Origin: Sulfuricurvum sp. PD_MW2
GTDB taxonomy: Bacteria; Campylobacterota; Campylobacteria; Campylobacterales; Sulfurimonadaceae
Assembly: GCF_002633015.1 (NCBI RefSeq)
Contig: NZ_NSIU01000001.1
Location: 248,001 to 312,000 of the forward strand
Direction of reading: 5' to 3'
Length of the DNA stretch: 64,000 nt
Shown: positions 1 to 64,000 of the stretch, in pieces
How positions within the stretch are numbered: the first letter of the stretch is position 1
Layout: each line of letters opens with the position of its first letter
Notes under the pieces: generated by a model
Told to the model about the DNA's origin: nothing
The model's database searches: none
The model's input: only the letters and a program-made list of their open reading frames with translations
Program-made: the position numbers and the translations under genes

Positions 1-321
1 CGGTGGGGTCACTTTGGCGGGGTCAACACTGAGTGTTTCAGTTGGATAGGGGGCTTCTTGGATATGTAGAGAGATTGGTGTTGTTTTACCGGGAGCGATC
101 CAAGTTAGATTCGTATCTCCGATAGCGCTATAATAATCGATGGGGAGGATAGCAATTCCCCGTGTTGTATCGTTTGGATAGGCTAAAACACTGAAGTTGC
201 GATCGTAGGTATAAATCGTTCCTGCCGGAGAAGGTAAGATCAAAATAGTACTTTTTCCAGTATACCCCTCAATAGCAAAAAGCATCCAAAAAGAAAGGGC
301 TAAAATTGTAATTATGCGCAT
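1..321 (-). CDS. M23-type peptidase, N-terminal part (partial, runs off left edge)
   Basis: An open frame on the minus strand starts at an ATG at 321 and stays open to base 1, giving 107 residues. The first ~18 residues are a hydrophobic signal peptide ending near FAIEG. The rest fits the N-terminal all-beta domain (Peptidase_M23_N type) that precedes the catalytic domain of Campylobacterota M23 endopeptidases. The clues are a TIYTYDRNFSVLAYP stretch, a GIAILPIDYY stretch and an ETLSVDPAKVTPP linker. Such enzymes are periplasmic and cut peptidoglycan cross-links. The zinc motifs (HxxxD, HxH) would lie beyond the window, so the peptidase assignment rests on family memory of the N-terminal domain only. 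Confidence 0.55.
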   Translation of the reverse strand, partial: MRIITILALSFWMLFAIEGYTGKSTILILPSPAGTIYTYDRNFSVLAYPNDTTRGIAILPIDYYSAIGDTNLTWIAPGKTTPISLHIQEAPYPTETLSVDPAKVTPP

Positions 322-446
322 AGTGTTCTCCGATTTTCAGAGTGCAATTGTAGCATTAACCCGTGTTGAAGAGAGATAATGAATTTTTTTCGAAAAATTA
401 TGTTATCATCGACTAGCACAGACAGCAGTAATGAGAGATACGTGAT

Positions 447-1346
447 ATGAAAAAAGCGCGGATTTTGAGCTTTATATTGCTCTTTTTTATAAGTTTGATC
501 GTCATGATCTATTTGTATGTGAATAGATCAGTTGAAACAACCAAAATTCATATTTCGAGTAATCCATGGGTGGGATTTACCCCTTTTATCTATGCGCAGG
601 AAAAAGGGTGGCTGGAGAAAACCTCGTTTAAATTTATTTGGCTTGTTGATTTGGATGAAAATTCCCATTTGTACGAGCGGGGGTTTACCCAAGGATTTAC
701 CGCAACACAATATGAACTGCTCCATTTTAATGAATGGGAAAAGTTGAAGCCGGTGTTTTTTATCGATCGCTCTTACGGGGCTGATGCGATAGTCTCCAAC
801 CGATCGATCCAAGAGATTGAGACCTATAAAGATGTCGTCGATGTTTATTTGGAACAAGGGTCCCTGAATGATGATTTTTTAGATGCGTTCATCAAAGAAA
901 AAGGGCTTCAATCGGTTAAACTTCATAAAATTGATGCGTCACAGAAAAATATTCTTTCGCTAAAAGAGAGTGATAAACCGATTATTATCATCTCCTATCA
1001 GCCTTATTTGTCCACACTGCTCAAAAAAGGGTATCAACCTATCGCATCGACTCGGACAATGGAGTCTTTTTTTGTGATCGATGCATTGTTTGTCGATGAA
1101 GATGCAATCAAAGGGAGAGAAAAAGAGTTCGCACAGCTCAAAGAACTCTTTTCGATTGGTGTGGAACGCTTCCGATCCAATCCCCGAGAATATTACGAAA
1201 CGGTCAAAGGGTATTTAGAGGGGCAGAGTTATGAAGAGTTTATGGCAGCTACGACACAAATAGAGTGGCTTTACCAAAAAAATGATCCCAAAATCATAGA
1301 ATATCTCAGTACTCAGCAGATAAAGAGCGATAGGCTTCTCAAGTGA
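447..1346 (+). CDS. NMT1/THI5-like periplasmic solute-binding protein, membrane anchored
   Basis: This 299-residue protein has an uncleaved-looking N-terminal membrane segment (about residues 6-25, no lipobox). A periplasmic binding fold of the NMT1/THI5/SsuA type follows, with 'NPWVGFTPFIYAQEKGWLE' near residues 39-57. No ABC permease or ATPase is nearby. Its stop overlaps the GTG start of the GGDEF/EAL gene by four bases, so the two are translationally coupled. The inference is a ligand sensor that talks to the downstream membrane-bound c-di-GMP protein rather than a transporter subunit. The ligand cannot be read from the sequence. A second protein with this fold is fused to a histidine kinase at 18746. 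Confidence 0.7.
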   Translation: MKKARILSFILLFFISLIVMIYLYVNRSVETTKIHISSNPWVGFTPFIYAQEKGWLEKTSFKFIWLVDLDENSHLYERGFTQGFTATQYELLHFNEWEKLKPVFFIDRSYGADAIVSNRSIQEIETYKDVVDVYLEQGSLNDDFLDAFIKEKGLQSVKLHKIDASQKNILSLKESDKPIIIISYQPYLSTLLKKGYQPIASTRTMESFFVIDALFVDEDAIKGREKEFAQLKELFSIGVERFRSNPREYYETVKGYLEGQSYEEFMAATTQIEWLYQKNDPKIIEYLSTQQIKSDRLLK

Positions 1347-3802
1347 AATTAGAACGTTTCAATTTTATTAATTTAATCGCTTTTTTCGTGATGGTAGGGC
1401 TTTTATCGGGTATTTTTTATTACGTTGAGCGATATACGACGTTGCGGTATATTGCTGAGAGAATCAATCAAGATTTTTTTGGTTTGGAAAAAGATATAGA
1501 AAATGCTCTTCAAGAAAATCGTTTGGAGAATGTTCAGGGGTTGTTAGATCAAACAAGTGCGATTGACAATGCGATTGGGGTTATTTCCGTCTCGTTGGAC
1601 GGTAAAACGATTGCAGTCTCTTCATCACGCGCGTTAATCGGTAAAACGGTTGATGGAAGCTATTTTCCCCTATCGCAAATTTTTCAACGCCTTACAGAGG
1701 ATGAAAGTTTATCTTATAGTGCTGATTTAAAATATTTTATCGGACCGGCGAAGAAAAATGCGGTGTTGTTCATAGAGTTAAATGAATCCTATATTTTTGA
1801 ACGTCTTAATCAAATTGCACTGTTTTATGGGGTGACTCTCTTTTTGGTCTTGGGGATTATTGCGATCGTGATTATGAAAACGGTGAATACATGGATCGCA
1901 TTACCGATTAAAAAAATTGCTTTGCGTACACGACAAGAGAATCCTATTGCAGAAACTCATTTTATTGAAGAACTATCTGTATTAGATCAAGCCTTGAGTG
2001 ATGCTATCAATTCAATGCAAAGCCAGCAAATACGCCTAAAAGCAGCATTGGATGAGTCTTTGTATTTAGATGGGATATTGCGTACGGTTGCCGATATCAA
2101 TCAGTTGTTGATCACGGCCAAAAGTAGTGATGAACTTTTGCAAAAATCGTGCAATAGATTGGCGGAGCACTCTGGATACGGTTTGTGCCATATTGCATTA
2201 AAAGAGGAAAGTACACTTAGTATAGAAGCATATTCATCTGATCCGACGGGATATCTTTCTCGAAAAATGAAAATTTCTTTGGTAAATGAGAATGAAAAAA
2301 ATAACCCTATCGTAAGAGCAATGAATGAAGCTTCTACGATAGTCATAGAGAATATGGAGTATTCACAAGCATCAAAAGAGTGGTGCACGATTGCAGAGAG
2401 GGGGCAGTTCGGATCTCTGATCGCGCTTCCGTTGTTCAGCGCAATCGATGCAGTGCCTTTAGGAGTCATGACGCTGTATATTAAAAGCTCAGGAGGGTTT
2501 GAACCCAAAGAGATAGCAATGCTGGAGGAGCTTGCAGGCGACATAGGGTTTGCCGTGAACTCATTTGTTCAGCGTGAAGCGTTGAAATACCATTTAACCA
2601 CCGATGCCAATACTAATTTGCCAAACCGTTTTTCATTGGTTGAGACATTGATGAGAGAAAATATATGTGCATTGGGAATCATCAATATCGATCGTTTCAG
2701 TGATATTAACGAAGTATACGGCATTGAAATCGGGGATGCCATTTTGTCCAAATACGGAGATTGGCTTCGACAGCAAATTGCAATGACCGATATGATTGAG
2801 TTGTACAAGCTAGGAAGCGATGAATATGTATTGGTTGCAGTCGATTGTGATGATATGGATCGATTTATTGTATTTTTGAACGGATTGATTATTGCGACAC
2901 AAAAAGAAGTTTTTTGGGTGGATGAAATAGGGATTAATCTAACCATTACAATAGGAGTTGCACACTCCCATGAGCGCGGACTTGAACATGCGACAGCCGC
3001 GTTGAAACAAGCAAAACGCAACCGCCGCAGTTTGGAACTTTTTTCCAATGCCTCCAAGGAAGAACAAGAGAATAATATTGCATGGTATAAACGCCTTAAA
3101 GAAGCGATAGAGGAGTCTCGTATTGTCCCTTATTTTCAACCGATTGTGGATAATAAAACCGGAAAAATTATCAAATACGAGGCACTAATGCGTTTGATTG
3201 AGCGCGATGGAAAAGCTATTTCACCTCCTCAATTTTTAGATATTGCAAAGAAAACAAAGCTTTATCCTGAACTGACCAAAATTATGATAGAAAAAGTCGC
3301 TGCAGTGTTTACAAACTTGACGATACCGGTAAGTATCAATCTATCTTTGCAAGATTTGATCAATCTGCATTTGGCCAATTATTTAGAGCAAGTTATTCAA
3401 GAGAATCATATGGGGAAACTTCTCATATTTGAAATTTTAGAGAGTGAAGGGATCGAAAACTACAGTGCTGTAAGTGAATTTGTGGATCGTTTTAAAGCAA
3501 TCGGATGCCGATTCGCTATTGATGATTTTGGATCTGGATACTCCAATTTTGACCATTTATTGAAGTTGACGATCGATACGTTAAAAATTGATGGCAGTTT
3601 GATCAAAAATTTACCGCATGATCGCAACGCACAGATATTTGTTAAGCACATCTGTGAATTCGCACACGAGATGGGAATTACCGTTGTTGCCGAATTTGTT
3701 GCCAACGAGGATATTTATAATCAAGTGTGTGCAATGGGGGTTGATGCGTCTCAAGGATATTATTTCTATGAACCATCCCCTATGCTGATAGATGAGAGGT
3801 AA
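1343..3802 (+). CDS. Membrane GAF-GGDEF-EAL c-di-GMP phosphodiesterase/cyclase
   Basis: The 819-residue protein starts at a GTG that overlaps the previous stop. Domains in order are TM1 (10-28), a small periplasmic part (~30-155), TM2 (157-180), a HAMP-like linker, GAF (~250-410), GGDEF (~415-570) and EAL (~580-810). The GGDEF signature reads GSDEY at 491-495, so cyclase activity is doubtful. The EAL side keeps the expected metal and catalytic residues: E613 in YEALMR, N666, E697, D727/D728 in IDDFGSGYS, K748 and E784. It should therefore hydrolyse c-di-GMP at the cytoplasmic face. The small periplasmic part may be the contact site for the binding protein encoded just upstream. Confidence 0.9.
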   Translation: MKLERFNFINLIAFFVMVGLLSGIFYYVERYTTLRYIAERINQDFFGLEKDIENALQENRLENVQGLLDQTSAIDNAIGVISVSLDGKTIAVSSSRALIGKTVDGSYFPLSQIFQRLTEDESLSYSADLKYFIGPAKKNAVLFIELNESYIFERLNQIALFYGVTLFLVLGIIAIVIMKTVNTWIALPIKKIALRTRQENPIAETHFIEELSVLDQALSDAINSMQSQQIRLKAALDESLYLDGILRTVADINQLLITAKSSDELLQKSCNRLAEHSGYGLCHIALKEESTLSIEAYSSDPTGYLSRKMKISLVNENEKNNPIVRAMNEASTIVIENMEYSQASKEWCTIAERGQFGSLIALPLFSAIDAVPLGVMTLYIKSSGGFEPKEIAMLEELAGDIGFAVNSFVQREALKYHLTTDANTNLPNRFSLVETLMRENICALGIINIDRFSDINEVYGIEIGDAILSKYGDWLRQQIAMTDMIELYKLGSDEYVLVAVDCDDMDRFIVFLNGLIIATQKEVFWVDEIGINLTITIGVAHSHERGLEHATAALKQAKRNRRSLELFSNASKEEQENNIAWYKRLKEAIEESRIVPYFQPIVDNKTGKIIKYEALMRLIERDGKAISPPQFLDIAKKTKLYPELTKIMIEKVAAVFTNLTIPVSINLSLQDLINLHLANYLEQVIQENHMGKLLIFEILESEGIENYSAVSEFVDRFKAIGCRFAIDDFGSGYSNFDHLLKLTIDTLKIDGSLIKNLPHDRNAQIFVKHICEFAHEMGITVVAEFVANEDIYNQVCAMGVDASQGYYFYEPSPMLIDER

Positions 3803-3804
3803 CG

Positions 3805-5025
3805 ATGGGAAGCAGCTATATTGGACGACAACCTGTTGTAACCGAGCGTGGAGCATTAGCGTATTATGATCTGTTCTCTTCTATACAAAACGTTAATGCT
3901 CAGGCAACAGCCACATTGATCAATAATCTTCAAAGTTCGTTTGGAATCGATCGTATATTGGGACGCCGGATTGGTTTGATCCGTGTCGATCATCGATTTG
4001 TATTTCATGGCTTATTGTCACTTTTGCCAAAAGAGCGGGTTATTTATTCTTTATTGGAAGAGAGTATCATCGATGAGGTATTATGTGCCCAACTTGAAGA
4101 ACTGAAAAACCAGGGGTACCGATTTGCACTGAATGATTTTGCATTTACACCTGAAAATATAGAAAAATTTGCTCCGATTTTCCCGTATGTGGAGTGTATC
4201 AAGATCGATATTCCTCGAAGCAAAGAGATTCAACGAGATGAAGTAGAAGCACTAAAGGCTCAAGGATTAACGGTAATAGGGTCAAAAATTGAATCGCACG
4301 ATATGCATGCTGAGTGTGTTGCCAAAGGATTCACATATTTCCAAGGGTATTTCATCTCCAAGCCGAAAACCCTTGAGAACCCTTCATTTTCACTTGATCA
4401 TGGGGCCGTGATGCAGTTGTGGAATATGCTCCAGAGCGATGCTGAAATCGATGAATTAGTCAGCGCGTTTGAAATAAACCACATGATCAGTTTAAAGCTT
4501 ATCCGCTTTATAAATTCAGCGGTTTTTTCTCTAAAAAATCCAGTCTCTTCCGTTCGGAATGTTTTGACACTTATGGGACGTGAACCATTGTCACAATGGA
4601 TTATGATGTTGTTGTTTTCAGAAACTCAGGGATCGGATGAAAACTCTATCCCGTTGATGCTGATGGTGGTTAATCGTACAGAGCTGATGACGCAACTTTT
4701 GGAACTCATTCAACCAAAAGCGACAAAAGGGGAGAAAGCGACAGCGTATTTTGTCGGAATGCTCTCTTTGATCCATCTATTGTTTCATATTCCGCATAGG
4801 GAAATATTGAGACGACTTAACGTTGCTCCGGAAATAGAGAGAGCACTGTTTGAGGGAGATGGGTTTTATGGAGAACTCTTAACCATGGTACGTTCCATCG
4901 AGATGCTAGATTCTGAGGGAATAGAACTATTTTTGAAAAAACATGATTTAGAGTATGCTTCATTGGAGCCTTTGATTGCTTCAGCTATGGAAAAAGTGAA
5001 TCAATTTGATGCGGCGATGGAGTAG
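3805..5025 (+). CDS. EAL-HDOD domain signalling protein (YuxH/CdgJ type)
   Basis: This 406-residue protein opens with YIGRQPVV, typical of EAL-HDOD proteins (usually ~400 residues). The N-terminal EAL-like half (to ~200) lacks an intact EAL motif and the DDFG metal pair (it reads LNDFAF and CIKIDIP), so it probably binds rather than cleaves c-di-GMP, or only scaffolds. Residues ~205-400 are an HDOD domain (AFEINHMISLKLIRFINSA). It starts two bases after the GGDEF/EAL stop with a GAGAGG ribosome site. The gene order suggests one operon in which c-di-GMP turnover is coupled to an HDOD output, often motility or surface attachment in relatives. Confidence 0.85.
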   Translation: MGSSYIGRQPVVTERGALAYYDLFSSIQNVNAQATATLINNLQSSFGIDRILGRRIGLIRVDHRFVFHGLLSLLPKERVIYSLLEESIIDEVLCAQLEELKNQGYRFALNDFAFTPENIEKFAPIFPYVECIKIDIPRSKEIQRDEVEALKAQGLTVIGSKIESHDMHAECVAKGFTYFQGYFISKPKTLENPSFSLDHGAVMQLWNMLQSDAEIDELVSAFEINHMISLKLIRFINSAVFSLKNPVSSVRNVLTLMGREPLSQWIMMLLFSETQGSDENSIPLMLMVVNRTELMTQLLELIQPKATKGEKATAYFVGMLSLIHLLFHIPHREILRRLNVAPEIERALFEGDGFYGELLTMVRSIEMLDSEGIELFLKKHDLEYASLEPLIASAMEKVNQFDAAME

Positions 5026-5058
5026 TTTCGGATAAATTTTAGCGCTAAAATCATAGGG

Positions 5059-5075
5059 TGGAATATCAAATGCTT
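5059..5075 (+). promoter_or_regulatory. Candidate sigma-54 promoter for the 71-residue protein
   Basis: TGGAAT-N5-ATGCTT has GG at 5060-5061 and GC at 5072-5073, exactly ten bases apart as sigma-54 requires. It lies about 30 bases ahead of the ATG at 5105. Three bases of the wider consensus differ, so this is a moderate match. Confidence 0.4.
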
Positions 5076-5104
5076 TACGTACGATAAGTATGTAAAGGAT
5101 AAGT

Positions 5105-5320
5105 ATGATTATAGTCAATAGTTCTCTTCAAACCCCATCTATGATGGAATCTACTCAGATTGCACAATCGGTATACCAAAATAACCGTTCCGTAGATGAT
5201 GCAATCGCAGAATTTAATGTACAAGAAGTGCAAAAAAATCAGAGTAATTTTGATGAAAACCTTGCGGTAATGGCGGCACAATTAACAGGTAAAGGGCTGT
5301 CGCTAGACTTGCGAGGATAA
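5105..5320 (+). CDS. Small hypothetical protein, 71 residues
   Basis: The family is not recognised. The protein is soluble with no signal peptide, acidic/polar, with a predicted helical middle (residues 20-60) ending in a glycine-rich LTGKGLSLDLRG tail. An AAAGGA ribosome site lies 8 bases ahead of the ATG, and a sigma-54-like promoter lies further upstream. It sits between the c-di-GMP operon and the tRNA cluster, on the same strand as the operon but separated by 79 bases. A small flagellum-related role is possible only because of the promoter type. Only presence in related genomes would confirm it. Confidence 0.6.
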   Translation: MIIVNSSLQTPSMMESTQIAQSVYQNNRSVDDAIAEFNVQEVQKNQSNFDENLAVMAAQLTGKGLSLDLRG

Positions 5321-5415
5321 GCAGCTAGAAAAAAGTAACAATGAAAATAGAATAAAAGTGTTGAAAAGATAAGATTTTGATTTTTTGAAAGTTTTAAGAG
5401 AGATTAAATAAAAGA

Positions 5416-5500
5416 TGGTGCGGATGAAAGGACTTGAACCTTCACACCGTGAGGCACCAGATCCTAAGTCTGGCGTGTCTACCAATTTCACCACATCCGC
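5416..5500 (-). tRNA. tRNA-Leu (UAG)
   Basis: The reverse strand folds into a class II tRNA with a long variable arm. The acceptor GCGGATG pairs with CATCCGC and CCA is encoded. The anticodon loop CTTAGGA lies between CCAGA and TCTGG, giving UAG. It is the last gene of the five-tRNA cluster. Confidence 0.95.
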
Positions 5501-5515
5501 ATAAAAAGTCTAAGG

Positions 5516-5592
<77 letters not shown>

Positions 5593-5603
5593 ACGAGTTA
5601 CTA

Positions 5604-5680
5604 TGGTGCGCCCGATAGGGTTCGAACCTATAACCTACGGATCCGAAGTCCGTTACTCTATCCAGTTGAGCTACGAACGC
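5604..5680 (-). tRNA. tRNA-Arg (UCG)
   Basis: Cloverleaf on the minus strand with anticodon loop CTTCGGA between ACGGA and TCCGT (UCG), T-loop GGTTCGAACCC and encoded CCA. It resembles the neighbouring Arg(UCU) gene in the D-arm, which suggests an old duplication. Confidence 0.95.
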
Positions 5681-5733
5681 ACAATCGCCTTCTAAAACAT
5701 CGTGTATCAAAGGAGTTTCAAACCAGAAACAAA

Positions 5734-5811
5734 TGGGGTGGAATATGGGAATCGAACCCACGACCCTCAGAACCACAACCTGATGCTCTAACCGACTGAG
5801 CTAATTCCACC
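5734..5811 (-). tRNA. tRNA-His (GUG)
   Basis: Cloverleaf on the minus strand with anticodon loop TTGTGGT between TCAGG and TCTGA (GUG). The extra G at position -1 faces C73, the histidine identity element, and CCA is encoded. Confidence 0.95.
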
Positions 5812-5860
5812 ATTTATAAATCAAAGAATCTGTTTGAATGATACAAAAAAGAAAAAAACA

Positions 5861-5938
5861 TGGTCGGGGTGAAAGGACTCGAACCTTCGGCCCCTTGGTC
5901 CCAAACCAAGTACTCTAACCATACTGAGCTACACCCCG
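5861..5938 (-). tRNA. tRNA-Pro (UGG)
   Basis: Cloverleaf on the minus strand with anticodon loop TTTGGGA between CTTGG and CCAAG (UGG), a strong CGGGGTG/CACCCCG acceptor and encoded CCA. It is the promoter-proximal gene of the cluster. Confidence 0.95.
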
Positions 5939-5981
5939 ACCTTCAGCTAATTGTCTCAATTGAGCTAATTAGTGAGGCGAA

Positions 5982-6010
5982 ATTATAGTTAAAATTCCAA
6001 ATATTGTCAA
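5982..6010 (-). promoter_or_regulatory. Consensus sigma-70 promoter of the tRNA cluster
   Basis: On the minus strand TTGACA (6005-6010) and TATAAT (5982-5987) are separated by exactly 17 bases, a perfect housekeeping promoter. Transcription would start near 5975 and run through all five tRNA genes. Confidence 0.9.
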
Positions 6011-6095
6011 GACTATTACGTAACTATCGTAAACGATTTGTCTTATTTCAAACTCCGATCAACCAAAAAACAACACTCAGCGTACTAAAATAATG

Positions 6096-6101
6096 TATAA
6101 T
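6096..6101 (+). promoter_or_regulatory. Probable -10 box for the transporter operon
   Basis: TATAAT lies 56 bases ahead of the GTG start of the amino acid permease. No convincing -35 box was found, so the exact promoter is uncertain. Confidence 0.45.
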
Positions 6102-6156
6102 AGATCCCAATTACGTGCGGTGTAAACGTGTTGTGAGTGAGAGATAAGGAGGGGAA

Positions 6157-7527
6157 GTGAAAGATATTTTTCGGAAAAAAGATATGTCCGGTGTGAACGG
6201 AGAATTTCAGCGCAGACTAGGATTGATGGATGTGACATTCATCGGTGTTGGTGCAGTGATCGGAGCCGGAATCTTCGTCATTACGGGTCAAGCGGCGGCG
6301 ACGATGGCAGGACCTGCGATTGTATTGTCGTTTTTGCTCGGTGCGGTCATGATCGGTATTACGGCGCTTATTTATGCGGAGCTTAGTTCGGCGTATCCGG
6401 TAGCGGGGAGCGCGTATAGTTTTACATTTGCATCGCTTGGAGAGGTGTTTGCATGGTTTGTCGGCTGGAATTTGCTGCTTGAATACGGTGTAGCTACAGC
6501 AGCCGTTGCTACGGGGTGGTCGGGATATTTACGCCGATTTTTGGAAAATTCGATGGGTATCCATATCCCGACGGCACTCAGCGGAGCGTATGACCCGAGT
6601 GCGGGAACCTATATCGATATCAGTGCATTTGGGATTATTTTGGCGATTTTCGTCCTTTTGGCGATTGGAATCAAAGAGAGTGCCAAAGTGAATACGGCGA
6701 TTGTTCTGATCAAACTAGGCGTTTTGGTCACTTTTGTGGTGGTAGGGTTGCCACATGTTGATTTTCAAAATCTTTCCAATTTCTTTCCGTTTGGATGGGA
6801 AGGGGTTTGGCATGGTGCGTCATTGATTATTTTTGCGTATTTGGGGTTTGATGCGATCAGTACGGTAGCCGAAGAGACCAAAAATCCGGGGCGTAATATC
6901 CCATTGGGGTTGATTTTATCGTTAGCGCTATCGGTCGTCTTTTTTATCTTGGTCAGTTTCACTCTAACGGCAATTGTTCCGTATCAAGAACTTAATGTTC
7001 CTGACGCTCTTGCGTTTGCTCTTTATAAAGTGAATGAACCTTTTGCCGCAAATGTGATTGCACTTGGTGCCGTCATTACGATTACGACTGTAATGATCGT
7101 TATGGGGCTTGGGTTTACCCGTGTATTTTTTGCTCTTGCGCGTGATGGACTGCTCCCTAAAGGGTTGAGTGAAATTCATCCGAAATTTAATACACCGTAT
7201 AAAGCAACCATTATTGGCGGTATTATCCTTAGTATCATGGCGGGGTTAATACCTCTTAAAACGTTGGCAGAATTGGTGAACATCGGAACATTGTTTGCCT
7301 ATTTGATGGTTGCAATAGCGATTATCGTTCTTCGACGTCAAAATATCATTCAGCCGGTCTTTAAAGTCCCGGCATTCAAAATATTGATGCCGCTCAATTT
7401 TATTTTGATCCTTTTTATGATGGCGGGATTGCCGTTTGAGACATGGGTTCGCTTTCTGGGTTGGTCGATCATTGGAATGCTGATTTATGTCTATTACAGC
7501 GCAAAGCGTGCTAAGGTGGAAGAATGA
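6157..7527 (+). CDS. APC-family amino acid permease
   Basis: This 456-residue integral inner-membrane protein has about 12 hydrophobic segments. The first carries the APC substrate/Na-site loop GAVIGAGIFVITG (residues ~32-44), and FAYLGFDAISTVAEETKNP (around 225-243) is the family signature of cationic amino acid transporter relatives. The start is a GTG with a strong AAGGAGGGG site. The stop overlaps the MFS gene start (ATGA), so both transporters are co-expressed. The substrate is not deducible; YfnA/CAT-type relatives move cationic or neutral amino acids by proton symport. Confidence 0.88.
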   Translation: MKDIFRKKDMSGVNGEFQRRLGLMDVTFIGVGAVIGAGIFVITGQAAATMAGPAIVLSFLLGAVMIGITALIYAELSSAYPVAGSAYSFTFASLGEVFAWFVGWNLLLEYGVATAAVATGWSGYLRRFLENSMGIHIPTALSGAYDPSAGTYIDISAFGIILAIFVLLAIGIKESAKVNTAIVLIKLGVLVTFVVVGLPHVDFQNLSNFFPFGWEGVWHGASLIIFAYLGFDAISTVAEETKNPGRNIPLGLILSLALSVVFFILVSFTLTAIVPYQELNVPDALAFALYKVNEPFAANVIALGAVITITTVMIVMGLGFTRVFFALARDGLLPKGLSEIHPKFNTPYKATIIGGIILSIMAGLIPLKTLAELVNIGTLFAYLMVAIAIIVLRRQNIIQPVFKVPAFKILMPLNFILILFMMAGLPFETWVRFLGWSIIGMLIYVYYSAKRAKVEE

Positions 7528-8750
7528 GCAGTGTATCGATCTGGCGTCAGGTTTTGACGCTGCCAGTCATCGTTATCGCGATGGGGTATTTTGTCGATAT
7601 TTACGACCTGATTTTATTTGGGGTTGTGCGGGTGAGCAGTTTAACCGAATTGGGACTGGATAAAGACGGTATTACCCTGTGGGGATCGTATATCCTCAAT
7701 GCTCAAATGGCGGGTATGCTCATCGGTGGGATTCTTTGGGGGATATTGGGGGACAAAAAAGGGCGTCTTTCAGTCCTATTTGCTTCAATTATCCTCTATT
7801 CAGTTGCTAATTTGCTCAATGCGTTTGTCACCAATGTCGAACAGTATGCTCTGCTCCGCTTTATCGCCGGTATCGGATTGGCGGGAGAGCTCGGAGCGGG
7901 AGTAACGTTGGTTGCCGAAATCCTCCCCAAAGAGCTTCGGGGATACGGAGTCATGAGTATCGCGGCATTTGGAGTTTTGGGGGTAGTAGCCGCCAATATC
8001 GTTGCAGAGCACTTTGCATGGCGAAACGCTTATATTTTTGGTGGTGTTTTAGGCTTTTTGCTATTGGTTCTTCGGTTCCGTGTCCGAGAGTCGGCGATGT
8101 TTGAACACCATGCTTCGGGGGATGTGAAGCGGGGGCAGTTTTTTGCCCTCTTTACCCACAAAAAGCTGTTCGGTAAATACATCAAAGCGATTGTTATCGG
8201 TATGCCGTTATGGTATGTTGTTGGGATTTTGGTAATGTTCTCCCCGGAGTTTGCGAAGGCACTTGCAATTGAGGGAGAGGTAAAAGCGGGGCAAGCCCTC
8301 ATGTATACCTATATCGGATTATCGATCGGAGATTTGGCGAGCGGATATCTTTCTCAGCGTCTTCGAAGTCGTAAACAAGCCTATACGATCTTTATGGCTC
8401 TCTCGGTGGCCAGTGTCCTTTATTACTTTACCCTTTCAGGAGCGAGTGCACAAGCTTTTTATTTTGGGGTCTTTTTATTGGGTGTGTTTTGCGGTTACTG
8501 GGCGCTCTTTATCACGATGGCTGCAGAGCAGTTTGGAACCAATATCCGTGCGACTGTAGCAACGACGGTTCCAAATTTCGTTCGCGGTTCAGTGGTACCT
8601 ATTACATCGAGCTTTATGCTTCTCAAAGAGAGTATGGGGGTTTTGGGCTCTGCCGCAACGGTTGGGGTTGTGGTCTTTACGATTGCTTTGGTCGCGCTCT
8701 ATTTTACGCGTGAAACGTTTCATGAGGATTTGGACTATATCGAAGCGTGA
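7524..8750 (+). CDS. MFS transporter, metabolite:H+ symporter type
   Basis: This 408-residue protein has 12 predicted membrane segments. The loop 2-3 motif GILGDKKGRLSVL and the segment 4-5 region RFIAGIGLAGELGAGVTLVAEILPKELRG place it in the major facilitator superfamily near the sugar/metabolite-proton symporters (ProP/ShiA-like). It overlaps the APC permease by four bases. A paired import system for related nutrients is possible, but the substrate is unknown. Confidence 0.88.
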   Translation: MSSVSIWRQVLTLPVIVIAMGYFVDIYDLILFGVVRVSSLTELGLDKDGITLWGSYILNAQMAGMLIGGILWGILGDKKGRLSVLFASIILYSVANLLNAFVTNVEQYALLRFIAGIGLAGELGAGVTLVAEILPKELRGYGVMSIAAFGVLGVVAANIVAEHFAWRNAYIFGGVLGFLLLVLRFRVRESAMFEHHASGDVKRGQFFALFTHKKLFGKYIKAIVIGMPLWYVVGILVMFSPEFAKALAIEGEVKAGQALMYTYIGLSIGDLASGYLSQRLRSRKQAYTIFMALSVASVLYYFTLSGASAQAFYFGVFLLGVFCGYWALFITMAAEQFGTNIRATVATTVPNFVRGSVVPITSSFMLLKESMGVLGSAATVGVVVFTIALVALYFTRETFHEDLDYIEA

Positions 8751-8784
8751 TAGGTATATTTTGGTGACATTATTTATAAAATCT

Positions 8785-8854
8785 CCGTGATCCAATACAA
8801 AGAGCCGTTCCAAAGGCAGTAGTGCCGAGAGGAACGAGCGTTCTTGGATCATGG
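8785..8854. other. Three-stem structured intergenic element
   Basis: A nested fold lies between two convergent genes. An 11-bp outer stem (8785-8795 with 8844-8854) has a single G-U pair when read on the plus strand. A 6-bp stem CGTTCC/GGAACG (8806-8811, 8831-8836) and a 4-bp hairpin GGCA/TGCC (8815-8818, 8823-8826) lie inside. The G-U wobble would be a C-A mismatch on the minus strand, so a plus-strand RNA is favoured. It matches no RNA family I recognise. Confidence 0.5.
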
Positions 8855-8866
8855 TATGCTCTTTTG

Positions 8867-8894
8867 CTACTTTTCTCGCTAAAGAGAAAAGTAG
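8867..8894. terminator. Perfect 11-bp hairpin between convergent genes
   Basis: CTACTTTTCTC, a six-base loop GCTAAA, then the exact inverse GAGAAAAGTAG. It lies ten bases beyond the stop of thiG and after the MFS gene, where a bidirectional terminator is expected. A clean U-tract is lacking on either side. Confidence 0.5.
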
Positions 8895-8904
8895 AGAGAA
8901 ATGA

Positions 8905-9681
8905 TTAAAACTGGATCATCCCATCAACCGGTGAACTCGCTGTTGCATACGGACGTTTTGGAATCCGTCCCGCAAGATAGCTCAAACGACCTGCAATGAC
9001 CGCATTTTTCATCGCTTCCGCCATCAACATCGGATTTTGCGCCTGAGCAATTGCCGTATTCGTCAAAACTCCATCCGCACCCAACTCCATTGCTAACGCC
9101 GCATCGCTCGCGCACCCGATCCCTGCATCCACGATAATCGGCACTTTGACCGCTTCGCGGACAAACACAATGTTATATTTGTTTTGGACACCTAAACCAC
9201 TTCCGATTGGAGCAGCAAGCGGCATGATCGCGTGAGCGCCCGCATCCTCAAGACGACGTGCCATAATCGGATCATCCGAAGTGTACGCCATGATCGTAAA
9301 GCCGTCTTTCGCTAACACTTCACATGCTTTGATCGTCTCCAGTACATCAGGATAGAGAGTTTTTTGAGTGTCGCCGATCACTTCGAGTTTGATAAGATCA
9401 ATCCCTGTCGCTTCGCGGGTAAGGCGAAAGAGGGTGATCGCTTCTTCAGCTGTGGTGCATCCTGCAGAATTTGGGAGAAATTTGACATTGGTATCCGCAA
9501 AGGTATCGCGAAGATTCGGCTCGTTGGGGTTGGTGATATTAAGACGGCGAACCGCGACAGTGATAAGCTCCGATCCGGATGCGAGAGTTGCTGCTTTGGT
9601 GGTCTCGAACGAATCATATTTACCGCTTCCGACAATCAGACGGCTTCCGAGGGTATATTTTCCGATTTGTAATGTATGCAT
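8905..9681 (-). CDS. thiG: Thiazole synthase ThiG
   Basis: At 258 residues this is the usual ThiG length. The enzyme joins 1-deoxy-xylulose-5-phosphate, dehydroglycine and ThiS-thiocarboxylate into the thiazole ring of thiamine in the cytoplasm. The sequence shows the start RLIVGSGKY, the Schiff-base lysine in [10 protein letters not shown] (~residue 98) and the phosphate-binding end region [29 protein letters not shown]. thiS, thiF and thiH are not in the window. It starts three bases after purN and is probably the last gene of nnr-purN-thiG. Confidence 0.96.
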
Positions 9682-9684
9682 AGG

Positions 9685-10239
9685 TTAATCCTTTAAAATC
9701 TTGATTACACTGAGAGGCAAAATTTCATGCTCGATTTCGCGAATTTTAGCCGAAAATTCTTCTAAAGTATCCTTAGGATTTTTAGTAAAACTTTTTTGCA
9801 AGATTATCTCACCGGCGTCAAGCTCTTCACTTACCCAGTGAACACTCACGCCGCATACACTCTCATCGCTCTCAAAACTCCGCTCAATGGCACGTGCTCC
9901 TTTGAATGCAGGCAACAACGAGGGATGGAGGTTGATGGCACGCACTTGGGAGGTAAAAACGGAGGTGAGAATCCGCATAAATCCGCACAAAACGACGAGA
10001 TCAGGGTTGTAGTCATTGATCAGATCGACCAATGCAGCATCGTAAGCTTCACGACTTTCATAGTCACGATGATCCAAAATCTCTACGGGGATATGCGCGG
10101 TTCGTGCTTTGGCTATACCTCCCGCTTCGGGATTGTTTGTGATGGCACATACAATCGCACCGTGCTTGAGATGGATTTTTTCGATGAGATTGGCGAGGTT
10201 GGTCCCCTCGCCGCTAAAGAGGGCGACGATTTTTTTCAT
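9685..10239 (-). CDS. purN: Phosphoribosylglycinamide formyltransferase PurN
   Basis: The enzyme transfers a formyl group from 10-formyl-THF to GAR in purine synthesis. The sequence shows LFSGEGTNLANLI at the N-terminus, the folate/catalytic stretch INLHPSLLPAFKGARAIER with the catalytic Asn-His, and SVHWVSEELDAGEII with the catalytic Asp. I chose the ATG at 10239 (184 residues, MKKIVALFSG) rather than the in-frame ATG at 10248. The 10239 codon overlaps the upstream nnr stop as ATGA, the coupling used throughout this genome. Length is normal for the family (about 185-210). Confidence 0.95.
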   Translation of the reverse strand: MKKIVALFSGEGTNLANLIEKIHLKHGAIVCAITNNPEAGGIAKARTAHIPVEILDHRDYESREAYDAALVDLINDYNPDLVVLCGFMRILTSVFTSQVRAINLHPSLLPAFKGARAIERSFESDESVCGVSVHWVSEELDAGEIILQKSFTKNPKDTLEEFSAKIREIEHEILPLSVIKILKD

Positions 10240-11627
10240 AAAGTGCAAATTCTTTCTATAAGATCAAACGGGGTGAGTGCATAGTTGTTTTTATCAAATT
10301 TCTGTGCAGCGAGTGTATGCGCCAGTGATGCCTGAAGTGCCGCGTTGAGCGGCGCATATCCTTGGGCAAGGAGTGCGCCGATAAGTCCACCCAAAACGTC
10401 ACCGCTACCCCCTTTGGCTAGGGCGACGGTTCCGTGAGGATTGATATAAAACTCTTTGCCGGCGCCGATAATGACGTTGGCCCCTTTGAGAACCAGTACA
10501 GCATTTGGATATGCGGTGCAAAATTGCTCGACATAGCTAAAACGGTTGTTTTGAAGGGTTGCTACATCGACATCGGCTATCCCTGTAATGCGTAAAATCT
10601 GGGTGAACTCTTTGGGATGAGGAGTTAAAACAATACGATCACGTTTTAAGAGTTTCAAGAAGAGAGGATGAGCAAAAATATCGGCATCCAAAATCAAAGG
10701 CAACGCATTATCAAGCAAAGCGGTGAGTTCGTCATCGCAAAACTCTACCCCCAATCCCATTCCCAAAGCAATCGCGGTTGCTGAAGAGGGGATAGAGTGA
10801 TTTTGCATCAGCTCATAAGGAAGGGTAACATTTTCATTGCTGATAAGGCTGACGAGCCCTGTACCAAAACGGAGCGCTGCGGCACCGGCGATCACTGCGG
10901 CACCGATTTTTTCTCCGCATACAACGGCGAGATGGCCGTAGCTCCCTTTGTTGGTGGAGGTGTGAATACGGTGAGGCAAAATCAAGTCGTTTCGCTCTAA
11001 AAGTTTCCATGATGAGGGAATCTCATAGCGATTACGATGAACGCCCAAGTCGGCAATGAGGATCTCTCCGACGATCTCTTTGGCAGCATCGCTGTACAAA
11101 GCACGCTTGAGTGATCCCATCGTAATGGTTGTATCGGCTTTGAATCGATGCGGATCGAATGTCCCATCGGTATAAAGACCGCTTGGGACATCACAGGCAA
11201 TTTTATACCCTCCGGAAGCGTTCATTGCATTAAGGGTTTCTATGGCGGTCGGTCCTAGCACGCGGTTTAATCCCGAACCGAACAGTGCGTCGACGATTAC
11301 ATCGTATTCTCCTGTGATCGAGGTGCTTTTGAGACCGACACTCTCGGCGCGTTCACGTTGGAGTTGCGCAAGCTCTGAACTGGCTCCGAACGGCAGATGT
11401 AGAGATACGCGATACTTTCCCTCGAGCAAACGGGCGAGCGCCAAACCATCTGCTCCGTTATTGCCGCTGCCGCAAACGATCAAAACGGAGGAATGAGGGT
11501 TAAAGCGTTTTTGGATGAAATCTGCCATGGAGAGAGCGGCATGCTCCATCATTACCTCTTCACTGAGGTAGAATTTGCTGACGCATCGTTGGTCTAAAGA
11601 CGTTACTTCGGTATAGAGATTTTGCAT
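10236..11627 (-). CDS. nnr: Bifunctional NAD(P)H-hydrate epimerase/dehydratase
   Basis: This 463-residue repair enzyme combines an N-terminal NnrE/YjeF epimerase domain (~1-205) with a C-terminal ADP-dependent NnrD dehydratase (~215-463). The first carries VIVCGSGNNGADGLALARLL and VDALFGSGLNR; the second carries LTPHPKEFTQI and the nucleotide-binding GTVALAKGGSGDVLGGLIGALLA region. Together they rescue NADHX/NADPHX formed by hydration of reduced cofactors. It heads the minus-strand operon with purN and thiG and is divergent from kdsD with only 32 bases between the starts. Confidence 0.95.
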   Translation of the reverse strand: MQNLYTEVTSLDQRCVSKFYLSEEVMMEHAALSMADFIQKRFNPHSSVLIVCGSGNNGADGLALARLLEGKYRVSLHLPFGASSELAQLQRERAESVGLKSTSITGEYDVIVDALFGSGLNRVLGPTAIETLNAMNASGGYKIACDVPSGLYTDGTFDPHRFKADTTITMGSLKRALYSDAAKEIVGEILIADLGVHRNRYEIPSSWKLLERNDLILPHRIHTSTNKGSYGHLAVVCGEKIGAAVIAGAAALRFGTGLVSLISNENVTLPYELMQNHSIPSSATAIALGMGLGVEFCDDELTALLDNALPLILDADIFAHPLFLKLLKRDRIVLTPHPKEFTQILRITGIADVDVATLQNNRFSYVEQFCTAYPNAVLVLKGANVIIGAGKEFYINPHGTVALAKGGSGDVLGGLIGALLAQGYAPLNAALQASLAHTLAAQKFDKNNYALTPFDLIERICTL

Positions 11628-11659
11628 GGATAAAGCCCAATTCAGCTATAATCTAATTT

Positions 11660-12628
11660 ATGAACAACGATTATATCGCAATAGCCTGCAACACACTTGA
11701 AATTGAAGCGCAAGCGCTCCTGGATGCCAAAAAACGGATTTCGGATGAAATTCCCCGTGCCGTAGAGATGATTTTGGCTTGTAAAGGGAAATTGGTCATC
11801 ACCGGTGTCGGTAAATCGGGGCTGATCGGTGCCAAAATTGCCGCGACGTTTGCTTCGACCGGAACACCGAGTTTCTTTCTCCACCCGACCGAAGCATTAC
11901 ACGGGGATTTGGGGATGATCGGACGTGAAGATGCGGTACTTGCCATCAGCTACAGCGGGGAATCCCCGGAGCTAAATTCCATTCTCCCGCATATCAAACG
12001 CTTTGACATTCCCCTCATCGGGATGACCCGCAACGCTGAGTCTACGTTGGGACGTTACAGCGATGAGGTGATCAATATTAATGTCCTCCAAGAGGCGTGT
12101 CCGCTGGATGTCGCACCGACATCTTCCACCACATTGACATTAGCGATGGGGGATGCATTGGCGGTGTGTCTCATGAGGGCGCGCAACTTTCAAAAAGAGG
12201 ATTTTGCCTCTTTTCACCCGGGCGGTGCTTTGGGCAAACGGCTCTTTGTCAAAGTGTTTGATTTGATGCGTACGGAAGATTTGCCGATCGTGGATGAAAA
12301 GACCTCCCTTAAAGAAGCGATTTTAAAGCTCAGTGAAGGACGTTTGGGCACCGTGATGCTCACTGACGGATCGGGGAGACTTTCAGGGTTGTTGAGTGAT
12401 GGGGATATCCGCCGCGCATTGATGAGTGAATCGTTTTCACTTGATGCTCCATCAGAGCGGTTTGCGACGAAAAACCCATTGGTGATTGATGATGCGACGA
12501 TGCTGGCGTCTGATGCACTGGTACTGATCGAAACGAAAAAAATACAGTTGTTAGTCGTCACCGATAAAGACGGCATGATCCAAGGTGCATTGCATCTTCA
12601 TACACTCGTGGAAGCAGGTATCTCATGA
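11660..12628 (+). CDS. kdsD: Arabinose-5-phosphate isomerase KdsD (KpsF/GutQ family)
   Basis: The enzyme converts ribulose-5-phosphate to arabinose-5-phosphate, the first step to Kdo for LPS. The 322 residues hold a SIS domain (~35-170; VITGVGKSGLIGAKIAATFASTGTPSFFLHPTEALHGDLGM, shown by its GVGKSG and HGDLG motifs) and two CBS repeats (~205-322; VFDLMRTEDLP). Length matches E. coli KdsD (328). Its stop overlaps the start of the pseudouridine synthase gene. The promoter must lie in the 32-base gap or inside nnr. Confidence 0.94.
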   Translation: MNNDYIAIACNTLEIEAQALLDAKKRISDEIPRAVEMILACKGKLVITGVGKSGLIGAKIAATFASTGTPSFFLHPTEALHGDLGMIGREDAVLAISYSGESPELNSILPHIKRFDIPLIGMTRNAESTLGRYSDEVININVLQEACPLDVAPTSSTTLTLAMGDALAVCLMRARNFQKEDFASFHPGGALGKRLFVKVFDLMRTEDLPIVDEKTSLKEAILKLSEGRLGTVMLTDGSGRLSGLLSDGDIRRALMSESFSLDAPSERFATKNPLVIDDATMLASDALVLIETKKIQLLVVTDKDGMIQGALHLHTLVEAGIS

Positions 12629-13563
12629 TGCGTCTCAATAAATTTATAGCTCACTACTCTACCTATTCGCGGAGGGAAGCCGATAAAGCGATTCAAGACG
12701 GATATGTCCGTATCAACGGCGAGATTGAAACCAATCCGGCGACTCAAGTAGATGAAAAATACGATTCGGTGATGATTAGCGGAAATAAAATCACCCCGAC
12801 CGATCAGTTTACGGTGATCGTCTATAACAAACCGCGCGGAGAGCTGGTGACGAAAAAAGATCCGCAGGGTCGTAAAACGATTTATGATTCATTGGCAAAG
12901 CAGTATCGCCATTATATCCCTGTTGGACGGCTGGACTTTGCCTCGGAAGGGCTCCTTCTTTTGACCGATGCATCACGTGTGGCAACGGCGTTGATGACCT
13001 CCAAAATGGAGCGTGTCTATAAGATCAAAATCAAAGGTCCTGTGAGCGAAGCGATGCAAGTGGCTATGGGTGAAGGGTTGGAACTCGAAGATGCGAGTGC
13101 CGGAGCGCATGAACACTCGGAGATCGAATCAATGAGTTTCGCTCCGTTTTATGCCTATCAGATTCAAAAAAATCAGGGCGATTTTTCGGTACTCAAAGTA
13201 GCAATCGGTGAGGGACAAAACCGAGAACTACGTCGATTTTTCGCCCATTTCGGTGCCGAAGTGGTCGATTTGAAGAGACTCAGTTTCGGAGGTATAGATC
13301 TCAATAACCTCCCTACCGGAAAAGTCCGTTTTCTTGAGCGAAGTGAATACGCGTCGCTCAGAGAGTTTTTGGAGACGATCGAAAAAGCCGAAAAACAAAA
13401 GCTCAAATCACTCCCCAAAGTACCAAGAGCAGAGGGAAAAACAGAGCATAAGCCCAAAAGCCATTCCAAAGAGAAACCAAAAGCAAAACCTTCAAATGGA
13501 TCGTTTGGAACGAACAAATACAACCCCGAAAAAAAATTTACAAAAGGTGACTACAAAAAATGA
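12625..13563 (+). CDS. RsuA/RluB-family pseudouridine synthase
   Basis: The 312-residue enzyme has an N-terminal S4 RNA-binding domain (~3-50, MRLNKFIAHYSTYSRREADK). A pseudouridine synthase domain follows, with catalytic Asp in VGRLDFASEGLLLLT (around residue 104) and GQNRELRRFFAHFGAEVVDLKR. A lysine-rich low-complexity tail (~255-312) probably adds RNA affinity. ATG codons at 12625 and 12628 are both possible; the first makes the ATGA overlap with kdsD. The closest functional analogue is RluB (23S rRNA), but RsuA-type 16S specificity cannot be excluded. Confidence 0.9.
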   Translation: MMRLNKFIAHYSTYSRREADKAIQDGYVRINGEIETNPATQVDEKYDSVMISGNKITPTDQFTVIVYNKPRGELVTKKDPQGRKTIYDSLAKQYRHYIPVGRLDFASEGLLLLTDASRVATALMTSKMERVYKIKIKGPVSEAMQVAMGEGLELEDASAGAHEHSEIESMSFAPFYAYQIQKNQGDFSVLKVAIGEGQNRELRRFFAHFGAEVVDLKRLSFGGIDLNNLPTGKVRFLERSEYASLREFLETIEKAEKQKLKSLPKVPRAEGKTEHKPKSHSKEKPKAKPSNGSFGTNKYNPEKKFTKGDYKK

Positions 13564-13958
13564 AAACACTTAAATTTCCAACCAGCCATAAAACACAGTT
13601 GATGGACATCAGTGCCGAAGTTAAAGAAGCGGTAATCATGTCCGGTGTAAAAGAGGGGATCTGTGTAGTATTTACTCCTCATACTACCGGAAGCGTTTTT
13701 TTATTTGAAAATGCTGATCAAAATCTTCGCCGTGATCTGTTGGCGGCGCTCTCTACCGTTATTCCAAGCGATGTAAAATACGCACACGTCGGAGACAATG
13801 CTGCAGCACATCTCAAATCATCCCGTATGGGAGCATCGGTTAGTATTCCCGTGCATGAAGGGCGTCCAATGTTCGGAAAATGGCAAGGGGTTTTCTTCGG
13901 TGAATTTGACGGGCCTCGTCAAGAACGCGAAGTGATTATCAAAGTTATCGCAGGCTAA
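13560..13958 (+). CDS. yjbQ: YjbQ/UPF0047 family protein
   Basis: At 132 residues it has typical family length. Motifs are EGICVVFTPHTTGSVFLFEN with the conserved His, and SRMGASVSIPVHEGRPMFGKWQGVFFGEFDGPR near the C-terminus, with conserved H and E/D. Members form trimers; the E. coli homologue has weak thiamine phosphate synthase activity, but the physiological role is unsettled. It overlaps the pseudouridine synthase stop (ATGA) and is 10 bases ahead of rarA. Confidence 0.92.
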   Translation: MKTLKFPTSHKTQLMDISAEVKEAVIMSGVKEGICVVFTPHTTGSVFLFENADQNLRRDLLAALSTVIPSDVKYAHVGDNAAAHLKSSRMGASVSIPVHEGRPMFGKWQGVFFGEFDGPRQEREVIIKVIAG

Positions 13959-13968
13959 CAGAAAGTTT

Positions 13969-15147
13969 ATGGCTGATTTTACCTATCTGCTTCGTCCCAA
14001 AAAGTTTGACGATGTAGTAGGGCAATCTCACCTTTGCTCACCCAATTCTCCGCTTCGATCTTTATGTGAGAGCGGCAATCTCACCCACTCCTTTTTTTAC
14101 GGTCCTCCCGGTTGCGGCAAAACGACATTGGCGCGGATCATTGCCTCTGTTATGGATTTACCGTTTTATGAGTTCAATGCGACTTCTCTCAAAATCGAGC
14201 AGCTCCGCAAAATTTTTGATCAATACGAAGGATCTCTTACCAAACCATTGATCTTTATCGATGAAGTGCATCGCCTTGCAAAGAATCAGCAGGAAGTGTT
14301 ACTCCCCGTTATGGAAAAAAACAGTGTGTTAGTTATCGGTGCATCGACTGAAAATCCCTATTTTAGCCTTACTGCTGCGATGCGTTCACGATCATTGTTG
14401 TTTGAACTCCACACCATCGGTTTTGATGCGTTAGAAGATTTGTTAGTCCGTACATCTATAGAGGTGACGGATGATGCACGAGAATACCTGATTGCCAGTT
14501 CAGGTGGGGATGCACGTGCCATGCTCAAACTTCTCGAAGTTGTCTCAGCGTTGAATGTACCCATCACGTTGGAACTCTTAAAATCGCTTCGACCTGCTGC
14601 ACAGTCTCTGGGAAGCTCTGAATCGGGGGTTCATTACGATCTCGCTTCCGCTCTCATCAAAAGTATCCGAGGCTCCGATCCTGATGCAGCGGTCTATTAT
14701 CTCGCACGGCTTATCGAGGGGGGCGAACCGCCCGAATTTATCGCACGGCGTCTTGTGATTCTCTCCTCTGAGGATGTGGGAAATGCAAACCCCCAAGCGC
14801 TCACACTGACTACCTCGGCAATGATGAGCGTCAAACAAATCGGCTATCCCGAAGCACGCATTATTCTCGCACAAGCGGTGATCTATCTGTGTGCATCACC
14901 GAAATCGAACACAGCGTATAACGCGATCAATGCCGCGCAAAGTGCGGTAAAAAACGGTGTGATACTCGATATACCTGAGCACTTGCGCCAACAGCACAAA
15001 GGGTATCTCTATCCGCATGATTTCGGGGGATGGGTAGAACAACAGTATCTCTCCAAACCACTCAAATTTGTCGAGTTTAAAAACAGCGGTTACGAAGCGA
15101 AGATGGGAGAGTGGATAGAGAAGGTGTGGGGAGAAAAATCCCCTTAA
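13969..15147 (+). CDS. rarA: Replication-associated recombination protein RarA (MgsA)
   Basis: This is a clamp-loader-like AAA+ ATPase of 392 residues acting at stalled forks. Walker A FYGPPGCGKTTLARI (~43-57), Walker B LIFIDEVHRLAKNQQ (~96-110), sensor 1 GASTENPYF and a C-terminal tetramerisation domain (SEDVGNANPQAL, SPKSNTAYNAI, PHDFGGWVEQQYL) are all present. It is the last gene of the kdsD operon. Its TAA overlaps the metH stop on the other strand through a shared TTAA. Confidence 0.95.
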   Translation: MADFTYLLRPKKFDDVVGQSHLCSPNSPLRSLCESGNLTHSFFYGPPGCGKTTLARIIASVMDLPFYEFNATSLKIEQLRKIFDQYEGSLTKPLIFIDEVHRLAKNQQEVLLPVMEKNSVLVIGASTENPYFSLTAAMRSRSLLFELHTIGFDALEDLLVRTSIEVTDDAREYLIASSGGDARAMLKLLEVVSALNVPITLELLKSLRPAAQSLGSSESGVHYDLASALIKSIRGSDPDAAVYYLARLIEGGEPPEFIARRLVILSSEDVGNANPQALTLTTSAMMSVKQIGYPEARIILAQAVIYLCASPKSNTAYNAINAAQSAVKNGVILDIPEHLRQQHKGYLYPHDFGGWVEQQYLSKPLKFVEFKNSGYEAKMGEWIEKVWGEKSP

Positions 15148-18100
15148 ATATTGTAGTACGTCGCTTCTTTATGATGGACGACCAGTGCTGTCGTACTTTG
15201 CTCCGGATGGATTTGGAATGTCTCAGAGAGGGTAATACCAAACTCTTCGGGTTTGAGCAAATCAAAAATAATGCGACTTTGCTCCAAATCAGGACATGCA
15301 GGGTATCCGAAACTATATCGTGCTCCCGCGTAGCGGTTGAGCCGAACATCGCGGAGGCTGAATCCTTCATCATCATGTGCGATCCCTAAATCGAGCCGAA
15401 TCTGTTTGTGCGCCACTTCGGCCAATGCCTCGGCAAGTTCTACCCCGAATCCGTGTACGAGGTTATATTCGAGATATTGGTTAGATGCATAGAGCTCTTT
15501 TTCGTACTCGCTGAATTTGGCTCCGACGCTAACACATGTTAGTGGCAAGACATCATCGCGTTTGTGGGTGAAAAAGTCACTCAATGCACGATGCGGCGCT
15601 TTGCGCTGGCGGGGAAATTCAAACACATATTCAGCATTTCCGATTACTTCGTCAAGGTTTTGGCGATTCGCGTTCTCATCGATATTCCACCCATAACTCT
15701 CATCAAAAACGAGAAGCTCTCTATCATTTCCTCGGACGGGATAATAGCCGTAGATGATGGTCGGATCAAACAAGCCTCGTTTGAGTATTTCATTTTTGAT
15801 ACGTTCATAGGCTGGGTAGACTTTGGTCTCTAAGAGCTTTTTATACTCATCGACCGGCATACCGGCACGTTTGTATCCCCAATGGAGTTTAAAAAGACTT
15901 CGTTTGTTGATCCAGCTGCATACCATATCAAAATCAAGTTGTTCAGCACGTAATACTCGGCGCCCCCAAAACGGCGGAGTAGGAATTTTGATTTCACGGA
16001 GGGGCATTTTTAGCTCATGATACGGAGGGATCACAATATCGATCACCTCTTTGGGTGCTTTTTCAATCATATCACCGCCCAAACGGGTATCAAGACCGAT
16101 ACTTCGATCAGCATTATATTTTTCGATTCGGCTCATCGCGATGACGCCGTCAAACGCATCACGGCAGTAAAAGATCGGACCGTTATAGACCGGTCGGCAA
16201 AAATCATCAACAAAGCTGCGGGTGAGTGCCGCACCGCCCAAGAGTACTGGTGTGGTGATCCCCTTGGCAGCGAGAGCTTCGAGGTTTTCTTTCATCACTT
16301 GGGTCGATTTGACCAGTAGCCCGGACATACCGATGGCGTGAATCTCTTTGGAATTCATTACTTCCAAATACTCTTCAAGTTCGGTTTTGATTCCGATATT
16401 GATCACTTTGAATCCATTGTTGGAGAGGATGATGTCGACAAGATTTTTGCCGACATCGTGAACATCTCCTTTGACGGTTCCGATGACTAAGGTGGTATCG
16501 GTATCTTTTTCTTGTTTAGAAAGAAAAGGGTTGAGATAATCTACGGTTGTTTTCATCGTCTCAGCGCTCTGCAATACAAACGGCAACTGCATTTTCCCTG
16601 ATCCGAAGAGTTCCCCGACTACTTTCATAGCGTCGATGAGAATTTCGTTTACAATCGTATCGGGATTGATCGTATGGCGTGCTTGTTCGACCAGTGGAAT
16701 CATCCGCTCCTTGTCTCCGTCGATAAGGAGTTTTGCAATTTTTTCTTCGGTACTCAAAGCTTCGAACGCTTCGTCATTTTTGGTAGTATCAAGGGTTTTA
16801 TCACTGAAGTGTTCGATAAACTTGAACAGCGACTGATCATCTGGATGGAACAACAGCTCTTCACAGATGGCACGATCTTCTTGGGACATTTTGGCAATCG
16901 GTACGATGTGTTTGACATTGATAATAACCGATGTCATTCCTGCTTCGATACAGTGGTGTAAAAAGACGCTGTTGAGATAAATACGGGCATTCATACTCAG
17001 ACCGAACGAGATATTGGAAAGCCCCAGCGTTGAACCGACAGCAGGATATTTTTGGTGGAGTTGGCGGATCGCTTCGAGTGTTTGGATAGCCGCATCACGG
17101 TATTCTAAATCGCCGCTTCCGACCGTAAAGGTGAGCATATCAAACATGAGATTGCGCGGATCGATGCCGTGGCGGTTGACACACAGATCGTAAATCCGAT
17201 CCGCAATTCGCATTTTGTCCTCGGTCGTTTTTGCCATCCCTTTTTCATCGATCACAAGACATACCAAAGCGGTTCCGAACTTTTTGGCGAGTGAACAGAT
17301 AGCATCAAGTCGCTCTTCGCCATCCTCGAGGTTGACCGAGTTGATGATCGGTTTTCCACCGATGCATTTGAGTGCCGCTTCCATTGTTCCTACGCGAGTG
17401 GCATCGGGCATCAGAGGAAGGGGGATCTTTTGATTGTAGAGGCGCATGACGTGTTCCATATCGAGTGCACCGTCACGTCCCGCGAATTCGACGTTGACGT
17501 CCAAACAATGGGCACCGTCGCGCACCTGTGCTTGTCCAACGCTGAGAGTTCCCTCGTAATCGCTCGCGATGATGAGTTCACGAAACGCTTTTGATCCTGT
17601 GGAATTGGAGCGCTCTCCGATCAAAAGCGGAGCGGGTTGCTGGATCAATTCGACGGAATTAAAGAGTGAAGCGATGGAGGGCTTCATCTCTCCTGTCGGT
17701 TTTTTAGGGGTGATAGTGGAGACTTTATTGACCAAAGCACGGATGTGTTGCGGGGTGGTGCCGCAGCATCCGCCTAGAAAGCTAACCCCCTCATAGTTTA
17801 AAAACTCACATTGCAGTTGGGCAAACTCATCAGGTCCCATCGGATAGTAGGAGTAGCCGCCTCGATTTTGCGGTAGTCCGGCATTGGCGTGTACCGAGAT
17901 CGGTTTAGCCCACACCTCAGAGAGCGTTCGAACATGTTTGGTATATTGTTCGGGGCCTGTACCGCAGTTGAATCCGAGACTGATAATATCAAAAGGCTCC
18001 ATGATGGTCGCGATTGTCTGAGCATCGGTTCCGATGAGCATTGAACCTGCGAGTTCAATGGTGACTGAGACCATGATGGGGAGTTTTGATCCTCGTTCGC

Positions 18101-18644
18101 GGTTTGCCGCTTCACACGCATGAAGTGCCGCTTTGATTTGGAGCGGGTCTTGACACGTTTCTAACAAGAATATATCGGCTCCCCCATCAATAAGTCCCAA
18201 TGCACATTCTAAATATCCGATGTACATCTCATCGTAGTGGATATGTCCGAGTGATGGAAGTTTGGTTCCGGGGCCTATGGATGCGAGAACATATCGAGGA
18301 TGCTCCGGAGTCGAGAATTTGTCACACTCCGCTTTACAGATGGCAGCTCCGGCGCGGGAGAGTTCATACGCACGATGACCGATCCCGTATTCATCGAGTA
18401 CCCAGCTAAAAGAGCCGAAAGTATTGGTGGTGATAAGATCGGCTCCGGCAGTGAGATAGGCGTGAAAAATATCGCTCATCACTTCAGGGCAAGTAACGTT
18501 GAGGAGTTCGTTACACCCCTCAAGTCCTTCCCAAGCACTTTGAGGTATACGATCAGCACGTTCTTGAAGTTGCGTTCCCATAGCACCATCGATGATTAGG
18601 GGGCGATGGGAAAGTGTTTCAAGAAGTGTTTGTTTGACCGACAT
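15144..18644 (-). CDS. metH: Cobalamin-dependent methionine synthase MetH
   Basis: The 1166-residue protein holds all four MetH modules. They are a homocysteine-binding barrel (~1-320; zinc cysteines in LGFNCGTG and LGGCCGTTP), a methyl-folate barrel (~330-610), a B12-binding module (~640-880; DVHDVGKNLVDIIL with the cobalt-ligating His) and a SAM-binding reactivation domain (~890-1166; RYSFGYPACPDLEQ). It remethylates homocysteine to methionine in the cytoplasm. No cobalamin or SAM riboswitch was recognised in the 101-base gap upstream. Confidence 0.97.
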   Translation of the reverse strand: MSVKQTLLETLSHRPLIIDGAMGTQLQERADRIPQSAWEGLEGCNELLNVTCPEVMSDIFHAYLTAGADLITTNTFGSFSWVLDEYGIGHRAYELSRAGAAICKAECDKFSTPEHPRYVLASIGPGTKLPSLGHIHYDEMYIGYLECALGLIDGGADIFLLETCQDPLQIKAALHACEAANRERGSKLPIMVSVTIELAGSMLIGTDAQTIATIMEPFDIISLGFNCGTGPEQYTKHVRTLSEVWAKPISVHANAGLPQNRGGYSYYPMGPDEFAQLQCEFLNYEGVSFLGGCCGTTPQHIRALVNKVSTITPKKPTGEMKPSIASLFNSVELIQQPAPLLIGERSNSTGSKAFRELIIASDYEGTLSVGQAQVRDGAHCLDVNVEFAGRDGALDMEHVMRLYNQKIPLPLMPDATRVGTMEAALKCIGGKPIINSVNLEDGEERLDAICSLAKKFGTALVCLVIDEKGMAKTTEDKMRIADRIYDLCVNRHGIDPRNLMFDMLTFTVGSGDLEYRDAAIQTLEAIRQLHQKYPAVGSTLGLSNISFGLSMNARIYLNSVFLHHCIEAGMTSVIINVKHIVPIAKMSQEDRAICEELLFHPDDQSLFKFIEHFSDKTLDTTKNDEAFEALSTEEKIAKLLIDGDKERMIPLVEQARHTINPDTIVNEILIDAMKVVGELFGSGKMQLPFVLQSAETMKTTVDYLNPFLSKQEKDTDTTLVIGTVKGDVHDVGKNLVDIILSNNGFKVINIGIKTELEEYLEVMNSKEIHAIGMSGLLVKSTQVMKENLEALAAKGITTPVLLGGAALTRSFVDDFCRPVYNGPIFYCRDAFDGVIAMSRIEKYNADRSIGLDTRLGGDMIEKAPKEVIDIVIPPYHELKMPLREIKIPTPPFWGRRVLRAEQLDFDMVCSWINKRSLFKLHWGYKRAGMPVDEYKKLLETKVYPAYERIKNEILKRGLFDPTIIYGYYPVRGNDRELLVFDESYGWNIDENANRQNLDEVIGNAEYVFEFPRQRKAPHRALSDFFTHKRDDVLPLTCVSVGAKFSEYEKELYASNQYLEYNLVHGFGVELAEALAEVAHKQIRLDLGIAHDDEGFSLRDVRLNRYAGARYSFGYPACPDLEQSRIIFDLLKPEEFGITLSETFQIHPEQSTTALVVHHKEATYYNI

Positions 18645-18745
18645 AACAGAACCTTGTGTAAAAGTAGTAATAACGCGATTCTATCCAAAAGGAGCATAAG
18701 CGCTTCTAAGGGTGAAAATATAATTGTTCAGATACACTTTAAAAC

Positions 18746-21316
18746 ATGAAAAAACTTTTTTTATTGGTACTAATTTTTACTTTTTCAGTATGGGCGAAAG
18801 AAGCCGTAACACTGCAGTTGCCGTGGATGCATCAGTTCCAGTTTGCGGGATATTATATTGCTAAAGAAAAAGGGTATTACAACCAAGCGGGACTGGATGT
18901 TACTATCTTGGATGCCAATAAAAAAGATAGTTCTTTTAAAAGTGTTATGGGTAAAAAAGCTCAATATGGGGTGGGGCACTCCTCGCTGATCGTAAACTAC
19001 ATGAACGGTGCACCGATCGTGTTGATGGCAGCAATTTATCAATCCTCGCCAATGGTTTTGCTGACCCGTAAAGATGCCCATATTTATGGAGCGAAAGATT
19101 TAAAAAACAAACGGGTAATGTTAACGGACGATATGCTTCAATGGGCGGAAATTCAGGCAATGCTTCGCAGTGTAGGTTCAAAAATAGAGGACTTGAAAGT
19201 ACAGCCCCATTCGTATGATTTGAAGTCTCTTGTCCGAAATGAAACCGATGCAATGGTGGCATACGCATCCAATGAACCCTATACGCTTAAAACGATGGGA
19301 GTGGAACCTCATGTCATCCATCCAAAAGATTATGGGTTTGACTACTACAGCGATTTTTTATTTACGACGCAAGATGAGATAAACAATCATCCTGAGCGTG
19401 CAGAAGCTTTTTACAGTGCATCGATCCAAGGATGGCTTTGGGCATTCGACCATATTGAAGAGACGGCTGCATTGATCTATCGCGATTATAACCCTCAACA
19501 CAAATCGCTTGAAGCCCTTATATACGAAGGAAAAGTTCTTAAAGAACTGGCTTTTCAGCCCAACAAAGGGTTTGGATCAATCGATGTGAATCGGTTGGAA
19601 TTGATAGCACAAGGGTATCGTTTGATGGGTGTTGTGAAAACACTCCCCTCTTTTACACCCCTTTTATATCAACGAGATCAATTAAAATTAACGGAGCAAG
19701 AGAAGCAGTGGTTAGCAGCACACCCGGTTATCCGTGTCGGTATCGATCATAACTGGGCTCCGATCGAATCGATAGATGACAAAGGGAGACATACCGGGGT
19801 CAGTGCATCGTATTTGCATTTGCTTGAGAAACGCTTGGGTGTCCATTTTGAAGTTGATTATAGTCGTAGTCTTTGGAGCGATTCGCTGCGTGCTTTGAAG
19901 ACCAAAGAGTTGGATATGCTCACCTCTGCGGCTGTGACCGATTCTAGACGTGAGCATATGGCGTTTAGCCGTCCGTATATTAAGCAATCGATGGTCATTG
20001 TGGCCAATTCGCGTGTCGGATATATCAATGATTTGAGTGATCTTCGCGGTAAAAAAATTGCCATTGTCCGCTCCTATGCCAGTGAAGAATTTTTACGTAT
20101 CAATTATCCCGCAATTATTCCGGTATTAACGGATACGTCACTTCAAGCGCTACAAAAAGTCTCTTCCGGAGAAGTATATGGCTGTATCGAGGGATTGAGC
20201 GTTGTGAGTTATTTGATTGAGAGGCATAACCTAAAGAATATCAAAGTGGTCGGGGAGACACCGTTTCGATACGATATTGCCTTTGCGTTTCGTAAAGATT
20301 GGAATATTATGGCATCCATCTCCGATAAGGTGCTTGCTTCCATCACCCCTGCCGAGTATGAAGAGCTACACGGTCGGTGGCTTGGCTATGAAAGTGAAAA
20401 ACCGCTTGATTACCGATTTATTTGGGGAATTGCCGGATTTTTCGTATTTTTATTTGGTTTGATCGCCTATAAAAATTATCGGCTTGATGTATTGGTACGC
20501 CAGCGGACGACAGAGTTGGAAACATTTAATCAGCGGCTGCAAGAAGAGATTGAAAAGGCGGTTGAAAATAACCGAAAACAAGAAAAACTCTTGATGCAGC
20601 AGGCAAAAATGGCAGAGATTGGATCAATGCTCGAATCGATCGCACATCAATGGCGCCAACCGCTGAATATCTTGGGACTTTCGATGACACGGCTGAGTTT
20701 GAGTTGTTCTATCGACGGTAAAAGCGAATCGGGAAAAGTCATTGAGATTGCCGAAGCACAGATTGAGTATATGTCGCAAACGATTGATGATTTTCGTAAT
20801 TTTTTTAAACAAGACCGCAGTCAGATACCGGTAAATATCGATGCTTTGGCAACGGAAGTAGTAACACTGTTAGGACCTTTATTGGCACGCAAAAAAATTA
20901 TTGTTAGACGAAATATTGATCCGAGTATCGAAGTGCTGGTTTATCCCAATGAACTCAAGCAGGTATTGATCAATCTAGTCAATAATGCGCGCGAAGCGAT
21001 TGAACATCACCGTGGTAACGAACGATGGATTGAGATCCGTTGCGTTAGGGATGAGCGTTATTGTACGATTAGTATAGAGGATACAGGCGGAGGGATTTCT
21101 CCATCGATTGTCGATAAAATTTTTGATCCTTATTTCACGACCAAATTCGAATCCCAAGGTACGGGGATAGGTTTGTATATGGCCAAAACCATTATCGAAA
21201 AACATTTTTTAGGCAGATTGAGTGTTTATAATACCGCACAAGGGGCATGTTTTGAGATCCGTTTGAATCGAGAAGCATTGAAGGAAAAAAGGGATATAGA
21301 GGAAAGAGGGAATTAG
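18746..21316 (+). CDS. Hybrid sensor histidine kinase with NMT1/THI5-like and SBP_bac_3 sensor domains
   Basis: The 856-residue protein has a signal peptide (~1-17), an NMT1/THI5-like binding domain (~22-245; QLPWMHQFQFAGYYIAKEKG) and a second periplasmic binding domain of the SBP_bac_3 type (~325-548). A membrane segment (~557-575), a coiled coil (~585-622), HisKA with phospho-acceptor H634 in AHQWRQPLN and a HATPase domain (INLVNNAREAI, DTGGGIS, GTGIGLYMAK) follow. No response regulator gene is adjacent, so it is an orphan kinase here. Relatives with this HQWRQPLN box often signal to RpoN-type or GGDEF regulators; the partner is unknown. Confidence 0.88.
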   Translation: MKKLFLLVLIFTFSVWAKEAVTLQLPWMHQFQFAGYYIAKEKGYYNQAGLDVTILDANKKDSSFKSVMGKKAQYGVGHSSLIVNYMNGAPIVLMAAIYQSSPMVLLTRKDAHIYGAKDLKNKRVMLTDDMLQWAEIQAMLRSVGSKIEDLKVQPHSYDLKSLVRNETDAMVAYASNEPYTLKTMGVEPHVIHPKDYGFDYYSDFLFTTQDEINNHPERAEAFYSASIQGWLWAFDHIEETAALIYRDYNPQHKSLEALIYEGKVLKELAFQPNKGFGSIDVNRLELIAQGYRLMGVVKTLPSFTPLLYQRDQLKLTEQEKQWLAAHPVIRVGIDHNWAPIESIDDKGRHTGVSASYLHLLEKRLGVHFEVDYSRSLWSDSLRALKTKELDMLTSAAVTDSRREHMAFSRPYIKQSMVIVANSRVGYINDLSDLRGKKIAIVRSYASEEFLRINYPAIIPVLTDTSLQALQKVSSGEVYGCIEGLSVVSYLIERHNLKNIKVVGETPFRYDIAFAFRKDWNIMASISDKVLASITPAEYEELHGRWLGYESEKPLDYRFIWGIAGFFVFLFGLIAYKNYRLDVLVRQRTTELETFNQRLQEEIEKAVENNRKQEKLLMQQAKMAEIGSMLESIAHQWRQPLNILGLSMTRLSLSCSIDGKSESGKVIEIAEAQIEYMSQTIDDFRNFFKQDRSQIPVNIDALATEVVTLLGPLLARKKIIVRRNIDPSIEVLVYPNELKQVLINLVNNAREAIEHHRGNERWIEIRCVRDERYCTISIEDTGGGISPSIVDKIFDPYFTTKFESQGTGIGLYMAKTIIEKHFLGRLSVYNTAQGACFEIRLNREALKEKRDIEERGN

Positions 21317-21348
21317 AAACGGCTCACTGTGAGCACTCTCTAAAAAAT

Positions 21349-21429
21349 TTAGTCAACCATCCAGCTGGCACGTTTAGAACGACGTAATTTTTTAACCAAT
21401 GTTTTTTCAAGCGGGGTTAATTTTTCCAT
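21349..21429 (-). CDS. Possible 26-residue basic peptide
   Basis: A short frame MEKLTPLEKTLVKKLRR... ends in SWMVD. It has a strong ribosome site (AAGGAGA, 7 bases before ATG 21429), in an otherwise gene-free 254-base gap between the kinase and msrA. The peptide is highly basic, with Lys/Arg pairs, and predicted helical. It resembles no family I know. The ribosome site and clean frame support translation. The rest of the gap (21430-21570) shows only a weak promoter-like AT-rich tract ahead of msrA. Confidence 0.45.
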   Translation of the reverse strand: MEKLTPLEKTLVKKLRRSKRASWMVD

Positions 21430-21570
21430 TTGGGTCTCCTTTTTGTGATTTATGAGTGGTAGTGTATCGGTCAATCATTACGATACGGTAACTTAAACAT
21501 TTCAAACAAAGTTGATTTTTCAACCCTTTTATAGTCCATCAACGGGATAATCGCTTTAAAAAGAGTTGGC

Positions 21571-22092
21571 ATGGAAAAAGCGTTAGTAGGCGGCGGATGT
21601 TTTTGGTGTATCGAAGCGGTTTATAATCGTGTTAGAGGGGTTCAAAGTGCTATTAGCGGCTATGCCGGTGGAGCTCGAAAAAATCCGAGTTATGAACAAG
21701 TATGCAGTGGAGCCACGGGTCACGCCGAGGTGGTAGAGATCACGTATGATCCGTCCGTTATCGCGTATGAGGAAATTTTAGAGATTTTTTGGGAAATTCA
21801 TAACCCGACGACATTAAATAGCCAAGGTGCCGATCGAGGGACACAATACCGTTCCGTTATCTATTACTACGATGAGGTTCAAAAGGAAAAAGCCAAAGCT
21901 TCTATCGCGCAAGCACAGCTATCTTGGAATGATCCGATTGTTACGGAGTTGTCTCCTGCTCCTGAGTTTTATCCGGGAGAGAGTTATCATCAAAATTATT
22001 ACAACGAACACCCGACGCAAGGGTATTGCCATGTAGTTATCGCCCCAAAAATTGAGAAGTTTATGAAAAAATTCAGTGATAAAGTGAAATGA
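21571..22092 (+). CDS. msrA: Peptide methionine sulfoxide reductase MsrA
   Basis: The 173-residue enzyme reduces methionine-S-sulfoxide in oxidised proteins. The catalytic motif GGCFWCIEAVYNRVRGV is at residues 8-24, with the nucleophilic Cys in GCFW. SGYAGG, GHAEVVEITYDP and DRGTQYRSVIYY complete the signature. It is a single-domain MsrA without MsrB fusion. No partner gene overlaps it. Confidence 0.96.
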   Translation: MEKALVGGGCFWCIEAVYNRVRGVQSAISGYAGGARKNPSYEQVCSGATGHAEVVEITYDPSVIAYEEILEIFWEIHNPTTLNSQGADRGTQYRSVIYYYDEVQKEKAKASIAQAQLSWNDPIVTELSPAPEFYPGESYHQNYYNEHPTQGYCHVVIAPKIEKFMKKFSDKVK

Positions 22093-22100
22093 AGTAAAGA

Positions 22101-22205
22101 AGAGGCTCCTCCAGATACCTGCGGCACAAAACATGAACGGGTGTGCTGCTGTATTCCTACCCTGACACGTTGTCCGTCCATACCCTTGCACAGGTCTAGA
22201 AGAGT
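22101..22205 (-). ncRNA. ffs: Signal recognition particle RNA (4.5S type)
   Basis: On the minus strand the universally conserved SRP helix 8 is visible. GTGTCAGG, then a GTA-GGAA-TAC hairpin with the GGAA tetraloop, is followed by AGCAGC and ACAC, flanked by outer arms that close with CCTG/CAGG near both ends. This is the short bacterial form (about 100 nt, no Alu domain). A consensus promoter lies directly upstream. Ends are estimated from the pairing and the promoter position. Confidence 0.88.
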
Positions 22206-22211
22206 TGGCGA

Positions 22212-22240
22212 ATTATAGCCGTTTAAACCTGTAAATGCAA
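22212..22240 (-). promoter_or_regulatory. Sigma-70 promoter of the SRP RNA gene
   Basis: TTGCAT (22235-22240) and TATAAT (22212-22217) on the minus strand are spaced by 17 bases. The start predicted near 22205 matches the 5' end inferred from RNA folding. Confidence 0.8.
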
Positions 22241-22248
22241 GATGATGT

Positions 22249-22254
22249 TATAAT
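22249..22254 (+). promoter_or_regulatory. -10 box close to a start codon (possible leaderless transcript)
   Basis: TATAAT ends seven bases before the ATG at 22261, and no ribosome site lies between. Transcription from here would begin at or next to the start codon. Confidence 0.4.
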
Positions 22255-22260
22255 AATTTC

Positions 22261-23046
22261 ATGATTTATATTATCACCGCACTGGATGCTGAAGCACGAG
22301 CTTTGATCGATCACTATCATCTGACACGAGATTTTACTCTCCCTTATACCCTCTATAAAAATGAGCGGATGGTATTGTTGGTGAGCGGAATGGGTAAAAC
22401 AAATGCTCTCATGGCAGTGAGCGCGTTGCTGGGATGGCGGATTCCAAATCCAGCAGATTGTTTGATCAATATCGGGGTTTGCGGTGCCCCCGATGCGTAT
22501 CCGATAGGTGAAGCACTCTTAATTCATCAAATTTTCGAAGGGGATCGACGCTATTATCCGGATATCCTCTATCCGCACTCATTACGAGAAAGTTCTATAA
22601 AATGTGTTGATGGCGTACAAAGTGTGTTAGATGAGTATCCTGTCGATATGGAGAGCAGTGCAATGTTCCAAGCCTCGGCACGCTTTTTTAAATTGCATCA
22701 GATGGCATTTGTGAAAATTGTTTCCGATCACTTCACTCCTGAAACGGTGACCAAAGAGAGAGTGATTGAACTGATCCGATCCAATCTGCATAATGTGGAT
22801 AAGGTTTGTGCTGCTGTCGAAAAGGTGTCCCTTAGTGATCCTTTGTTTGATCAGACTGAACAAGAAGAGATTGGACGGTTGAAATCTCATTTTACCAAGG
22901 CACAAGCCTCTGCTTTGGATGATGCTCTGAGTTATTTTCGGCTCAAATACCCGCAAAAGAGATTACCGAGTTATCCGGATATTCCCGATTCCAAACGTGA
23001 AAGGAGTCAACTGCTTGAAGCCCTCATCAAAACACTTACTCACTAG
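22261..23046 (+). CDS. Nucleoside phosphorylase/nucleosidase-like protein
   Basis: The 261-residue protein begins MIYIITALDAEARALIDHY. The N-terminal two thirds fit the PNP/UDP phosphorylase fold used by MTA/SAH nucleosidases: LLVSGMGKTNALMAVSALLGW, INIGVCGAPDAYPIG, and DMESSAMFQAS with the ME(S)xA ribose-binding pair. The C-terminal ~60 residues (from ~200) are an extra helical segment. A separate role from canonical Pfs/MqnB is likely because the sequence is divergent. It overlaps the next gene, a spore-photoproduct-lyase-like radical SAM protein. Confidence 0.7.
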   Translation: MIYIITALDAEARALIDHYHLTRDFTLPYTLYKNERMVLLVSGMGKTNALMAVSALLGWRIPNPADCLINIGVCGAPDAYPIGEALLIHQIFEGDRRYYPDILYPHSLRESSIKCVDGVQSVLDEYPVDMESSAMFQASARFFKLHQMAFVKIVSDHFTPETVTKERVIELIRSNLHNVDKVCAAVEKVSLSDPLFDQTEQEEIGRLKSHFTKAQASALDDALSYFRLKYPQKRLPSYPDIPDSKRERSQLLEALIKTLTH

Positions 23047-24031
23047 ACTTTTTTCGCATCTCTACATTGAACGGAGTATTTTGGATCATCCGAAGACTCA
23101 CAAAATTCGTGCTAAATTCAGTGAATCACAGGTTATTGTGATTGATCACTACAAAGAGGTGTTTAATCGATCTTCTCAGAGCTTTGCGGCTCAAAGCAAC
23201 TCTAAAAAGTTGATCCTTGCTCGAAAAGAGGGAAAATTTTTGCATGAAGGCTCACAGTACAGCGATGGATTTGAGCATGAGCAGTTTTTTTACGCTTCCA
23301 GCGTTATGGGGTGTTTGTACGATTGTGATTATTGCTATTTACAGGGGTTGTATCCGTCGGCTAACACGGTGTTATTTATCAATCTTGAAGACGCATTTGA
23401 GCAATTGCGCCCATATTTAGGTAAAGACACGCTTGTCGCAACATCGTATGATACCGATACGCTGGCGATCGAATCGCTAACACATCAAACACGAGAATGG
23501 CTTGAATTTGCTGCTGAATATGAACAGTTGCATCTTGAAATCCGTACCAAAAGTGCAAATATCAACGCACTCAAATCGATTACCCCTAATTCGAGAGTGA
23601 CGCTGGCATGGACCCTATCTCCCCAAGAGATCATTGATAGGTATGAACACACTACACCGAGTTTGGAAAAACGGCTGAATGCTGTAATCGAAGCGATTGC
23701 TTTGGGATGGAAAGTGCGGCTTTGTATCGATCCGGTAATCTATACCGAAAACTTTGATATACTCTATCCGACGTTGATTGATCGGATATTTTCTTTGATC
23801 GATCCAAAGGCTATTGAACATCTCACATTGGGGAGTTTTCGTATGTCTCAAAACCATCTGCGTGCCCTCAAAAAACTTCGCCGAAGCGATGTCGCATTTT
23901 ATCCTTACGCAGTGAGCCATGATATGGCAACCTACCCTGAATCGATCGAAACGTATATTTTGGAGCAACTAGGTATCAAAGCAGACGAGTATCTGCCGCA
24001 AGAGAGGATTCGAACATGGCAACGGCAATAG
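23015..24031 (+). CDS. Spore photoproduct lyase-like radical SAM protein
   Basis: The radical SAM cluster motif CxxxCxxC appears as GCLYDCDYCYLQG, followed by family stretches matching SplB (YLQGLYPSANTVLFINLED, LAWTLSP). I placed the start at a TTG at 23015 because AAAGGAG ends nine bases ahead. A GTG at 22997 in the same frame adds six residues. SplB repairs a UV dimer in spores, yet this lineage does not sporulate, so the substrate is probably different. From memory of B. subtilis SplB, its H-donor cysteine (C141) has no cysteine counterpart here. It overlaps both neighbours in one operon. Confidence 0.78.
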   Translation: MKPSSKHLLTRLFSHLYIERSILDHPKTHKIRAKFSESQVIVIDHYKEVFNRSSQSFAAQSNSKKLILARKEGKFLHEGSQYSDGFEHEQFFYASSVMGCLYDCDYCYLQGLYPSANTVLFINLEDAFEQLRPYLGKDTLVATSYDTDTLAIESLTHQTREWLEFAAEYEQLHLEIRTKSANINALKSITPNSRVTLAWTLSPQEIIDRYEHTTPSLEKRLNAVIEAIALGWKVRLCIDPVIYTENFDILYPTLIDRIFSLIDPKAIEHLTLGSFRMSQNHLRALKKLRRSDVAFYPYAVSHDMATYPESIETYILEQLGIKADEYLPQERIRTWQRQ

Positions 24032-24705
24032 TAACAGGAACGAGCAGCGGGATTGGTGAAGCAATCGCACAAGTGTTATTGCAAAACGGATATACGGTAA
24101 TCGGATTGAGCCGCCGTAGAGGGGACATCCATCATCCTTTATTTGATCATTTGCCGTGTGATCTGAGTGATTTGGCAGTAGTTGATATTCTCCAAAAAAA
24201 ACTTTCCGAGATTGACGATCTTGAGATACTTGTTAATGCTGCGGGATTTGGGCGATTTGAGCCGCATGAAGAACTGAGCACAAAAACGATTACCGATATG
24301 ATTGCGTTGAACCTGACCACGCCGATACTTCTTGCTAACTCTCTTATGCGTCCTCTTAAAAAAAGCAAAGGGATGATTATCAATATTACTTCCATCGAAG
24401 CAACGCGTCACTCTAAATTTTCCGCACTCTACAGTGCTACAAAAGCCGGTCTAAGGGCATTTGGGTTGACATTGTTTGAAGAGACTCGAAATAGCGGCGT
24501 GAGGGTGATAACGATCAATCCGGATATGACCGAAACACCGTTTTTTGACGGCTTTCGATTCGGGGTCGGAAAAGAGGATGATACTAAGTTGCTGACGTCA
24601 GATATCGCGCAAGCGATACAGTATCTTCTAGATACGCGTGATGGCATTTGTGTTACCGAATTAACGATCCGGTCTCAACGCTTTGGAATAACGAAAAAAC
24701 AATAG
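24016..24705 (+). CDS. Short-chain dehydrogenase/reductase
   Basis: The 229-residue classical SDR has the NAD(P)-binding start AIVTGTSSGIGEAIAQVLL, the structural NAAG motif (LVNAAGFGRF), an active serine in INITSIEA and the catalytic pair in YSATK (Tyr/Lys). RxR after the second strand (LSRRRG) suggests NADP preference. It overlaps the radical SAM gene by 16 bases and is the last gene of the operon. The substrate is unknown. Confidence 0.9.
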   Translation: MATAIVTGTSSGIGEAIAQVLLQNGYTVIGLSRRRGDIHHPLFDHLPCDLSDLAVVDILQKKLSEIDDLEILVNAAGFGRFEPHEELSTKTITDMIALNLTTPILLANSLMRPLKKSKGMIINITSIEATRHSKFSALYSATKAGLRAFGLTLFEETRNSGVRVITINPDMTETPFFDGFRFGVGKEDDTKLLTSDIAQAIQYLLDTRDGICVTELTIRSQRFGITKKQ

Positions 24706-24706
24706 C

Positions 24707-24723
24707 GGGAACTTTTTTTGCTT
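24707..24723 (+). promoter_or_regulatory. Candidate sigma-54 promoter of fliD
   Basis: GGGAAC-N5-TTGCTT has GG (24708-24709) and GC (24720-24721) exactly ten bases apart, directly after the SDR stop. It is a good match apart from the first and fourth bases. Confidence 0.5.
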
Positions 24724-24735
24724 AGGGGTATTTAC

Positions 24736-24763
24736 TAAATATTTGGTCGTGATCGGTCGATAT
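24736..24763 (+). promoter_or_regulatory. Candidate sigma-28 promoter of fliD
   Basis: TAAA (24736-24739) and GTCGATAT (24756-24763) are 16 bases apart, against the usual 15. FliD is a known late or middle flagellar gene, so dual control together with the upstream sigma-54 site is plausible. Confidence 0.45.
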
Positions 24764-24793
24764 AGTTTATACTGAAATACAAAAGGATTTGTG

Positions 24794-26191
24794 ATGGCAG
24801 GTAGTATTAGTTCATTGGGTATCGGTTCAAACGTTTTAACCTCGTCCGTTATTGATCAGCTCAAAGCGGCAGATACGGCAAGTATGATTACCCCTATAGC
24901 CAACAAAATCACTCTGCAGCAACAAAAAGGGCAAGCCCTCAATTTACTGAGTAGTCTTTTGTCCACATTCCAAACAAGCGTTAGCGCGTTGGGAAATGAT
25001 ACGCTGTATCAAGCTCGCAGTGTATCGGGCAACTCGAGCAATGTCAGTGTCACTGCTTCATCAGGGGTCAGTGTTCAATCATTTAGTATCTCCAATACGC
25101 AAATGGCGTTAAACGATGTTAAAGAATCGGGTGCATTTACTTCAACAAGTTCGACGGTAGCTTCTGGGAATGGGAAGATGACATTGACATCAGGAGGGAT
25201 TTCATATGGCATTGCGTATACCAATTCGATGACACTGGATCAATTAAAAGATGCGATCAATACTCAAGCTGGAAGTAAGATTAAAGCATCAACCCTTCAA
25301 GTCGGGACAAATGATTATCGACTTATCCTGCGATCAGTTGATACGGGAGCAAATCAAGCAATTACTTTGAGTGATTCAAGCGGAGGGAGTTTGGATTCTA
25401 AATTGTATTCAGCCTATGATGCAACGACGAATCCAACAGGAGTTCAATCGATACAAGCAGCGCAAGATGCGAGTTTCAAATACAACGGTATTACACTCAC
25501 CCGAAGCTCTAATACAATTACTGACATTACACCGGGGGTAACGATCAATCTTTTGGCAGACAGCACATCGACCGCTAATATAGCGATTACACAAGATATC
25601 AGTGCTATATCTAGCGAAATGAGCAGCTTGGTAAATAGTTATAATACGTTAACCAGTCAGCTTAATGATATGACAACAACCGATACGACAGCAGGGAAAA
25701 TAGGAGTCTTTAACGGAGATAGTTCAATCAATTCGATTGGTCGTGAAATCACCCGTTTGATGACCTCACTGGACAGCAATGGGAAATCTTTGGCACAATT
25801 TGGGATTGATATTAGCGAAAAGGGGACAATGAGTTTTAAGAGTACAACGTTTACTACAAAATATAAAGAAGATGTAACGTTGTCCAATACTTTTTTTAGT
25901 CATGTCGCCGATGATACCAATAAACAAGAAGGGGTTTTTACTCGCTTAAAAACATTAATGACCCGATATACGGGTACAAAAGGAATTATGAGCAATTTGA
26001 CGACCGGTTCGGATACGGCATTAAAATCGCTTAATGCTAATAAAACACGTGCTCAGGCTCTTTTGGATGCTCGCTATGAAGCAATGACGGCACGGTTTAC
26101 ACAATACGATTCGATTATCAGTAAACTCAATAATCAATTTTCGTCATTACAACAACAAATCAGTATGGCTGTAAACGGTAGCTCGAATTAA
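24794..26191 (+). CDS. fliD: Flagellar filament cap protein FliD (HAP2)
   Basis: The 465-residue protein caps the growing filament and folds flagellin outside the cell. The N-terminal heptad region (SLGIGSNVLTSSVIDQLKAAD) and the C-terminal helical region (residues ~400-460, LNANKTRAQALLDARYEAMTARFTQYDSIISKLNNQFSSL) are typical of FliD, with a Ser/Thr-rich variable middle. I prefer the ATG at 24794 over the GTG at 24791 because AGGA is then six bases away. fliS and flaG are not adjacent. Confidence 0.93.
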   Translation: MAGSISSLGIGSNVLTSSVIDQLKAADTASMITPIANKITLQQQKGQALNLLSSLLSTFQTSVSALGNDTLYQARSVSGNSSNVSVTASSGVSVQSFSISNTQMALNDVKESGAFTSTSSTVASGNGKMTLTSGGISYGIAYTNSMTLDQLKDAINTQAGSKIKASTLQVGTNDYRLILRSVDTGANQAITLSDSSGGSLDSKLYSAYDATTNPTGVQSIQAAQDASFKYNGITLTRSSNTITDITPGVTINLLADSTSTANIAITQDISAISSEMSSLVNSYNTLTSQLNDMTTTDTTAGKIGVFNGDSSINSIGREITRLMTSLDSNGKSLAQFGIDISEKGTMSFKSTTFTTKYKEDVTLSNTFFSHVADDTNKQEGVFTRLKTLMTRYTGTKGIMSNLTTGSDTALKSLNANKTRAQALLDARYEAMTARFTQYDSIISKLNNQFSSLQQQISMAVNGSSN

Positions 26192-26196
26192 AGTAT

Positions 26197-26213
26197 TGGT
26201 ACTAATTTTGCTT
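26197..26213 (+). promoter_or_regulatory. Sigma-54 promoter of the pseudaminic acid operon
   Basis: TGGTAC-TAATT-TTGCTT differs from the sigma-54 consensus by one base; GG and GC are ten bases apart. It lies 33 bases ahead of pseB. A small inverted repeat CTATCA/TGATAG follows in the leader (26218-26236). This is the strongest RpoN site on the plus strand. Confidence 0.75.
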
Positions 26214-26228
26214 AATTCTATCATCTAA

Positions 26229-27254
<1,026 letters not shown>

Positions 27255-27256
27255 TC

Positions 27257-28384
27257 GTGCTTCCTTATTCAACGCAGTTGATTGATGAGGATGATATTGC
27301 CGCCGTTGTTGAAGTCCTAAAAAGTTCGCATCTCACGCAGGGGGCGAAGGTCGAAGCATTTGAAGAAGCGATTGCCGAGTATGTAGGTGCGCGATTTTGT
27401 GTCGCTTTTAATTCGGCGACATCAGCGTTGCTGGGTGCATATGCTGCTATCGGGCTTAAAGAAAATGATGAGATAATCACCACGCCTATCAGTTTTGTAG
27501 CAACGTCGAATATGGCGATTGCTTTGGGTGCAAAACCGGTTTTCTGTGATGTTAAAATGGATGGAAACATTGACGAATCATTGATCGAAGCGCTCATTAC
27601 TCCTCAGACCCGTGCACTCGTTCCCGTCGATTTCGCAGGAAAACCAGTCGCGATTGAGGCGATCAAAAAGGTAGCTAAAAAGCACAATCTCTTCGTCATC
27701 GAAGATTCTTCCCATGCGTTGGGGAGTGGTATCGGCAACCAAAAAATCGGTTCTTTTGCGGATATGACAATATTTAGTTTCCATGCGATCAAACCGATCA
27801 CGACGGGAGAGGGCGGTGCTGTGGTAACCAACGACGAAGAATTCGCTAAGAAGTTAAAACTTTTTCGTTCACACGGCATCATCAAAAAACAGCTTTGGAA
27901 CTCCGATATGGTGAGTTTGGGGCATAATTTCCGTCTTACCGAGTTTGCCGCCGCGTTGGGTCTCTCGCAACTGCATAAACTCGATCGATTCCTCCAAACA
28001 CGCAATGAAATCGCCCGCTATTACGATGAGTGTTTTGCGGGGCATAAACTCATAACGACGATAGCGATTGATTCGGATGAGCAGAGTGCACGCCACCTTT
28101 ATCCGCTGCTTCTGTCTCCTGCATTACACTGCTCAAAAGAAGATATTTTTAGCGAATTGCAAATACGGGGATTAGGGGTGCAGGTTCATTACAAACCGAT
28201 TTATCAAAACAGTTTTTATAAAGAGCGTTTCGGTGAACAGCGATTGCCGAATACGGAACATTTTTACAAAAGTGAACTCTCTATTCCGTGTCATCAAAAG
28301 ATGACGCTGGAGGATGCCCGTATGGTTGCCGATACGGTTCTTGACGTGATGGAAGCCTATTCTCACCGAGGATGCAGTTTTTAA
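27257..28384 (+). CDS. pseC: UDP-4-amino-4,6-dideoxy-L-AltNAc aminotransferase PseC
   Basis: This PLP enzyme adds the 4-amino group from glutamate to the PseB product. The 375 residues begin at GTG 27257 with the upstream site AGGAG. DegT/DnrJ family markers are NSATSALLGAYAA, VPVDFAGKPV, EDSSHALGS and the PLP lysine K179 in SFHAIKPITTGEGG. It lies two bases after pseB. Confidence 0.96.
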   Translation: MLPYSTQLIDEDDIAAVVEVLKSSHLTQGAKVEAFEEAIAEYVGARFCVAFNSATSALLGAYAAIGLKENDEIITTPISFVATSNMAIALGAKPVFCDVKMDGNIDESLIEALITPQTRALVPVDFAGKPVAIEAIKKVAKKHNLFVIEDSSHALGSGIGNQKIGSFADMTIFSFHAIKPITTGEGGAVVTNDEEFAKKLKLFRSHGIIKKQLWNSDMVSLGHNFRLTEFAAALGLSQLHKLDRFLQTRNEIARYYDECFAGHKLITTIAIDSDEQSARHLYPLLLSPALHCSKEDIFSELQIRGLGVQVHYKPIYQNSFYKERFGEQRLPNTEHFYKSELSIPCHQKMTLEDARMVADTVLDVMEAYSHRGCSF

Positions 28385-28394
28385 AGGAGAATTG

Positions 28395-29081
28395 ATGCGT
28401 GTAGCTATTATCCCAGCCCGTGGCGGAAGCAAACGGGTACCCCGAAAAAACATCAAAATATTTGCAGACCTTCCGATCATTGCCTATAGCATCAAAGCCG
28501 CACAGGAATCAGAGCTGTTTGATCGTATCGTGGTCACCACCGATGATGAAGAGATTGCCGAGGTAGCACGCAGTTACGGTGCGGAGATCCCGTTTATGAG
28601 ACCAAAAGAGTTGAGTGACGATCATACCGCTACGATTCCCGTTATCGCTCACGCGATCCAAACACTTCAAAACGATTCGGTTATCGATTATGCCTGCTGT
28701 ATTTATGCTACCGCCCCTTTTATCCGCTCTCAAGATATCATCGATGCGTATAACTCCCTTATAACTCATAACAAACAGTATGCCTTTCCTGTTACAACAT
28801 TCCCGTTTCCGATTCAGAGAGGTGTGAAGCGTGACGCGCAAGGAAATATCGAAATGTTTTATCCTGAGCATTTCGAAACACGCTCCCAAGATCTCGAAGA
28901 GGCGTATCACGATGTGGGGCAGTTTTACTGGGGAACGCGCGATGCATGGGTGGAGGGAAAAGCGATCTTCTCCGATGCGGCGACAACAATCGTCTTACCT
29001 CGCCATCTGGTGCAGGACATCGATACGCTGGAGGACTGGACGCGCGCTGAGTTGATGCACAAAGTACTCCAAGCGCTATGA
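28395..29081 (+). CDS. pseF: CMP-pseudaminic acid cytidylyltransferase PseF
   Basis: Activates pseudaminic acid with CTP for transfer. The nucleotide-binding start is MRVAIIPARGGSKRVPRKNIK, followed by VTTDDEEIAEVARSYGAEIPFMRP and a C-terminal VQDIDTLEDW typical of the family. I chose ATG 28395 because AAGGAG lies seven bases upstream; the frame can be read from a TTG one codon earlier. 228 residues is normal length. Confidence 0.95.
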   Translation: MRVAIIPARGGSKRVPRKNIKIFADLPIIAYSIKAAQESELFDRIVVTTDDEEIAEVARSYGAEIPFMRPKELSDDHTATIPVIAHAIQTLQNDSVIDYACCIYATAPFIRSQDIIDAYNSLITHNKQYAFPVTTFPFPIQRGVKRDAQGNIEMFYPEHFETRSQDLEEAYHDVGQFYWGTRDAWVEGKAIFSDAATTIVLPRHLVQDIDTLEDWTRAELMHKVLQAL

Positions 29082-29941
29082 ACCTCCTTATCCGTTCTGA
29101 TTCTTCGAGTACAATCGGATTGGGGCACATTATGCGTGATATAGTATTTGCCGCGCAGCAGAGTGAAGATATCGTTATGTTCGCTTGTCAAAATCTGAGC
29201 GGCAATATCATCGATCACATTCCTTATCCCGTACACATTTTGAGTTCCAATGACCCCGATGAACTGATAGATCTTATTCGAGAGTATAAAATCGATATGG
29301 TGGTGTTTGATCACTATGGTATCGATGTGGCTTTTGAGAAAAAGGTCAAAGATGCTTGTAGAGTAACTATTCTCTCTTTTGACGATACTTATGTGGCTCA
29401 CGATTGCGACATTCTCCTCAACCATAATGTTTCAGCAGATCCGACTCGCTACAAAGGATTGGTTCCACCTCATTGCGTCCTTCGTTGCGGTGCGGAGTAT
29501 ACGCTGATACGCGATGAGTTTAAAACCGAAAAGCAAATCCAACGAGAAAAAATTTACGATCTTTTTATTGCGATGGGGGGGAGCGATCCGACAAATGCGA
29601 CGATGAAGATCCTCCCAACACTAAGCGATGATATGAGAGTCTGTGTTGTAACGACATCCGCAAATATTCATGTGAATGAACTAAAGGCTTTTGTCAAAAC
29701 GAAAAAAAATATGACATTGGAGATCGATTCTACACGGATAGCGCAATTGCTTCACCAAAGCTGCTTGGCGATTATCACCCCAAGTGTCATGGTGCATGAG
29801 GTATTGTTTATGGAGATCCCTTTTATCGCAGTACAGAGCGCCGCTAATCAAGAGGATATGTTTGTCTATTTAGAAAAAGAGGGGTATACCGTGTTAAAGG
29901 AGTGGAATGCGGGTGCAATTGCTCGATTTTACAACGCTTGA
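29078..29941 (+). CDS. pseG: UDP-sugar hydrolase PseG
   Basis: Removes UDP from UDP-2,4-diacetamido-2,4,6-trideoxy-beta-L-altropyranose to give the free 6-deoxy-AltdiNAc. The 287-residue GT-B-like protein has LIRSDSSSTIGLGHIMRDIVFA (the GxGHxxR signature with the catalytic His), FDDTY, MGGSDPTNATMKILPTL and a nucleotide-binding C-terminal half. The start overlaps pseF by four bases, and the 3' end overlaps pseH by 35 bases in a different frame. Confidence 0.94.
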   Translation: MNLLIRSDSSSTIGLGHIMRDIVFAAQQSEDIVMFACQNLSGNIIDHIPYPVHILSSNDPDELIDLIREYKIDMVVFDHYGIDVAFEKKVKDACRVTILSFDDTYVAHDCDILLNHNVSADPTRYKGLVPPHCVLRCGAEYTLIRDEFKTEKQIQREKIYDLFIAMGGSDPTNATMKILPTLSDDMRVCVVTTSANIHVNELKAFVKTKKNMTLEIDSTRIAQLLHQSCLAIITPSVMVHEVLFMEIPFIAVQSAANQEDMFVYLEKEGYTVLKEWNAGAIARFYNA

Positions 29942-30374
29942 TAAAGAGATGCTAACAACGGTATTAGCCTGGCGTAACCATAGCGATATTCGGCATTGGA
30001 TGCTGAGTGACGATGAGATATCGATGCAAAATCATCTGCAATTTGTCGAATCGCTGAAAAATAGAGCGGATAAGCGCTATTTTTTGGTTCAGCGCGAAGA
30101 TGCCTATATCGGAGTGATCGATTTTACCGATATTACTCAAAACTCTGCCGAAATCGGGATTTATTCCAACCCTTATATGCGCGGAGTGGGCGAAGCATTA
30201 ATGCATGCGCTGATCGAGTATGGCTTTTCAACGCTTGGGGTAAAAATGTTGGTTGCGACCGTTTTCACCGACAACGAGCGGGCTAAACATTTGTACGAAA
30301 AATTCGATTTTACAGAGACAAACCGGACGTTTTATAAGGGGAGAGAGATGATTATCATGGAGCGAAGCAAATGA
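29907..30374 (+). CDS. pseH: UDP-4-amino-sugar N4-acetyltransferase PseH
   Basis: The GNAT-fold enzyme acetylates the 4-amino group using acetyl-CoA. The 155-residue protein shows LAWRNHSDIRHWMLSDDEI, typical of PseH, and the acetyl-CoA loop PYMRGVGEALMHALIEY. The ATG at 29907 has its ribosome site (AAGGAG) inside pseG. The overlap is genuine rather than a frameshift because both proteins keep their complete family ends. Confidence 0.92.
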   Translation: MRVQLLDFTTLDKEMLTTVLAWRNHSDIRHWMLSDDEISMQNHLQFVESLKNRADKRYFLVQREDAYIGVIDFTDITQNSAEIGIYSNPYMRGVGEALMHALIEYGFSTLGVKMLVATVFTDNERAKHLYEKFDFTETNRTFYKGREMIIMERSK

Positions 30375-31405
30375 AGATTGGACACCACAATATTGATGAA
30401 AAAGTATTTATCATCGCCGAACTCTCAGCAAATCACAACGGTTCGCTCGATACAGCTCTAAAAACGATTGATGCGATGAAGGCATCGGGCGCCGATGCGG
30501 TGAAACTCCAAACGTACACTCCAGACACGATTACCCTCGATTGTGACAGTGAGATGTTTACGATTTCACAGGGGACGTTGTGGGACAAACGGAAATTTCA
30601 TGATCTCTATGCTGAAGCGATGACGCCGTGGGAGTGGCACTCCATCCTCTTTGATCATGCCAAAAGTCTTGGAATGGAAGCATTTTCCTCTCCGTTTGAT
30701 AACAGTGCCGTTGATTTTTTGTCTGAACTGGACGTTCCTGCGTATAAGATTGCCAGTTTCGAGATTACCGATATACCTCTCATCGAATACACTGCTGCCA
30801 AAGGAAAACCGATCATCATCTCCACCGGTATCGCGACACAAGATGACATCGAAGAGGCGTTAAATGCCTGTTGGCGGGCAGGAAATGATCAGATTACACT
30901 GCTCAAATGCACCTCTGCCTATCCTGCCGCATTGGAGGAGATGAATCTTTTGACGATTGCCGATATGAAAAATAGATTTGAGGTAAGTGTCGGGCTTTCG
31001 GATCATACAATGAGTCTCAGCGCACCTGTAGCTGCCGTTGCACTGGGGGCACGAGTGATCGAGAAACATTTTATTCTTGATCGAGGCATGGGTGGAGCGG
31101 ACAGCGCCTTTAGTCTGGAACCGCAAGAATTTAAAATGATGGTCGATGCGGTGCGGGATACCGAAAAGCTATTGGGGAAAGTGACATACGATCTTTCGGC
31201 GAAAAGTTTGAAATCACGGGAATTTTCACGCAGTCTGTTTGTTGCCGAAGATGTGAAAGCGGGCGATGCGATCAACTCTTTAAATGTCCGATCCGTGCGA
31301 CCGGGGTTCGGATTGCCGCCCAAATATCTCAAAGCTATTATCGGGAAACAATTCAAAGAGGATATTTCTAAAGGAACACCTCTCTCTTGGGAACACATCC
31401 TATGA
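30371..31405 (+). CDS. pseI: Pseudaminic acid synthase PseI
   Basis: Condenses 6-deoxy-AltdiNAc with PEP to form pseudaminic acid. The 344 residues hold a NeuB-type TIM barrel (IIAELSANHNGSLDTALKTIDAMKASGADAVKLQTYTPDT in its first strands, SVGLSDHT, ARVIEKHFILDR) and a C-terminal antifreeze-like SAF domain (~290-344, SVRPGFGLPPKYL). It overlaps pseH by four bases. With this gene all six Pse enzymes are present. Confidence 0.96.
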   Translation: MKIGHHNIDEKVFIIAELSANHNGSLDTALKTIDAMKASGADAVKLQTYTPDTITLDCDSEMFTISQGTLWDKRKFHDLYAEAMTPWEWHSILFDHAKSLGMEAFSSPFDNSAVDFLSELDVPAYKIASFEITDIPLIEYTAAKGKPIIISTGIATQDDIEEALNACWRAGNDQITLLKCTSAYPAALEEMNLLTIADMKNRFEVSVGLSDHTMSLSAPVAAVALGARVIEKHFILDRGMGGADSAFSLEPQEFKMMVDAVRDTEKLLGKVTYDLSAKSLKSREFSRSLFVAEDVKAGDAINSLNVRSVRPGFGLPPKYLKAIIGKQFKEDISKGTPLSWEHIL

Positions 31406-32406
31406 CAATTGCCGTCGTATCTCATGATGCAGGAAGTTCAGAAATATTGTGTGGACTCATTCGTGAGTATTTTGATCTTTATTCGTGGCATATTTTTGCT
31501 ATAGCGCAAAGTCCTATGGGACGACTGTGTGAACGCTATAACCTCTCTTTTACTCCTATCGGAGATGCTGAACAACAGCTCCAAGTCATTACTCCTGATA
31601 TTCTGTTTTTTGGAACCGGATGGCAGGAGAAGATTGAGCGCCCCTATGTCCATTTTTGCAAAGAAAACGCTATTCCGACGGTTGCTTTTTTGGATCATTG
31701 GAGCAACTATCGTGAGCGATTCGGTTTTCCCGATGAGGGGTGGGAAGAGAACTTGGGTGATTTTACCGCAGTTACGGATCAAAAAGCTCTTTTTCTAGCG
31801 GAGTCGTTTGCTCTTCCAAAACCTATGGGACTAAAAAATTTTTATCTGCGCGATACGATCGTTCAGGCACGTCAAAAAGAGATTTCCCCTAACAATAATC
31901 TCCTTTTTTTGAGCGAGCCGACCGATGCTGTGGCATTGCGTACCTATGGGGATAAAAACTATTGGGGATTTACCCAATACAGTGCACTGGAAGATATTTT
32001 GAAAAATTTTGAGCGGTTTGGATGTGCAGGACTGACTATTCGGCTTCATCCGAGCGATACTGGAAGCGGATATAAAAAAATTCTCAAAGCCTATCCCAAT
32101 ATTCGGGTTCAAATCAATGATGCGGCGGTATGTGAGCTAACCGATCAGCTTTTATGTGCCAAAATGATTATCGGATTTGATACGATGGCGCTCTATATCG
32201 CGGCACTTTTAGAGCGTCCTGTTCTTTCGTATCTCCCTTCGAAAAATAGGGAATTTTTGTTGCCGCTACCAAAGGAGAGGCAGGTTCGTTCTCTATCAAA
32301 GATTCATTCAAACCTTCTTCTCCCCTCCTCGCTGAAGTGTGATGATTTCGGTATGGATTTTGCTTTATTTATCAAAACTATAGTGGCAAAAGAGCGAAAT
32401 GTATAA
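31402..32406 (+). CDS. Unknown GT-B-like protein in the sugar operon
   Basis: The predicted protein has 334 residues from the ATG at 31402, which overlaps the pseI stop as ATGA; an upstream ATG at 31387 is less likely. No family is recognised with certainty. Two Rossmann-like halves are suggested by AVVSHDAGSSEILCGLI at the start and by LTIRLHPSDTG...AKMIIGFDTMALYIAALLERPVLSYLP (motif pieces) near 215-285. This resembles the nucleotide-sugar half of GT-B enzymes such as sialyl- and polysaccharide transferases or UDP-sugar epimerases. It is fully embedded in the operon, so a role in handling or transferring an unusual sugar is likely. Confidence 0.6.
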   Translation: MTIAVVSHDAGSSEILCGLIREYFDLYSWHIFAIAQSPMGRLCERYNLSFTPIGDAEQQLQVITPDILFFGTGWQEKIERPYVHFCKENAIPTVAFLDHWSNYRERFGFPDEGWEENLGDFTAVTDQKALFLAESFALPKPMGLKNFYLRDTIVQARQKEISPNNNLLFLSEPTDAVALRTYGDKNYWGFTQYSALEDILKNFERFGCAGLTIRLHPSDTGSGYKKILKAYPNIRVQINDAAVCELTDQLLCAKMIIGFDTMALYIAALLERPVLSYLPSKNREFLLPLPKERQVRSLSKIHSNLLLPSSLKCDDFGMDFALFIKTIVAKERNV

Positions 32407-33346
32407 AGCACTGATTATTGGCGCCGGAAGTATCGGCGGGCTTATCGATTCACCGGCATCCAAAGCAGTTGCAAGTCATGCACATGCTTATCAAAAACAT
32501 TCAGATACGGAGCTTTATGCGATCTGTGAACCCTCAGAACTGAATGTATTTGCATTTATGGAACGCTGGGGAGATGTGCATCGTTATGTCAGTGTGGATG
32601 AGATAGGTGCAGATGATCACTACGATATTGTCTCTATTTCATCAACGACAAAATCTCATTTTTATGATCTGACTACATTGTTAAAGCGTCAAGATTCTTC
32701 GATGATACTCTGTGAAAAACCGCTTGTAGCAACCCAAGAAGAACTCTCCACCCTCCATACATTGCTTTTGCAAAGTGATAAGAAAATTTTGGTTCATTTT
32801 ATTCGCCGCTATAACCCTGCATTTATCTATTTGGCCGAGCGGGTTCAAAAAGGTGAGTTTGGAAAATCGTTAGGGTTTCAGGGTGTATGCACAAAAGGGT
32901 TGCTTCATAACGGGTCTCATATGTTAGCGGTTTTGAGCCATTTCTTAGGAAGTTTGGTATCGATCAAACCGTTTCGAGCTTCATTTTGTCATGAAGATCT
33001 TTGCGGAGAGTTTGGGGTCTCTTTGGAAAACGGAGATGGTTCAATATCCGTTCTTGCGCACCCTCCCTATTCTTTATTTGAGATAACATTTTGGTTTGAG
33101 CAAGGGATGATCAAAATTTTAGACGGAGGAGATAAAATAGAGATATATTCACGTGTTCCTTCGACGTATGAAGGGTATTTTTCTCTGGCATTACAAGAGA
33201 CAATGACGACGAATCTATCAAACTATGCGTATGACTCCGTAGAGTTTTTGTTGCAAAAAAATAAAGAGACATGCAAACAAATTTTAGGTGAACATCTCCA
33301 TATTCATAAGATTGTTTTTCAAACTTTTTCCAAGGTATTTCCATGA
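32399..33346 (+). CDS. Gfo/Idh/MocA-family sugar dehydrogenase
   Basis: The 315-residue protein has the NAD-binding start ALIIGAGSIGGLIDSP, then SISSTTKSHFYDL, and the catalytic-site motif CEKPLVATQEE (the EKP signature, ~100-105). The C-terminal half is the family's alpha/beta substrate domain, somewhat short. It overlaps the previous gene by eight bases and the next by four. With the following aminotransferase and acetyltransferase it forms an oxidise-aminate-acetylate trio as in WlbA/WbpB-type 3-amino-sugar routes. Confidence 0.85.
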   Translation: MYKALIIGAGSIGGLIDSPASKAVASHAHAYQKHSDTELYAICEPSELNVFAFMERWGDVHRYVSVDEIGADDHYDIVSISSTTKSHFYDLTTLLKRQDSSMILCEKPLVATQEELSTLHTLLLQSDKKILVHFIRRYNPAFIYLAERVQKGEFGKSLGFQGVCTKGLLHNGSHMLAVLSHFLGSLVSIKPFRASFCHEDLCGEFGVSLENGDGSISVLAHPPYSLFEITFWFEQGMIKILDGGDKIEIYSRVPSTYEGYFSLALQETMTTNLSNYAYDSVEFLLQKNKETCKQILGEHLHIHKIVFQTFSKVFP

Positions 33347-34644
33347 TGAAACTTGCTATTAACGGTGGTGAGAAACTTCGTACAACCCCTTTTCCGGCTT
33401 ATAACACGATTGGAACCGAGGAAGAAGATGCTGTTCTTCGAGTCCTTCGTAGCGGAAAACTCTCTACTTTTTTAGGGACATGGCATGATGATTTTTTCGG
33501 CGGTCCCGAAGTGCGCGCTTTAGAATCAGAGTGGAGCGAGTATTTTGGGGTCAAGCACGCAATCAGCGTGAATTCGGCTACTTCGGGACTTTATGCCGCG
33601 GTCGGTGCGTGCGGAATAAGCCCTGGAGATGAGGTGATCGTCAGCGCCTATACGATGAGTGCATCGGCTACTGCGGCGTTGGTGTACGGTGCCATTCCTG
33701 TTTTTGCCGATATCGAAGAAGATTTTTATTGTCTTGATGTCAAAAGTATCGAAGCAAAGATCACTCCGAAAACCAAGGCGATTATTGTTGTTGATATTTT
33801 CGGGCACCCTTATGATGCCGATGCCATCAATACATTGGCAAAAAAACATAATCTTTTTGTGATCGAAGATACGGCGCAAGCACCGGGTGCGATGTTAAGT
33901 GGTAAATTTGCAGGAACACTTGGTGATATCGGTGTTTATTCCCTCAACTACCACAAACATATCCACAGCGGGGAAGGGGGGATTGTTGTTACCGATGATG
34001 ATATTCTTGCCGATAAAATCCGCCTTATTCGTAACCATGCCGAAGCAGTCCTCTCTGCACGGGGTATCAAGGAGAAATCAGAACTTATCAACATGGTCGG
34101 TTACAACTACCGAATGACCGAGATAGAAGCTGCAATTGCCCGATGTCAGCTCAAAAAACTTCCCTCTTTATTGACGAAAAGGCTCGAAAATACTGAATAT
34201 CTCAATGAAAAGCTGGCACAAATCTCCTGCATAAAACCGACCATAATTCGTCAGGGAGCTAAACACGCCTTTTACGTCCATCCGTTGCAGTTCGATGCAG
34301 AGGCGGCAGGAATGCATCGTAACCGTTTTATCGATGCGGTCAAAGCGGAACTCCCTCCGACATTGCTGCGTGAGGAGTCGGTGGTACTGCTCAGTTACGG
34401 GTATGTCAAACCGCTCTATCTCCAGCCTCTGTATCAAGAGAAAATTGCATTTGGACGGGATGGCTATCCGTTTAATCTCAGCGAAGTTACATATCCGAAA
34501 GGATTATGTCCTGTGACGGAAGAGATGCATTTTAACCGCCTGATCACCCATGAGTTTATGCGTCCGGGAATGAGCAAATCCGATATGGATGATGTGGTAA
34601 ATGCCTTTGCAAAGGTGTGGGACAACAGAGCGGAGCTTGTATGA
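33343..34644 (+). CDS. DegT/DnrJ/EryC1 sugar aminotransferase
   Basis: The 433-residue PLP enzyme is distinct from PseC and longer. Markers are VNSATSGLYAAVGACGISPGDEVI, VVDIFGHPYDA, IEDTAQAPGA and the PLP lysine K205 in YHKHIHSGEGG. It resembles the AHBA synthase/inositol aminotransferase side of the family. It probably aminates the keto sugar made by the preceding dehydrogenase. It overlaps both neighbours by four bases. Confidence 0.88.
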   Translation: MMKLAINGGEKLRTTPFPAYNTIGTEEEDAVLRVLRSGKLSTFLGTWHDDFFGGPEVRALESEWSEYFGVKHAISVNSATSGLYAAVGACGISPGDEVIVSAYTMSASATAALVYGAIPVFADIEEDFYCLDVKSIEAKITPKTKAIIVVDIFGHPYDADAINTLAKKHNLFVIEDTAQAPGAMLSGKFAGTLGDIGVYSLNYHKHIHSGEGGIVVTDDDILADKIRLIRNHAEAVLSARGIKEKSELINMVGYNYRMTEIEAAIARCQLKKLPSLLTKRLENTEYLNEKLAQISCIKPTIIRQGAKHAFYVHPLQFDAEAAGMHRNRFIDAVKAELPPTLLREESVVLLSYGYVKPLYLQPLYQEKIAFGRDGYPFNLSEVTYPKGLCPVTEEMHFNRLITHEFMRPGMSKSDMDDVVNAFAKVWDNRAELV

Positions 34645-35183
34645 GATTAGAGGGTGAGCGTGTATATCTACGTCCGATTGAACTGAGCGATGCCGATGGT
34701 GTTTACCCCTCATGGCTGAATGATCCCGAGGTATGCCGTTACAACTCACACGGGGATACTCTGTATACAAAAGAGATGGCACAATCATACATAAAGAGTG
34801 TGATCGATAATCCAAGCATGGTCGTTTTTGCGATTTGTTTACGTGAGGACGGCCGTCATGTCGGTAATATCGCATTACAGCAGATCTCACTCAAAAACCG
34901 TAACGCAGAATTGGCTGTTTTGATCGGGGATTTCTCGGTATACGGGAGAGGGATGGGGTATGAATCCGGAAAACTCCTGGTCGATTATGCGTTTAGTACG
35001 TTGAAGCTTCATCGTCTCTATTGCGGTACCCATTCTGAGAATATCGGGATGCAAAAACTGGCGTTGAAGCTTGGAATGAGTGAAGAAGGGCGACGTCGTG
35101 AAGCCCTTTGGAAAAACGGCATTTTTGCCGATATAGTGGAATATGGATTAATCAACACCGTTTCTGAAAAGGAGACTTTATGA
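34641..35183 (+). CDS. GNAT acetyltransferase (RimJ/RimL-like)
   Basis: 180 residues from ATG 34641, chosen because it overlaps the aminotransferase stop as ATGA; an upstream ATG at 34617 would add eight unlikely residues. Markers are GERVYLRPIELSDADGVYPSWLNDPEV and the acetyl-CoA loop GRGMGYESGKLLVDYAF, ending with an EGRRREALWKNG segment common in sugar N-acetyltransferases. It would acetylate the amino group placed by the aminotransferase. This is an inference from gene order. Confidence 0.82.
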   Translation: MRLEGERVYLRPIELSDADGVYPSWLNDPEVCRYNSHGDTLYTKEMAQSYIKSVIDNPSMVVFAICLREDGRHVGNIALQQISLKNRNAELAVLIGDFSVYGRGMGYESGKLLVDYAFSTLKLHRLYCGTHSENIGMQKLALKLGMSEEGRRREALWKNGIFADIVEYGLINTVSEKETL

Positions 35184-36313
35184 CCAAACAAATGATTTTT
35201 ACCGATACACCGAGTGATACTTACGGCGAACCGCTTTACAAAGAGTATCTTCAATACTGTACACGATGCTGCATGCCAAGTTCGAACGAGGGGATGCAGT
35301 TCGATGAACTCGGTATCTGCCTAGCGTGTCGGGCACAAGAGCAAAAGATGCGGATAAATTGGAAAAAAAGCGAAGAAGTTCTTCGCGAAACGTTAGAGAG
35401 CTACAAAGAGAAAGCGGGAGACAACTACGATTGTATTATCCCGATCAGTGGTGGGAAAGATAGCGTTTTCCAGCTTCATGTTCTCAAAAAAGTGTACGGT
35501 ATGAAACCGCTTGCCGTGACGTTTAACCATAACTGGTATTCGGAGATCGGTCGCTACAATCTCGAGAATGCCCTCGAAAAACTTGAAATCGATCATATTA
35601 TGTTTACTCCAAATAAAGCACTGGTGAAGAAACTGTTTGTCAAATCGTTTTATAAAATCGGAGATTCATGCTGGCACTGTCACGCGGGTGTGGGTGCATT
35701 TCCGCTCCAAATCGCCGTCAAATTCAACATCCCGCTCCTCATCTGGGGAGAGTCGGTGTGTGAGAGTAGTGGTCGTGCCGATTTTCGAGATAATGTCCAA
35801 AAATTTGATCGCGACTATTTCACCAAAGTCTCTGCCAAACTCTACCCTGAGCAGATGATCGATGAAGAGATTACCCGCAAAGATCTCAAACCGTTTGAAT
35901 TACCAAGTTTTGAAGATATCGAACGTGTCGGTGTTGTGGGACTGCACTTGGGAGATTATCTCTTTTGGGATGATGAGCGTCAAATGGAGTTCATTAAAAA
36001 AGAGTACGATTGGCGCGAAGAGCACCGCCCGGGCCACTACAAAGGGTTCAAAGGAAACGAGTGCAAGTTTGAAACGCTGCATGATCACATGAAATTTGTG
36101 AAGCGCGGATTCGGTCGGGGAACCGATCAGGCGAGTGCGGATGTACGTGCCGGATTGCTTACCCGTGAAGAGGGATTTGAGATCGCGAAAAAGTACGATC
36201 AGCAACGACCTGCCTATTTGGATGAATTTTTGGATATGGCAAACATCACGGAAGAAGAATACAATAATGTCCTCAAAGCGATGCGCCAAGGAAAATTCAG
36301 AGAGAGCCGATGA
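35180..36313 (+). CDS. pseA: N-acetyl sugar amidotransferase (PseA/WbpG family)
   Basis: The 377-residue ATP-dependent synthetase turns a sugar acetamido group into acetamidino. It opens with zinc-binding cysteines CTRCCMPSS and CLACRAQE (~28-55), then the PP-loop SGGKDSVFQLHVLKK (ATP pyrophosphatase), CWHCHAGVG and GEN-type glycine motifs. Relatives take ammonia from HisH/HisF-like partners encoded next door. None is present here; an amidase-signature gene overlaps its stop instead. The name pseA is by family; the exact sugar is not proven. Confidence 0.85.
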   Translation: MTKQMIFTDTPSDTYGEPLYKEYLQYCTRCCMPSSNEGMQFDELGICLACRAQEQKMRINWKKSEEVLRETLESYKEKAGDNYDCIIPISGGKDSVFQLHVLKKVYGMKPLAVTFNHNWYSEIGRYNLENALEKLEIDHIMFTPNKALVKKLFVKSFYKIGDSCWHCHAGVGAFPLQIAVKFNIPLLIWGESVCESSGRADFRDNVQKFDRDYFTKVSAKLYPEQMIDEEITRKDLKPFELPSFEDIERVGVVGLHLGDYLFWDDERQMEFIKKEYDWREEHRPGHYKGFKGNECKFETLHDHMKFVKRGFGRGTDQASADVRAGLLTREEGFEIAKKYDQQRPAYLDEFLDMANITEEEYNNVLKAMRQGKFRESR

Positions 36314-37656
36314 AGTTAACCGATTGCACCGCAACCGAATTATTAGAACTGTTGAAGTCGTCCGCTGCGACACCCAAAGAGATTGCACAAAGCTGTATAG
36401 AGCGGATTCGTGAAGTTGATCCAGCCGTTAATGCCTGGGAGTATTTTGACGAAGCCGCAATTGAGGCGCAACTCGCTAAAATCAAAACGTATAACCTAGA
36501 CGATTATCCTCTCTACGGTATCCCTGTCGGTGTGAAGGACATCTATAACACCTTTGATATGCCTACCCAAATGGGTTCACTGTTATGGAAAGATTTTACT
36601 CCGGGAAATGATGCGCGGATGATCCATTATCTTCGCCGCTCCGGTGCAGTAATGCTCGGGAAAACGGTAACGGCCGAGTTTGCTGTCCATTATCAGGATA
36701 AAACACGCAATCCCCATGATCTTGCCCGATCACCGGGAACGTCATCGAGCGGTTCAGCCGTTGCAGTGGCGACAGGGATGGTTCCGGTTGCATTGGGAAG
36801 CCAAACGGCGGGTTCGATCAGCAGACCGGCAAGCTATTGCGGTATTTATGGGTTTAAGCCGACTTTTGGCGTATTACCTCGTATCGGTGTACTGAAAACA
36901 ACCGATTCTCTCGATACATTAGGTTTTTTTGCTCGAAGCGTGAGTGATTTGGATTTGATGTTTGAAGCGTCTCGTGTGCATGGAGAGAATTACGAGTTTG
37001 TTCACAAATATATCGATAACTATCAATCAATGCCCAATAAAACCTATCGTATCGGGATTGTCAAACATCCCAAATGGAACGAAGCATCGCCATATGCCAA
37101 AGAACAATTTTCCAAGTGGTGTGAAAAACTGCAAGATTCAAGATTAGTGATCGAAGAAACAACTCTTCCATCATTCTGTGATACGGTTCATGCTACGCAT
37201 CAGACGATATACGATAAATCTCTTGCCTATTATTTTAAAGAAGAGTATGCGAAACATGAGCTTATGAGTCCTATTTTCTACGATATTATTCAAGAAGGGC
37301 TGAATATATCAAAAGAAGAGTATCAAGAAGCTCTGGATAAACAATCTCATGAGACACGTGAATTTGATCAGTGGCTGGAGTCATATGATCTTTTGATTAC
37401 TCTTGCTACTGCTGATGAAGCACCTATTGGATTGACGACACCCGATATACCCGATGCGAATTTGATATGGACCTATTTGGGATTGCCTATTGCTACACTT
37501 CCTGTATTAAAAGGGGTTAATGGTTTGCCGATAGGGGTCAGTGTTATCGCGCGTAAATACAACGACAAATTATTATTGGAATTTTTAGGCTATCTTCACA
37601 CACTCGCTTTGTTAAAAGATATTCAGCCGATTTCTCCAATTACAAAAGGACTTTAA
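36310..37656 (+). CDS. Amidase-signature family enzyme (GatA-like)
   Basis: The 448-residue amidase has the full Ser-Ser-Lys triad: Lys76 in GIPVGVKDIYN, the cis-Ser near 145 in PGTSSSGSA, and the nucleophilic Ser169 in GSQTAGSIS. The glycine-rich signature is slightly changed (PGTSSSGSA instead of PGGSSGGSA). It overlaps the PseA-like gene start-to-stop (ATGA) and abuts maf. No gatB or gatC is nearby, so it is not the tRNA amidotransferase. It may release ammonia for the PseA-like enzyme or hydrolyse an amide on the sugar; both are inference. Confidence 0.85.
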   Translation: MKLTDCTATELLELLKSSAATPKEIAQSCIERIREVDPAVNAWEYFDEAAIEAQLAKIKTYNLDDYPLYGIPVGVKDIYNTFDMPTQMGSLLWKDFTPGNDARMIHYLRRSGAVMLGKTVTAEFAVHYQDKTRNPHDLARSPGTSSSGSAVAVATGMVPVALGSQTAGSISRPASYCGIYGFKPTFGVLPRIGVLKTTDSLDTLGFFARSVSDLDLMFEASRVHGENYEFVHKYIDNYQSMPNKTYRIGIVKHPKWNEASPYAKEQFSKWCEKLQDSRLVIEETTLPSFCDTVHATHQTIYDKSLAYYFKEEYAKHELMSPIFYDIIQEGLNISKEEYQEALDKQSHETREFDQWLESYDLLITLATADEAPIGLTTPDIPDANLIWTYLGLPIATLPVLKGVNGLPIGVSVIARKYNDKLLLEFLGYLHTLALLKDIQPISPITKGL

Positions 37657-39608
37657 TGAGTGACGCTACAACCTCTTTGCATCCGGTTTTTGAAAAAAAC
37701 CTTCAAGCACTTTTCCAGAAAAACGCCTATCTCGCGACCGATTTGTTTAAAATAGAGGGAAATACACGTTTTGAGGTTTATCAGGGGAAAGATTCAGTCG
37801 ATATCAATCTCTACGATACCGAAAAGGAAAAAGTTTTTTACAACACGCCGGTTCAAGATACTGTTGAATTTATAGAGAATTCACGAAAAGATTATTTGAT
37901 CCCCTATCGGTATTTTTTTGGTATGGGGAATGGGATCATTATTCAAATGCTTCTGAAAGATCCGCAAATCCAACGTATCATTGTGATTGAGCCTAACCTG
38001 GAAGTATTGTATATTATTCTACACATGTTGGATTTTTCAGAGACGATTTTAAACAATCGCTTGTTTATCGAATCGTATCAACAGTTTAATTACCCTAAAG
38101 CCGACTATTTTCTAACCAGCTCCCAATCGCAATTTTACGCTAAATTATTTGAATTGGAAACCACTTCGCCATATTACGACGAGTACTATTCAGGCGAGAT
38201 GAAAGAGATCGTCTCTATCATGGCAAAAGCGTTTGAATCAACTATTCTAGGATACGGTAACTGTGCAATCGATTCTTTGATGGGAATTGAACATCATGTG
38301 AAAAATTTACCGGCTATGGTGAAGGGGCCAAAAATTATTGATTTGACGAAACAAAAACATCCGGATATTGCTATCGTTGTTTCAACCGGTCCGAGTCTTA
38401 CAAAACAGATTCCAGTACTCAAAAAAATTCAAGATTACGTAACGATTATTTGTGTCGATGCAAGTTTTCCGATTCTAGAAAAACACGGGATAAAACCGGA
38501 TTTTGTGACCGTCCTTGAACGAATCCCCGAAACGGCTAATTTTTTTAAAAATAATGCCAAAGAGTTTCAAGACGATGTGATTTTTGTATGTGTGTCGATT
38601 GTTCATGAGGATATTCTAAAAGCAGTTCGTGGTGGGACTATGGTACTTCAAATGCGTCCACATGATTATACAAAATATTTTGGTTTCGATGATTACGGGT
38701 ATCTTGGTTCAGGGATGAGTGCTGCTAACCTTGCACATGAATTGGGAATGGGGCTTAAATTTAAAAATATTGTTTTAATCGGGCAAGATCTGGCTTTTGG
38801 GGATGATAATACATCGCATGCCAACGATCACACGTTTGGCGTAAATGAAGAGGACTCGAGTAAACATGATTTTTATGTAGAGAGATATGGGGGTAATGGA
38901 GAGATCCGCACTACCCATTACTGGATGATGTTTAAAAATCATTTTGAACAGGCGATTGCGAGACAAGAGGGCGATCAAAAGACCATTAATGCAACGGAAG
39001 GGGGAGCGAGAATCCCAGGTGCGGTCGAAATGCCGTTTAGTGAAGTGGCAGAAACGTTGGTAGATTATAGTCGTCCAAAAGATCGCTTTTCCCTCAATCC
39101 TACTCCTGAAGAAGAAGCTAAAAAACATATCGATACCATTGTGGATAAGATCAATTTTTGGCTCGCAGATTCGATTGAAAAGCAGGAATTGATCGAGACT
39201 ATTTTTCTGGAAGTACAAAAAGCGTGTGAACGATTTGTCCGATATAATCAGGAAAATCAGTTAGATAAAATTACGATGAAAGAGTTAACTGAATTGACAG
39301 AACGGATTGATGAGGTTAAATCTTTAACGGAAAATGAACTTTTTATGCAGCTTTATTTTCAAATCCTTCAATCCTCTTTGCTTCATTATGAATTGGACTT
39401 TTCAGTTATTCAAGCCAAAGTAGTGAAAGATGAAGATGAGAAAAAAGCAAAATTGCTTGAATGGGTTATGGCCCACCGTTATTGGTTGTTTTCGTTTGCC
39501 GGACAAATCAATGCAGAGCGAGAAGTGATTCAAAGAGCGGTTATGACGTGGCCGGAAGAGATTCGTTCTAGAGTTCATTTTCCTGAAAAAAAATTGATCG
39601 AGGAATAA
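37656..39608 (+). CDS. maf: Motility accessory factor (Maf/DUF115), putative flagellin glycosyltransferase
   Basis: The 650-residue protein has an N-terminal helical segment with YFFGMGNGIIIQMLLKDPQIQRIIVIEPNLEVL (family motif pieces ~85-120), the central MAF/DUF115 domain (~205-400; IVVSTGPSLTKQIP, VCVDASFPILEKHGIKPDFVTVLERI, GQDLAFGDD) and a helical C-terminal part. Maf proteins transfer Pse or related sugars to flagellin Ser/Thr. Its start overlaps the amidase stop by one base, making it the last gene of the operon, ahead of the flagellins. Confidence 0.92.
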   Translation: MSDATTSLHPVFEKNLQALFQKNAYLATDLFKIEGNTRFEVYQGKDSVDINLYDTEKEKVFYNTPVQDTVEFIENSRKDYLIPYRYFFGMGNGIIIQMLLKDPQIQRIIVIEPNLEVLYIILHMLDFSETILNNRLFIESYQQFNYPKADYFLTSSQSQFYAKLFELETTSPYYDEYYSGEMKEIVSIMAKAFESTILGYGNCAIDSLMGIEHHVKNLPAMVKGPKIIDLTKQKHPDIAIVVSTGPSLTKQIPVLKKIQDYVTIICVDASFPILEKHGIKPDFVTVLERIPETANFFKNNAKEFQDDVIFVCVSIVHEDILKAVRGGTMVLQMRPHDYTKYFGFDDYGYLGSGMSAANLAHELGMGLKFKNIVLIGQDLAFGDDNTSHANDHTFGVNEEDSSKHDFYVERYGGNGEIRTTHYWMMFKNHFEQAIARQEGDQKTINATEGGARIPGAVEMPFSEVAETLVDYSRPKDRFSLNPTPEEEAKKHIDTIVDKINFWLADSIEKQELIETIFLEVQKACERFVRYNQENQLDKITMKELTELTERIDEVKSLTENELFMQLYFQILQSSLLHYELDFSVIQAKVVKDEDEKKAKLLEWVMAHRYWLFSFAGQINAEREVIQRAVMTWPEEIRSRVHFPEKKLIEE

Positions 39609-39703
39609 GGTATAGTGATCTAAAGATTGCTATGCCTTAGTGAAAATAGTATAGAATAATTGTATTTTTAGTCTGAAAGAAAAAGAATCATAAAAATACA
39701 TTG

Positions 39704-39721
39704 GGCAACCGATAGGTTGCC
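39704..39721 (-). terminator. Terminator of flagellin gene 1
   Basis: GGCAACC-TATC-GGTTGCC is a 7-bp stem. On the minus strand it is followed by a T-rich tract (TATTTTTAT), 13 bases beyond the flagellin stop. Confidence 0.75.
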
Positions 39722-39734
39722 AATGATGTTTTTA

Positions 39735-41216
39735 CTATTGTAGTAATTTCAATACGTTTTGTTGAACAGCATTCGCTTGGCTCATCGCGTATGAACCCGA
39801 TTGAGCAAGAATATTATACTTAGCAAATGTAGCTGATTCAGCGGCGAAGTCAACATCACGGATGTTAGATTCAGCAGCTTTCACGTTTACTTGAGTAACA
39901 GAGATATTATTAACGGTTGCGGTCAATTGATTTTGAACCGAACCGAGGTCTGAACGGATAGAGTCAAGCAATTTTTGAGCAGCCTCAGCGATGTTCATAA
40001 CCGCCATTGCCCCTTTAAGTGTCGTTACACCCGCTCCGATTCCTGAGGTTGCCGCAGTACTGGTACCGGCTGCAGAGTATACCCAGTTACCGATCGCAAG
40101 AGCTGCTGTCGATGTTGTACCGAACAATGTTGACGCAAGGTTCATTGTTGCACGATTTCCTCCGGATGAGAGCCCCGCACCATCATTTGCAGCACTAGAA
40201 ACAACGATTGCACGTGCATCCAAACGAGAAAGGGTCAATTTACCGTAGTTTCCGCCTTCAACGAATCCTGTAACGGAACCGGTTCCAGCTGATACATGTA
40301 TACCGCGGCCGTCATTTGATTTCAAGTGAAGTTGACCTTGAGTATCAATCGTAGCGGTAACACCGGTTTGTTCTTTGACGGCATTGATCGCATTGACCAA
40401 TACACCCTCTTTATCGTTTTGTGCGATTTGGCTGAAGTTACCTAAGTTAACACCGTTGATCGTAAGACCTGAGATATCGGTATTAGCTGCGATATTTCCT
40501 GACATTACAGTTTCAACTACATATGAAGCACGTACACCGGTTTGATCGGATGCATTGTTGATAACATCAGCAAGTTTACCGATACCGCTTCCTGCACTGT
40601 AGTCGATTGCAACTGCTTGGAGGGCAATACTTTTACCGTTTGCACTGAATGTCAATGTTGATGTACCGGCAGTTGACATACTAAGACCGGTATAGTAACT
40701 CACATTCCCGATTTTAGTACTTTGAGTAGCACCGATGCTTGCATCGATGGTTTGGTTTGAGTATGCACCGACTTGGAATTGTTTATTTGTAAATGAACCT
40801 GAAAGGAGGTTTTGACCATTATAGTTGGTTGTGTTGGCAATATTGTCCAAACCTTGGATAAGGCGAGAAATATCGGCTTGCAACGCTTTACGAGAATCAG
40901 CACTTTGACCGTCTTGAGCTGCTTGAGTTGCTTTTACCTTGATGGTTTCAAGAATTTTAAGCTGCTCATCCATCGCTTTGTCAGCGATTTGAACGATACC
41001 GATTGCATCGTTTGCATTGGAAACGGCTTGACCCAATGAACTTGATTGTGCACGAAGAGAGTCGGCAATCGCCATACCTGAAGCATCATCTGCCGCCGTA
41101 TTAATACGAAGACCAGAACTGAGTTTAGCCAATGAATTGTCCAAACTTCTATTGTTGCTTAATGATGCTGTATGCGCATTCATTGCCGCTACGTTAGTGT
41201 TAATTTTAAAACCCAT
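39735..41216 (-). CDS. fla: Flagellin, copy 1
   Basis: The 493-residue filament protein has conserved D0/D1 ends ([15 protein letters not shown]; final [14 protein letters not shown]) and a variable Ser/Thr/Gly-rich D2/D3 middle (~170-400), the usual glycosylation surface. It is the last of three tandem copies in transcription order. It differs from copies 2 and 3 in the C-terminal tail (LKLLQ versus LRLLQ) and in residues ~372-430 (for example [14 protein letters not shown]). Its central region is nearly identical to copy 3. No cysteine is present. Confidence 0.96.
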
Positions 41217-41283
41217 GATAAATCCTTTTATCGCAAGAGCATTTCGCCCTTAAGTTGATTCAGCGTCCTTGCTGTTAGAATGT

Positions 41284-41310
41284 ATATCGGATACTTTAGA
41301 AAAAAGTTGA
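41284..41310 (-). promoter_or_regulatory. Sigma-28-type promoter of flagellin copy 1
   Basis: On the minus strand TCAA and TCCGATAT are separated by 15 bases. The -10 is near-perfect; the -35 differs from TAAA by one base. The site is identical to that of copy 2. Confidence 0.6.
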
Positions 41311-41359
41311 ATGGGTAAATAAACACGAGGATAGAGGATGATCTTAGAAAAGAGTATCA

Positions 41360-41377
41360 AGCAGCCAAAAGGCTGCT
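41360..41377 (-). terminator. Terminator hairpin of flagellin copy 2
   Basis: AGCAGCC-TTTT-GGCTGCT, a 7-bp stem just beyond the stop of copy 2, with a weak downstream T-rich stretch. The same hairpin follows copy 3 at 43011. Confidence 0.65.
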
Positions 41378-41391
41378 AGTTGAGATTGCTA

Positions 41392-42867
41392 CTATTGTAG
41401 CAAACGAAGCACGTTTTGTTGAACAGCATTCGCTTGGCTCATCGCGTATGAACCCGATTGAGCAAGAATATTATACTTAGCAAATGTAGCTGATTCAGCG
41501 GCGAAGTCAACATCACGGATGTTAGATTCAGCAGCTTTCACGTTTACTTGAGTAACAGAGATATTATTAACGGTTGCGGTCAATTGATTTTGAACCGAAC
41601 CGAGGTCTGAACGGATAGAGTCAAGCAATTTTTGAGCTGACTCAGCGATGTTCATAACTGCCATTGCCCCTTTAAGTGTTGTTACACCCGCACCCATTCC
41701 TGAGATAGCGGCTGTACTGGTACCGGCTGCAGAGTATGCCCAACCACCGATTGCTACGGCAGCTGTAGAACCAGTACCGAATAATGTTGACGCAAGATTC
41801 AAATTGACGCGGGTTGCTGTGGAAATACCGGAAGCATCGGTTGCAGCTCCGGAGACAACGATTGCACGTGCATCCAAACGAGAGAGAGTTAAGTGGCCAA
41901 AGTTACTGTTATCTGAGAATCCTGTAACCCCACCGTTTGCGGAGACAACGATACCGCGGCCGTCATTTGATTTCAAGTGGATTTGACCTTGAGTATCAAT
42001 CGTAGCGGTAACACCGGTTTGTTCTTTGACGGCATTGATCGCATTGACCAATACACCCTCTTTATCGTTTTGTGCCAAACCGCTGAAATTTCCGATTGTA
42101 ACACCATTAATGTTGAGAGATGAGATGTCTGCACCTGCGGTAATGTTACCAGACATTACGGTTTCAACGACGAACGATGCACGTACACCGGTTTGATCGG
42201 ATGCATTGTTGATAACATCAGCAAGTTTGCCGATACCGCTTCCTGCACTGTAGTCGATTGCAACTGCTTGAAGCGTGATGCTTTTACCGTTTGCACTGAA
42301 TGTCAATGTTGATGTACCGGCAGTTGACATACTGGCACCGGTAAAATAGTTGACATTTCCGATTTTAGTACTTTGAGTAGCACCGATGCTTGCATCGATG
42401 GTTTGGTTTGAGTATGCACCGACTTGGAATTGTTTATTTGTAAATGAACCTGAAAGGAGGTTTTGACCATTATAGTTGGTTGTGTTGGCAATATTGTCCA
42501 AACCTTGGATAAGGCGAGAAATATCGGCTTGCAACGCTTTACGAGAATCAGCACTTTGACCGTCTTGAGCTGCTTGAGTTGCTTTTACCTTGATGGTTTC
42601 AAGAATTTTAAGCTGCTCATCCATCGCTTTGTCAGCGATTTGAACGATACCGATTGCATCGTTTGCATTGGAAACGGCTTGACCCAATGAACTTGATTGT
42701 GCACGAAGAGAGTCGGCAATCGCCATACCTGAAGCATCATCTGCCGCCGTATTAATACGAAGACCAGAACTGAGTTTAGCCAATGAATTGTCCAAACTTC
42801 TATTGTTGCTTAATGATGCTGTATGCGCATTCATTGCCGCTACGTTAGTGTTAATTTTAAAACCCAT
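41392..42867 (-). CDS. fla: Flagellin, copy 2
   Basis: 491 residues, same ends as copy 1 but with its own central region: residues ~177-355 include NVNYFTGASMS, GNITAGADISSLNINGVTIGNFSGLAQ and GAATDASGISTATRVN. The last ~120 residues are nearly identical to those of copy 3, and the first ~170 are identical in all three. It thus supplied, or received, the 3' part of copy 3. Confidence 0.96.
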   Translation of the reverse strand: MGFKINTNVAAMNAHTASLSNNRSLDNSLAKLSSGLRINTAADDASGMAIADSLRAQSSSLGQAVSNANDAIGIVQIADKAMDEQLKILETIKVKATQAAQDGQSADSRKALQADISRLIQGLDNIANTTNYNGQNLLSGSFTNKQFQVGAYSNQTIDASIGATQSTKIGNVNYFTGASMSTAGTSTLTFSANGKSITLQAVAIDYSAGSGIGKLADVINNASDQTGVRASFVVETVMSGNITAGADISSLNINGVTIGNFSGLAQNDKEGVLVNAINAVKEQTGVTATIDTQGQIHLKSNDGRGIVVSANGGVTGFSDNSNFGHLTLSRLDARAIVVSGAATDASGISTATRVNLNLASTLFGTGSTAAVAIGGWAYSAAGTSTAAISGMGAGVTTLKGAMAVMNIAESAQKLLDSIRSDLGSVQNQLTATVNNISVTQVNVKAAESNIRDVDFAAESATFAKYNILAQSGSYAMSQANAVQQNVLRLLQ

Positions 42868-42934
42868 GATAAATCCTTTTATCGCAAGAGCATTTCGCCC
42901 TTAAGTTGATTCAGCGTCCTTGCTGTTAGAATGT

Positions 42935-42961
42935 ATATCGGATACTTTAGAAAAAAGTTGA
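42935..42961 (-). promoter_or_regulatory. Sigma-28-type promoter of flagellin copy 2
   Basis: Minus strand TCAA-N15-TCCGATAT, identical to the copy 1 promoter. The whole upstream region is a repeat of the one ahead of copy 1. Confidence 0.6.
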
Positions 42962-43010
42962 ATGGGTAAATAAACACGAGGATAGAGGATGATCTTAGAA
43001 AAGAGTATCA

Positions 43011-43028
43011 AGCAGCCAAAAGGCTGCT
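43011..43028 (-). terminator. Terminator hairpin of flagellin copy 3
   Basis: AGCAGCC-TTTT-GGCTGCT beyond the stop of copy 3, identical to the hairpin at 41360. Confidence 0.65.
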
Positions 43029-43042
43029 AGTTGAGATTGCTA

Positions 43043-44524
43043 CTATTGTAGCAAACGAAGCACGTTTTGTTGAACAGCATTCGCTTGGCTCATCGCGTAT
43101 GAACCCGATTGAGCAAGAATATTATACTTAGCAAATGTAGCTGATTCAGCGGCGAAGTCAACATCACGGATGTTAGATTCAGCAGCTTTCACGTTTACTT
43201 GAGTAACAGAGATATTATTAACGGTTGCGGTCAATTGATTTTGAACCGAACCGAGGTCTGAACGGATAGAGTCAAGCAATTTTTGAGCTGACTCAGCGAT
43301 GTTCATAACTGCCATTGCCCCTTTAAGTGTTGTTACACCCGCACCCATTCCTGAGATAGCGGCTGTACTGGTACCGGCTGCAGAGTATGCCCAACCACCG
43401 ATTGCTACGGCAACTGTTGAACCAGTACCGAACAATGTTGACGCAAGGTTCATATTTGCACGATTTCCTCCGGATGAGAGCCCCGCACCATCATTTGCAG
43501 CACTAGAAACAACGATTGCACGTGCATCCAAACGAGAAAGGGTCAATTTACCGTAGTTTCCGCCTTCAACGAATCCTGTAACGGAACCGGTTCCAGCTGA
43601 TACATGTATACCGCGGCCGTCATTTGATTTCAAGTGAAGTTGACCTTGAGTATCAATCGTAGCGGTAACACCGGTTTGTTCTTTGACGGCATTGATCGCA
43701 TTGACCAATACACCCTCTTTATCGTTTTGTGCGATTTGGCTGAAGTTACCTAAGTTAACACCGTTGATCGTAAGACCTGAGATATCGGTATTAGCTGCGA
43801 TATTTCCTGACATTACAGTTTCAACTACATATGAAGCACGTACACCGGTTTGATCGGATGCATTGTTGATAACATCAGCAAGTTTACCGATACCGCTTCC
43901 TGCACTGTAGTCGATTGCAACTGCTTGGAGGGCAATACTTTTACCGTTTGCACTGAATGTCAATGTTGATGTACCGGCAGTTGACATACTAAGACCGGTA
44001 TAGTAACTCACATTCCCGATTTTAGTACTTTGAGTAGCACCGATGCTTGCATCGATGGTTTGGTTTGAGTATGCACCGACTTGGAATTGTTTATTTGTAA
44101 ATGAACCTGAAAGGAGGTTTTGACCATTATAGTTGGTTGTGTTGGCAATATTGTCCAAACCTTGGATAAGGCGAGAAATATCGGCTTGCAACGCTTTACG
44201 AGAATCAGCACTTTGACCGTCTTGAGCTGCTTGAGTTGCTTTTACCTTGATGGTTTCAAGAATTTTAAGCTGCTCATCCATCGCTTTGTCAGCGATTTGA
44301 ACGATACCGATTGCATCGTTTGCATTGGAAACGGCTTGACCCAATGAACTTGATTGTGCACGAAGAGAGTCGGCAATCGCCATACCTGAAGCATCATCTG
44401 CCGCCGTATTAATACGAAGACCAGAACTGAGTTTAGCCAATGAATTGTCCAAACTTCTATTGTTGCTTAATGATGCTGTATGCGCATTCATTGCCGCTAC
44501 GTTAGTGTTAATTTTAAAACCCAT
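43043..44524 (-). CDS. fla: Flagellin, copy 3 (mosaic)
   Basis: 493 residues. The sequence equals copy 1 from the start to about residue 365 and equals copy 2 (with a few changes) from about residue 368 to the end, including the LRLLQ tail. The switch lies around 43415-43440. It has the best promoter of the three (perfect sigma-28 site at 44592), so it may be the major flagellin. Its chimeric make-up points to gene conversion or unequal crossing-over. Confidence 0.96.
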
Positions 44525-44591
44525 GATAAATCCTTTTATCGCAAGAGCATTTCGCCCCTAAGTTGATTCAGCATCCCTGCTGATAAAGACT

Positions 44592-44618
44592 ATATCGGCC
44601 GCAGAATTGAAATCTTTA
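44592..44618 (-). promoter_or_regulatory. Sigma-28 promoter of flagellin copy 3
   Basis: On the minus strand TAAA (44615-44618), exactly 15 bases, then GCCGATAT (44592-44599), the textbook FliA site. It lies at the very 3' end of the preceding pilin-like gene. Confidence 0.85.
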
Positions 44619-44622
44619 ATGA

Positions 44623-45282
44623 TTAGGGAGAAATTTGAGTCCATTGTGAGGTTGAGGCATTGTACATATTTAAAGTGGCATTTGTATCACAATACCACAA
44701 AGTTCCGTTTAAAGGGGATGAAGGTGCGCTCGAAGAGATAATTGCACTATTATATCCACGTGTTTGTGTTGCGACTTCTGATCCATTGTAAAGCTTTAAA
44801 TGGTTGGTTTCTCCGATACCGATTTCAAGTAGAATATCATCTCCCTGCGCTGTTGCATCGGTTGAGAGGGTTTGTAATACTCCGTCTTCACCTTTACTGA
44901 TAAGACGGCCCAAGACGTTTGAATTGGGTGAAATGGAAGTTGAATTATTATCAGCATACGTTGCATTGGTGTTGTGCATTCCGAAATCAAAAGTACTGTA
45001 GAAAATATTACGGCCCCATGCATCTTTTCCAAGACCTATTGAGACAGGAACAGTATTGTCAGCGGCTTCTTTCAGTAATTCAAAATAGGCATCGTTATCA
45101 GGATTTGAAGCTTGATTTAACAAACGGCTCCGGATAACTTCCAGCATTGTTTTACTATTTTGCTGTTTTAGCGTATTCCCCTGAATAATAGTATAGTATC
45201 CCATTGTTGCCAAAACAGCTGCTAAAATTCCGGCCATAATGATAGAGATCATTACTTCAACGAGCATCATCCCTTTTCGCAT
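44623..45282 (-). CDS. Type IV pilin-like prepilin (minor pseudopilin)
   Basis: The 219-residue protein has a short leader ending in Gly4, then MMLVEVMISIIMAGILAAVLA with the conserved Glu at +5, the prepilin peptidase signature. The globular part includes VSIGLGKDAWGRNIFYSTFDFG and a repeated LNGTLWYCDTNATLNMY segment of the kind seen in phage-tail-like carbohydrate-binding tips. It follows the GspF-like gene directly and is the last gene of the secretion cluster. No prepilin peptidase gene is in the window. Confidence 0.82.
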   Translation of the reverse strand: MRKGMMLVEVMISIIMAGILAAVLATMGYYTIIQGNTLKQQNSKTMLEVIRSRLLNQASNPDNDAYFELLKEAADNTVPVSIGLGKDAWGRNIFYSTFDFGMHNTNATYADNNSTSISPNSNVLGRLISKGEDGVLQTLSTDATAQGDDILLEIGIGETNHLKLYNGSEVATQTRGYNSAIISSSAPSSPLNGTLWYCDTNATLNMYNASTSQWTQISP

Positions 45283-46328
45283 TATGCTTTTCCTGCCTGA
45301 TTGATAATTTCTTGTTGTATCAATACCTGTGTCAAGACAATCGTAAAGAACTCAACAAATACGGCAAATGCAAGTAAGAGAATCGCTAAAATGGTAATAA
45401 TGCGAAAGAATTTAGTTGCCATAGTGAGTGCATTGAGACGTGCACGATCGGCAAATTGTTCTAAAATATCGCCTAATTGTGTGACTGTACCGGCTCCTGA
45501 AAGAAGATGTTGTTCAATATCTTCAAAAAAAGGGATAGCCCAAAAGTTTTTCTCTCCACGGCTGACTTGTGTCAGTATCCCTTGAAATTGCTTTTGAATA
45601 CGAGGGACAAGAGTACTGTTGGCAGCGGTTTGAAGTGAGGTTTTAAGGGATACACCATTTTTTAACATCGCACTGAGCAAACTGAGTAAAATGAATTTTT
45701 CAAAGTATTCGATAATGTTAGATGACATGGGAAGCATCGATGCGGCTCTTTTGGCAATGCCCTGGAGAATTCCCGTATAGTTAAAAAGGGCAAACATCAC
45801 CATAAAAAAATAAAGAGCAAAAATGAGCAATGCTCCAAATAAAATATTACTGAGGAAAAGGGCTCTATCCAAGTGCTCTGCAATAATGATAAAAACGTTT
45901 GGATCATAGGTTTTAGCTTCTTCGATATGAAATGGAACTGCAAAAAATCGGACGAAAATGATAATAATGGTTGTCAAGATAAAATAGATCATCGGGAGTG
46001 CAATTTTATCGTTTGATTCTTGGTGGAATTTATTTTTAACTTCTAAATAGCGAACGACTGATTTGAGTGTTTTGACAAATGATCCCCCTTTTTCAGCCAT
46101 AGCAACAAATTGGATAATATCGGGCGGAGGAGCAAGATATTTCTCTAAAGATTTGGAAAAAGAGGCACCTTCTTGGATTGAGCGGGTAATATTGGCGTAT
46201 GCAGACGCATCAGCTTTATTTTTAGAGGTTTTTTGAAGCAACGAGAGTGCATTTGTTAAACTTTTTCCATTTTCAAGGGATAATTGGAGTGTTTTTAATA
46301 GAGTAAGAATATCAGCTTTCATGAACAT
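45282..46328 (-). CDS. Type II secretion/type IV pilus inner-membrane platform protein (GspF/PilC/CtsF)
   Basis: The 348-residue protein has two T2SSF domains (~10-120 and ~205-325) each followed by membrane segments (~110-130, ~160-185, ~315-340). Family motifs include FVAMAEKGGSFVKTLKSVVRYLE and the second-domain LSAMLKNGVSLKTSLQTAA. It anchors the ATPase and drives pilin extraction. It overlaps the ATPase gene by 17 bases and abuts the prepilin gene. Confidence 0.9.
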   Translation of the reverse strand: MFMKADILTLLKTLQLSLENGKSLTNALSLLQKTSKNKADASAYANITRSIQEGASFSKSLEKYLAPPPDIIQFVAMAEKGGSFVKTLKSVVRYLEVKNKFHQESNDKIALPMIYFILTTIIIIFVRFFAVPFHIEEAKTYDPNVFIIIAEHLDRALFLSNILFGALLIFALYFFMVMFALFNYTGILQGIAKRAASMLPMSSNIIEYFEKFILLSLLSAMLKNGVSLKTSLQTAANSTLVPRIQKQFQGILTQVSRGEKNFWAIPFFEDIEQHLLSGAGTVTQLGDILEQFADRARLNALTMATKFFRIITILAILLLAFAVFVEFFTIVLTQVLIQQEIINQAGKA

Positions 46329-47874
46329 ACCCTAAAGAGAGCAATTCGTGTGATAAGGTTTCATAATCACATAATCCTGATTCAAACAAATACGCTGCTG
46401 ATTGAAAATAGCTAAAAGTGATGAAATGCTCCCATGCTTTAAAAACAGTACTATTTTTCAGAGCAAGATAGAATTGGTAACGTACTTTCATATCACCGGG
46501 AATAAAAACCATATCCATTAATAGTGCACGACCGCTATATCCTGTGAAGTTACAGCGAATACACCCCACTTTTTCATACCCATAGTTTTCGGTTCCAAAA
46601 AACGTTTTTCCATCTTCGACATTGCATGGCTGTTTGCAGGTACAGAGTTTCGGTACAAGCCGTTGAGCAATAACCCCACTGAGGGAATAGGCAAGGATAA
46701 ATAGATCCCCTCCCTCATCACGAATACGTTCCATTGCCATAAAACTGTTTGGTGTGTGAAGTGTGGAGAAAACCATGTGTCCACTGTGTGCGGCTTTGAG
46801 CCCTGTAAGAATGGATTCACGATCCCGCATCTCCCCGATGACGATAACATCCGGGTCTTGACGCATGATCGATTTCATCCCTTCGGCAAAGGTGAATCCA
46901 CTTGCCTCATTAATCTGATATTGGGTAACGAAATCAATTTTATACTCAATAGGGTCTTCGATTGTATAAATAATTTCGTGCAGTCGGTCACGTTGATTTA
47001 AAATTGCATTGAGAGTAGTGGTTTTACCGCTTCCGGTAGGTCCTACTACGAGAAAAAAACCGCTGGATTGGTTTACAAAATGATGTACATGTTCAGACAT
47101 CGGATGGTTTTTTGGAAAAAGAGAGTTAAGAGATTTGATATTACTGGCTTTGTCCAAAATACGTAAAACGATATTTTCTCCGTATTGAGAAGGGGCGATT
47201 TCGATACGAAAGTCGATGGTTCTGCCCTCGTAATCACGAGAAAAACTCCCCCCTTGCGGAGCAAAAACATTAATCATGTCAATATTACAGCGTTCTTTGA
47301 TGATTAGAGCAAAACGCCCTGCAAGTTCATGATTGAGCAAATAACGGGCAATGATTTTTCCATCGATCCGATAACGGAGCCAGTAAAATGATTCGTATGC
47401 ATTGATATGAATATCGCTGGCAGAACGTTGTATTCCATACTCGAGAAGCATTTCAAAGATGTCGATAACTTCATCTTCTTCGTAATCCATGGCATTGAAC
47501 TGTTTGATTTTTCGCTCAATACTCTCTGGATCAACACGTAAAAAGGCTAAATATTTTTGTTGAAATTCACGGACAGGGATGTTTTTTTGCTCAACCCTTT
47601 TTTGAACCCGAGCGCTTAGTTCAGCGAGGCGTTTCTCTCCTAAGAGCTCTTTGCGAAGGATTTTAAGAACATCATCGCGCTCTTCGGCGATCACCATCTC
47701 AAACTCTTTCATAAGCTCGAGGTTATAGGTTTTTGTACTCTCTTTTTTTTGGATGAAATGGTGAGAAAGGGCAATATCTAAAAGATGTTTTTTAATGCCG
47801 ATTTGCTGATAGTAATACTGCTCTTTTTGGCATACTTCTAGCTGCTTTGGCGTTAGTATCTTTTTGATATTCAT
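46312..47874 (-). CDS. Type II secretion/type IV pilus assembly ATPase (GspE/PilB/CtsE)
   Basis: The 520-residue hexameric ATPase has Walker A GPTGSGKTTT (278-287), the Asp box around YTIEDPIEY (303-311), Walker B DPDVIVIGEMRD (340-351), a His box (STLHTPNS) and a zinc-binding set of cysteines (411, 413, 417, 438, 441). The N-terminal ~130 residues are a helical domain. It powers pseudopilus assembly at the inner membrane. It is separated from the preceding gene by 41 bases. Confidence 0.93.
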   Translation of the reverse strand: MNIKKILTPKQLEVCQKEQYYYQQIGIKKHLLDIALSHHFIQKKESTKTYNLELMKEFEMVIAEERDDVLKILRKELLGEKRLAELSARVQKRVEQKNIPVREFQQKYLAFLRVDPESIERKIKQFNAMDYEEDEVIDIFEMLLEYGIQRSASDIHINAYESFYWLRYRIDGKIIARYLLNHELAGRFALIIKERCNIDMINVFAPQGGSFSRDYEGRTIDFRIEIAPSQYGENIVLRILDKASNIKSLNSLFPKNHPMSEHVHHFVNQSSGFFLVVGPTGSGKTTTLNAILNQRDRLHEIIYTIEDPIEYKIDFVTQYQINEASGFTFAEGMKSIMRQDPDVIVIGEMRDRESILTGLKAAHSGHMVFSTLHTPNSFMAMERIRDEGGDLFILAYSLSGVIAQRLVPKLCTCKQPCNVEDGKTFFGTENYGYEKVGCIRCNFTGYSGRALLMDMVFIPGDMKVRYQFYLALKNSTVFKAWEHFITFSYFQSAAYLFESGLCDYETLSHELLSLGYVHES

Positions 47875-47915
47875 TAGGTACTTTTTGGTTTAATTATAAC
47901 ACAAAAAGTCAATGT

Positions 47916-48428
47916 TCAGCGTGAGAGATAAAATTTGAAGAGTGCTGACGTGGCGTTATGATCCAATGTCGCTTGTTGGGATGTGTAGTTGACAATCAGC
48001 TTTTTGAGCGCTTTGTCTTGGGTTGAATTGTTGTCTGCAGTGGTTACGATGTAAAAAGCAGTTCCTGATTCTGTTGCCCGATACGATGAAAACCCGCTTG
48101 GGGGGAGCGGAACGAAACCGTTTCTCCCTCCATTAAAAGAATAAGGGGTGGAAGTATTGCATTCTAAATCGCTTAAAAGGGTATTGGATGCTTGTGTTCC
48201 GCTGTTCAGCTCTTTTGGGAACTGCTCTGAGAGGCTTTTGCATTGAAATGTCATTGATTCAATCAGATTGATTTGTGATTCAATGGTACTTTTATAGCGA
48301 AGTGCGTTAAGTGTTGTCAAATTAAAATAATAATAACCGATAGCACCTAATACCCCCACCAAAAAAATGGTGAGAGCAATTTCAACAAGAGTAAAAGCTC
48401 TATGTCGCATGGTGAGCTTATTTAACAA
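47916..48428 (-). CDS. Pilin-like protein (minor pseudopilin)
   Basis: The 170-residue frame opens at a TTG at 48428; an ATG at 48410 (MRHRAFTLVEIALTIFLVG) gives 164 residues and a leader of normal length, and I consider it equally likely. The prepilin motif AFTLVE with Glu+5 is clear, followed by a hydrophobic helix. The globular part has one possible disulfide pair (SMTFQCKSLS and LECNTS). It overlaps the upstream pilin gene by 11 bases if the TTG is used. Confidence 0.78.
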   Translation of the reverse strand: MLNKLTMRHRAFTLVEIALTIFLVGVLGAIGYYYFNLTTLNALRYKSTIESQINLIESMTFQCKSLSEQFPKELNSGTQASNTLLSDLECNTSTPYSFNGGRNGFVPLPPSGFSSYRATESGTAFYIVTTADNNSTQDKALKKLIVNYTSQQATLDHNATSALFKFYLSR

Positions 48429-49002
48429 TCATGATCCAATGTTTATAGTGTGCACCGACTTGTTGAGAGTAACAAAATGTATCTCCATAACGTGTATGTT
48501 GTGTCGTGACACTTCCAAAGTTCATGTCGTTAGTAACGTTTAACTCAACGCTTTTATTGATTTCATGATTGAAAATAGCACAATAAAAATCATCATCTGA
48601 GACGACATCCCAGCCGCCGGTACCGTTCAGATCAATTGGAAATTGAAATGCAGGTCGTCCATTAACCGCAGAAGTATTAAGTTCCCATCCAGTTGTCGTC
48701 ATTTCACGGATATCTCTTGGAAGAGAGCGGAGAATCATTACATTTGTTGCATTAAACTCACTTAAGTTTGCAACTGTTGGGGCAACCCCTTGTTGAGCAA
48801 CGAAAACATCGTATGCACCTGAGAGTTGATACGCTTGGTCCATCAATGCGGCAACTCTGGCTTTTTTAGCGGTTAAGTCAATATTAAAAAGACTTTTATA
48901 GTAAAGCATCGCAATAGTTGAAAGAACACCGAATAAAATAACGGCAATAGTCATTTCAACCAAAGAGATCCCTTTTCTCTTTCCATTGTAGCGATTCGAC
49001 AT
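48418..49002 (-). CDS. Pilin-like protein, paralogue of the major pseudopilin
   Basis: The 194-residue prepilin has cleavage site KRKG/ISLVEMTIAVILFG. Its middle shows the same TTGWELNTS block and C-terminal NHE...C pattern as the 49189-49755 gene, so the two arose by duplication. It has its own strong ribosome site (AAAGGAG) and a sigma-28-like promoter in the 186-base gap upstream. That would allow expression apart from the head of the cluster. Confidence 0.82.
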   Translation of the reverse strand: MSNRYNGKRKGISLVEMTIAVILFGVLSTIAMLYYKSLFNIDLTAKKARVAALMDQAYQLSGAYDVFVAQQGVAPTVANLSEFNATNVMILRSLPRDIREMTTTGWELNTSAVNGRPAFQFPIDLNGTGGWDVVSDDDFYCAIFNHEINKSVELNVTNDMNFGSVTTQHTRYGDTFCYSQQVGAHYKHWIMIVK

Positions 49003-49036
49003 GTCAAACTCCTTTTATAACACGTTATAGACCATT

Positions 49037-49063
49037 AAATCGGCGATAGAAAAAAAAACTTTA
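49037..49063 (-). promoter_or_regulatory. Sigma-28-type promoter inside the pseudopilus cluster
   Basis: On the minus strand TAAA (49060-49063), exactly 15 bases, then GCCGATTT (49037-49044). The -35 context (AATCATTAAAG) is the same as at the flagellin copy 3 promoter. It would serve the pilin-like gene starting at 49002 and downstream genes. Confidence 0.6.
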
Positions 49064-49122
49064 ATGATTGAAGAGAGATTGAAAGTATTTTAGGATAAAG
49101 AAGAAAATTGAACCTCCCAAAA

Positions 49123-49138
49123 CCCCTCTTTCGAGGGG
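49123..49138 (-). terminator. Hairpin after the major pseudopilin gene
   Basis: CCCCTC-GAAA-GAGGGG with a GNRA-type tetraloop, followed by TTTT on the minus strand, 50 bases beyond the stop. It probably stops or reduces transcription so that the upstream pilin is made in excess. Confidence 0.65.
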
Positions 49139-49188
49139 AAGGAAAGGATTCAGTAGAATTATAAAAAGAGCGCGATTAAATCAAGCAA

Positions 49189-49755
49189 TTATGGTACAAC
49201 AATCATGATTGTTGGATTGTTTGCAGATGCTTGACCGTAACAGAACATATTCCCTTGAGTTGCTTTTTTCGCAGCTGCTGTTCCGAATTGGAATGAATTA
49301 GATACGTTCAAGTCTTGAGTTGTGTTGAACTCACGGTTGAAAATCGCACAATGTACAGCATCAATTTTATCTGTTGTTGATACGTTTTTATCCAATTTCA
49401 TTTGGAATGCTACACCTGTTCCCGGAAGACCTGTAGAGGTATTAAGTTCCCAACCTGTTGTTGACATCTCTTTAATTTTTGTAGGCCATGTTGTCAAAAT
49501 AGATGATGAACCGTTGAAATCGTTGATTGAAGTCGGTTCAACACCCATTTCTGTTTTATAAATTTGATACGCTTGTACCAATTGGCTTGCTTGATCTGTC
49601 GCAGCAGCAACACGCGCTTTTTTCGCTTGCAAGTCTGTATTCAAATACACTTTAGTATATTTAAGTCCGATAGCAGCAAGTGCTGCAAACAAAACGATCG
49701 CAATTGTCATCTCCACTAAAGAGATACCTTTTCTCATTCCTGTGTACTGTTTCAT
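49189..49755 (-). CDS. Major pseudopilin-like prepilin
   Basis: The 188-residue protein has the prepilin site MRKG/ISLVEMTIAIVLFAALAAIG; a start at residue 7 (MRKG...) would also fit. Residues ~60-110 (QAYQIYKTEMGVEPTSINDF) resemble GspG-type pilins. It has a strong AAAGGAT ribosome site and is followed by a terminator-like hairpin. Both suggest the highest expression among the four pilin-like genes. The TTGWELNTS block is shared with its neighbour at 48418. Confidence 0.82.
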   Translation of the reverse strand: MKQYTGMRKGISLVEMTIAIVLFAALAAIGLKYTKVYLNTDLQAKKARVAAATDQASQLVQAYQIYKTEMGVEPTSINDFNGSSSILTTWPTKIKEMSTTGWELNTSTGLPGTGVAFQMKLDKNVSTTDKIDAVHCAIFNREFNTTQDLNVSNSFQFGTAAAKKATQGNMFCYGQASANNPTIMIVVP

Positions 49756-49805
49756 TGGTTATCCTTTTTTTTGATCGGGGGATCTTTGCCCACTAGATCG
49801 GTTTT

Positions 49806-50276
49806 TTAATTTGGAATCTTTAATACATATGGATGAACGATGATTGAAAAACCAAATTCATCCGTTGTGCATCCTTGTCCGATGCAGCTGCTGACTAATT
49901 CTACGTCATCATTTTTGACAACATCCAGAAGCCGTTTCAATAGTACGTATGAATAGGTGTCATGAATGCCTCCTTGGATAATTAATTTTTGTTGGTCGAT
50001 CTTTACGTCCGCTTCCATCCCAAATTCTTGGAGAAGTTCTTTGTATTGATCATTTTTAGTACGCAGAACATCGCCTTCTGCATACACAGCAACTGGTTGC
50101 TCAACGGCAGTTTTTAAAGCACTAAAGGTTTTCACCTCTTCGGCTACCGTTTTGTCCTCGTAGACAATATTGAGGAAATAGAAGTAGGTTGCGACTAAAA
50201 TTGCTATTAAAACAACAATAAAAAGAGCCGCAAGACTATATCTTTTCATTACAATATTGAACGATGCCCTGAGCAA
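49806..50276 (-). CDS. Single-span assembly protein, PilO/GspM-like
   Basis: The family is not recognised directly. The 156 residues have one N-terminal membrane segment (~15-35) and a periplasmic ferredoxin-like part (residues 90-150) with DVKIDQQKLIIQGGIHDTYSYVLLKRLLDVVKNDDVELVSS, resembling PilO/GspM. Two cysteines (SCIGQGC) could form a disulfide. It overlaps the 264-residue gene by 41 bases, as pilN-pilO pairs often do. Confidence 0.6.
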   Translation of the reverse strand: MLRASFNIVMKRYSLAALFIVVLIAILVATYFYFLNIVYEDKTVAEEVKTFSALKTAVEQPVAVYAEGDVLRTKNDQYKELLQEFGMEADVKIDQQKLIIQGGIHDTYSYVLLKRLLDVVKNDDVELVSSCIGQGCTTDEFGFSIIVHPYVLKIPN

Positions 50277-51030
50277 CGTCTTCCTTTATGATATTCGCTT
50301 CCGGTGGTAACAACCTGACAAAAGCGTTGAGGTTTGGTGTCACCACCTCAGCACATAAGCTATCGTTTTGATAGCTGATCTGCTGAAGGGTGGACTCCGT
50401 AGATTGTGTCATTTCCTCAATTTTTTCAAGTTCATGGACAATATCCACTTTCTTGGTCATGGCAAATGATGTTTGGCAATTTTTAGTCACCAATTGTTTA
50501 TACTCTTTTACAAGTACGTCCCTATTGCTTAGATTGATTTCAGTTGCGTTGAGATAACTGTATCCGGCGTAGAAAATACCGACAGTAAGCACAACGGTTG
50601 AGACCAATACAAAACTTCCGACCCAGGTATCTTTGCGTTCCTTATCTAGATTGAGGGAAACAAGTTTTTCTCCTTTTGCGTTATCCGCATAAAGAATTGA
50701 AAATCCTCTTTCTTGTGCAAATTCTTCCGGTTTATCCAAAATGTAGTCAATAATTTTTTGATCTTCCAGCAATACTCCTACGTTTTTATAGTCAAGTTCG
50801 AAAACGATGACGCTTCTGCCTTGATTTTTTCCGGCAAGCGAAAGGATGTTTTCATAGACGATTTTCTCTTTTGGCAAAAATGCAATGTAATTAATCCCCT
50901 CCGGATGCTTTCTGAGTGAGACTTTAACAGCGGATGAATCGAGATCTCTGCGTGCATGTGAATATACCTGCATACGGATAGTGTTCATATCACTGTTAAA
51001 ATCAAGAGAACCAGCTGTAAAAATTGCCAT
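50236..51030 (-). CDS. Membrane assembly protein, PilN/GspL or CtsX-like
   Basis: The 264-residue protein has an N-terminal cytoplasmic region (~1-140) with a beta-rich actin-like flavour (IVFELDYKNVGVLLEDQK), one membrane segment (~145-167) and a periplasmic coiled coil (~170-230). This layout matches GspL/PilM-N fusions and C. jejuni CtsX. It sits between secretin and PilO-like genes in the expected order. The assignment rests on topology and context. Confidence 0.55.
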   Translation of the reverse strand: MAIFTAGSLDFNSDMNTIRMQVYSHARRDLDSSAVKVSLRKHPEGINYIAFLPKEKIVYENILSLAGKNQGRSVIVFELDYKNVGVLLEDQKIIDYILDKPEEFAQERGFSILYADNAKGEKLVSLNLDKERKDTWVGSFVLVSTVVLTVGIFYAGYSYLNATEINLSNRDVLVKEYKQLVTKNCQTSFAMTKKVDIVHELEKIEEMTQSTESTLQQISYQNDSLCAEVVTPNLNAFVRLLPPEANIIKEDVAQGIVQYCNEKI

Positions 51031-51033
51031 TGC

Positions 51034-52473
51034 TTATCTCATTACGTACTTGATAACACGAGGGGTAACCACGATTACCATCTCGCTTTTTGTACTGGAT
51101 GTATGGCGTGCACCGCCTACAACACCGGCCGCGCTATCTCCAAGACCAGGTAACCCGCTCCATCCTTTATCGCTTTTATTGCGGAAAAGCCCTGAAATGA
51201 CAATCGGAACACCCGGTTGAACCCGCATGGTGTTGTTGATTGCCTTGGTGACGGTTTGAGGTTGAGAAAATTTATTGCCATTCACTTCAAATGAGGTGTA
51301 ACCGACGATATCATTGATTTTAAGACCGATATCGGTAATGACGGTTCCATCGAGCATATTGGAGTTAAGATTGATTTCTAATCCGCTCAGTGCTGTCGCA
51401 CTGGTCGTAGAGACTTGAGATGTGCCGTTTCCTACAGCTGTATTTTGAATTCCACTGATGTATGGTGCTTCAATTCCGTCAGTCAGTTTTACATTTGTTC
51501 CGGCTAGGCCTAAGAGTTTCGGTCGTTGAACACTTTCGACTTTTCCAAAATTTTCCAACGCATTGACGAGTGCTTGACCGTTATAGGTATCATTTTTCAT
51601 GATCATCCCGAATGTCAGAGGAAGAGCAGATGCACCGGCAGAACCTAAGCTTCCTGAAGCGGAAGCAACAAAATTCAAACCGTTCTTCGCTAGAGTAGGA
51701 ACTAAACTCCAGTCGATTCCCAAGGCATAATTGTCTTTGAGTTCGACATCATAAATAGAAATTTCGTATTCAATAACGTAGAGATTGTTACGGAGTATTT
51801 CAAGATATTTCATAATATCGTTGTACTCTTTTTCGCGTGCAGAAAAACTAACCGACGAGGTTATCGTGTCATAACTGACGTTGGTGGCTCCCATAGAATC
51901 AAGGCTGGTTTTTAGGATATTTGCAAGACCGCTGATCGGAGGAATCTTAACGGTAGTAGTTCTGGTATTACCCAAATAAAAGGTTCCATCGTTGTATTGG
52001 ACTCCGATTTTATCACCTACGGTTTTTTGAAGCACTTTTCCAAAGGAGATATTGGAAGCAGAAAGGTTTATTTTACTTTCCGAGAGAAGATATTCATTTT
52101 TCCCTGCATAAGGGTTCGTGGTGCCCCCTTGAGTCGTTAGAATCTGATTTTTGGTTGTCATCGCCTCGGATTGAAGCTGAAAAACGATATTTTCATTGGT
52201 AGCTTCAGTGAGCAGAGCAATGACATCACGTAATTCAGCTCCCATGATTTTGGCCCGTTTAATAATCTCTTTATCAGGTATCGCTTGCGGTTCAATGTGG
52301 AAATTATCGGCATTCACTTCGACCACTTGCACAGAAGGTTCATTTTTTTGTATTTGTGTAATATTTTTGTCTAATTCTTTGAGATGCATTTCAGGAGTCA
52401 GTGTCTCTTTTTTGGTTGCGACACTGCATCCGGTCAGTCCCAAAAGTACGGCAGCGAGAAATAAAGAGCGCAT
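51034..52473 (-). CDS. Outer-membrane secretin (PilQ/MshL/CtsD type)
   Basis: The 479-residue lipoprotein (lipobox LTGC, C16) has N-terminal STN/secretin-N regions (AELRDVIALLTEATNENIVFQ; YLEILRNNLYVIEYEISIYDVEL) and a C-terminal secretin gate (~310-475; VESVQRPKLLGLAGTNVKLTDG, MRVQPGVPIVISGLFRNK, GLPGLGD, VVTPRVI). It forms the outer membrane channel for a pseudopilus, DNA uptake or secretion. Gene order secretin-CtsX-like-ATPase-platform is like the C. jejuni cts transformation cluster. Confidence 0.9.
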   Translation of the reverse strand: MRSLFLAAVLLGLTGCSVATKKETLTPEMHLKELDKNITQIQKNEPSVQVVEVNADNFHIEPQAIPDKEIIKRAKIMGAELRDVIALLTEATNENIVFQLQSEAMTTKNQILTTQGGTTNPYAGKNEYLLSESKINLSASNISFGKVLQKTVGDKIGVQYNDGTFYLGNTRTTTVKIPPISGLANILKTSLDSMGATNVSYDTITSSVSFSAREKEYNDIMKYLEILRNNLYVIEYEISIYDVELKDNYALGIDWSLVPTLAKNGLNFVASASGSLGSAGASALPLTFGMIMKNDTYNGQALVNALENFGKVESVQRPKLLGLAGTNVKLTDGIEAPYISGIQNTAVGNGTSQVSTTSATALSGLEINLNSNMLDGTVITDIGLKINDIVGYTSFEVNGNKFSQPQTVTKAINNTMRVQPGVPIVISGLFRNKSDKGWSGLPGLGDSAAGVVGGARHTSSTKSEMVIVVTPRVIKYVMR

Positions 52474-52868
52474 TATTGACCTCCTGTCGTAAAATAGATT
52501 GTTTGTATTCGTCCGGAATCATCTACCGTGATGTAGTTGCTGGTGATATTTCGGATGAAATATTTTTTATTATTGGCATAAAAAGGGTCTCCTTCTTTGA
52601 GAACGACTTTGTTATCACCAATTTTGAGAAGGATAAATTTCCCTTTTTCTGTCTCTAAATAACAGTTGTATACCAACTTTGACAGGTCAAAAGTTGCCGG
52701 TTTTTCGGTCGGTACAATAGGTGGTGCGAGCAACGGAGGAAGAGGCATAGGACGTACTTCTGACGTTGCAACCGGAGTTTTCTTCGGTTTTACACTTTCG
52801 CGAAAAAACGGGTTGTAGGCCGCATTTAGCGAAAGTGTAAGGAAAAGAAATGACCAAAAATAGTTCAT
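52473..52868 (-). CDS. PilP/GspC-like periplasmic protein (CtsR position)
   Basis: The 131 residues hold a signal peptide (~1-17), a proline-rich stretch (30-55) and a small beta domain (~60-131) with LLKIGDNKVVLKEGDPFYANNKKYFIRNI (pieces), like the HR domain of PilP/GspC that contacts secretins. Its stop touches the secretin ATG. It is the first gene of the cluster and occupies the ctsR place relative to ctsD. The function is inferred from position and layout. Confidence 0.6.
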   Translation of the reverse strand: MNYFWSFLFLTLSLNAAYNPFFRESVKPKKTPVATSEVRPMPLPPLLAPPIVPTEKPATFDLSKLVYNCYLETEKGKFILLKIGDNKVVLKEGDPFYANNKKYFIRNITSNYITVDDSGRIQTIYFTTGGQ

Positions 52869-52902
52869 ACCGACACTTTCATAGAGATAATTTTGTGTTT
52901 AA

Positions 52903-52919
52903 AAGCAATAAGTGTTCCA
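52903..52919 (-). promoter_or_regulatory. Sigma-54 promoter of the pseudopilus cluster
   Basis: On the minus strand TGGAAC-ACTTA-TTGCTT differs from consensus by one base; GG and GC are ten bases apart. It lies about 35 bases ahead of the first gene (start 52868). Confidence 0.72.
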
Positions 52920-52948
52920 TTGTTTAAACTTCTATTTTAGAGTAAAAA

Positions 52949-52965
52949 TGGACTATAAATTGCTT
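52949..52965 (+). promoter_or_regulatory. Candidate sigma-54 promoter of the M15-like gene
   Basis: TGGACT-ATAAA-TTGCTT with GG (52950-52951) and GC (52962-52963) ten bases apart. It points away from the pseudopilus promoter, so the pair is divergent. Three mismatches lie in the -24 half. Confidence 0.5.
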
Positions 52966-53015
52966 ACACAATTGTTAATGATTAGAATTTTTAAAAACGA
53001 GTTCAATTAGTAAAA

Positions 53016-53561
53016 ATGCAAAAAACAGAACAGAATGATGTACTTATTGATCCGAGTCGGAGAACTTTTTTTAAAAGTGCACTAGCTCTTAGTGTTTCGG
53101 GAACTCTTTATGCATCCAATAAATTTAATAATCAAAGTTTGCATCTCATTCGTAATGGAAATGAGTACACTATCCCTTTTATGCGAAACGGGAAACTAGA
53201 AGAAAACGGTTATACTGATTTGTGTCGTATTTTTGCAGATGTCCGTGCAGGAGTTGCCGTGCAAATGGATCCAAATTTGTTCATTGTCCTCTCACAAGCT
53301 CAGCAATGGCTCTCTAATAATCAAATTAAGCGTCCCATTATATTGACGTCAGGTTACCGAACGGAACATACTAATGCGATGACGGAAGGGGCGGCATTTA
53401 ATTCAATGCACTTGTATGGAAAAGCTGCAGATATCAAAATTGAAGGTATACCCGAAGATTATTTGGCACGATTACTTCGTTTATGCGGAGGTTCCGGTAT
53501 AGGTATCTATTCGAGTTTTGTGCATGTGGATACATGGAAAGTAAGAGCTTGGAGAGGGTAA
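53016..53561 (+). CDS. Tat-exported M15-like (DUF882/YcbK) murein peptidase
   Basis: The 181-residue protein has a twin-arginine leader (SRRTFFKSALALSVSG at residues ~13-28) with hydrophobic core, so it is exported folded. The C-terminal domain is M15/DUF882: LTSGYRTEHTN, then NSMHLYGKAADIKI with the zinc His/Asp, and SSFVHVDTWKVRAWRG with the final zinc HVD. Such enzymes trim peptidoglycan. A sigma-54 site upstream and the divergent pseudopilus operon hint at a cell-wall opening role for that apparatus, an inference. Confidence 0.85.
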   Translation: MQKTEQNDVLIDPSRRTFFKSALALSVSGTLYASNKFNNQSLHLIRNGNEYTIPFMRNGKLEENGYTDLCRIFADVRAGVAVQMDPNLFIVLSQAQQWLSNNQIKRPIILTSGYRTEHTNAMTEGAAFNSMHLYGKAADIKIEGIPEDYLARLLRLCGGSGIGIYSSFVHVDTWKVRAWRG

Positions 53562-53642
53562 CACTCTTTTTTATATGGCTCGATTTTGAATTTTTTTTGT
53601 TACACTTTCAAAATTCATCCATAATATATAGGATTCACTCTT

Positions 53643-55865
53643 TTGAAACTCATTATTGTCGAGTCACCGGCTAAAGCCAAGACTATTAAAAACTTCCTTA
53701 CCAAAGATTATGAAGTTATTGCTTCCAAAGGGCATATTCGTGATCTTCCTAAAAATCGTTTCGGTATTAAAATCGATAACGAAAAAATCGTTGCTGAATA
53801 TCGAATCAGTGAAGACAGTACTGCTACCGTTAAACAAATTCAAGAATTGGCCAAAAAAAGCGATGAAATCTTTATCGCGACCGACGAAGACCGTGAAGGG
53901 GAAGCGATCGGATGGCACATCGCTCATGCCATCAATAAAGATCCGGAAAAATTACCGCGTATCGTCTTTCACGAAATTACTAAAAATGCGATCATTCATG
54001 CGCTTGAAACACCGCGTACGATCGATATGGACCGTGTGGATGCTCAGCAAGCACGCCGCTTGTTGGATCGTATTGTCGGATATAAACTCTCTCCATTATT
54101 GGCGAATAAAATTCAAAAAGGACTCTCCGCAGGTCGTGTTCAATCCTCAACCCTCAAAATTGTGGTAGATCGTGAGCGGGAGATCCGTGCATTTGTCCCT
54201 GAGGAATACTGGACGATAGATACCCTCTTTAAAAAAGATATCGAAGCAACATTGGTCAGTTTTGAGAATGAGAAAATCGATAAACTAACAATCAAAACCG
54301 GTGATCAAGCAACAAAGATTGTTGAGGCACTGAAAAAAGAAAGTTTCAAGGTCGGTGAGATTGAGACGAAAGAGCGTAAAAGCTCTACTCCTCCGCCGTT
54401 TATGACCTCTACCCTGCAACAAAGTGCTTCTTCTTCGCTCGGGTTTTCTCCCAAAAAGACGATGATGATTGCCCAAGCATTGTATGAGGGGGTTAAAACA
54501 CCAGAAGGTACATCGGGTGTTATTACCTATATGCGTACCGATTCACTCAATCTTGCAGCGGAAGCGGTTGAAGCGGCGCGTGAGCTGATTGTAAATCGTT
54601 ACGGTAAAGAGTATCTCCCTGCACAGCCGAAAGTGTATACAAAAAAGTCCAAAGGAGCCCAAGAAGCGCACGAAGCGATTCGTCCGACGATGCTTGCTTT
54701 TACTCCCGAAGTAGCGGCAACGTATCTCAAACCCGATGAGATTAAACTTTACCGCCTCATTTATAATCGCTTTTTGGCGTGTCAGATGAACGATGCACGG
54801 TTTGAGCAGCAAAGTATTACCTTTGAATCCTCCAATGCGCAGTTCCGTGCAACTGGGCGTAAACTCTTGTTTGACGGATTTTATCGTGTGGCCGGGAGTG
54901 ATGACAAAGACAAATTGCTCCCAACGCTTACGACGGGAGATGCGATTGACATACAGTCCATTGTCCCGGAACAGCATTTTACGGAGCCGCCATCGCGCTA
55001 TTCTGAAGCGAGTTTGATTAAAAAACTCGAATCTGAAGGGATCGGTCGTCCATCAACCTATGCACCGACGATCAGTACACTGCAGGCGCGTAATTACATC
55101 GAGATCGATAAGCGTGCCATTGCTCCGACAGAAATCGCGTTTACCGTGACCGAGATGTTGGAGAACCATTTCAACGAAATCGTTGATGCAGGATTTACCG
55201 CAGCGATGGAAGAAACCCTTGATGAGATCAGCGAGAGCGGAAAATCATGGCACAAAATTTTGCTCGATTTTTACTATCCGTTCATTGAAAAAATTGAGGC
55301 GGGAAAAACGAATATCGTGAGTCTTAAAATGGCAAAACCGCTTGGACGCAATTGTCCTCAGTGTGGGAGTGAATTATTGCTTCGTTCCGGACGTTTTGGA
55401 GAGTTTATCGCATGCAGCGGTTTTCCAAAATGTAAATATACCGAACAAACCGAAGAGAACCAAAATGAAAATACAGCTGCAGCACCTGATGAAGTGACCG
55501 ATGAGGTATGTGAAAAGTGCGGTAGCCCAATGGTCGTTAAAAACGGACGAAACGGAAAATTTTTGGCATGCAGCGGTTATCCGAAATGTAAAAATACCAA
55601 AACACTTAACCAAGAGACCAAATTCTCCGAAGTACCGTGTCCCGATTGCGGCGGAAAACTATTGTGGCGTCAATCACGTCGAGGAGCATTTTGGGGATGC
55701 GAACATTATCCGAAATGTAAATTTATCTCAAAATTTGAACCTTCAACCAAAAAATGTCAGGTAGAAGGGTGCGGAGGAGCATTGGCTCCGAGAACGTACC
55801 GTAATAAAGAGGTGTACGAGTGTGTCAAATGTAAAGACCGTACCCCAAGAGAGGAAAATGCGTGA
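53643..55865 (+). CDS. topA: DNA topoisomerase I
   Basis: The 740-residue enzyme starts at a TTG (AGGA site upstream), since the family start MKLIIVESPAKAKTIKNFL begins there. Toprim domain (E7, DEDREGEAIGWH), active-site Y296 in YMRTDSLNL, and four C-terminal zinc-ribbon repeats (~565-735, each with two CxxC-like pairs, the last being CQVEGC) are present. It relaxes negative supercoils. Its stop overlaps the next GTG start. Confidence 0.97.
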   Translation: MKLIIVESPAKAKTIKNFLTKDYEVIASKGHIRDLPKNRFGIKIDNEKIVAEYRISEDSTATVKQIQELAKKSDEIFIATDEDREGEAIGWHIAHAINKDPEKLPRIVFHEITKNAIIHALETPRTIDMDRVDAQQARRLLDRIVGYKLSPLLANKIQKGLSAGRVQSSTLKIVVDREREIRAFVPEEYWTIDTLFKKDIEATLVSFENEKIDKLTIKTGDQATKIVEALKKESFKVGEIETKERKSSTPPPFMTSTLQQSASSSLGFSPKKTMMIAQALYEGVKTPEGTSGVITYMRTDSLNLAAEAVEAARELIVNRYGKEYLPAQPKVYTKKSKGAQEAHEAIRPTMLAFTPEVAATYLKPDEIKLYRLIYNRFLACQMNDARFEQQSITFESSNAQFRATGRKLLFDGFYRVAGSDDKDKLLPTLTTGDAIDIQSIVPEQHFTEPPSRYSEASLIKKLESEGIGRPSTYAPTISTLQARNYIEIDKRAIAPTEIAFTVTEMLENHFNEIVDAGFTAAMEETLDEISESGKSWHKILLDFYYPFIEKIEAGKTNIVSLKMAKPLGRNCPQCGSELLLRSGRFGEFIACSGFPKCKYTEQTEENQNENTAAAPDEVTDEVCEKCGSPMVVKNGRNGKFLACSGYPKCKNTKTLNQETKFSEVPCPDCGGKLLWRQSRRGAFWGCEHYPKCKFISKFEPSTKKCQVEGCGGALAPRTYRNKEVYECVKCKDRTPREENA

Positions 55866-56377
55866 AAATCGGGTTGCTCTCCGATACGCATAAAAAAGAG
55901 GGACGATCACAACGTATTATTGATCATCTCAAAGCTCAGGGTGCTGAGTTTTTGATCCACGCGGGTGATATTGTGAAACCCGAAATGTTGATGCAACTTA
56001 AAAATAGCGCTCTACGGTATGTCGCTGTTTATGGCAATAATGATGCCGGATTGGTTCAGTATCACACACAGTATAATCTTGTGCAAGAACCGCATTATTT
56101 TAAACTTGGCGGAGTAAGTTTTAAGCTCATGCATCTGCCGTTTTATATGAATGGGGATACCGAAGTGGTCATTTTCGGGCATACCCATGTCTTTGAGTGT
56201 GATTTTAAAAACCGCACCCTTTTTCTTAATCCGGGAGAAGCGTGTGCGAGGGATGAGCCTTTTTCATCATGTGCGATGCTGGAGATTACCGATACCTCTT
56301 TGATCGTTACCCATTATTCCCGTGCCGTAGGAAGCGATAGCTTCGATGAACGTCACTACACTTTTGAAAGATCCTAA
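55862..56377 (+). CDS. YfcE/MJ0936-family metallophosphodiesterase
   Basis: 171 residues from a GTG that overlaps topA's stop. All calcineurin-like metal motifs are present: LLSDTHKK, HAGDIV, YGNND and FGHTHV. It ends with LNPGEACARDE. The natural substrate of this family is unknown; relatives hydrolyse bis-pNPP. It forms a topA-yfcE-bioB operon. Confidence 0.9.
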   Translation: MKIGLLSDTHKKEGRSQRIIDHLKAQGAEFLIHAGDIVKPEMLMQLKNSALRYVAVYGNNDAGLVQYHTQYNLVQEPHYFKLGGVSFKLMHLPFYMNGDTEVVIFGHTHVFECDFKNRTLFLNPGEACARDEPFSSCAMLEITDTSLIVTHYSRAVGSDSFDERHYTFERS

Positions 56378-56378
56378 T

Positions 56379-57230
56379 ATGTCCAAAAAAATATTTCTTT
56401 GCTCAATTTGTAACATCAACAGCGGCACATGTAACGAAGACTGCAAATTCTGCTCCCAAAGCGTTAAATACAAAGCCGATATAGAGCGCTATAAACAAAA
56501 GCCGATGGAGCAAATTTTAGAAGAAGCACGTCGCCTTGAAGCATTGGGTGCGTTGGGATTTTGTCTTGTTACAGCACAAAAAGGGCTCGATGATAAAACG
56601 CTTGAATTCGTCTGCAATGTTGCCTCGACTCTGAAACGTGAAGTACCCCGTCTTCGCCTTATTGCGTGTAATGGAACAGCATCACTGGAACAATTGGGTG
56701 AACTCAAACGTGCGGGTGTGAGTGCCTATAATCACAATCTCGAAACGAGTCGGGAGTTTTATCCAAAAATTTGTACGACGCATCCGTGGGAAGAACGCTT
56801 TGAGACGTGTGAAAATGTCAATCGATCGGGACTAAAGCTAATCAGCGGCGGGATATTCGGGATGGGTGAAACACATGAAGATCGCATCAGCATGTTACAC
56901 TCTTTGAATGAATTGAATCCAGTTTCTGTTCCGCTCAATTTTTATCATCATAATCCGGCATTGCCGTTGCAGCCCAATCCTTTGTCGATCGACGAATCGT
57001 TGGAACTCATTACCCTTGCACGTCGCATCATCGATCAAGCGGATCGGATCATGATCGCTGGAGGAAGAGAAATTACCTTTAAAGAACGCCAGCATGAAAT
57101 TTTTGAAGCGGGTGCGAATAGCATCGTGATCGGAAACTATCTCACTACAGCCGGTCGTGAAGCGCATGCCGATTTGATGATGTTGCAAGAACTTGGATTT
57201 GAAATTGCCTTAACACCTGAGGATAAGTAA
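56379..57230 (+). CDS. bioB: Biotin synthase BioB
   Basis: Radical SAM enzyme inserting sulfur into dethiobiotin. From ATG 56379 the protein has 283 residues (MSKKIFLCSICNINSGTCNEDCKFC), with the 4Fe-4S motif CNEDCKFC. ETSREFYPKICTTHPWEER, GIFGMGE and NFYHHNPALPL are family blocks. I rejected an upstream ATG at 56346 that lies inside the yfcE end. The protein is about 50 residues shorter than E. coli BioB, which is normal for short Campylobacterota BioB. Confidence 0.94.
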   Translation: MSKKIFLCSICNINSGTCNEDCKFCSQSVKYKADIERYKQKPMEQILEEARRLEALGALGFCLVTAQKGLDDKTLEFVCNVASTLKREVPRLRLIACNGTASLEQLGELKRAGVSAYNHNLETSREFYPKICTTHPWEERFETCENVNRSGLKLISGGIFGMGETHEDRISMLHSLNELNPVSVPLNFYHHNPALPLQPNPLSIDESLELITLARRIIDQADRIMIAGGREITFKERQHEIFEAGANSIVIGNYLTTAGREAHADLMMLQELGFEIALTPEDK

Positions 57231-57273
57231 GTTATAATAACGTAATATAGATTGTTGGAGGAGGTTAATAAAT

Positions 57274-57627
57274 ATGTCTCAATCTGTTTTATTAACCATT
57301 GCCCGTGCATCTATTGAAGAGGTACTACAGGGGCAAAATACGATCAACCGCCAAGAACTGCTTGAACAGTACCCCCTTTTGTCAGAGCCTATGGCAACAC
57401 AAATCACTTTATTTTTAGGGAATAAAGTCCGAGGCGATGCAAAAACATTGAATGCGAATAAATCGCTTCTCGAAGATATCATTTACAATGCGAAAGCGGC
57501 AGCATTTTTAGATGAAAACTTTGACCCGATCGTTACGTCAGAATATCTGCACACAACAATAAAACTAACCATTTTCTCTTCGGATGGAGAATTAAGCCAT
57601 CAAAGCGAACCGATCCTAAAAGATTGA
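57274..57627 (+). CDS. Short AMMECR1-like protein
   Basis: The 117-residue protein has LLTIARASIEEVL at the N-terminus and LLEDIIYNAKAAAFLDENFDPIVTSEYLHTTIKLTIFSS (pieces). These two blocks flank the conserved LRGCIG loop in AMMECR1 (AmmeMemoRadiSam protein A). The GCIG loop itself is missing, and the C-terminal half of the usual ~190 residues is absent. No memo or radical SAM partner is nearby. A strong GGAGGAGG ribosome site lies ahead of the ATG. It is either a degenerate paralogue or a small stand-alone version. Confidence 0.5.
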   Translation: MSQSVLLTIARASIEEVLQGQNTINRQELLEQYPLLSEPMATQITLFLGNKVRGDAKTLNANKSLLEDIIYNAKAAAFLDENFDPIVTSEYLHTTIKLTIFSSDGELSHQSEPILKD

Positions 57628-57628
57628 T

Positions 57629-58576
57629 TTAGATCGATTTGATGTAGTTGGCGATGGCAAAGCCGTGATTTAGCCCTAATGCGATAGAGCCGCCGGACTC
57701 TTGAGTGATATCTCCTGCAACAAAGAGCCCTTTAATGTTAGTTTGGTAATTTTCATCATGTACCGGTTTTCCGTCTTCTTCACGGATATTGCTGCTTGAT
57801 AAAAATCCGCTTGGTGTGGTCCCTCCGATAGCATAAACAATCCTATCGTATAACTCAGAAGTTCCATCATTAAAGAGTACTTTTACTTTTCCGCTTTCAC
57901 TTTCCAATTCGGTAATTTCAGTATTGAGCAGTGCTCTCACCGAGCCATTTTGCACGACTCTTTCGATATCGGCTTGGTTGGTTGGATTGGCACGTCGAAA
58001 CGTCCCGCGTCGGTAACAGATAGAGACTTCGTTTTTAGTGCAGAGTTCAACGGCATACTCAATTGCGGAATCACCTCCGCCGACGACCATGATTTTCTCT
58101 CCTGAACCACATCCATCGAGGGTATAATGGATCTGATTTTTAATGGATGGGGGTATCTTGTAATCAGGCTTATTGGGTTTTCCCATGCGTCCGATCGTAA
58201 CGACAACATATTTGGCATGAATGGAGCCTCCGGCAATAAAGACCTCAAATCCTGTTTCATTTTTGACAATTTTTTGGACTTCGGTATGGGTACGAAGCTC
58301 TAAAGAGTCATGATCTAAGAGCTGATCAAAAAAATCGAGTGTCGATTCCTTCGTGCCGTCGACAAAATAGATGGTTCCATCTAACTCAACCTTTTGTCCT
58401 TTCCAATCTTTATCAACACGTTTATTATCTTTGTAAAATTTACGTATCGTTGCATTGTGGTTGTCATCTTTCTCGAGGAGAATAATATTGCGTAAACCTA
58501 CCGCATAACTTTCAATTGCTGTTGCAATGCCAGCAGGACCTGCTCCAATAATGGCTAATTCGTATTGATATTCCAT
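57629..58576 (-). CDS. FAD/NAD(P)-dependent oxidoreductase (thioredoxin reductase-like, no CxxC)
   Basis: The 315-residue flavoprotein has an FAD site IIGAGPAGIATAIES near the N-terminus, a NAD(P) site MVVGGGDSAIEYAVEL around 165 and GLFVAGDITQESGGSIALGLNHG (ATG-like FAD end). The redox CxxC of thioredoxin reductase is absent, as in YpdA/ferredoxin-NADP reductase-like proteins. It may reduce a low-molecular thiol disulfide or a ferredoxin; the substrate is unproven. Confidence 0.88.
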   Translation of the reverse strand: MEYQYELAIIGAGPAGIATAIESYAVGLRNIILLEKDDNHNATIRKFYKDNKRVDKDWKGQKVELDGTIYFVDGTKESTLDFFDQLLDHDSLELRTHTEVQKIVKNETGFEVFIAGGSIHAKYVVVTIGRMGKPNKPDYKIPPSIKNQIHYTLDGCGSGEKIMVVGGGDSAIEYAVELCTKNEVSICYRRGTFRRANPTNQADIERVVQNGSVRALLNTEITELESESGKVKVLFNDGTSELYDRIVYAIGGTTPSGFLSSSNIREEDGKPVHDENYQTNIKGLFVAGDITQESGGSIALGLNHGFAIANYIKSI

Positions 58577-58635
58577 AGGTGCTCCTCATAATTTCCATAC
58601 TGTATCACAAAATAGCGATAAAATTCAATTTATGT

Positions 58636-58641
58636 TATACT
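58636..58641 (+). promoter_or_regulatory. -10 box next to a start codon (possible leaderless transcript)
   Basis: TATACT ends six bases before the ATG at 58648 with no ribosome site between. Transcription from it would begin at the A of the ATG. Confidence 0.4.
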
Positions 58642-58647
58642 TATTAG

Positions 58648-58980
58648 ATGTACTATGTAATTCAAAAACACCACGGCGATCCTAAAAAGCACTATGTTGC
58701 GTATACTGTTCCGCGGTATATAAGCTCACAAAATTCACAAAATATCATCTTTGAGTTTCGCGTGAATGATACGGTTAAGCGTAAATGGGCCCCTAAAGAA
58801 GAGATTGTTTTGTTAACAGATGATGAGCAATTGTTTCAAAATACTCTTCAAAAATTAGAAGCGCTAAAACAGGTACATTTAGACAAAATTGACGCGGCGG
58901 AAGAACAGCTAAATCAAGAGATTTATTCTATGCTGAACTCTATGCAAAAACAATTCGAAATAATTAAAAAAAACAATTAA
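58648..58980 (+). CDS. Hypothetical protein, 110 residues
   Basis: No family is recognised. The N-terminal ~55 residues are beta-rich (YYVIQKHHGDPKKHYVAYTVPRY). The C-terminal half is a predicted coiled coil (~65-108) rich in Glu/Lys/Gln. It is cytoplasmic with no signal. No ribosome site precedes the ATG, in keeping with a leaderless start. It is transcribed divergently from the oxidoreductase gene. Confidence 0.65.
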   Translation: MYYVIQKHHGDPKKHYVAYTVPRYISSQNSQNIIFEFRVNDTVKRKWAPKEEIVLLTDDEQLFQNTLQKLEALKQVHLDKIDAAEEQLNQEIYSMLNSMQKQFEIIKKNN

Positions 58981-59016
58981 CTACTTTTTAGCAAAATCTA
59001 TATCTCTCTCTTATGC

Positions 59017-59022
59017 TATAAT
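59017..59022 (+). promoter_or_regulatory. -10 box of the OmpA-family gene
   Basis: TGC-TATAAT is an extended -10 lying 36 bases ahead of the ATG at 59058, with AAAGGAG just before the start. Confidence 0.6.
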
Positions 59023-59057
59023 TAACAATCTTAAATATTGTCCAAAGGAGATTTACA

Positions 59058-60179
59058 ATGAAAAAATTGGTATTTTCTAGCTTGCTTGCAGCAACATTAC
59101 TGGGAGCAAGTGATTATAACTACGAAGTATCACCAGTAATAGGATATCTTTGGAACAGTACTTCCAATGAAACCAATGTAAACAACGGCGGTGCGATGGG
59201 CGGCGTCCAAAATCACGCAGTGTATGGTGCGGAAGTACAAATAAATAACGTTTGTAACACCGTTAAGCCGGAAATCTCTGTGCTATACGGGCGTGACAAA
59301 GTTGCAGGCCAAAGCGGAAAAACGGGTGTACTAACAACGATGTTGAACGGTGTGTATGAAATGCCGGTCGATAGTACATTAACTCCGTTTGCAAAAGCCG
59401 GTTTCGGGTATGAGTGGTATACCAATACGCATCCAAGTGATTTTGACGGATTATTGGTAGATGCGGGAGTCGGATTAAAAACTGAAATTACGAAACAAAT
59501 CGCATTGAAGTTAGAAGCTCTTTATATGTATAAAATGAACAATAACGGTGTGGATGGAAGCAATGGCGAAGTACACAATATAGCAGCATTGGCAGGACTA
59601 ACATTTAGTTTTGATCAAAAAGCAGCAGCACCGGTGGTGGCAGCAGTTGCCGCTCCTGTAGTTGCAGCAGTTGTTGCTCCTGAGGCGAAACCAGAACCAA
59701 AACCGGTAGTAGTCCCGGCTCCGGCTCCTCAAGTTGTAAAAGCAGCAGCTCCGACTGACAGCGACAAAGATGGTGTCTTTGATCCGCAAGATAAATGCCC
59801 TGCAACTCCAGCTGGTTTCAAAGTTGATGCTGATGGATGTCCGGTTAAAGCAACATTGCATCTTAATTTCGCAACCAACTCAAATAAAGTGGATGCTGCA
59901 GGAAATGCAAAAGTTGCCGCTTTCGGAGCTTTCTTAAAAGAGAGCCCTGCATACAAAGCAAGCATTGTTGGACATACGGACAGTACCGCATCGGATACGT
60001 ATAATCAAAAACTTTCAGAAAAACGTGCTGAGATTGTCAAAGATATGTTGATTAAAGGCGGTGTTGACGCATCACGTTTGAGCGCATCAGGCAAAGGTGA
60101 ATCACAACCGGTTGCTACCAATAAAACAAAAGAAGGGCGTGCAGAAAATCGCCGTATTGAAGTAGAACTTAGCCACTAA
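59058..60179 (+). CDS. OmpA-family outer membrane porin/adhesin
   Basis: The 373-residue protein has a signal peptide (~1-18), an eight-stranded beta barrel (~20-195), an Ala/Pro/Val-rich linker (~200-235), a calcium-binding TSP3-type repeat (DSDKDGVFDPQDKCP, ~234-250) and an OmpA peptidoglycan-binding domain (~265-373; VGHTDSTASDTYNQKLSEKRA, GKGESQPVATN). The architecture equals Campylobacter CadF and OprF-like proteins. It tethers the outer membrane to the wall. Confidence 0.93.
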   Translation: MKKLVFSSLLAATLLGASDYNYEVSPVIGYLWNSTSNETNVNNGGAMGGVQNHAVYGAEVQINNVCNTVKPEISVLYGRDKVAGQSGKTGVLTTMLNGVYEMPVDSTLTPFAKAGFGYEWYTNTHPSDFDGLLVDAGVGLKTEITKQIALKLEALYMYKMNNNGVDGSNGEVHNIAALAGLTFSFDQKAAAPVVAAVAAPVVAAVVAPEAKPEPKPVVVPAPAPQVVKAAAPTDSDKDGVFDPQDKCPATPAGFKVDADGCPVKATLHLNFATNSNKVDAAGNAKVAAFGAFLKESPAYKASIVGHTDSTASDTYNQKLSEKRAEIVKDMLIKGGVDASRLSASGKGESQPVATNKTKEGRAENRRIEVELSH

Positions 60180-60203
60180 GTTTTAATAATAGTTCGGGAA
60201 GAT

Positions 60204-60431
60204 TTACTCTTTCCGATAGCGTCCTGCTTTGCAGCCGCTTTGGCTGCTTGGCGGATTGTCTCTCAAATAACATAAATCTTCATGCGCTTGCTTTAAAACC
60301 TTACTTTCTCGTAATAACGGCAACATCTTTTCATCTTTTTCATTCTGGGAAAGTGATTGATTGTAGATCAATGCTTTGACTTCTGCATCCACCGCAGCAA
60401 GTGCTGTTTCTATGTGAGTGATCGAAACCAT
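60204..60431 (-). CDS. Hypothetical helical protein, 75 residues
   Basis: No family is recognised. It is mostly helical (HIETALAAVDAEVKALIYNQSLSQNEKDEKMLPLLRESK in pieces) with a basic tail KAGRYRKE. A good ribosome site (AAAGGGG) precedes the ATG at 60431. The end of the gene overlaps a GCAGCC/GGCTGC hairpin (60231-60247) that could end ompA transcription from the other strand. It lies upstream of no clear partner; rnhB is on the same strand 37 bases before it. Confidence 0.55.
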   Translation of the reverse strand: MVSITHIETALAAVDAEVKALIYNQSLSQNEKDEKMLPLLRESKVLKQAHEDLCYLRDNPPSSQSGCKAGRYRKE

Positions 60432-60467
60432 AATATCCCCTTTTTGATGGATTATAGCTGTCTGATT

Positions 60468-61016
60468 CTAAAATAACGAAGGTTGGAGTGCTTTTAATTT
60501 AAAACTTTTACGATGGATTTCGCTATAGCCGTATTGGCGTATTGCTTGGATATGCGCATCACTGCCATATCCTTTATTCTTGGCAAAGCCGTATTGGGGA
60601 TATTGAGAAGAAAACATGATCATTTCACGATCTCTAGTCACTTTTGCCAAAATGGAAGCGGCGCTTACTTCAGGAACTGTCGCGTCGGCTTTTACCATAG
60701 TGCGAATTTGACTTACACCAAATTTTGAATTACCATCGTAGAGATAATCAGCATCACCGAGTGCGTGGATGATTTCCCGTAAGCCTGTTGCAAGACATTC
60801 AGATAATCCCAAATCATCGATTTGCTTTGCACTGAAGTGGGCAATATGATAAGAAGCATTTTCACAAATAATATCGAACAGTTCTTCCCGTTTTTTTTCT
60901 GAGAGTTTTTTGGAATCGTTTAGGCCCTTAATCGGTTTATGCAAAATGACACCGGCAATCATTAGCGATCCAGCTAAAGGACCTCGTCCAGCTTCGTCAA
61001 TTCCACATAAAACCAT
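60468..61016 (-). CDS. rnhB: Ribonuclease HII
   Basis: Removes single ribonucleotides and RNA from RNA/DNA hybrids. I start it at ATG 61016 (182 residues, MVLCGIDEAGRGPLAGSL) because GGTGGA precedes that ATG, not at 61049. Catalytic residues are visible: Asp and Glu in GIDEAGRGPL, and an Asp in YLYDGNSKFG. AKVTRDREM and NKGYGSDAH are further family blocks. Confidence 0.95.
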   Translation of the reverse strand: MVLCGIDEAGRGPLAGSLMIAGVILHKPIKGLNDSKKLSEKKREELFDIICENASYHIAHFSAKQIDDLGLSECLATGLREIIHALGDADYLYDGNSKFGVSQIRTMVKADATVPEVSAASILAKVTRDREMIMFSSQYPQYGFAKNKGYGSDAHIQAIRQYGYSEIHRKSFKLKALQPSLF

Positions 61017-61038
61017 ATTAATCCACCTTTTTCTTTTG

Positions 61039-61044
61039 TATAAT
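61039..61044 (+). promoter_or_regulatory. -10 box of the outer membrane barrel gene
   Basis: TATAAT in the short divergent gap between rnhB and the barrel gene, 32 bases ahead of the ATG. Confidence 0.5.
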
Positions 61045-61076
61045 GGCATATTAGCATAGAATCAAAAAGGATCATT

Positions 61077-61754
61077 ATGAAAAAAGTATTACTTGCGCTG
61101 TGTGCGGGAAGCGTTGTTGCATCAGCATCGACACTTCTTGGTTTTGGAGTTGAAGCAGATTATTATTCTCCGGAGGCAAAAGGAGATTTCCGTTATACGG
61201 ATAATGGAGTGACAACATCAACCCGTTTTAACGGAACAAACGAAAGCAGTTATCAATTAGGTCTATATTTGGAACATCCGATTCCGATGCTTCCTAATAT
61301 ACGAGTCGATTTTACTCCTGAAACATCATTTGTAGGTGACAATATCAGTGGTGCAGGGACGAATACGGTTAAATTTTCTCAAACCGATACGACGTTATAT
61401 TATGAACTTTTAGATAATGTTGTTGATTTGGATCTTGGGGTAAGCGGCAAATATGTTCAAGGCAATGTCTCGGGAGCCGTTAATCAAAGCTTTAACGTTC
61501 TTATACCGATGGGATATGTTGCGGCAGGGGTAAAACTTCCAGTTCTTCCTATTCGGCTTGATGCGGATTTAAAATATGTCGGTTATAGCGGTAATTCGAT
61601 CAGCGATATTCGTATCAAAGCATCTTGGAAAGTGTTTGCCGCCTTAGAAGCGGTTGCCGGATACCGCTATGAATCACTCAAACTGGATGAAAACGACATC
61701 TATTCGACTTTGAAAATCCAAGGCCCGTTTATCGGAATAGGATATCGTTTTTAA
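61077..61754 (+). CDS. TIGR04219-type outer membrane beta-barrel protein
   Basis: The 225-residue protein has a signal peptide (cleavage near ASAST, ~18) and a beta barrel built of alternating strands. It opens with LLGFGVEADYYSPEAKGDF and ends with the terminal aromatic GPFIGIGYRF typical of outer membrane proteins. This fits the TIGR04219 family found mainly in Campylobacterota; its function is unknown. Strong ribosome site AAAAAGGA. Confidence 0.82.
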   Translation: MKKVLLALCAGSVVASASTLLGFGVEADYYSPEAKGDFRYTDNGVTTSTRFNGTNESSYQLGLYLEHPIPMLPNIRVDFTPETSFVGDNISGAGTNTVKFSQTDTTLYYELLDNVVDLDLGVSGKYVQGNVSGAVNQSFNVLIPMGYVAAGVKLPVLPIRLDADLKYVGYSGNSISDIRIKASWKVFAALEAVAGYRYESLKLDENDIYSTLKIQGPFIGIGYRF

Positions 61755-62827
61755 TCATCACTCAATGCCCATCTCTCAAACGGAATCATCTCAATCCGTG
61801 AAACCGGATGAGAGAGGGTACTTTCCAGATTCATCGTTACGACAATAACTTCTAAAACACGATTCGATACGATAAATGCTTCTAAAGACTCTACTTTTTT
61901 GAAAAGCGCGTGTTCATTCGCAAACGGTGAAGCAATGATAATTTGCTGCCGCTGCGGTAGATAAAAATCGATCCCTTCATCGTAATAACATTCGATTTGG
62001 TGTTTATCCAATTCTAAAAAGACAAGATTTTCAAAGAGGCGTCCGAAATGCTTCTGAACTATAAGGGCATGTTTGATCGCAATGTCACATAGATAGAGCT
62101 TTTTGACCGCATTGGGGTGGTTGTACTTTGAAAGACTTTTAATGTAACCTCTTTCATACATAGATTGCAGATGCAAATAGAGTTTATCTTTTGAAATTTT
62201 TCGCTCATTTTTGAGCCGTTCGTACAGATTGAATGCAGAGACTTTTTGCGTCACCATTTTTGAAGCTTGAGTAAGAATGGAGAATTCGATCGGTTCTAAT
62301 ACGCGTTTGAGTGTGTTTTGAATGTAAAGGGCTCTCTCTTCACTTGGGATACGATGCATTGCAGGAAATCCACCTAATTGAAAAAAATGGTTTAGAGCAG
62401 TAGAATCGAATTTGCTCTCAAAAGCGAGAAACTCTTCATAATCAAGCAATGGGAGCTGAAGTGTTTGAAACGGAAGTTCAAGCGGCGTTTCGGAAGTAAG
62501 AAGAATTTGATCGATCTCAAAAAGCTGTATGGAATCATGATAGTTGTCCAGTGCAAGGATCGAGATCTTATTTTCTCGGCAAAACGGCGCTAACGTTGCA
62601 TTGAGTTCATCGATGTTCAGACGCATATCGCGACAATCGAGATAAAGGTAGGTCGATTTTTTGCGGGACAGGAGATAGTTTTTGAGCAAAGCACTTTTTC
62701 CTGATTGAGATATTCCGTAAATCAGAGTATGTTCTTCATCAATTGTAAACTTACGTTCTATAAACCCGGCATTATGTAAATCGTATCGGTAGTATTCATC
62801 TAATAAAGTATTCATGCTGATAATCAT
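61751..62827 (-). CDS. AAA/DUF4143-type ATPase
   Basis: The 358-residue protein has a P-loop GISQSGKSALLKNYL (~38-52), a weakened Walker B (ISILALDNYHDS), and a C-terminal half with the LCDIAIKHAL...GRLFENLVFLEL...FYLPQRQQ pattern of the DUF4143 nuclease-like domain, whose residues are partly altered. Such proteins are widespread single genes of unclear role. It converges with and shares its stop (TTAA) with the barrel gene. A start a few codons later (MNTLLDEYYR) is also possible. Confidence 0.75.
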   Translation of the reverse strand: MIISMNTLLDEYYRYDLHNAGFIERKFTIDEEHTLIYGISQSGKSALLKNYLLSRKKSTYLYLDCRDMRLNIDELNATLAPFCRENKISILALDNYHDSIQLFEIDQILLTSETPLELPFQTLQLPLLDYEEFLAFESKFDSTALNHFFQLGGFPAMHRIPSEERALYIQNTLKRVLEPIEFSILTQASKMVTQKVSAFNLYERLKNERKISKDKLYLHLQSMYERGYIKSLSKYNHPNAVKKLYLCDIAIKHALIVQKHFGRLFENLVFLELDKHQIECYYDEGIDFYLPQRQQIIIASPFANEHALFKKVESLEAFIVSNRVLEVIVVTMNLESTLSHPVSRIEMIPFERWALSDD

Positions 62828-62900
62828 ATCCTAAAAATGTAATTTCCTTTTTAAAAGGAAGTAAATTTTAGCTAGTAACCGTTTTTTACCCCTAAAATCC

Positions 62901-62929
62901 TTGACCCAAAGAGACGATGTCGGTATAAT
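62901..62929 (+). promoter_or_regulatory. Sigma-70 promoter of the S10 ribosomal protein operon
   Basis: TTGACC and TATAAT with a 17-base gap. A short GTCAG-TTCGA-CTGAC hairpin follows in the leader (62946-62960), ahead of the rpsJ ribosome site. Confidence 0.88.
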
Positions 62930-62985
62930 TTCGCCGCCTTATATAGTCAGTTCGACTGACGAGTTCTTTTATCTAAGGAAAAATT

Positions 62986-63297
62986 ATGGAAAAAATTCGT
63001 TTGAAACTTAGAGCATACGATCATCGTGTTCTTGATCGTTCAGTTGCCTCTATTGTTGAAGCTGTAAAGCGAACGGGTGCGGAAATCCGCGGACCGATCC
63101 CTTTGCCAACCAAGATTCGTAAGTATACGGTTCTTAAATCTCCGCACGTCAATAAAGACTCACGTGAGCAATTTGAGATCCGCATGCACGCACGTTTGAT
63201 CGACATCGTGTCGGCTACGCCAGATACAGTTGATTCGTTGATGAAGCTTGACTTGGCTCCGGAAGTGGACGTAGAAGTTCGCTCTATGGACAAGTAA
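62986..63297 (+). CDS. rpsJ: Small ribosomal subunit protein uS10
   Basis: 103 residues, full family length: [52 protein letters not shown] (pieces). It is part of the 30S head and also acts as NusE in transcription antitermination. It is the first gene of the S10 operon, preceded by TAAGGA. Confidence 0.98.
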
Positions 63298-63307
63298 GGA
63301 GTAGGGT

Positions 63308-63883
63308 GTGGAATACATTGTAGAAAAAATCGGCATGAGCCGAACAATCGGTGCTACAAGCAAAGTAGTAACTCTTTTAAAAGTAAAAGAAGCGAAAGTT
63401 TGTGAAGTAAACGACGGTGTTGCTCTTGTAGCATACAGCGAAGGTAAATCGATGAATAAACCGGTTGAAGGTCAACAAAAGAAATATAATCTTTCTGCTG
63501 AATTCAACAAATTTGCAACATTGGAAGTATCAAATACCGAAGCTGGTGATTTGGATATGGCTCCTTTGGCAAATGCACAAACGGTTAAGTCATCTTTCAA
63601 TACAAAAGGTCGCGGTTTTACCGGTGTTATGAAACGTTGGAACTTCGCTGGGGGTCCTGGTGCACATGGTCACCGTTTCCACCGTACAAGTGGTTCTATC
63701 GGTAACCGTGAATGGCCGGGTAAAGTCCAAAAAGGGCGTAAAATGTCAGGACAATACGGTAACGAGCAAGTAACCGTTAAAAACGAAGTTATGTCATTTG
63801 ACGCAGAAAACGGTGTATTGGTTGTTGTGGGTTCAATCCCAGGAGCAAACGGTGCATTAGGTCGAGTAAAGGTTGTTAAATAA
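63308..63883 (+). CDS. rplC: Large ribosomal subunit protein uL3
   Basis: 191 residues starting at GTG 63308, with AAGGAG ahead. The usual block [31 protein letters not shown] (pieces) and [12 protein letters not shown] are present. It initiates 50S assembly. Its stop shares one base with the rplD start. Confidence 0.97.
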
Positions 63884-64000
63884 TGAGCGCGATTGTACTG
63901 AACGAAAAATTCGAAAAAGCCTCAGAAGCAGCATTGCCGGAGAGCTTTAGTGGTATCAACCCGCATAACCTCTACTTGTACGTTAAATCGTATCAAGCAG
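63883..64000 (+). CDS. rplD: Large ribosomal subunit protein uL4 (partial, runs off right edge)
   Basis: The ATG at 63883 overlaps the rplC stop by one base. The visible 39 residues read [20 protein letters not shown], then [19 protein letters not shown], the L4 N-terminus. The order rpsJ-rplC-rplD is the standard S10 operon. Confidence 0.93.

Follow-up and report, generated by a model that had tools for sequence, protein, structure and literature searches.

In Sulfuricurvum sp. PD_MW2, the genes for flagellin sugar synthesis appear to have a flagellar promoter of their own. The best reading of the site upstream of pseB is a class 2 sigma-54 promoter that would coordinate an exchangeable cassette of flagellin-glycan genes with the hook genes. 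The full explanation has three parts: a working sigma-54 promoter for the genes pseB to maf; additional read-through from fliD; and a fixed edge with an exchangeable cassette behind it. We give this explanation a probability of about 0.8. As judged from genome sequences, Sulfuricurvum and many free-living relatives keep flagellar sugar genes behind a conserved hook-type switch, which is retained when the sugar genes differ. This would provide a simple account of how, in free-living Campylobacterota, the sugar is ready when the flagellin that has to carry it is produced, and points to a locus where flagellar glycans differ among close relatives under a constant switch. The features lie in a stretch of 64,000 nucleotides, here called the window (Table 1).

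Table 1. Features of the glycosylation locus, numbered from the first base of the window
Feature	Position	Strand	Basis or remark
Sigma-54-like site of fliD	24707-24723	+	GGGAAC-N5-TTGCTT, score 20.0
Sigma-28-like site of fliD	24736-24763	+	TAAA-N18-CGATAT
fliD, flagellar filament cap	24791-26191	+	family-library scans
Sigma-54 -24/-12 promoter of pseB (predicted)	26197-26213	+	TGGTAC-N5-TTGCTT, letters TGGTACTAATTTTGCTT
Inverted repeat ATTCTATCA-N7-TGATAGGAT	26215-26239	+	straddles predicted start, overlaps Shine-Dalgarno
Predicted transcription start region	26221-26226	+	8-13 nt after -12 element, from C. jejuni rule
pseB	26247-27254	+	560.3 bits, cut-off 407.75
pseC	27257-28384	+	above NCBIfam cut-off
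pseF	28392-29081	+	above NCBIfam cut-off
pseG	29078-29941	+	above NCBIfam cut-off
pseH	29907-30374	+	above NCBIfam cut-off
pseI	30371-31405	+	above NCBIfam cut-off
Gene with weak match to surface carbohydrate biosynthesis protein	31387-32406	+	no Pfam hit
Gfo/Idh/MocA oxidoreductase	32399-33346	+	family-library scans
DegT/DnrJ-type sugar aminotransferase	33343-34644	+	family-library scans
GNAT acetyltransferase	34617-35183	+	family-library scans
WbuX-type N-acetyl sugar amidotransferase	35180-36313	+	348.8 bits, cut-off 203.2
Amidase-signature protein (GatA-like)	36310-37656	+	family-library scans
Maf/PseD-type flagellin glycosyltransferase	37656-39608	+	both Maf Pfam domains; PseD match below its cut-off
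Terminator-like hairpin	39704-39721	both	between maf and convergent flagellin genes
Three tandem flagellin genes	39735-41216, 41392-42867, 43043-44524	-	span 39735-44524

The predicted pseB promoter site

A preliminary description of the window had proposed that a sigma-54 site 33 bases before pseB drives 13 closely packed genes as one unit. The sequence, spacing and distance are borne out: the site reads TGGTAC-TAATT-TTGCTT, with the GG and GC pairs exactly ten bases apart (GG-N10-GC) in the TGG...TTGC context of a sigma-54 promoter, and 33 bases separate position 26213 from the pseB ATG at 26247. The exact pattern TTGGNACN5TTGCTT occurs once in the window.

The looser pattern TGGNAN6TTGCW is not informative alone, since with one mismatch allowed it gives 45 window matches (33.7 expected), and its exact form gives 65 matches in the genome against 34 in the reversed control. 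A 17-column matrix was therefore built from 12 other sigma-54 sites of the same genome, the pseB site being excluded. These 12 were chosen for a promoter-like distance before a gene; several of the genes were not identified, and others, including flgE, flgB, flgL, fliK, and flgI, were named by eye from protein sequence. The pseB site scores 18.3 with this matrix. Scores of at least 18.3 are found at three window positions on both strands together (mean 0.07 in 30 simulated windows): before fliD (24707); before pseB; and before a secretion-type cluster (52919, minus strand).

The 13 genes do overlap or nearly touch, as described. All lie on the same strand; two gaps measure 2 and 7 nt, and the remaining junctions overlap by 1-35 nt. 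Terminator-like matches inside genes are near chance (19 versus 13.5), which bears on whether pseB to maf is a single unit. PseB, C, F, G, H, and I all score above their NCBIfam cut-offs, and thereby identify a pathway for pseudaminic acid biosynthesis.

Conservation and distribution

The Sulfuricurvum set comprised 41 genomes, 29 of them with PseB at E <= 1e-100; the named best PseB relatives of the window are themselves Sulfuricurvum records. A sigma-54 site lies 46-53 bases before pseB in 27 of these 29 genomes, the two others (G019 and G021) having pseB without the site, and the reverse-strand control of the same loci gave 0/29. Among the 26 distinct copies, TGG, A, and TTGCTT are invariant and the flanks have diverged; most positions in the preceding 25 bases are almost free to vary. 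Ten invariant core bases amid diverged flanks are the mark of purifying selection on the site.

A search of the order found PseB in 143 of 248 genomes, 134 of them outside the family of Sulfuricurvum (f1). From these 134 we examined 66, namely the best hits and about one or more per genus, together with all 45 PseB genomes of the same family outside the genus. A site scoring at least 9 within 130 bp before pseB is present in 37 of these 111 genomes, and the reverse-strand control gave 0/111 (best score 7.8). By the same measure, the site was found in 19 of the 45 family members (one at -91) and not in the other 26; in 12/14, 3/4, and 3/5 genomes of three further families (f20, f16, and f7); and in 0/43 genomes of the remaining families. 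The named positives are Sulfurimonas and Sulfurospirillum. With the first base left free, a distinct site is present at 15 of 72 non-Sulfuricurvum loci (L104-L175). These conservation counts and reverse-strand controls rule out a chance pattern. From this distribution, pse genes coupled to sigma-54 seem to be widespread across Sulfuricurvum, Sulfurimonas, and Sulfurospirillum.

At this distance before pseB the site is absent from the Campylobacter-named loci (L143, L146) and the Helicobacter-named loci (L123, L126, L127, L142, L175), and no pseB site was found at the Arcobacter-named loci (L139, L141). The last result is in line with the loss of RpoN, FlgRS, and FliA reported for Arcobacter in the available part of PMC9321776. 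No site was found at this place in the host-associated relatives examined, whose pse genes are linked to flagella in other ways (through CsrA in Campylobacter jejuni). As a separate observation, one Campylobacter may have a sigma-54 site further from the gene: the Campylobacter concisus locus L146 carries TGGCACAGCTTTTGCT at a distance of 86 bases before pseB.

Activator and predicted mechanism

The genome encodes two sigma-54 proteins and two full, strong activators: one FlgR-like (receiver and AAA domains, without HTH_8), and one of the GAF-AAA-HTH_8 type. FlgR in Campylobacterota is not known to need an upstream site. An activator lacking a DNA-binding domain fits the finding that nothing in the 25 bases preceding the pseB site is strongly conserved. 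The same kind of site precedes flgE and flgB of this genome, which places the pseB site in likeness with the hook class (class 2).

The proposed mechanism is as follows. With the FlgR-type protein as activator, RNA polymerase carrying sigma-54 would start about 8-13 nt after the -12 element, the rule given for C. jejuni in the accessible text of PMC3847290, and transcribe the 13-gene unit from pseB to maf. Nucleotide sugars and transferase would consequently appear together with the products of the hook (class 2) genes, either ahead of flagellin or at the same time as it. The sigma-54 and sigma-28 promoters of fliD would add read-through into the unit, and the pseB promoter would form the fixed left edge, adjoining fliD, of a locus whose sugar cassette is exchangeable.

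Probable read-through from fliD

Sigma-54 control of the whole operon, as first proposed, is well supported: footprinting finds the site in 27 of 29 genus genomes, and the genome encodes sigma-54 together with an FlgR-like activator. The notion of a single promoter is too simple. Only 55 bp separate the end of fliD from the start of pseB, and no terminator-like site was found in this gap; fliD has conserved sigma-54 and sigma-28 sites of its own. Read-through from fliD is accordingly expected, and the pse unit probably receives both its own sigma-54 input and sigma-54/sigma-28 read-through.

In a stronger form of this argument, most transcription of the operon would be read-through that begins at the sigma-28 and sigma-54 sites before fliD, and the pseB site would only supplement it. 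The conservation of the arrangement speaks for this form: fliD lies upstream of pseB in the same direction at 29 of 29 genus loci, and is preceded by both a sigma-54-type site (score at least 15) and a CGATAT sigma-28-type site at all 21 Sulfuricurvum loci examined (four of them from a contig that is already in the set). In the same comparison, two Sulfurimonas-family loci lack the sigma-54 site before fliD. However, the pseB site persists at loci with a divergent fliD or with no fliD found upstream (in Sulfurimonas L111, L113, L115, L116, L117, and L121 it is kept with fliD oppositely oriented), and its core is invariant in the 26 distinct copies. Read-through as the main source thus seems unlikely, while still deserving serious weight. 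(A whole-genome scan for sigma-28 patterns, with 1263 matches versus 699 in the reversed control, was too noisy and was not used.)

Sigma-70 promoters and the leader repeat

Alternatively, sigma-70 promoters within or before the operon might supply most of the transcription, the -24/-12 sequence being a relic. Sigma-70-like matches are common throughout the region (42 versus 31.6 expected), and one of them (26196-26224) overlaps the pseB site; nearly as many are found in shuffled sequence. The material available (PMC5368276 for H. pylori) does not assign the pse genes of C. jejuni and Helicobacter pylori to sigma-54. In an H. pylori csrA mutant, according to the accessible text of the same paper, only jhp0106 was strongly lowered among pseB, C, H, G, I, and jhp0106. 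Yet a relic would not hold the same ten core bases in each of 26 distinct copies whose flanks have diverged, and we regard this account as improbable. Internal sigma-70 promoters may nevertheless exist in the operon.

The inverted repeat behind the site was considered as a leader hairpin over the pseB ribosome site, and rejected. It occurs in a subset of the genus (mean z -1.48 for 25 distinct leaders, 15 of them below -1); its covariation is too weak, 25 of 500 shuffles reaching the covariation score and 37 of 500 the paired-cell share in 13 hand-chosen leaders; it is absent from the 15 leaders outside the genus (mean z 0.12); and the predicted start would remove its 5' arm. Inverted repeats also straddle the predicted sigma-54 starts in the fliK and flgI leaders of the same genome, and can include the ribosome site. 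Such repeats might affect read-through mRNA, or might arise simply because starts are rich in pyrimidines and ribosome sites in purines.

A distinct -24 element

In 30 hand-picked genomes, 29 of them with the pseB site, a site of this kind precedes flgB in 30/30 and flgE in 21/29. The -24 element of pseB usually departs from the hook type at its fourth or first position: TGGAA is found in 2 of 29 pseB sites, 12 of 21 flgE sites, and 22 of 30 flgB sites (p = 1.4e-7 for pseB versus flgB, not corrected for relatedness). This hints that the pse and hook promoters may not be tuned alike, with a possible difference in strength or timing.

That the second sigma-54 (RpoN2) reads the pse promoter would account for the non-hook element, given two rpoN genes whose RpoN boxes (picked by eye as what we take to be the boxes) differ and pseB sites with TGGYA versus TGGAA in most hook-gene sites, but this is very improbable: genomes with a single rpoN hit (G005, G107, G122, G110, and G101) share the same kind of pse site, so that rpoN copy numbers do not support a dedicated sigma-54, and Sulfurospirillum-type sites deviate at another base (CGGAA).

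Known systems

Sigma-54 control is already known for flagellin glycosylation genes in Xanthomonas and for a transferase gene in H. pylori, as far as the available parts of the sources go. In Xanthomonas oryzae, the flagellin glycosylation genes gigX1-gigX10 are under RpoN2/FleQ (PMC8657755, available part), so a whole glycosylation set belongs to class II, the sigma-54 tier of that flagellar hierarchy. The master regulator there is FleQ, and the organism group and gene set are others; Sulfuricurvum, in contrast, has an FlgR-type activator without a DNA-binding domain, a separate promoter behind fliD, and cassettes that vary between relatives. The H. pylori flaB-jhp0106 operon is closer in being from Campylobacterota: mutations in its RpoN site lower the mRNA of jhp0106, a maf-type flagellin-glycosylation transferase. 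However, in the accessible text only the transferase is shown to be RpoN-dependent, via flaB, and the pse synthesis genes lie outside that operon (PMC5368276).

In C. jejuni, the pseB 5' UTR is enriched 119.7-fold with CsrA, which likewise ties pseudaminic acid synthesis to flagellar regulation. Here control is at the mRNA, and the available part of the paper does not mention a sigma-54 promoter of pseB (PMC4894983). A small-RNA mutant, cited beside this case, has lowered pseB along with hook genes (PMC10470494, available part). The Caulobacter flagellin glycosylation genes flmA, flmG, and neuB are under cell-cycle and flagellar control, but through CtrA; sigma-54 does not appear in a text search of the main text of PMC7591256. 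Searches of the open literature, outside which most subscription papers lie, turned up no Campylobacterota pse operon described as having a sigma-54 promoter.

Possibly exchangeable cassettes

Behind the pseB site, the gene content varies. In all 20 stretches fetched, pseB and pseC come first and later genes differ; in 14 of them, oppositely oriented flagellin genes lie beyond. Five loci (L294, L295, L296, L302, and L305) have the window's later genes through WbuX and the amidase. With the site kept, L298 has the pse genes and maf only; L299 has a different gene set after pseI; and L300, L301, and L303 change after pseF.

The 12 genus genomes without a PseB match at E <= 1e-100 were examined through fliD, for which nine gave a match (G009, G010, and G012 did not); two of the nine stretches stop at or soon after fliD (G029 and G039). 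The final comparison used long stretches from five of the 12 genomes lacking a full PseB match. In G002, fliD is followed by TGGCATTAAAATTGCTT, the same 17-mer that stands before pseB in L070 and L075, and then by LegC, NeuD, NeuB, NeuC, HisF, HisH, WbuX, and Maf, a legionaminic-type cassette. In G030 the site is present, together with a pse cassette whose pseB lacks its middle (real or an assembly error). In G037 and G004 the site is weak (6.8), and the cassettes, of the SIS-isomerase kind, end in Maf-type genes. In G033, fliD is followed directly by flagellins, cassette and site both being absent; in G034 and G006 fliD lies at a distance, and again neither follows it. Separately, at locus L387 (about 3006-3185 after reversal), pseB consists of its start and a later part only, with the promoter intact and the following pse genes of normal length.

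Because a legionaminic-type cassette stands behind such a site in one relative, the promoter seemingly outlives its cargo. At even odds, the sigma-54 promoter that follows fliD serves as a fixed port at which one flagellin-sugar cassette can be exchanged for another (pseudaminic, legionaminic, and SIS/heptose-type), bounded by fliD and by maf and flagellin, with exchange presumably by recombination. An incoming sugar pathway would then fall immediately under the flagellar assembly checkpoint, so that the filament coat could be switched without rewiring its control.

Several smaller observations concern the cassette and its surroundings. All 13 loci with a WbuX match among 25 stretches searched (the window, L294-L297, L302, L304, L305, L309, L311, L312, L384, and L387) pair WbuX with either a GatA-like amidase (six loci including the window) or HisH and HisF (seven loci), and never with both. 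The amidase beside WbuX in the window may supply ammonia in place of HisH/HisF. Among the flagellin genes, the first was scanned against the family libraries, and the other two were assigned from length and shared upstream sequence. The regions upstream of two of the three (41217-41391 and 42868-43042) are identical over the printed stretch, apparently a sign of recent duplication or conversion. Finally, the best sigma-54 match of the window (score 25.1; 52904-52919, minus strand) precedes a cluster at 44623-52868 that encodes a secretin, a T2SSE ATPase, a T2SSF protein, and a pseudopilin-type protein.

Follow-up and report, generated by a model that had tools for sequence, protein, structure and literature searches.

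The window, that is, the whole 64-kb stretch of Sulfuricurvum DNA that was analyzed, contains a ten-gene type IV filament cluster that is probably transcribed within the flagellar cascade, with its envelope complex as a middle product under sigma-54 and its pilins and motor as late products under sigma-28. The same judgement covers two further points: that the cluster encodes a complete type IV filament machine (a secretin, GspC/L/M-like parts, four prepilin-like proteins, an ATPase and a platform protein), and that this machine represents a filament lineage of its own, distinct from the Cts/MSHA-type and T2SS-like systems found in this order. The cell would thus probably time the building of a second filament to that of its flagellum.

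Organization of the cluster

The ten genes occupy 52868 to 44623 of the minus strand, in the order c01, c02 (secretin), c03, c04, pil1, pil2, pil3, ATPase, platform protein and pil4. These genes, the promoter-type sites and the flagellin promoter used for comparison are as follows.

52903..52919, minus strand: sigma-54-type site TGGAACACTTATTGCTT, at the cluster head
52473..52868, minus strand: c01, small exported protein of 131 aa with a YNPFF motif
51034..52473, minus strand: c02, outer-membrane secretin of 479 aa with a lipoprotein signal; PF00263 above cut-off (E=4e-16)
50236..51030, minus strand: c03, bitopic inner-membrane protein
49806..50246, minus strand: c04, bitopic inner-membrane protein
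49189..49755, minus strand: pil1, pilin-like protein with an N-methyl motif, of a tandem family with variable copy number
49112..49146, minus strand: hairpin between pil1 and pil2; MFE -18.9 kcal/mol, z -1.57
49037..49063, minus strand: sigma-28-type site TAAAGTTTTTTTTTCTATCGCCGATTT (TAAA-N15-GCCGATTT), ahead of pil2
48418..49002, minus strand: pil2, conserved pilin-like protein of 194 aa; PF07963 above cut-off
47916..48410, minus strand: pil3, minor pilin-like protein of 164 aa; TIGR02532 above cut-off
46312..47874, minus strand: assembly ATPase of the GspE/PilB type, 520 aa, in a clade of its own; PF00437 (E=1e-81)
45282..46328, minus strand: platform protein of the GspF/PilC type, 348 aa; PF00482 (E=1.5e-23)
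44623..45282, minus strand: pil4, minor pilin-like protein of 219 aa; weak N-methyl and GspG matches
44592..44618, minus strand: flagellin sigma-28-type promoter, for comparison

The small envelope proteins were assigned with differing confidence. The family scan gave no match for c01, which is probably a GspC/PilP-type part. The AlphaFold2 model of c03 (pLDDT 78) has a GspL-like layout, and Foldseek matched it weakly, in no case significantly, to PilM, EpsM and PulL/M; c03 is therefore described here as putatively GspL/PilM-PilN-like. By its position c04 would be GspM/PilO-like, and neither a family nor a PDB match was found for it. PDB sequence searches with the c03 and c04 profiles returned nothing useful.

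The pilin-like proteins Pil1 and Pil2 are paralogous, and the pil1 family has one to three copies across relatives, while pil4 is kept in every complete cluster. A fold search of the pilin model against the PDB gave no significant match and so speaks for neither a pilus nor a pseudopilus. The weak hairpin between pil1 and pil2 is possibly a terminator or attenuator; the terminator scan did not report it. A prepilin peptidase (PF06750 and PF01478) is encoded on another contig of the same genome (C19). By its predicted products, the cluster combines an assembly ATPase and a platform protein with class III prepilins, as the type IV filament superfamily requires; it also encodes a secretin for diderm export, and the peptidase is supplied from elsewhere in the genome.

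The end of pil4 (44623) adjoins the flagellin promoter, and three flagellin genes follow the cluster on the same strand. The window also contains genes resembling pseB/C/F/G/H/I, a maf-like gene and fliD, named by recognition, which we take to be a flagellin glycosylation and filament-cap island. The initial annotation had stressed the adjacency to the flagellins. This arrangement was seen only in the window and four close relatives, so it was rejected as a general feature; the conserved link between the two systems is therefore the shared promoters, not the neighborhood.

A filament lineage separate from Cts, MSHA-type and T2SS-like systems

The initial annotation had used the name Cts for the cluster, and its kinds of genes (a secretin, small inner-membrane proteins, E and F proteins and pilins) are indeed found in Cts as well. 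With the transformation system of Campylobacter jejuni, the cluster has in common a secretin, a GspE-type ATPase, a GspF-type platform protein, pilin-like genes and an occurrence in Campylobacterota. That the cluster is the competence machine of the group, brought in this case under flagellar promoters, is nevertheless very unlikely. In a tree of 41 GspE-type ATPases, those of the window type formed one clade (support 100/100) that excluded the MSHA-type, T2SS-like and Campylobacter-type enzymes. The Campylobacter-type sequence is a long branch in this tree, and therefore only its exclusion from the window clade was used. Further, the genome that carries the window has a canonical MSHA-type cluster elsewhere (contig C29; MshL 261 bits, cut-off 250), and the CtsR-, secretin-, CtsE- and CtsF-like genes of the Campylobacter-type locus, which was identified by gene order only (genome G065; the locus lies between a porA-like gene ahead of it and a flgK-like gene behind it), matched that cluster better than the one in the window. 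The name Cts was dropped on these two grounds. Of 299 genomes sampled across the order, only 4 (in 3 of 81 genera) matched the c03 profile, which also speaks against the competence machine of the group; the machine is therefore accessory and patchily distributed.

Other known machines were compared by model scores. The c02 secretin was nearest to MshL among the NCBIfam models, yet at 95 bits it remained below the cut-off of 250, and the cluster has no MshM-type AAA protein, so that a canonical MSHA-type pilus (MshL/MshM/MshE/MshG) was rejected. The nearest PDB sequence to c02 was BfpB (4e-12). A canonical T2SS was likewise rejected, as the equivalog cut-offs were missed for GspG (TIGR01710; 14 vs 89 bits), GspE (294 vs 630) and GspD (47 vs 351), and so was a Tad pilus (TadA-family model, 43 vs 373 bits).

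Flagellar-type promoter sites at the head and ahead of pil2

A sigma-54-type site at the cluster head and a sigma-28-type site ahead of the second pilin gene had been noted in the initial annotation, and both were confirmed. The head site TGGAACACTTATTGCTT lies 34-36 nt ahead of the ATG of c01 (52868). Its single mismatch concerns only the general consensus TGGCAC-N5-TTGC; there is none against GGaa-N6-tTGCTt, which, like CGATwt, was derived from mapped start sites of C. jejuni (PMC3847290). Both cluster sites fit the C. jejuni-derived consensus.

Genome-wide, TGGNACN5TTGCW had 17 matches against 3 for the reversed control, and the wider TGGNAYN5TTGCWT had 22 against 2; shuffles of the window's own stretches gave the sigma-54 pattern in 0 of 2000 cases. 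The same motif occurs in this genome at flgL, flgE, flgB, fliK, flgI, flgF, pseB and a short FlgP-like gene (flagellar genes at promoter matches were named by sequence recognition), and one match lies ahead of a DnaJ-like gene. At most of the flagellar genes (flgL, flgE, flgB, flgF and pseB), the motif-to-ATG distance is about 33-36 nt, as at the cluster head. Being like the sites of rod and hook genes and conserved in relatives, the head site is a candidate member of the flagellar middle class.

The sigma-28-type site lies 34 nt before the start of pil2 (49002). The -35 context that this site was said to share with the flagellin promoter was borne out by the 10-mer ATCATTAAAG, which is present in both (flagellin site, 44618-44592). 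The pattern TAAAN14-16GCCGATNT had 22 matches in the genome against 5 for the reversed control and is therefore weak taken alone; a loose form of it appeared in 0.75% of shuffles of window stretches. Intergenic matches 30-70 nt before gene starts were those of flgM, flagellin 1, pil2 and two short genes. The pil2 site thus resembles the flgM and flagellin sites, is conserved in relatives and would belong to the flagellar late class. Control of the cluster by flagellar-type promoters, as first proposed, agrees with the presence of the same motifs at rod/hook genes, flgM and flagellin; this control is read from the sequence.

Conservation of the two sites in relatives

Absence of the sites from close relatives with the same cluster had been named in the initial annotation as a finding that would refute it. 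The cluster-bearing sample comprised 11 congeners from a relatives search and 26 loci from a secretin profile, partly of the same genomes, and a third genus (G329). The outcome was the opposite: both sites are kept in three genera. The sigma-54 site was present at 28 of 28 orthologous heads in Sulfuricurvum, Sulfurimonas and the third genus, with 27 exact and one (L115) carrying one mismatch; the site of one locus (L108) was counted after its gene start had been re-read. All 23 clusters that have the stretch before the pilin carry the sigma-28 site there, in some with GTCGAT or TCCGAT for GCCGAT. Both persist down to about 50% secretin protein identity, and their flanks diverge while they stay at fixed places, with the caveat that the site columns of the alignment are partly fixed by anchoring. 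A further caveat is that the last codons of c04 run into the -35 part of the sigma-28 site in Sulfurimonas, where the conservation of this part may be partly coding-driven; the weight therefore rests on the noncoding CCGATAT part.

As a background count, among 574 ORFs of at least 150 aa from 45 loci, searched up to 100 nt upstream, there were 16 sigma-28 matches (14 cluster pilins, 1 flagellin and 1 other) and 5 sigma-54 matches (3 tandem cluster pilins and 2 others). Neither site was found at the heads or pilins in 18 stretches of the order that hold other clusters (pilus, T2SS-like or Cts-type), nor at the head or pilins of the MSHA-type cluster of the same genome. Chance matches in AT-rich intergenic DNA might be suspected, as the patterns are short and AT-rich and the sigma-28 enrichment is only about 4-fold over the control genome-wide. 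This explanation is scarcely credible in view of the 28 of 28 and 23 of 23 occurrences at fixed places between diverging flanks (the anchoring caveat applies here too) and of the absence of the sites from other clusters. Conservation across three genera therefore decides that both sites are real, and the chance reading is already refuted.

The sigma factors accompany the sites. Of 18 genomes with the cluster, 17 had FliA above its family cut-off and 16 had the sigma-54 DNA-binding domain; the metagenome-assembled genome G334 has the sigma-54 site, and the domain was not found in it, possibly owing to an assembly gap. Most Sulfuricurvum checked have two sigma-54 paralogs. Since sigma-54 serves other activators too, and by itself names none, the head site could be real and respond to a non-flagellar activator, in which case the head module would not be tied to flagellum building. 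We consider this quite unlikely: the motif and its distance to the ATG equal those at flgL, flgE, flgB and flgF, a sigma-28 partner site always accompanies the head site, and Sulfurimonas with one sigma-54 keep the head site.

The pilin genes differ among the clusters. Sulfurimonas and the third genus have a single pilin at the place of pil1 and pil2, which in most Sulfuricurvum has grown to two to four copies in tandem, and several of the extra copies have a sigma-54 or sigma-28 site of their own.

A model of two-step expression

In polar flagellates, FlgS/FlgR and sigma-54 act once the export gate and the MS ring-rotor have been built, and FliA acts after export of FlgM, which follows completion of the hook (PMC7064773). 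In Campylobacterota, a conserved set of RpoN, FlgRS and FliA-FlgM accompanies the standard flagellum (PMC9321776). According to the model, sigma-54 RNA polymerase, normally activated by FlgS/FlgR after the export gate, would start at the 52903 site and yield the envelope complex (c01-c04) and Pil1 alongside the rod and hook genes. Once the hook is complete, export of FlgM would free sigma-28 (FliA), which would then start at the 49037 site and make or boost Pil2, Pil3, the ATPase, the platform protein and Pil4 alongside flagellin. The envelope part of the machine would be laid first and its filament and motor later, mirroring the hook-then-filament order of the flagellum. Transcription from the head promoter may also run on into the second module, the hairpin after pil1 being weak.

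We favor a filament displayed outside the cell as the predicted product, in view of the variable copy number and sequence of pil1 and of the sigma-54 or sigma-28 sites that additional copies have gained. Such a filament would probably serve contact or attachment of newly flagellated cells; secretion is possible, and DNA uptake is less likely. Under the same flagellar control, the machine could instead be a T2SS-like pseudopilus through which swimming cells export a periplasmic protein. The ATPase best matches GspE both by model and by PDB (4pht, 8e-68), the cluster contains no retraction ATPase, and the GspL-like layout of the c03 model agrees with that alternative. Against these points, a GspG-type pseudopilin would not usually occur in variable tandem copies that have promoters of their own, the GspG score is far below its cut-off (see above), and no constant exported cargo gene lies beside the clusters compared. 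On balance, we regard a pseudopilus as rather unlikely and tentatively favor the surface filament.

In a bolder form of the model, this unnamed Campylobacterota filament lineage is an obligate companion of the flagellum that passes the same two checkpoints, its envelope part being ordered with the hook and its filament part with flagellin, and the second filament reports on or awaits completion of the flagellum. We regard this form as plausible, if somewhat short of likely.

Precedents and significance

The initial annotation had suggested that a machine tied to flagellar filament growth would be new. This holds for the paired sites: in the part of the literature covered, we found neither the machine described nor any cluster in which the two flagellar promoter classes take fixed positions, and the cluster or its control was not found described in Sulfurimonas or Sulfuricurvum. 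It does not hold for FliA control of a pilus as such. To our knowledge, the flagellum co-expressed (Fed) genes of C. jejuni are single genes and include no whole envelope machine with a sigma-54 head; their likeness to the present cluster is taken up below. The pilA genes of Pseudomonas and Geobacter, which resemble it in that a pilin gene is under sigma-54, depend on the dedicated activator PilR and not on the flagellar cascade, and we know of no sigma-28 partner for them.

The Fed genes show that sigma-28 also controls genes other than those for motility in this phylum (PMC7064773). No close precedent was found apart from the Tad/Flp pilus operon of Bdellovibrio, which is FliA-dependent and co-regulated with flagellins by sigma-28, as demonstrated by a reporter assay (PMC5430801). 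Both cases place pilus genes under sigma-28 together with flagellins, in the present cluster by prediction from the sequence; the Bdellovibrio operon differs in encoding a type IVb Flp machine, in belonging to another phylum and in lacking the split into middle and late parts by paired sigma-54 and sigma-28 sites. FliA control of a pilus is thus already known, and what appears to be new is the pairing of flagellar promoter classes that split one cluster.

If the model is true, a single regulatory clock governs the building of two unrelated surface machines, in both of which the envelope part precedes the filament. The coordination of swimming and contact in free-living sulfur oxidizers would become directly testable, as would the question of how an accessory pilus cluster stays tied to the flagellar cascade even as the genes around it change. 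The hosts of the cluster, Sulfuricurvum, Sulfurimonas and one further genus, are sulfur-oxidizing water bacteria.

Candidate promoters around the filament cluster and elsewhere in the genome

Beside the head of the type-IV-filament cluster, two features were recorded in the window:

52949-52965 (+), motif TGGACTATAAATTGCTT with GG-N10-GC spacing, facing the peptidase gene
53016-53561 (+), M15-type peptidase gene, divergent from the cluster

The motif was kept in 12/12 Sulfuricurvum clusters read. Two candidate roles for it are a further sigma-54 promoter, directed away from the cluster, and a sigma-70 -10 element. Two sigma-54 paralogs were found in most cluster-bearing Sulfuricurvum, including the genome of the window (G000); Sulfurimonas genomes with a sigma-54 match had one each.

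G000:C13:17594-18052, sigma-54 paralog
G000:C3:37228-37680, sigma-54 paralog

Extra tandem pilin copies in three loci have acquired their own sigma-54 or sigma-28 sites, an example of promoter gain accompanying gene duplication.

L079, 5973-7294
L082, 11897-12457
L093, 13502-14107

Upstream regions of the following two flagellin genes were nearly identical to each other, with a variant sigma-28-type site, TCCGATATA, that has a weaker -35 and differs from the copy 1 site.

41392-42867 (-), flagellin copy 2
39735-41216 (-), flagellin copy 3

Upstream of fliD, a sigma-54-like and a sigma-28-like stretch were noted.

about 24708-24790 (+), GGGAACTTTTTTTGCTT (sigma-54-like) and GGTCGATATA (sigma-28-like)

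Further, sigma-28-type sites lie 30 nt upstream of short genes of 69 and 46 aa (at loci L033 and L052, respectively), possibly unrecognized members of the late flagellar class.

G000:C3:19258-19284, site in L033
G000:C72:36928-36954, site in L052
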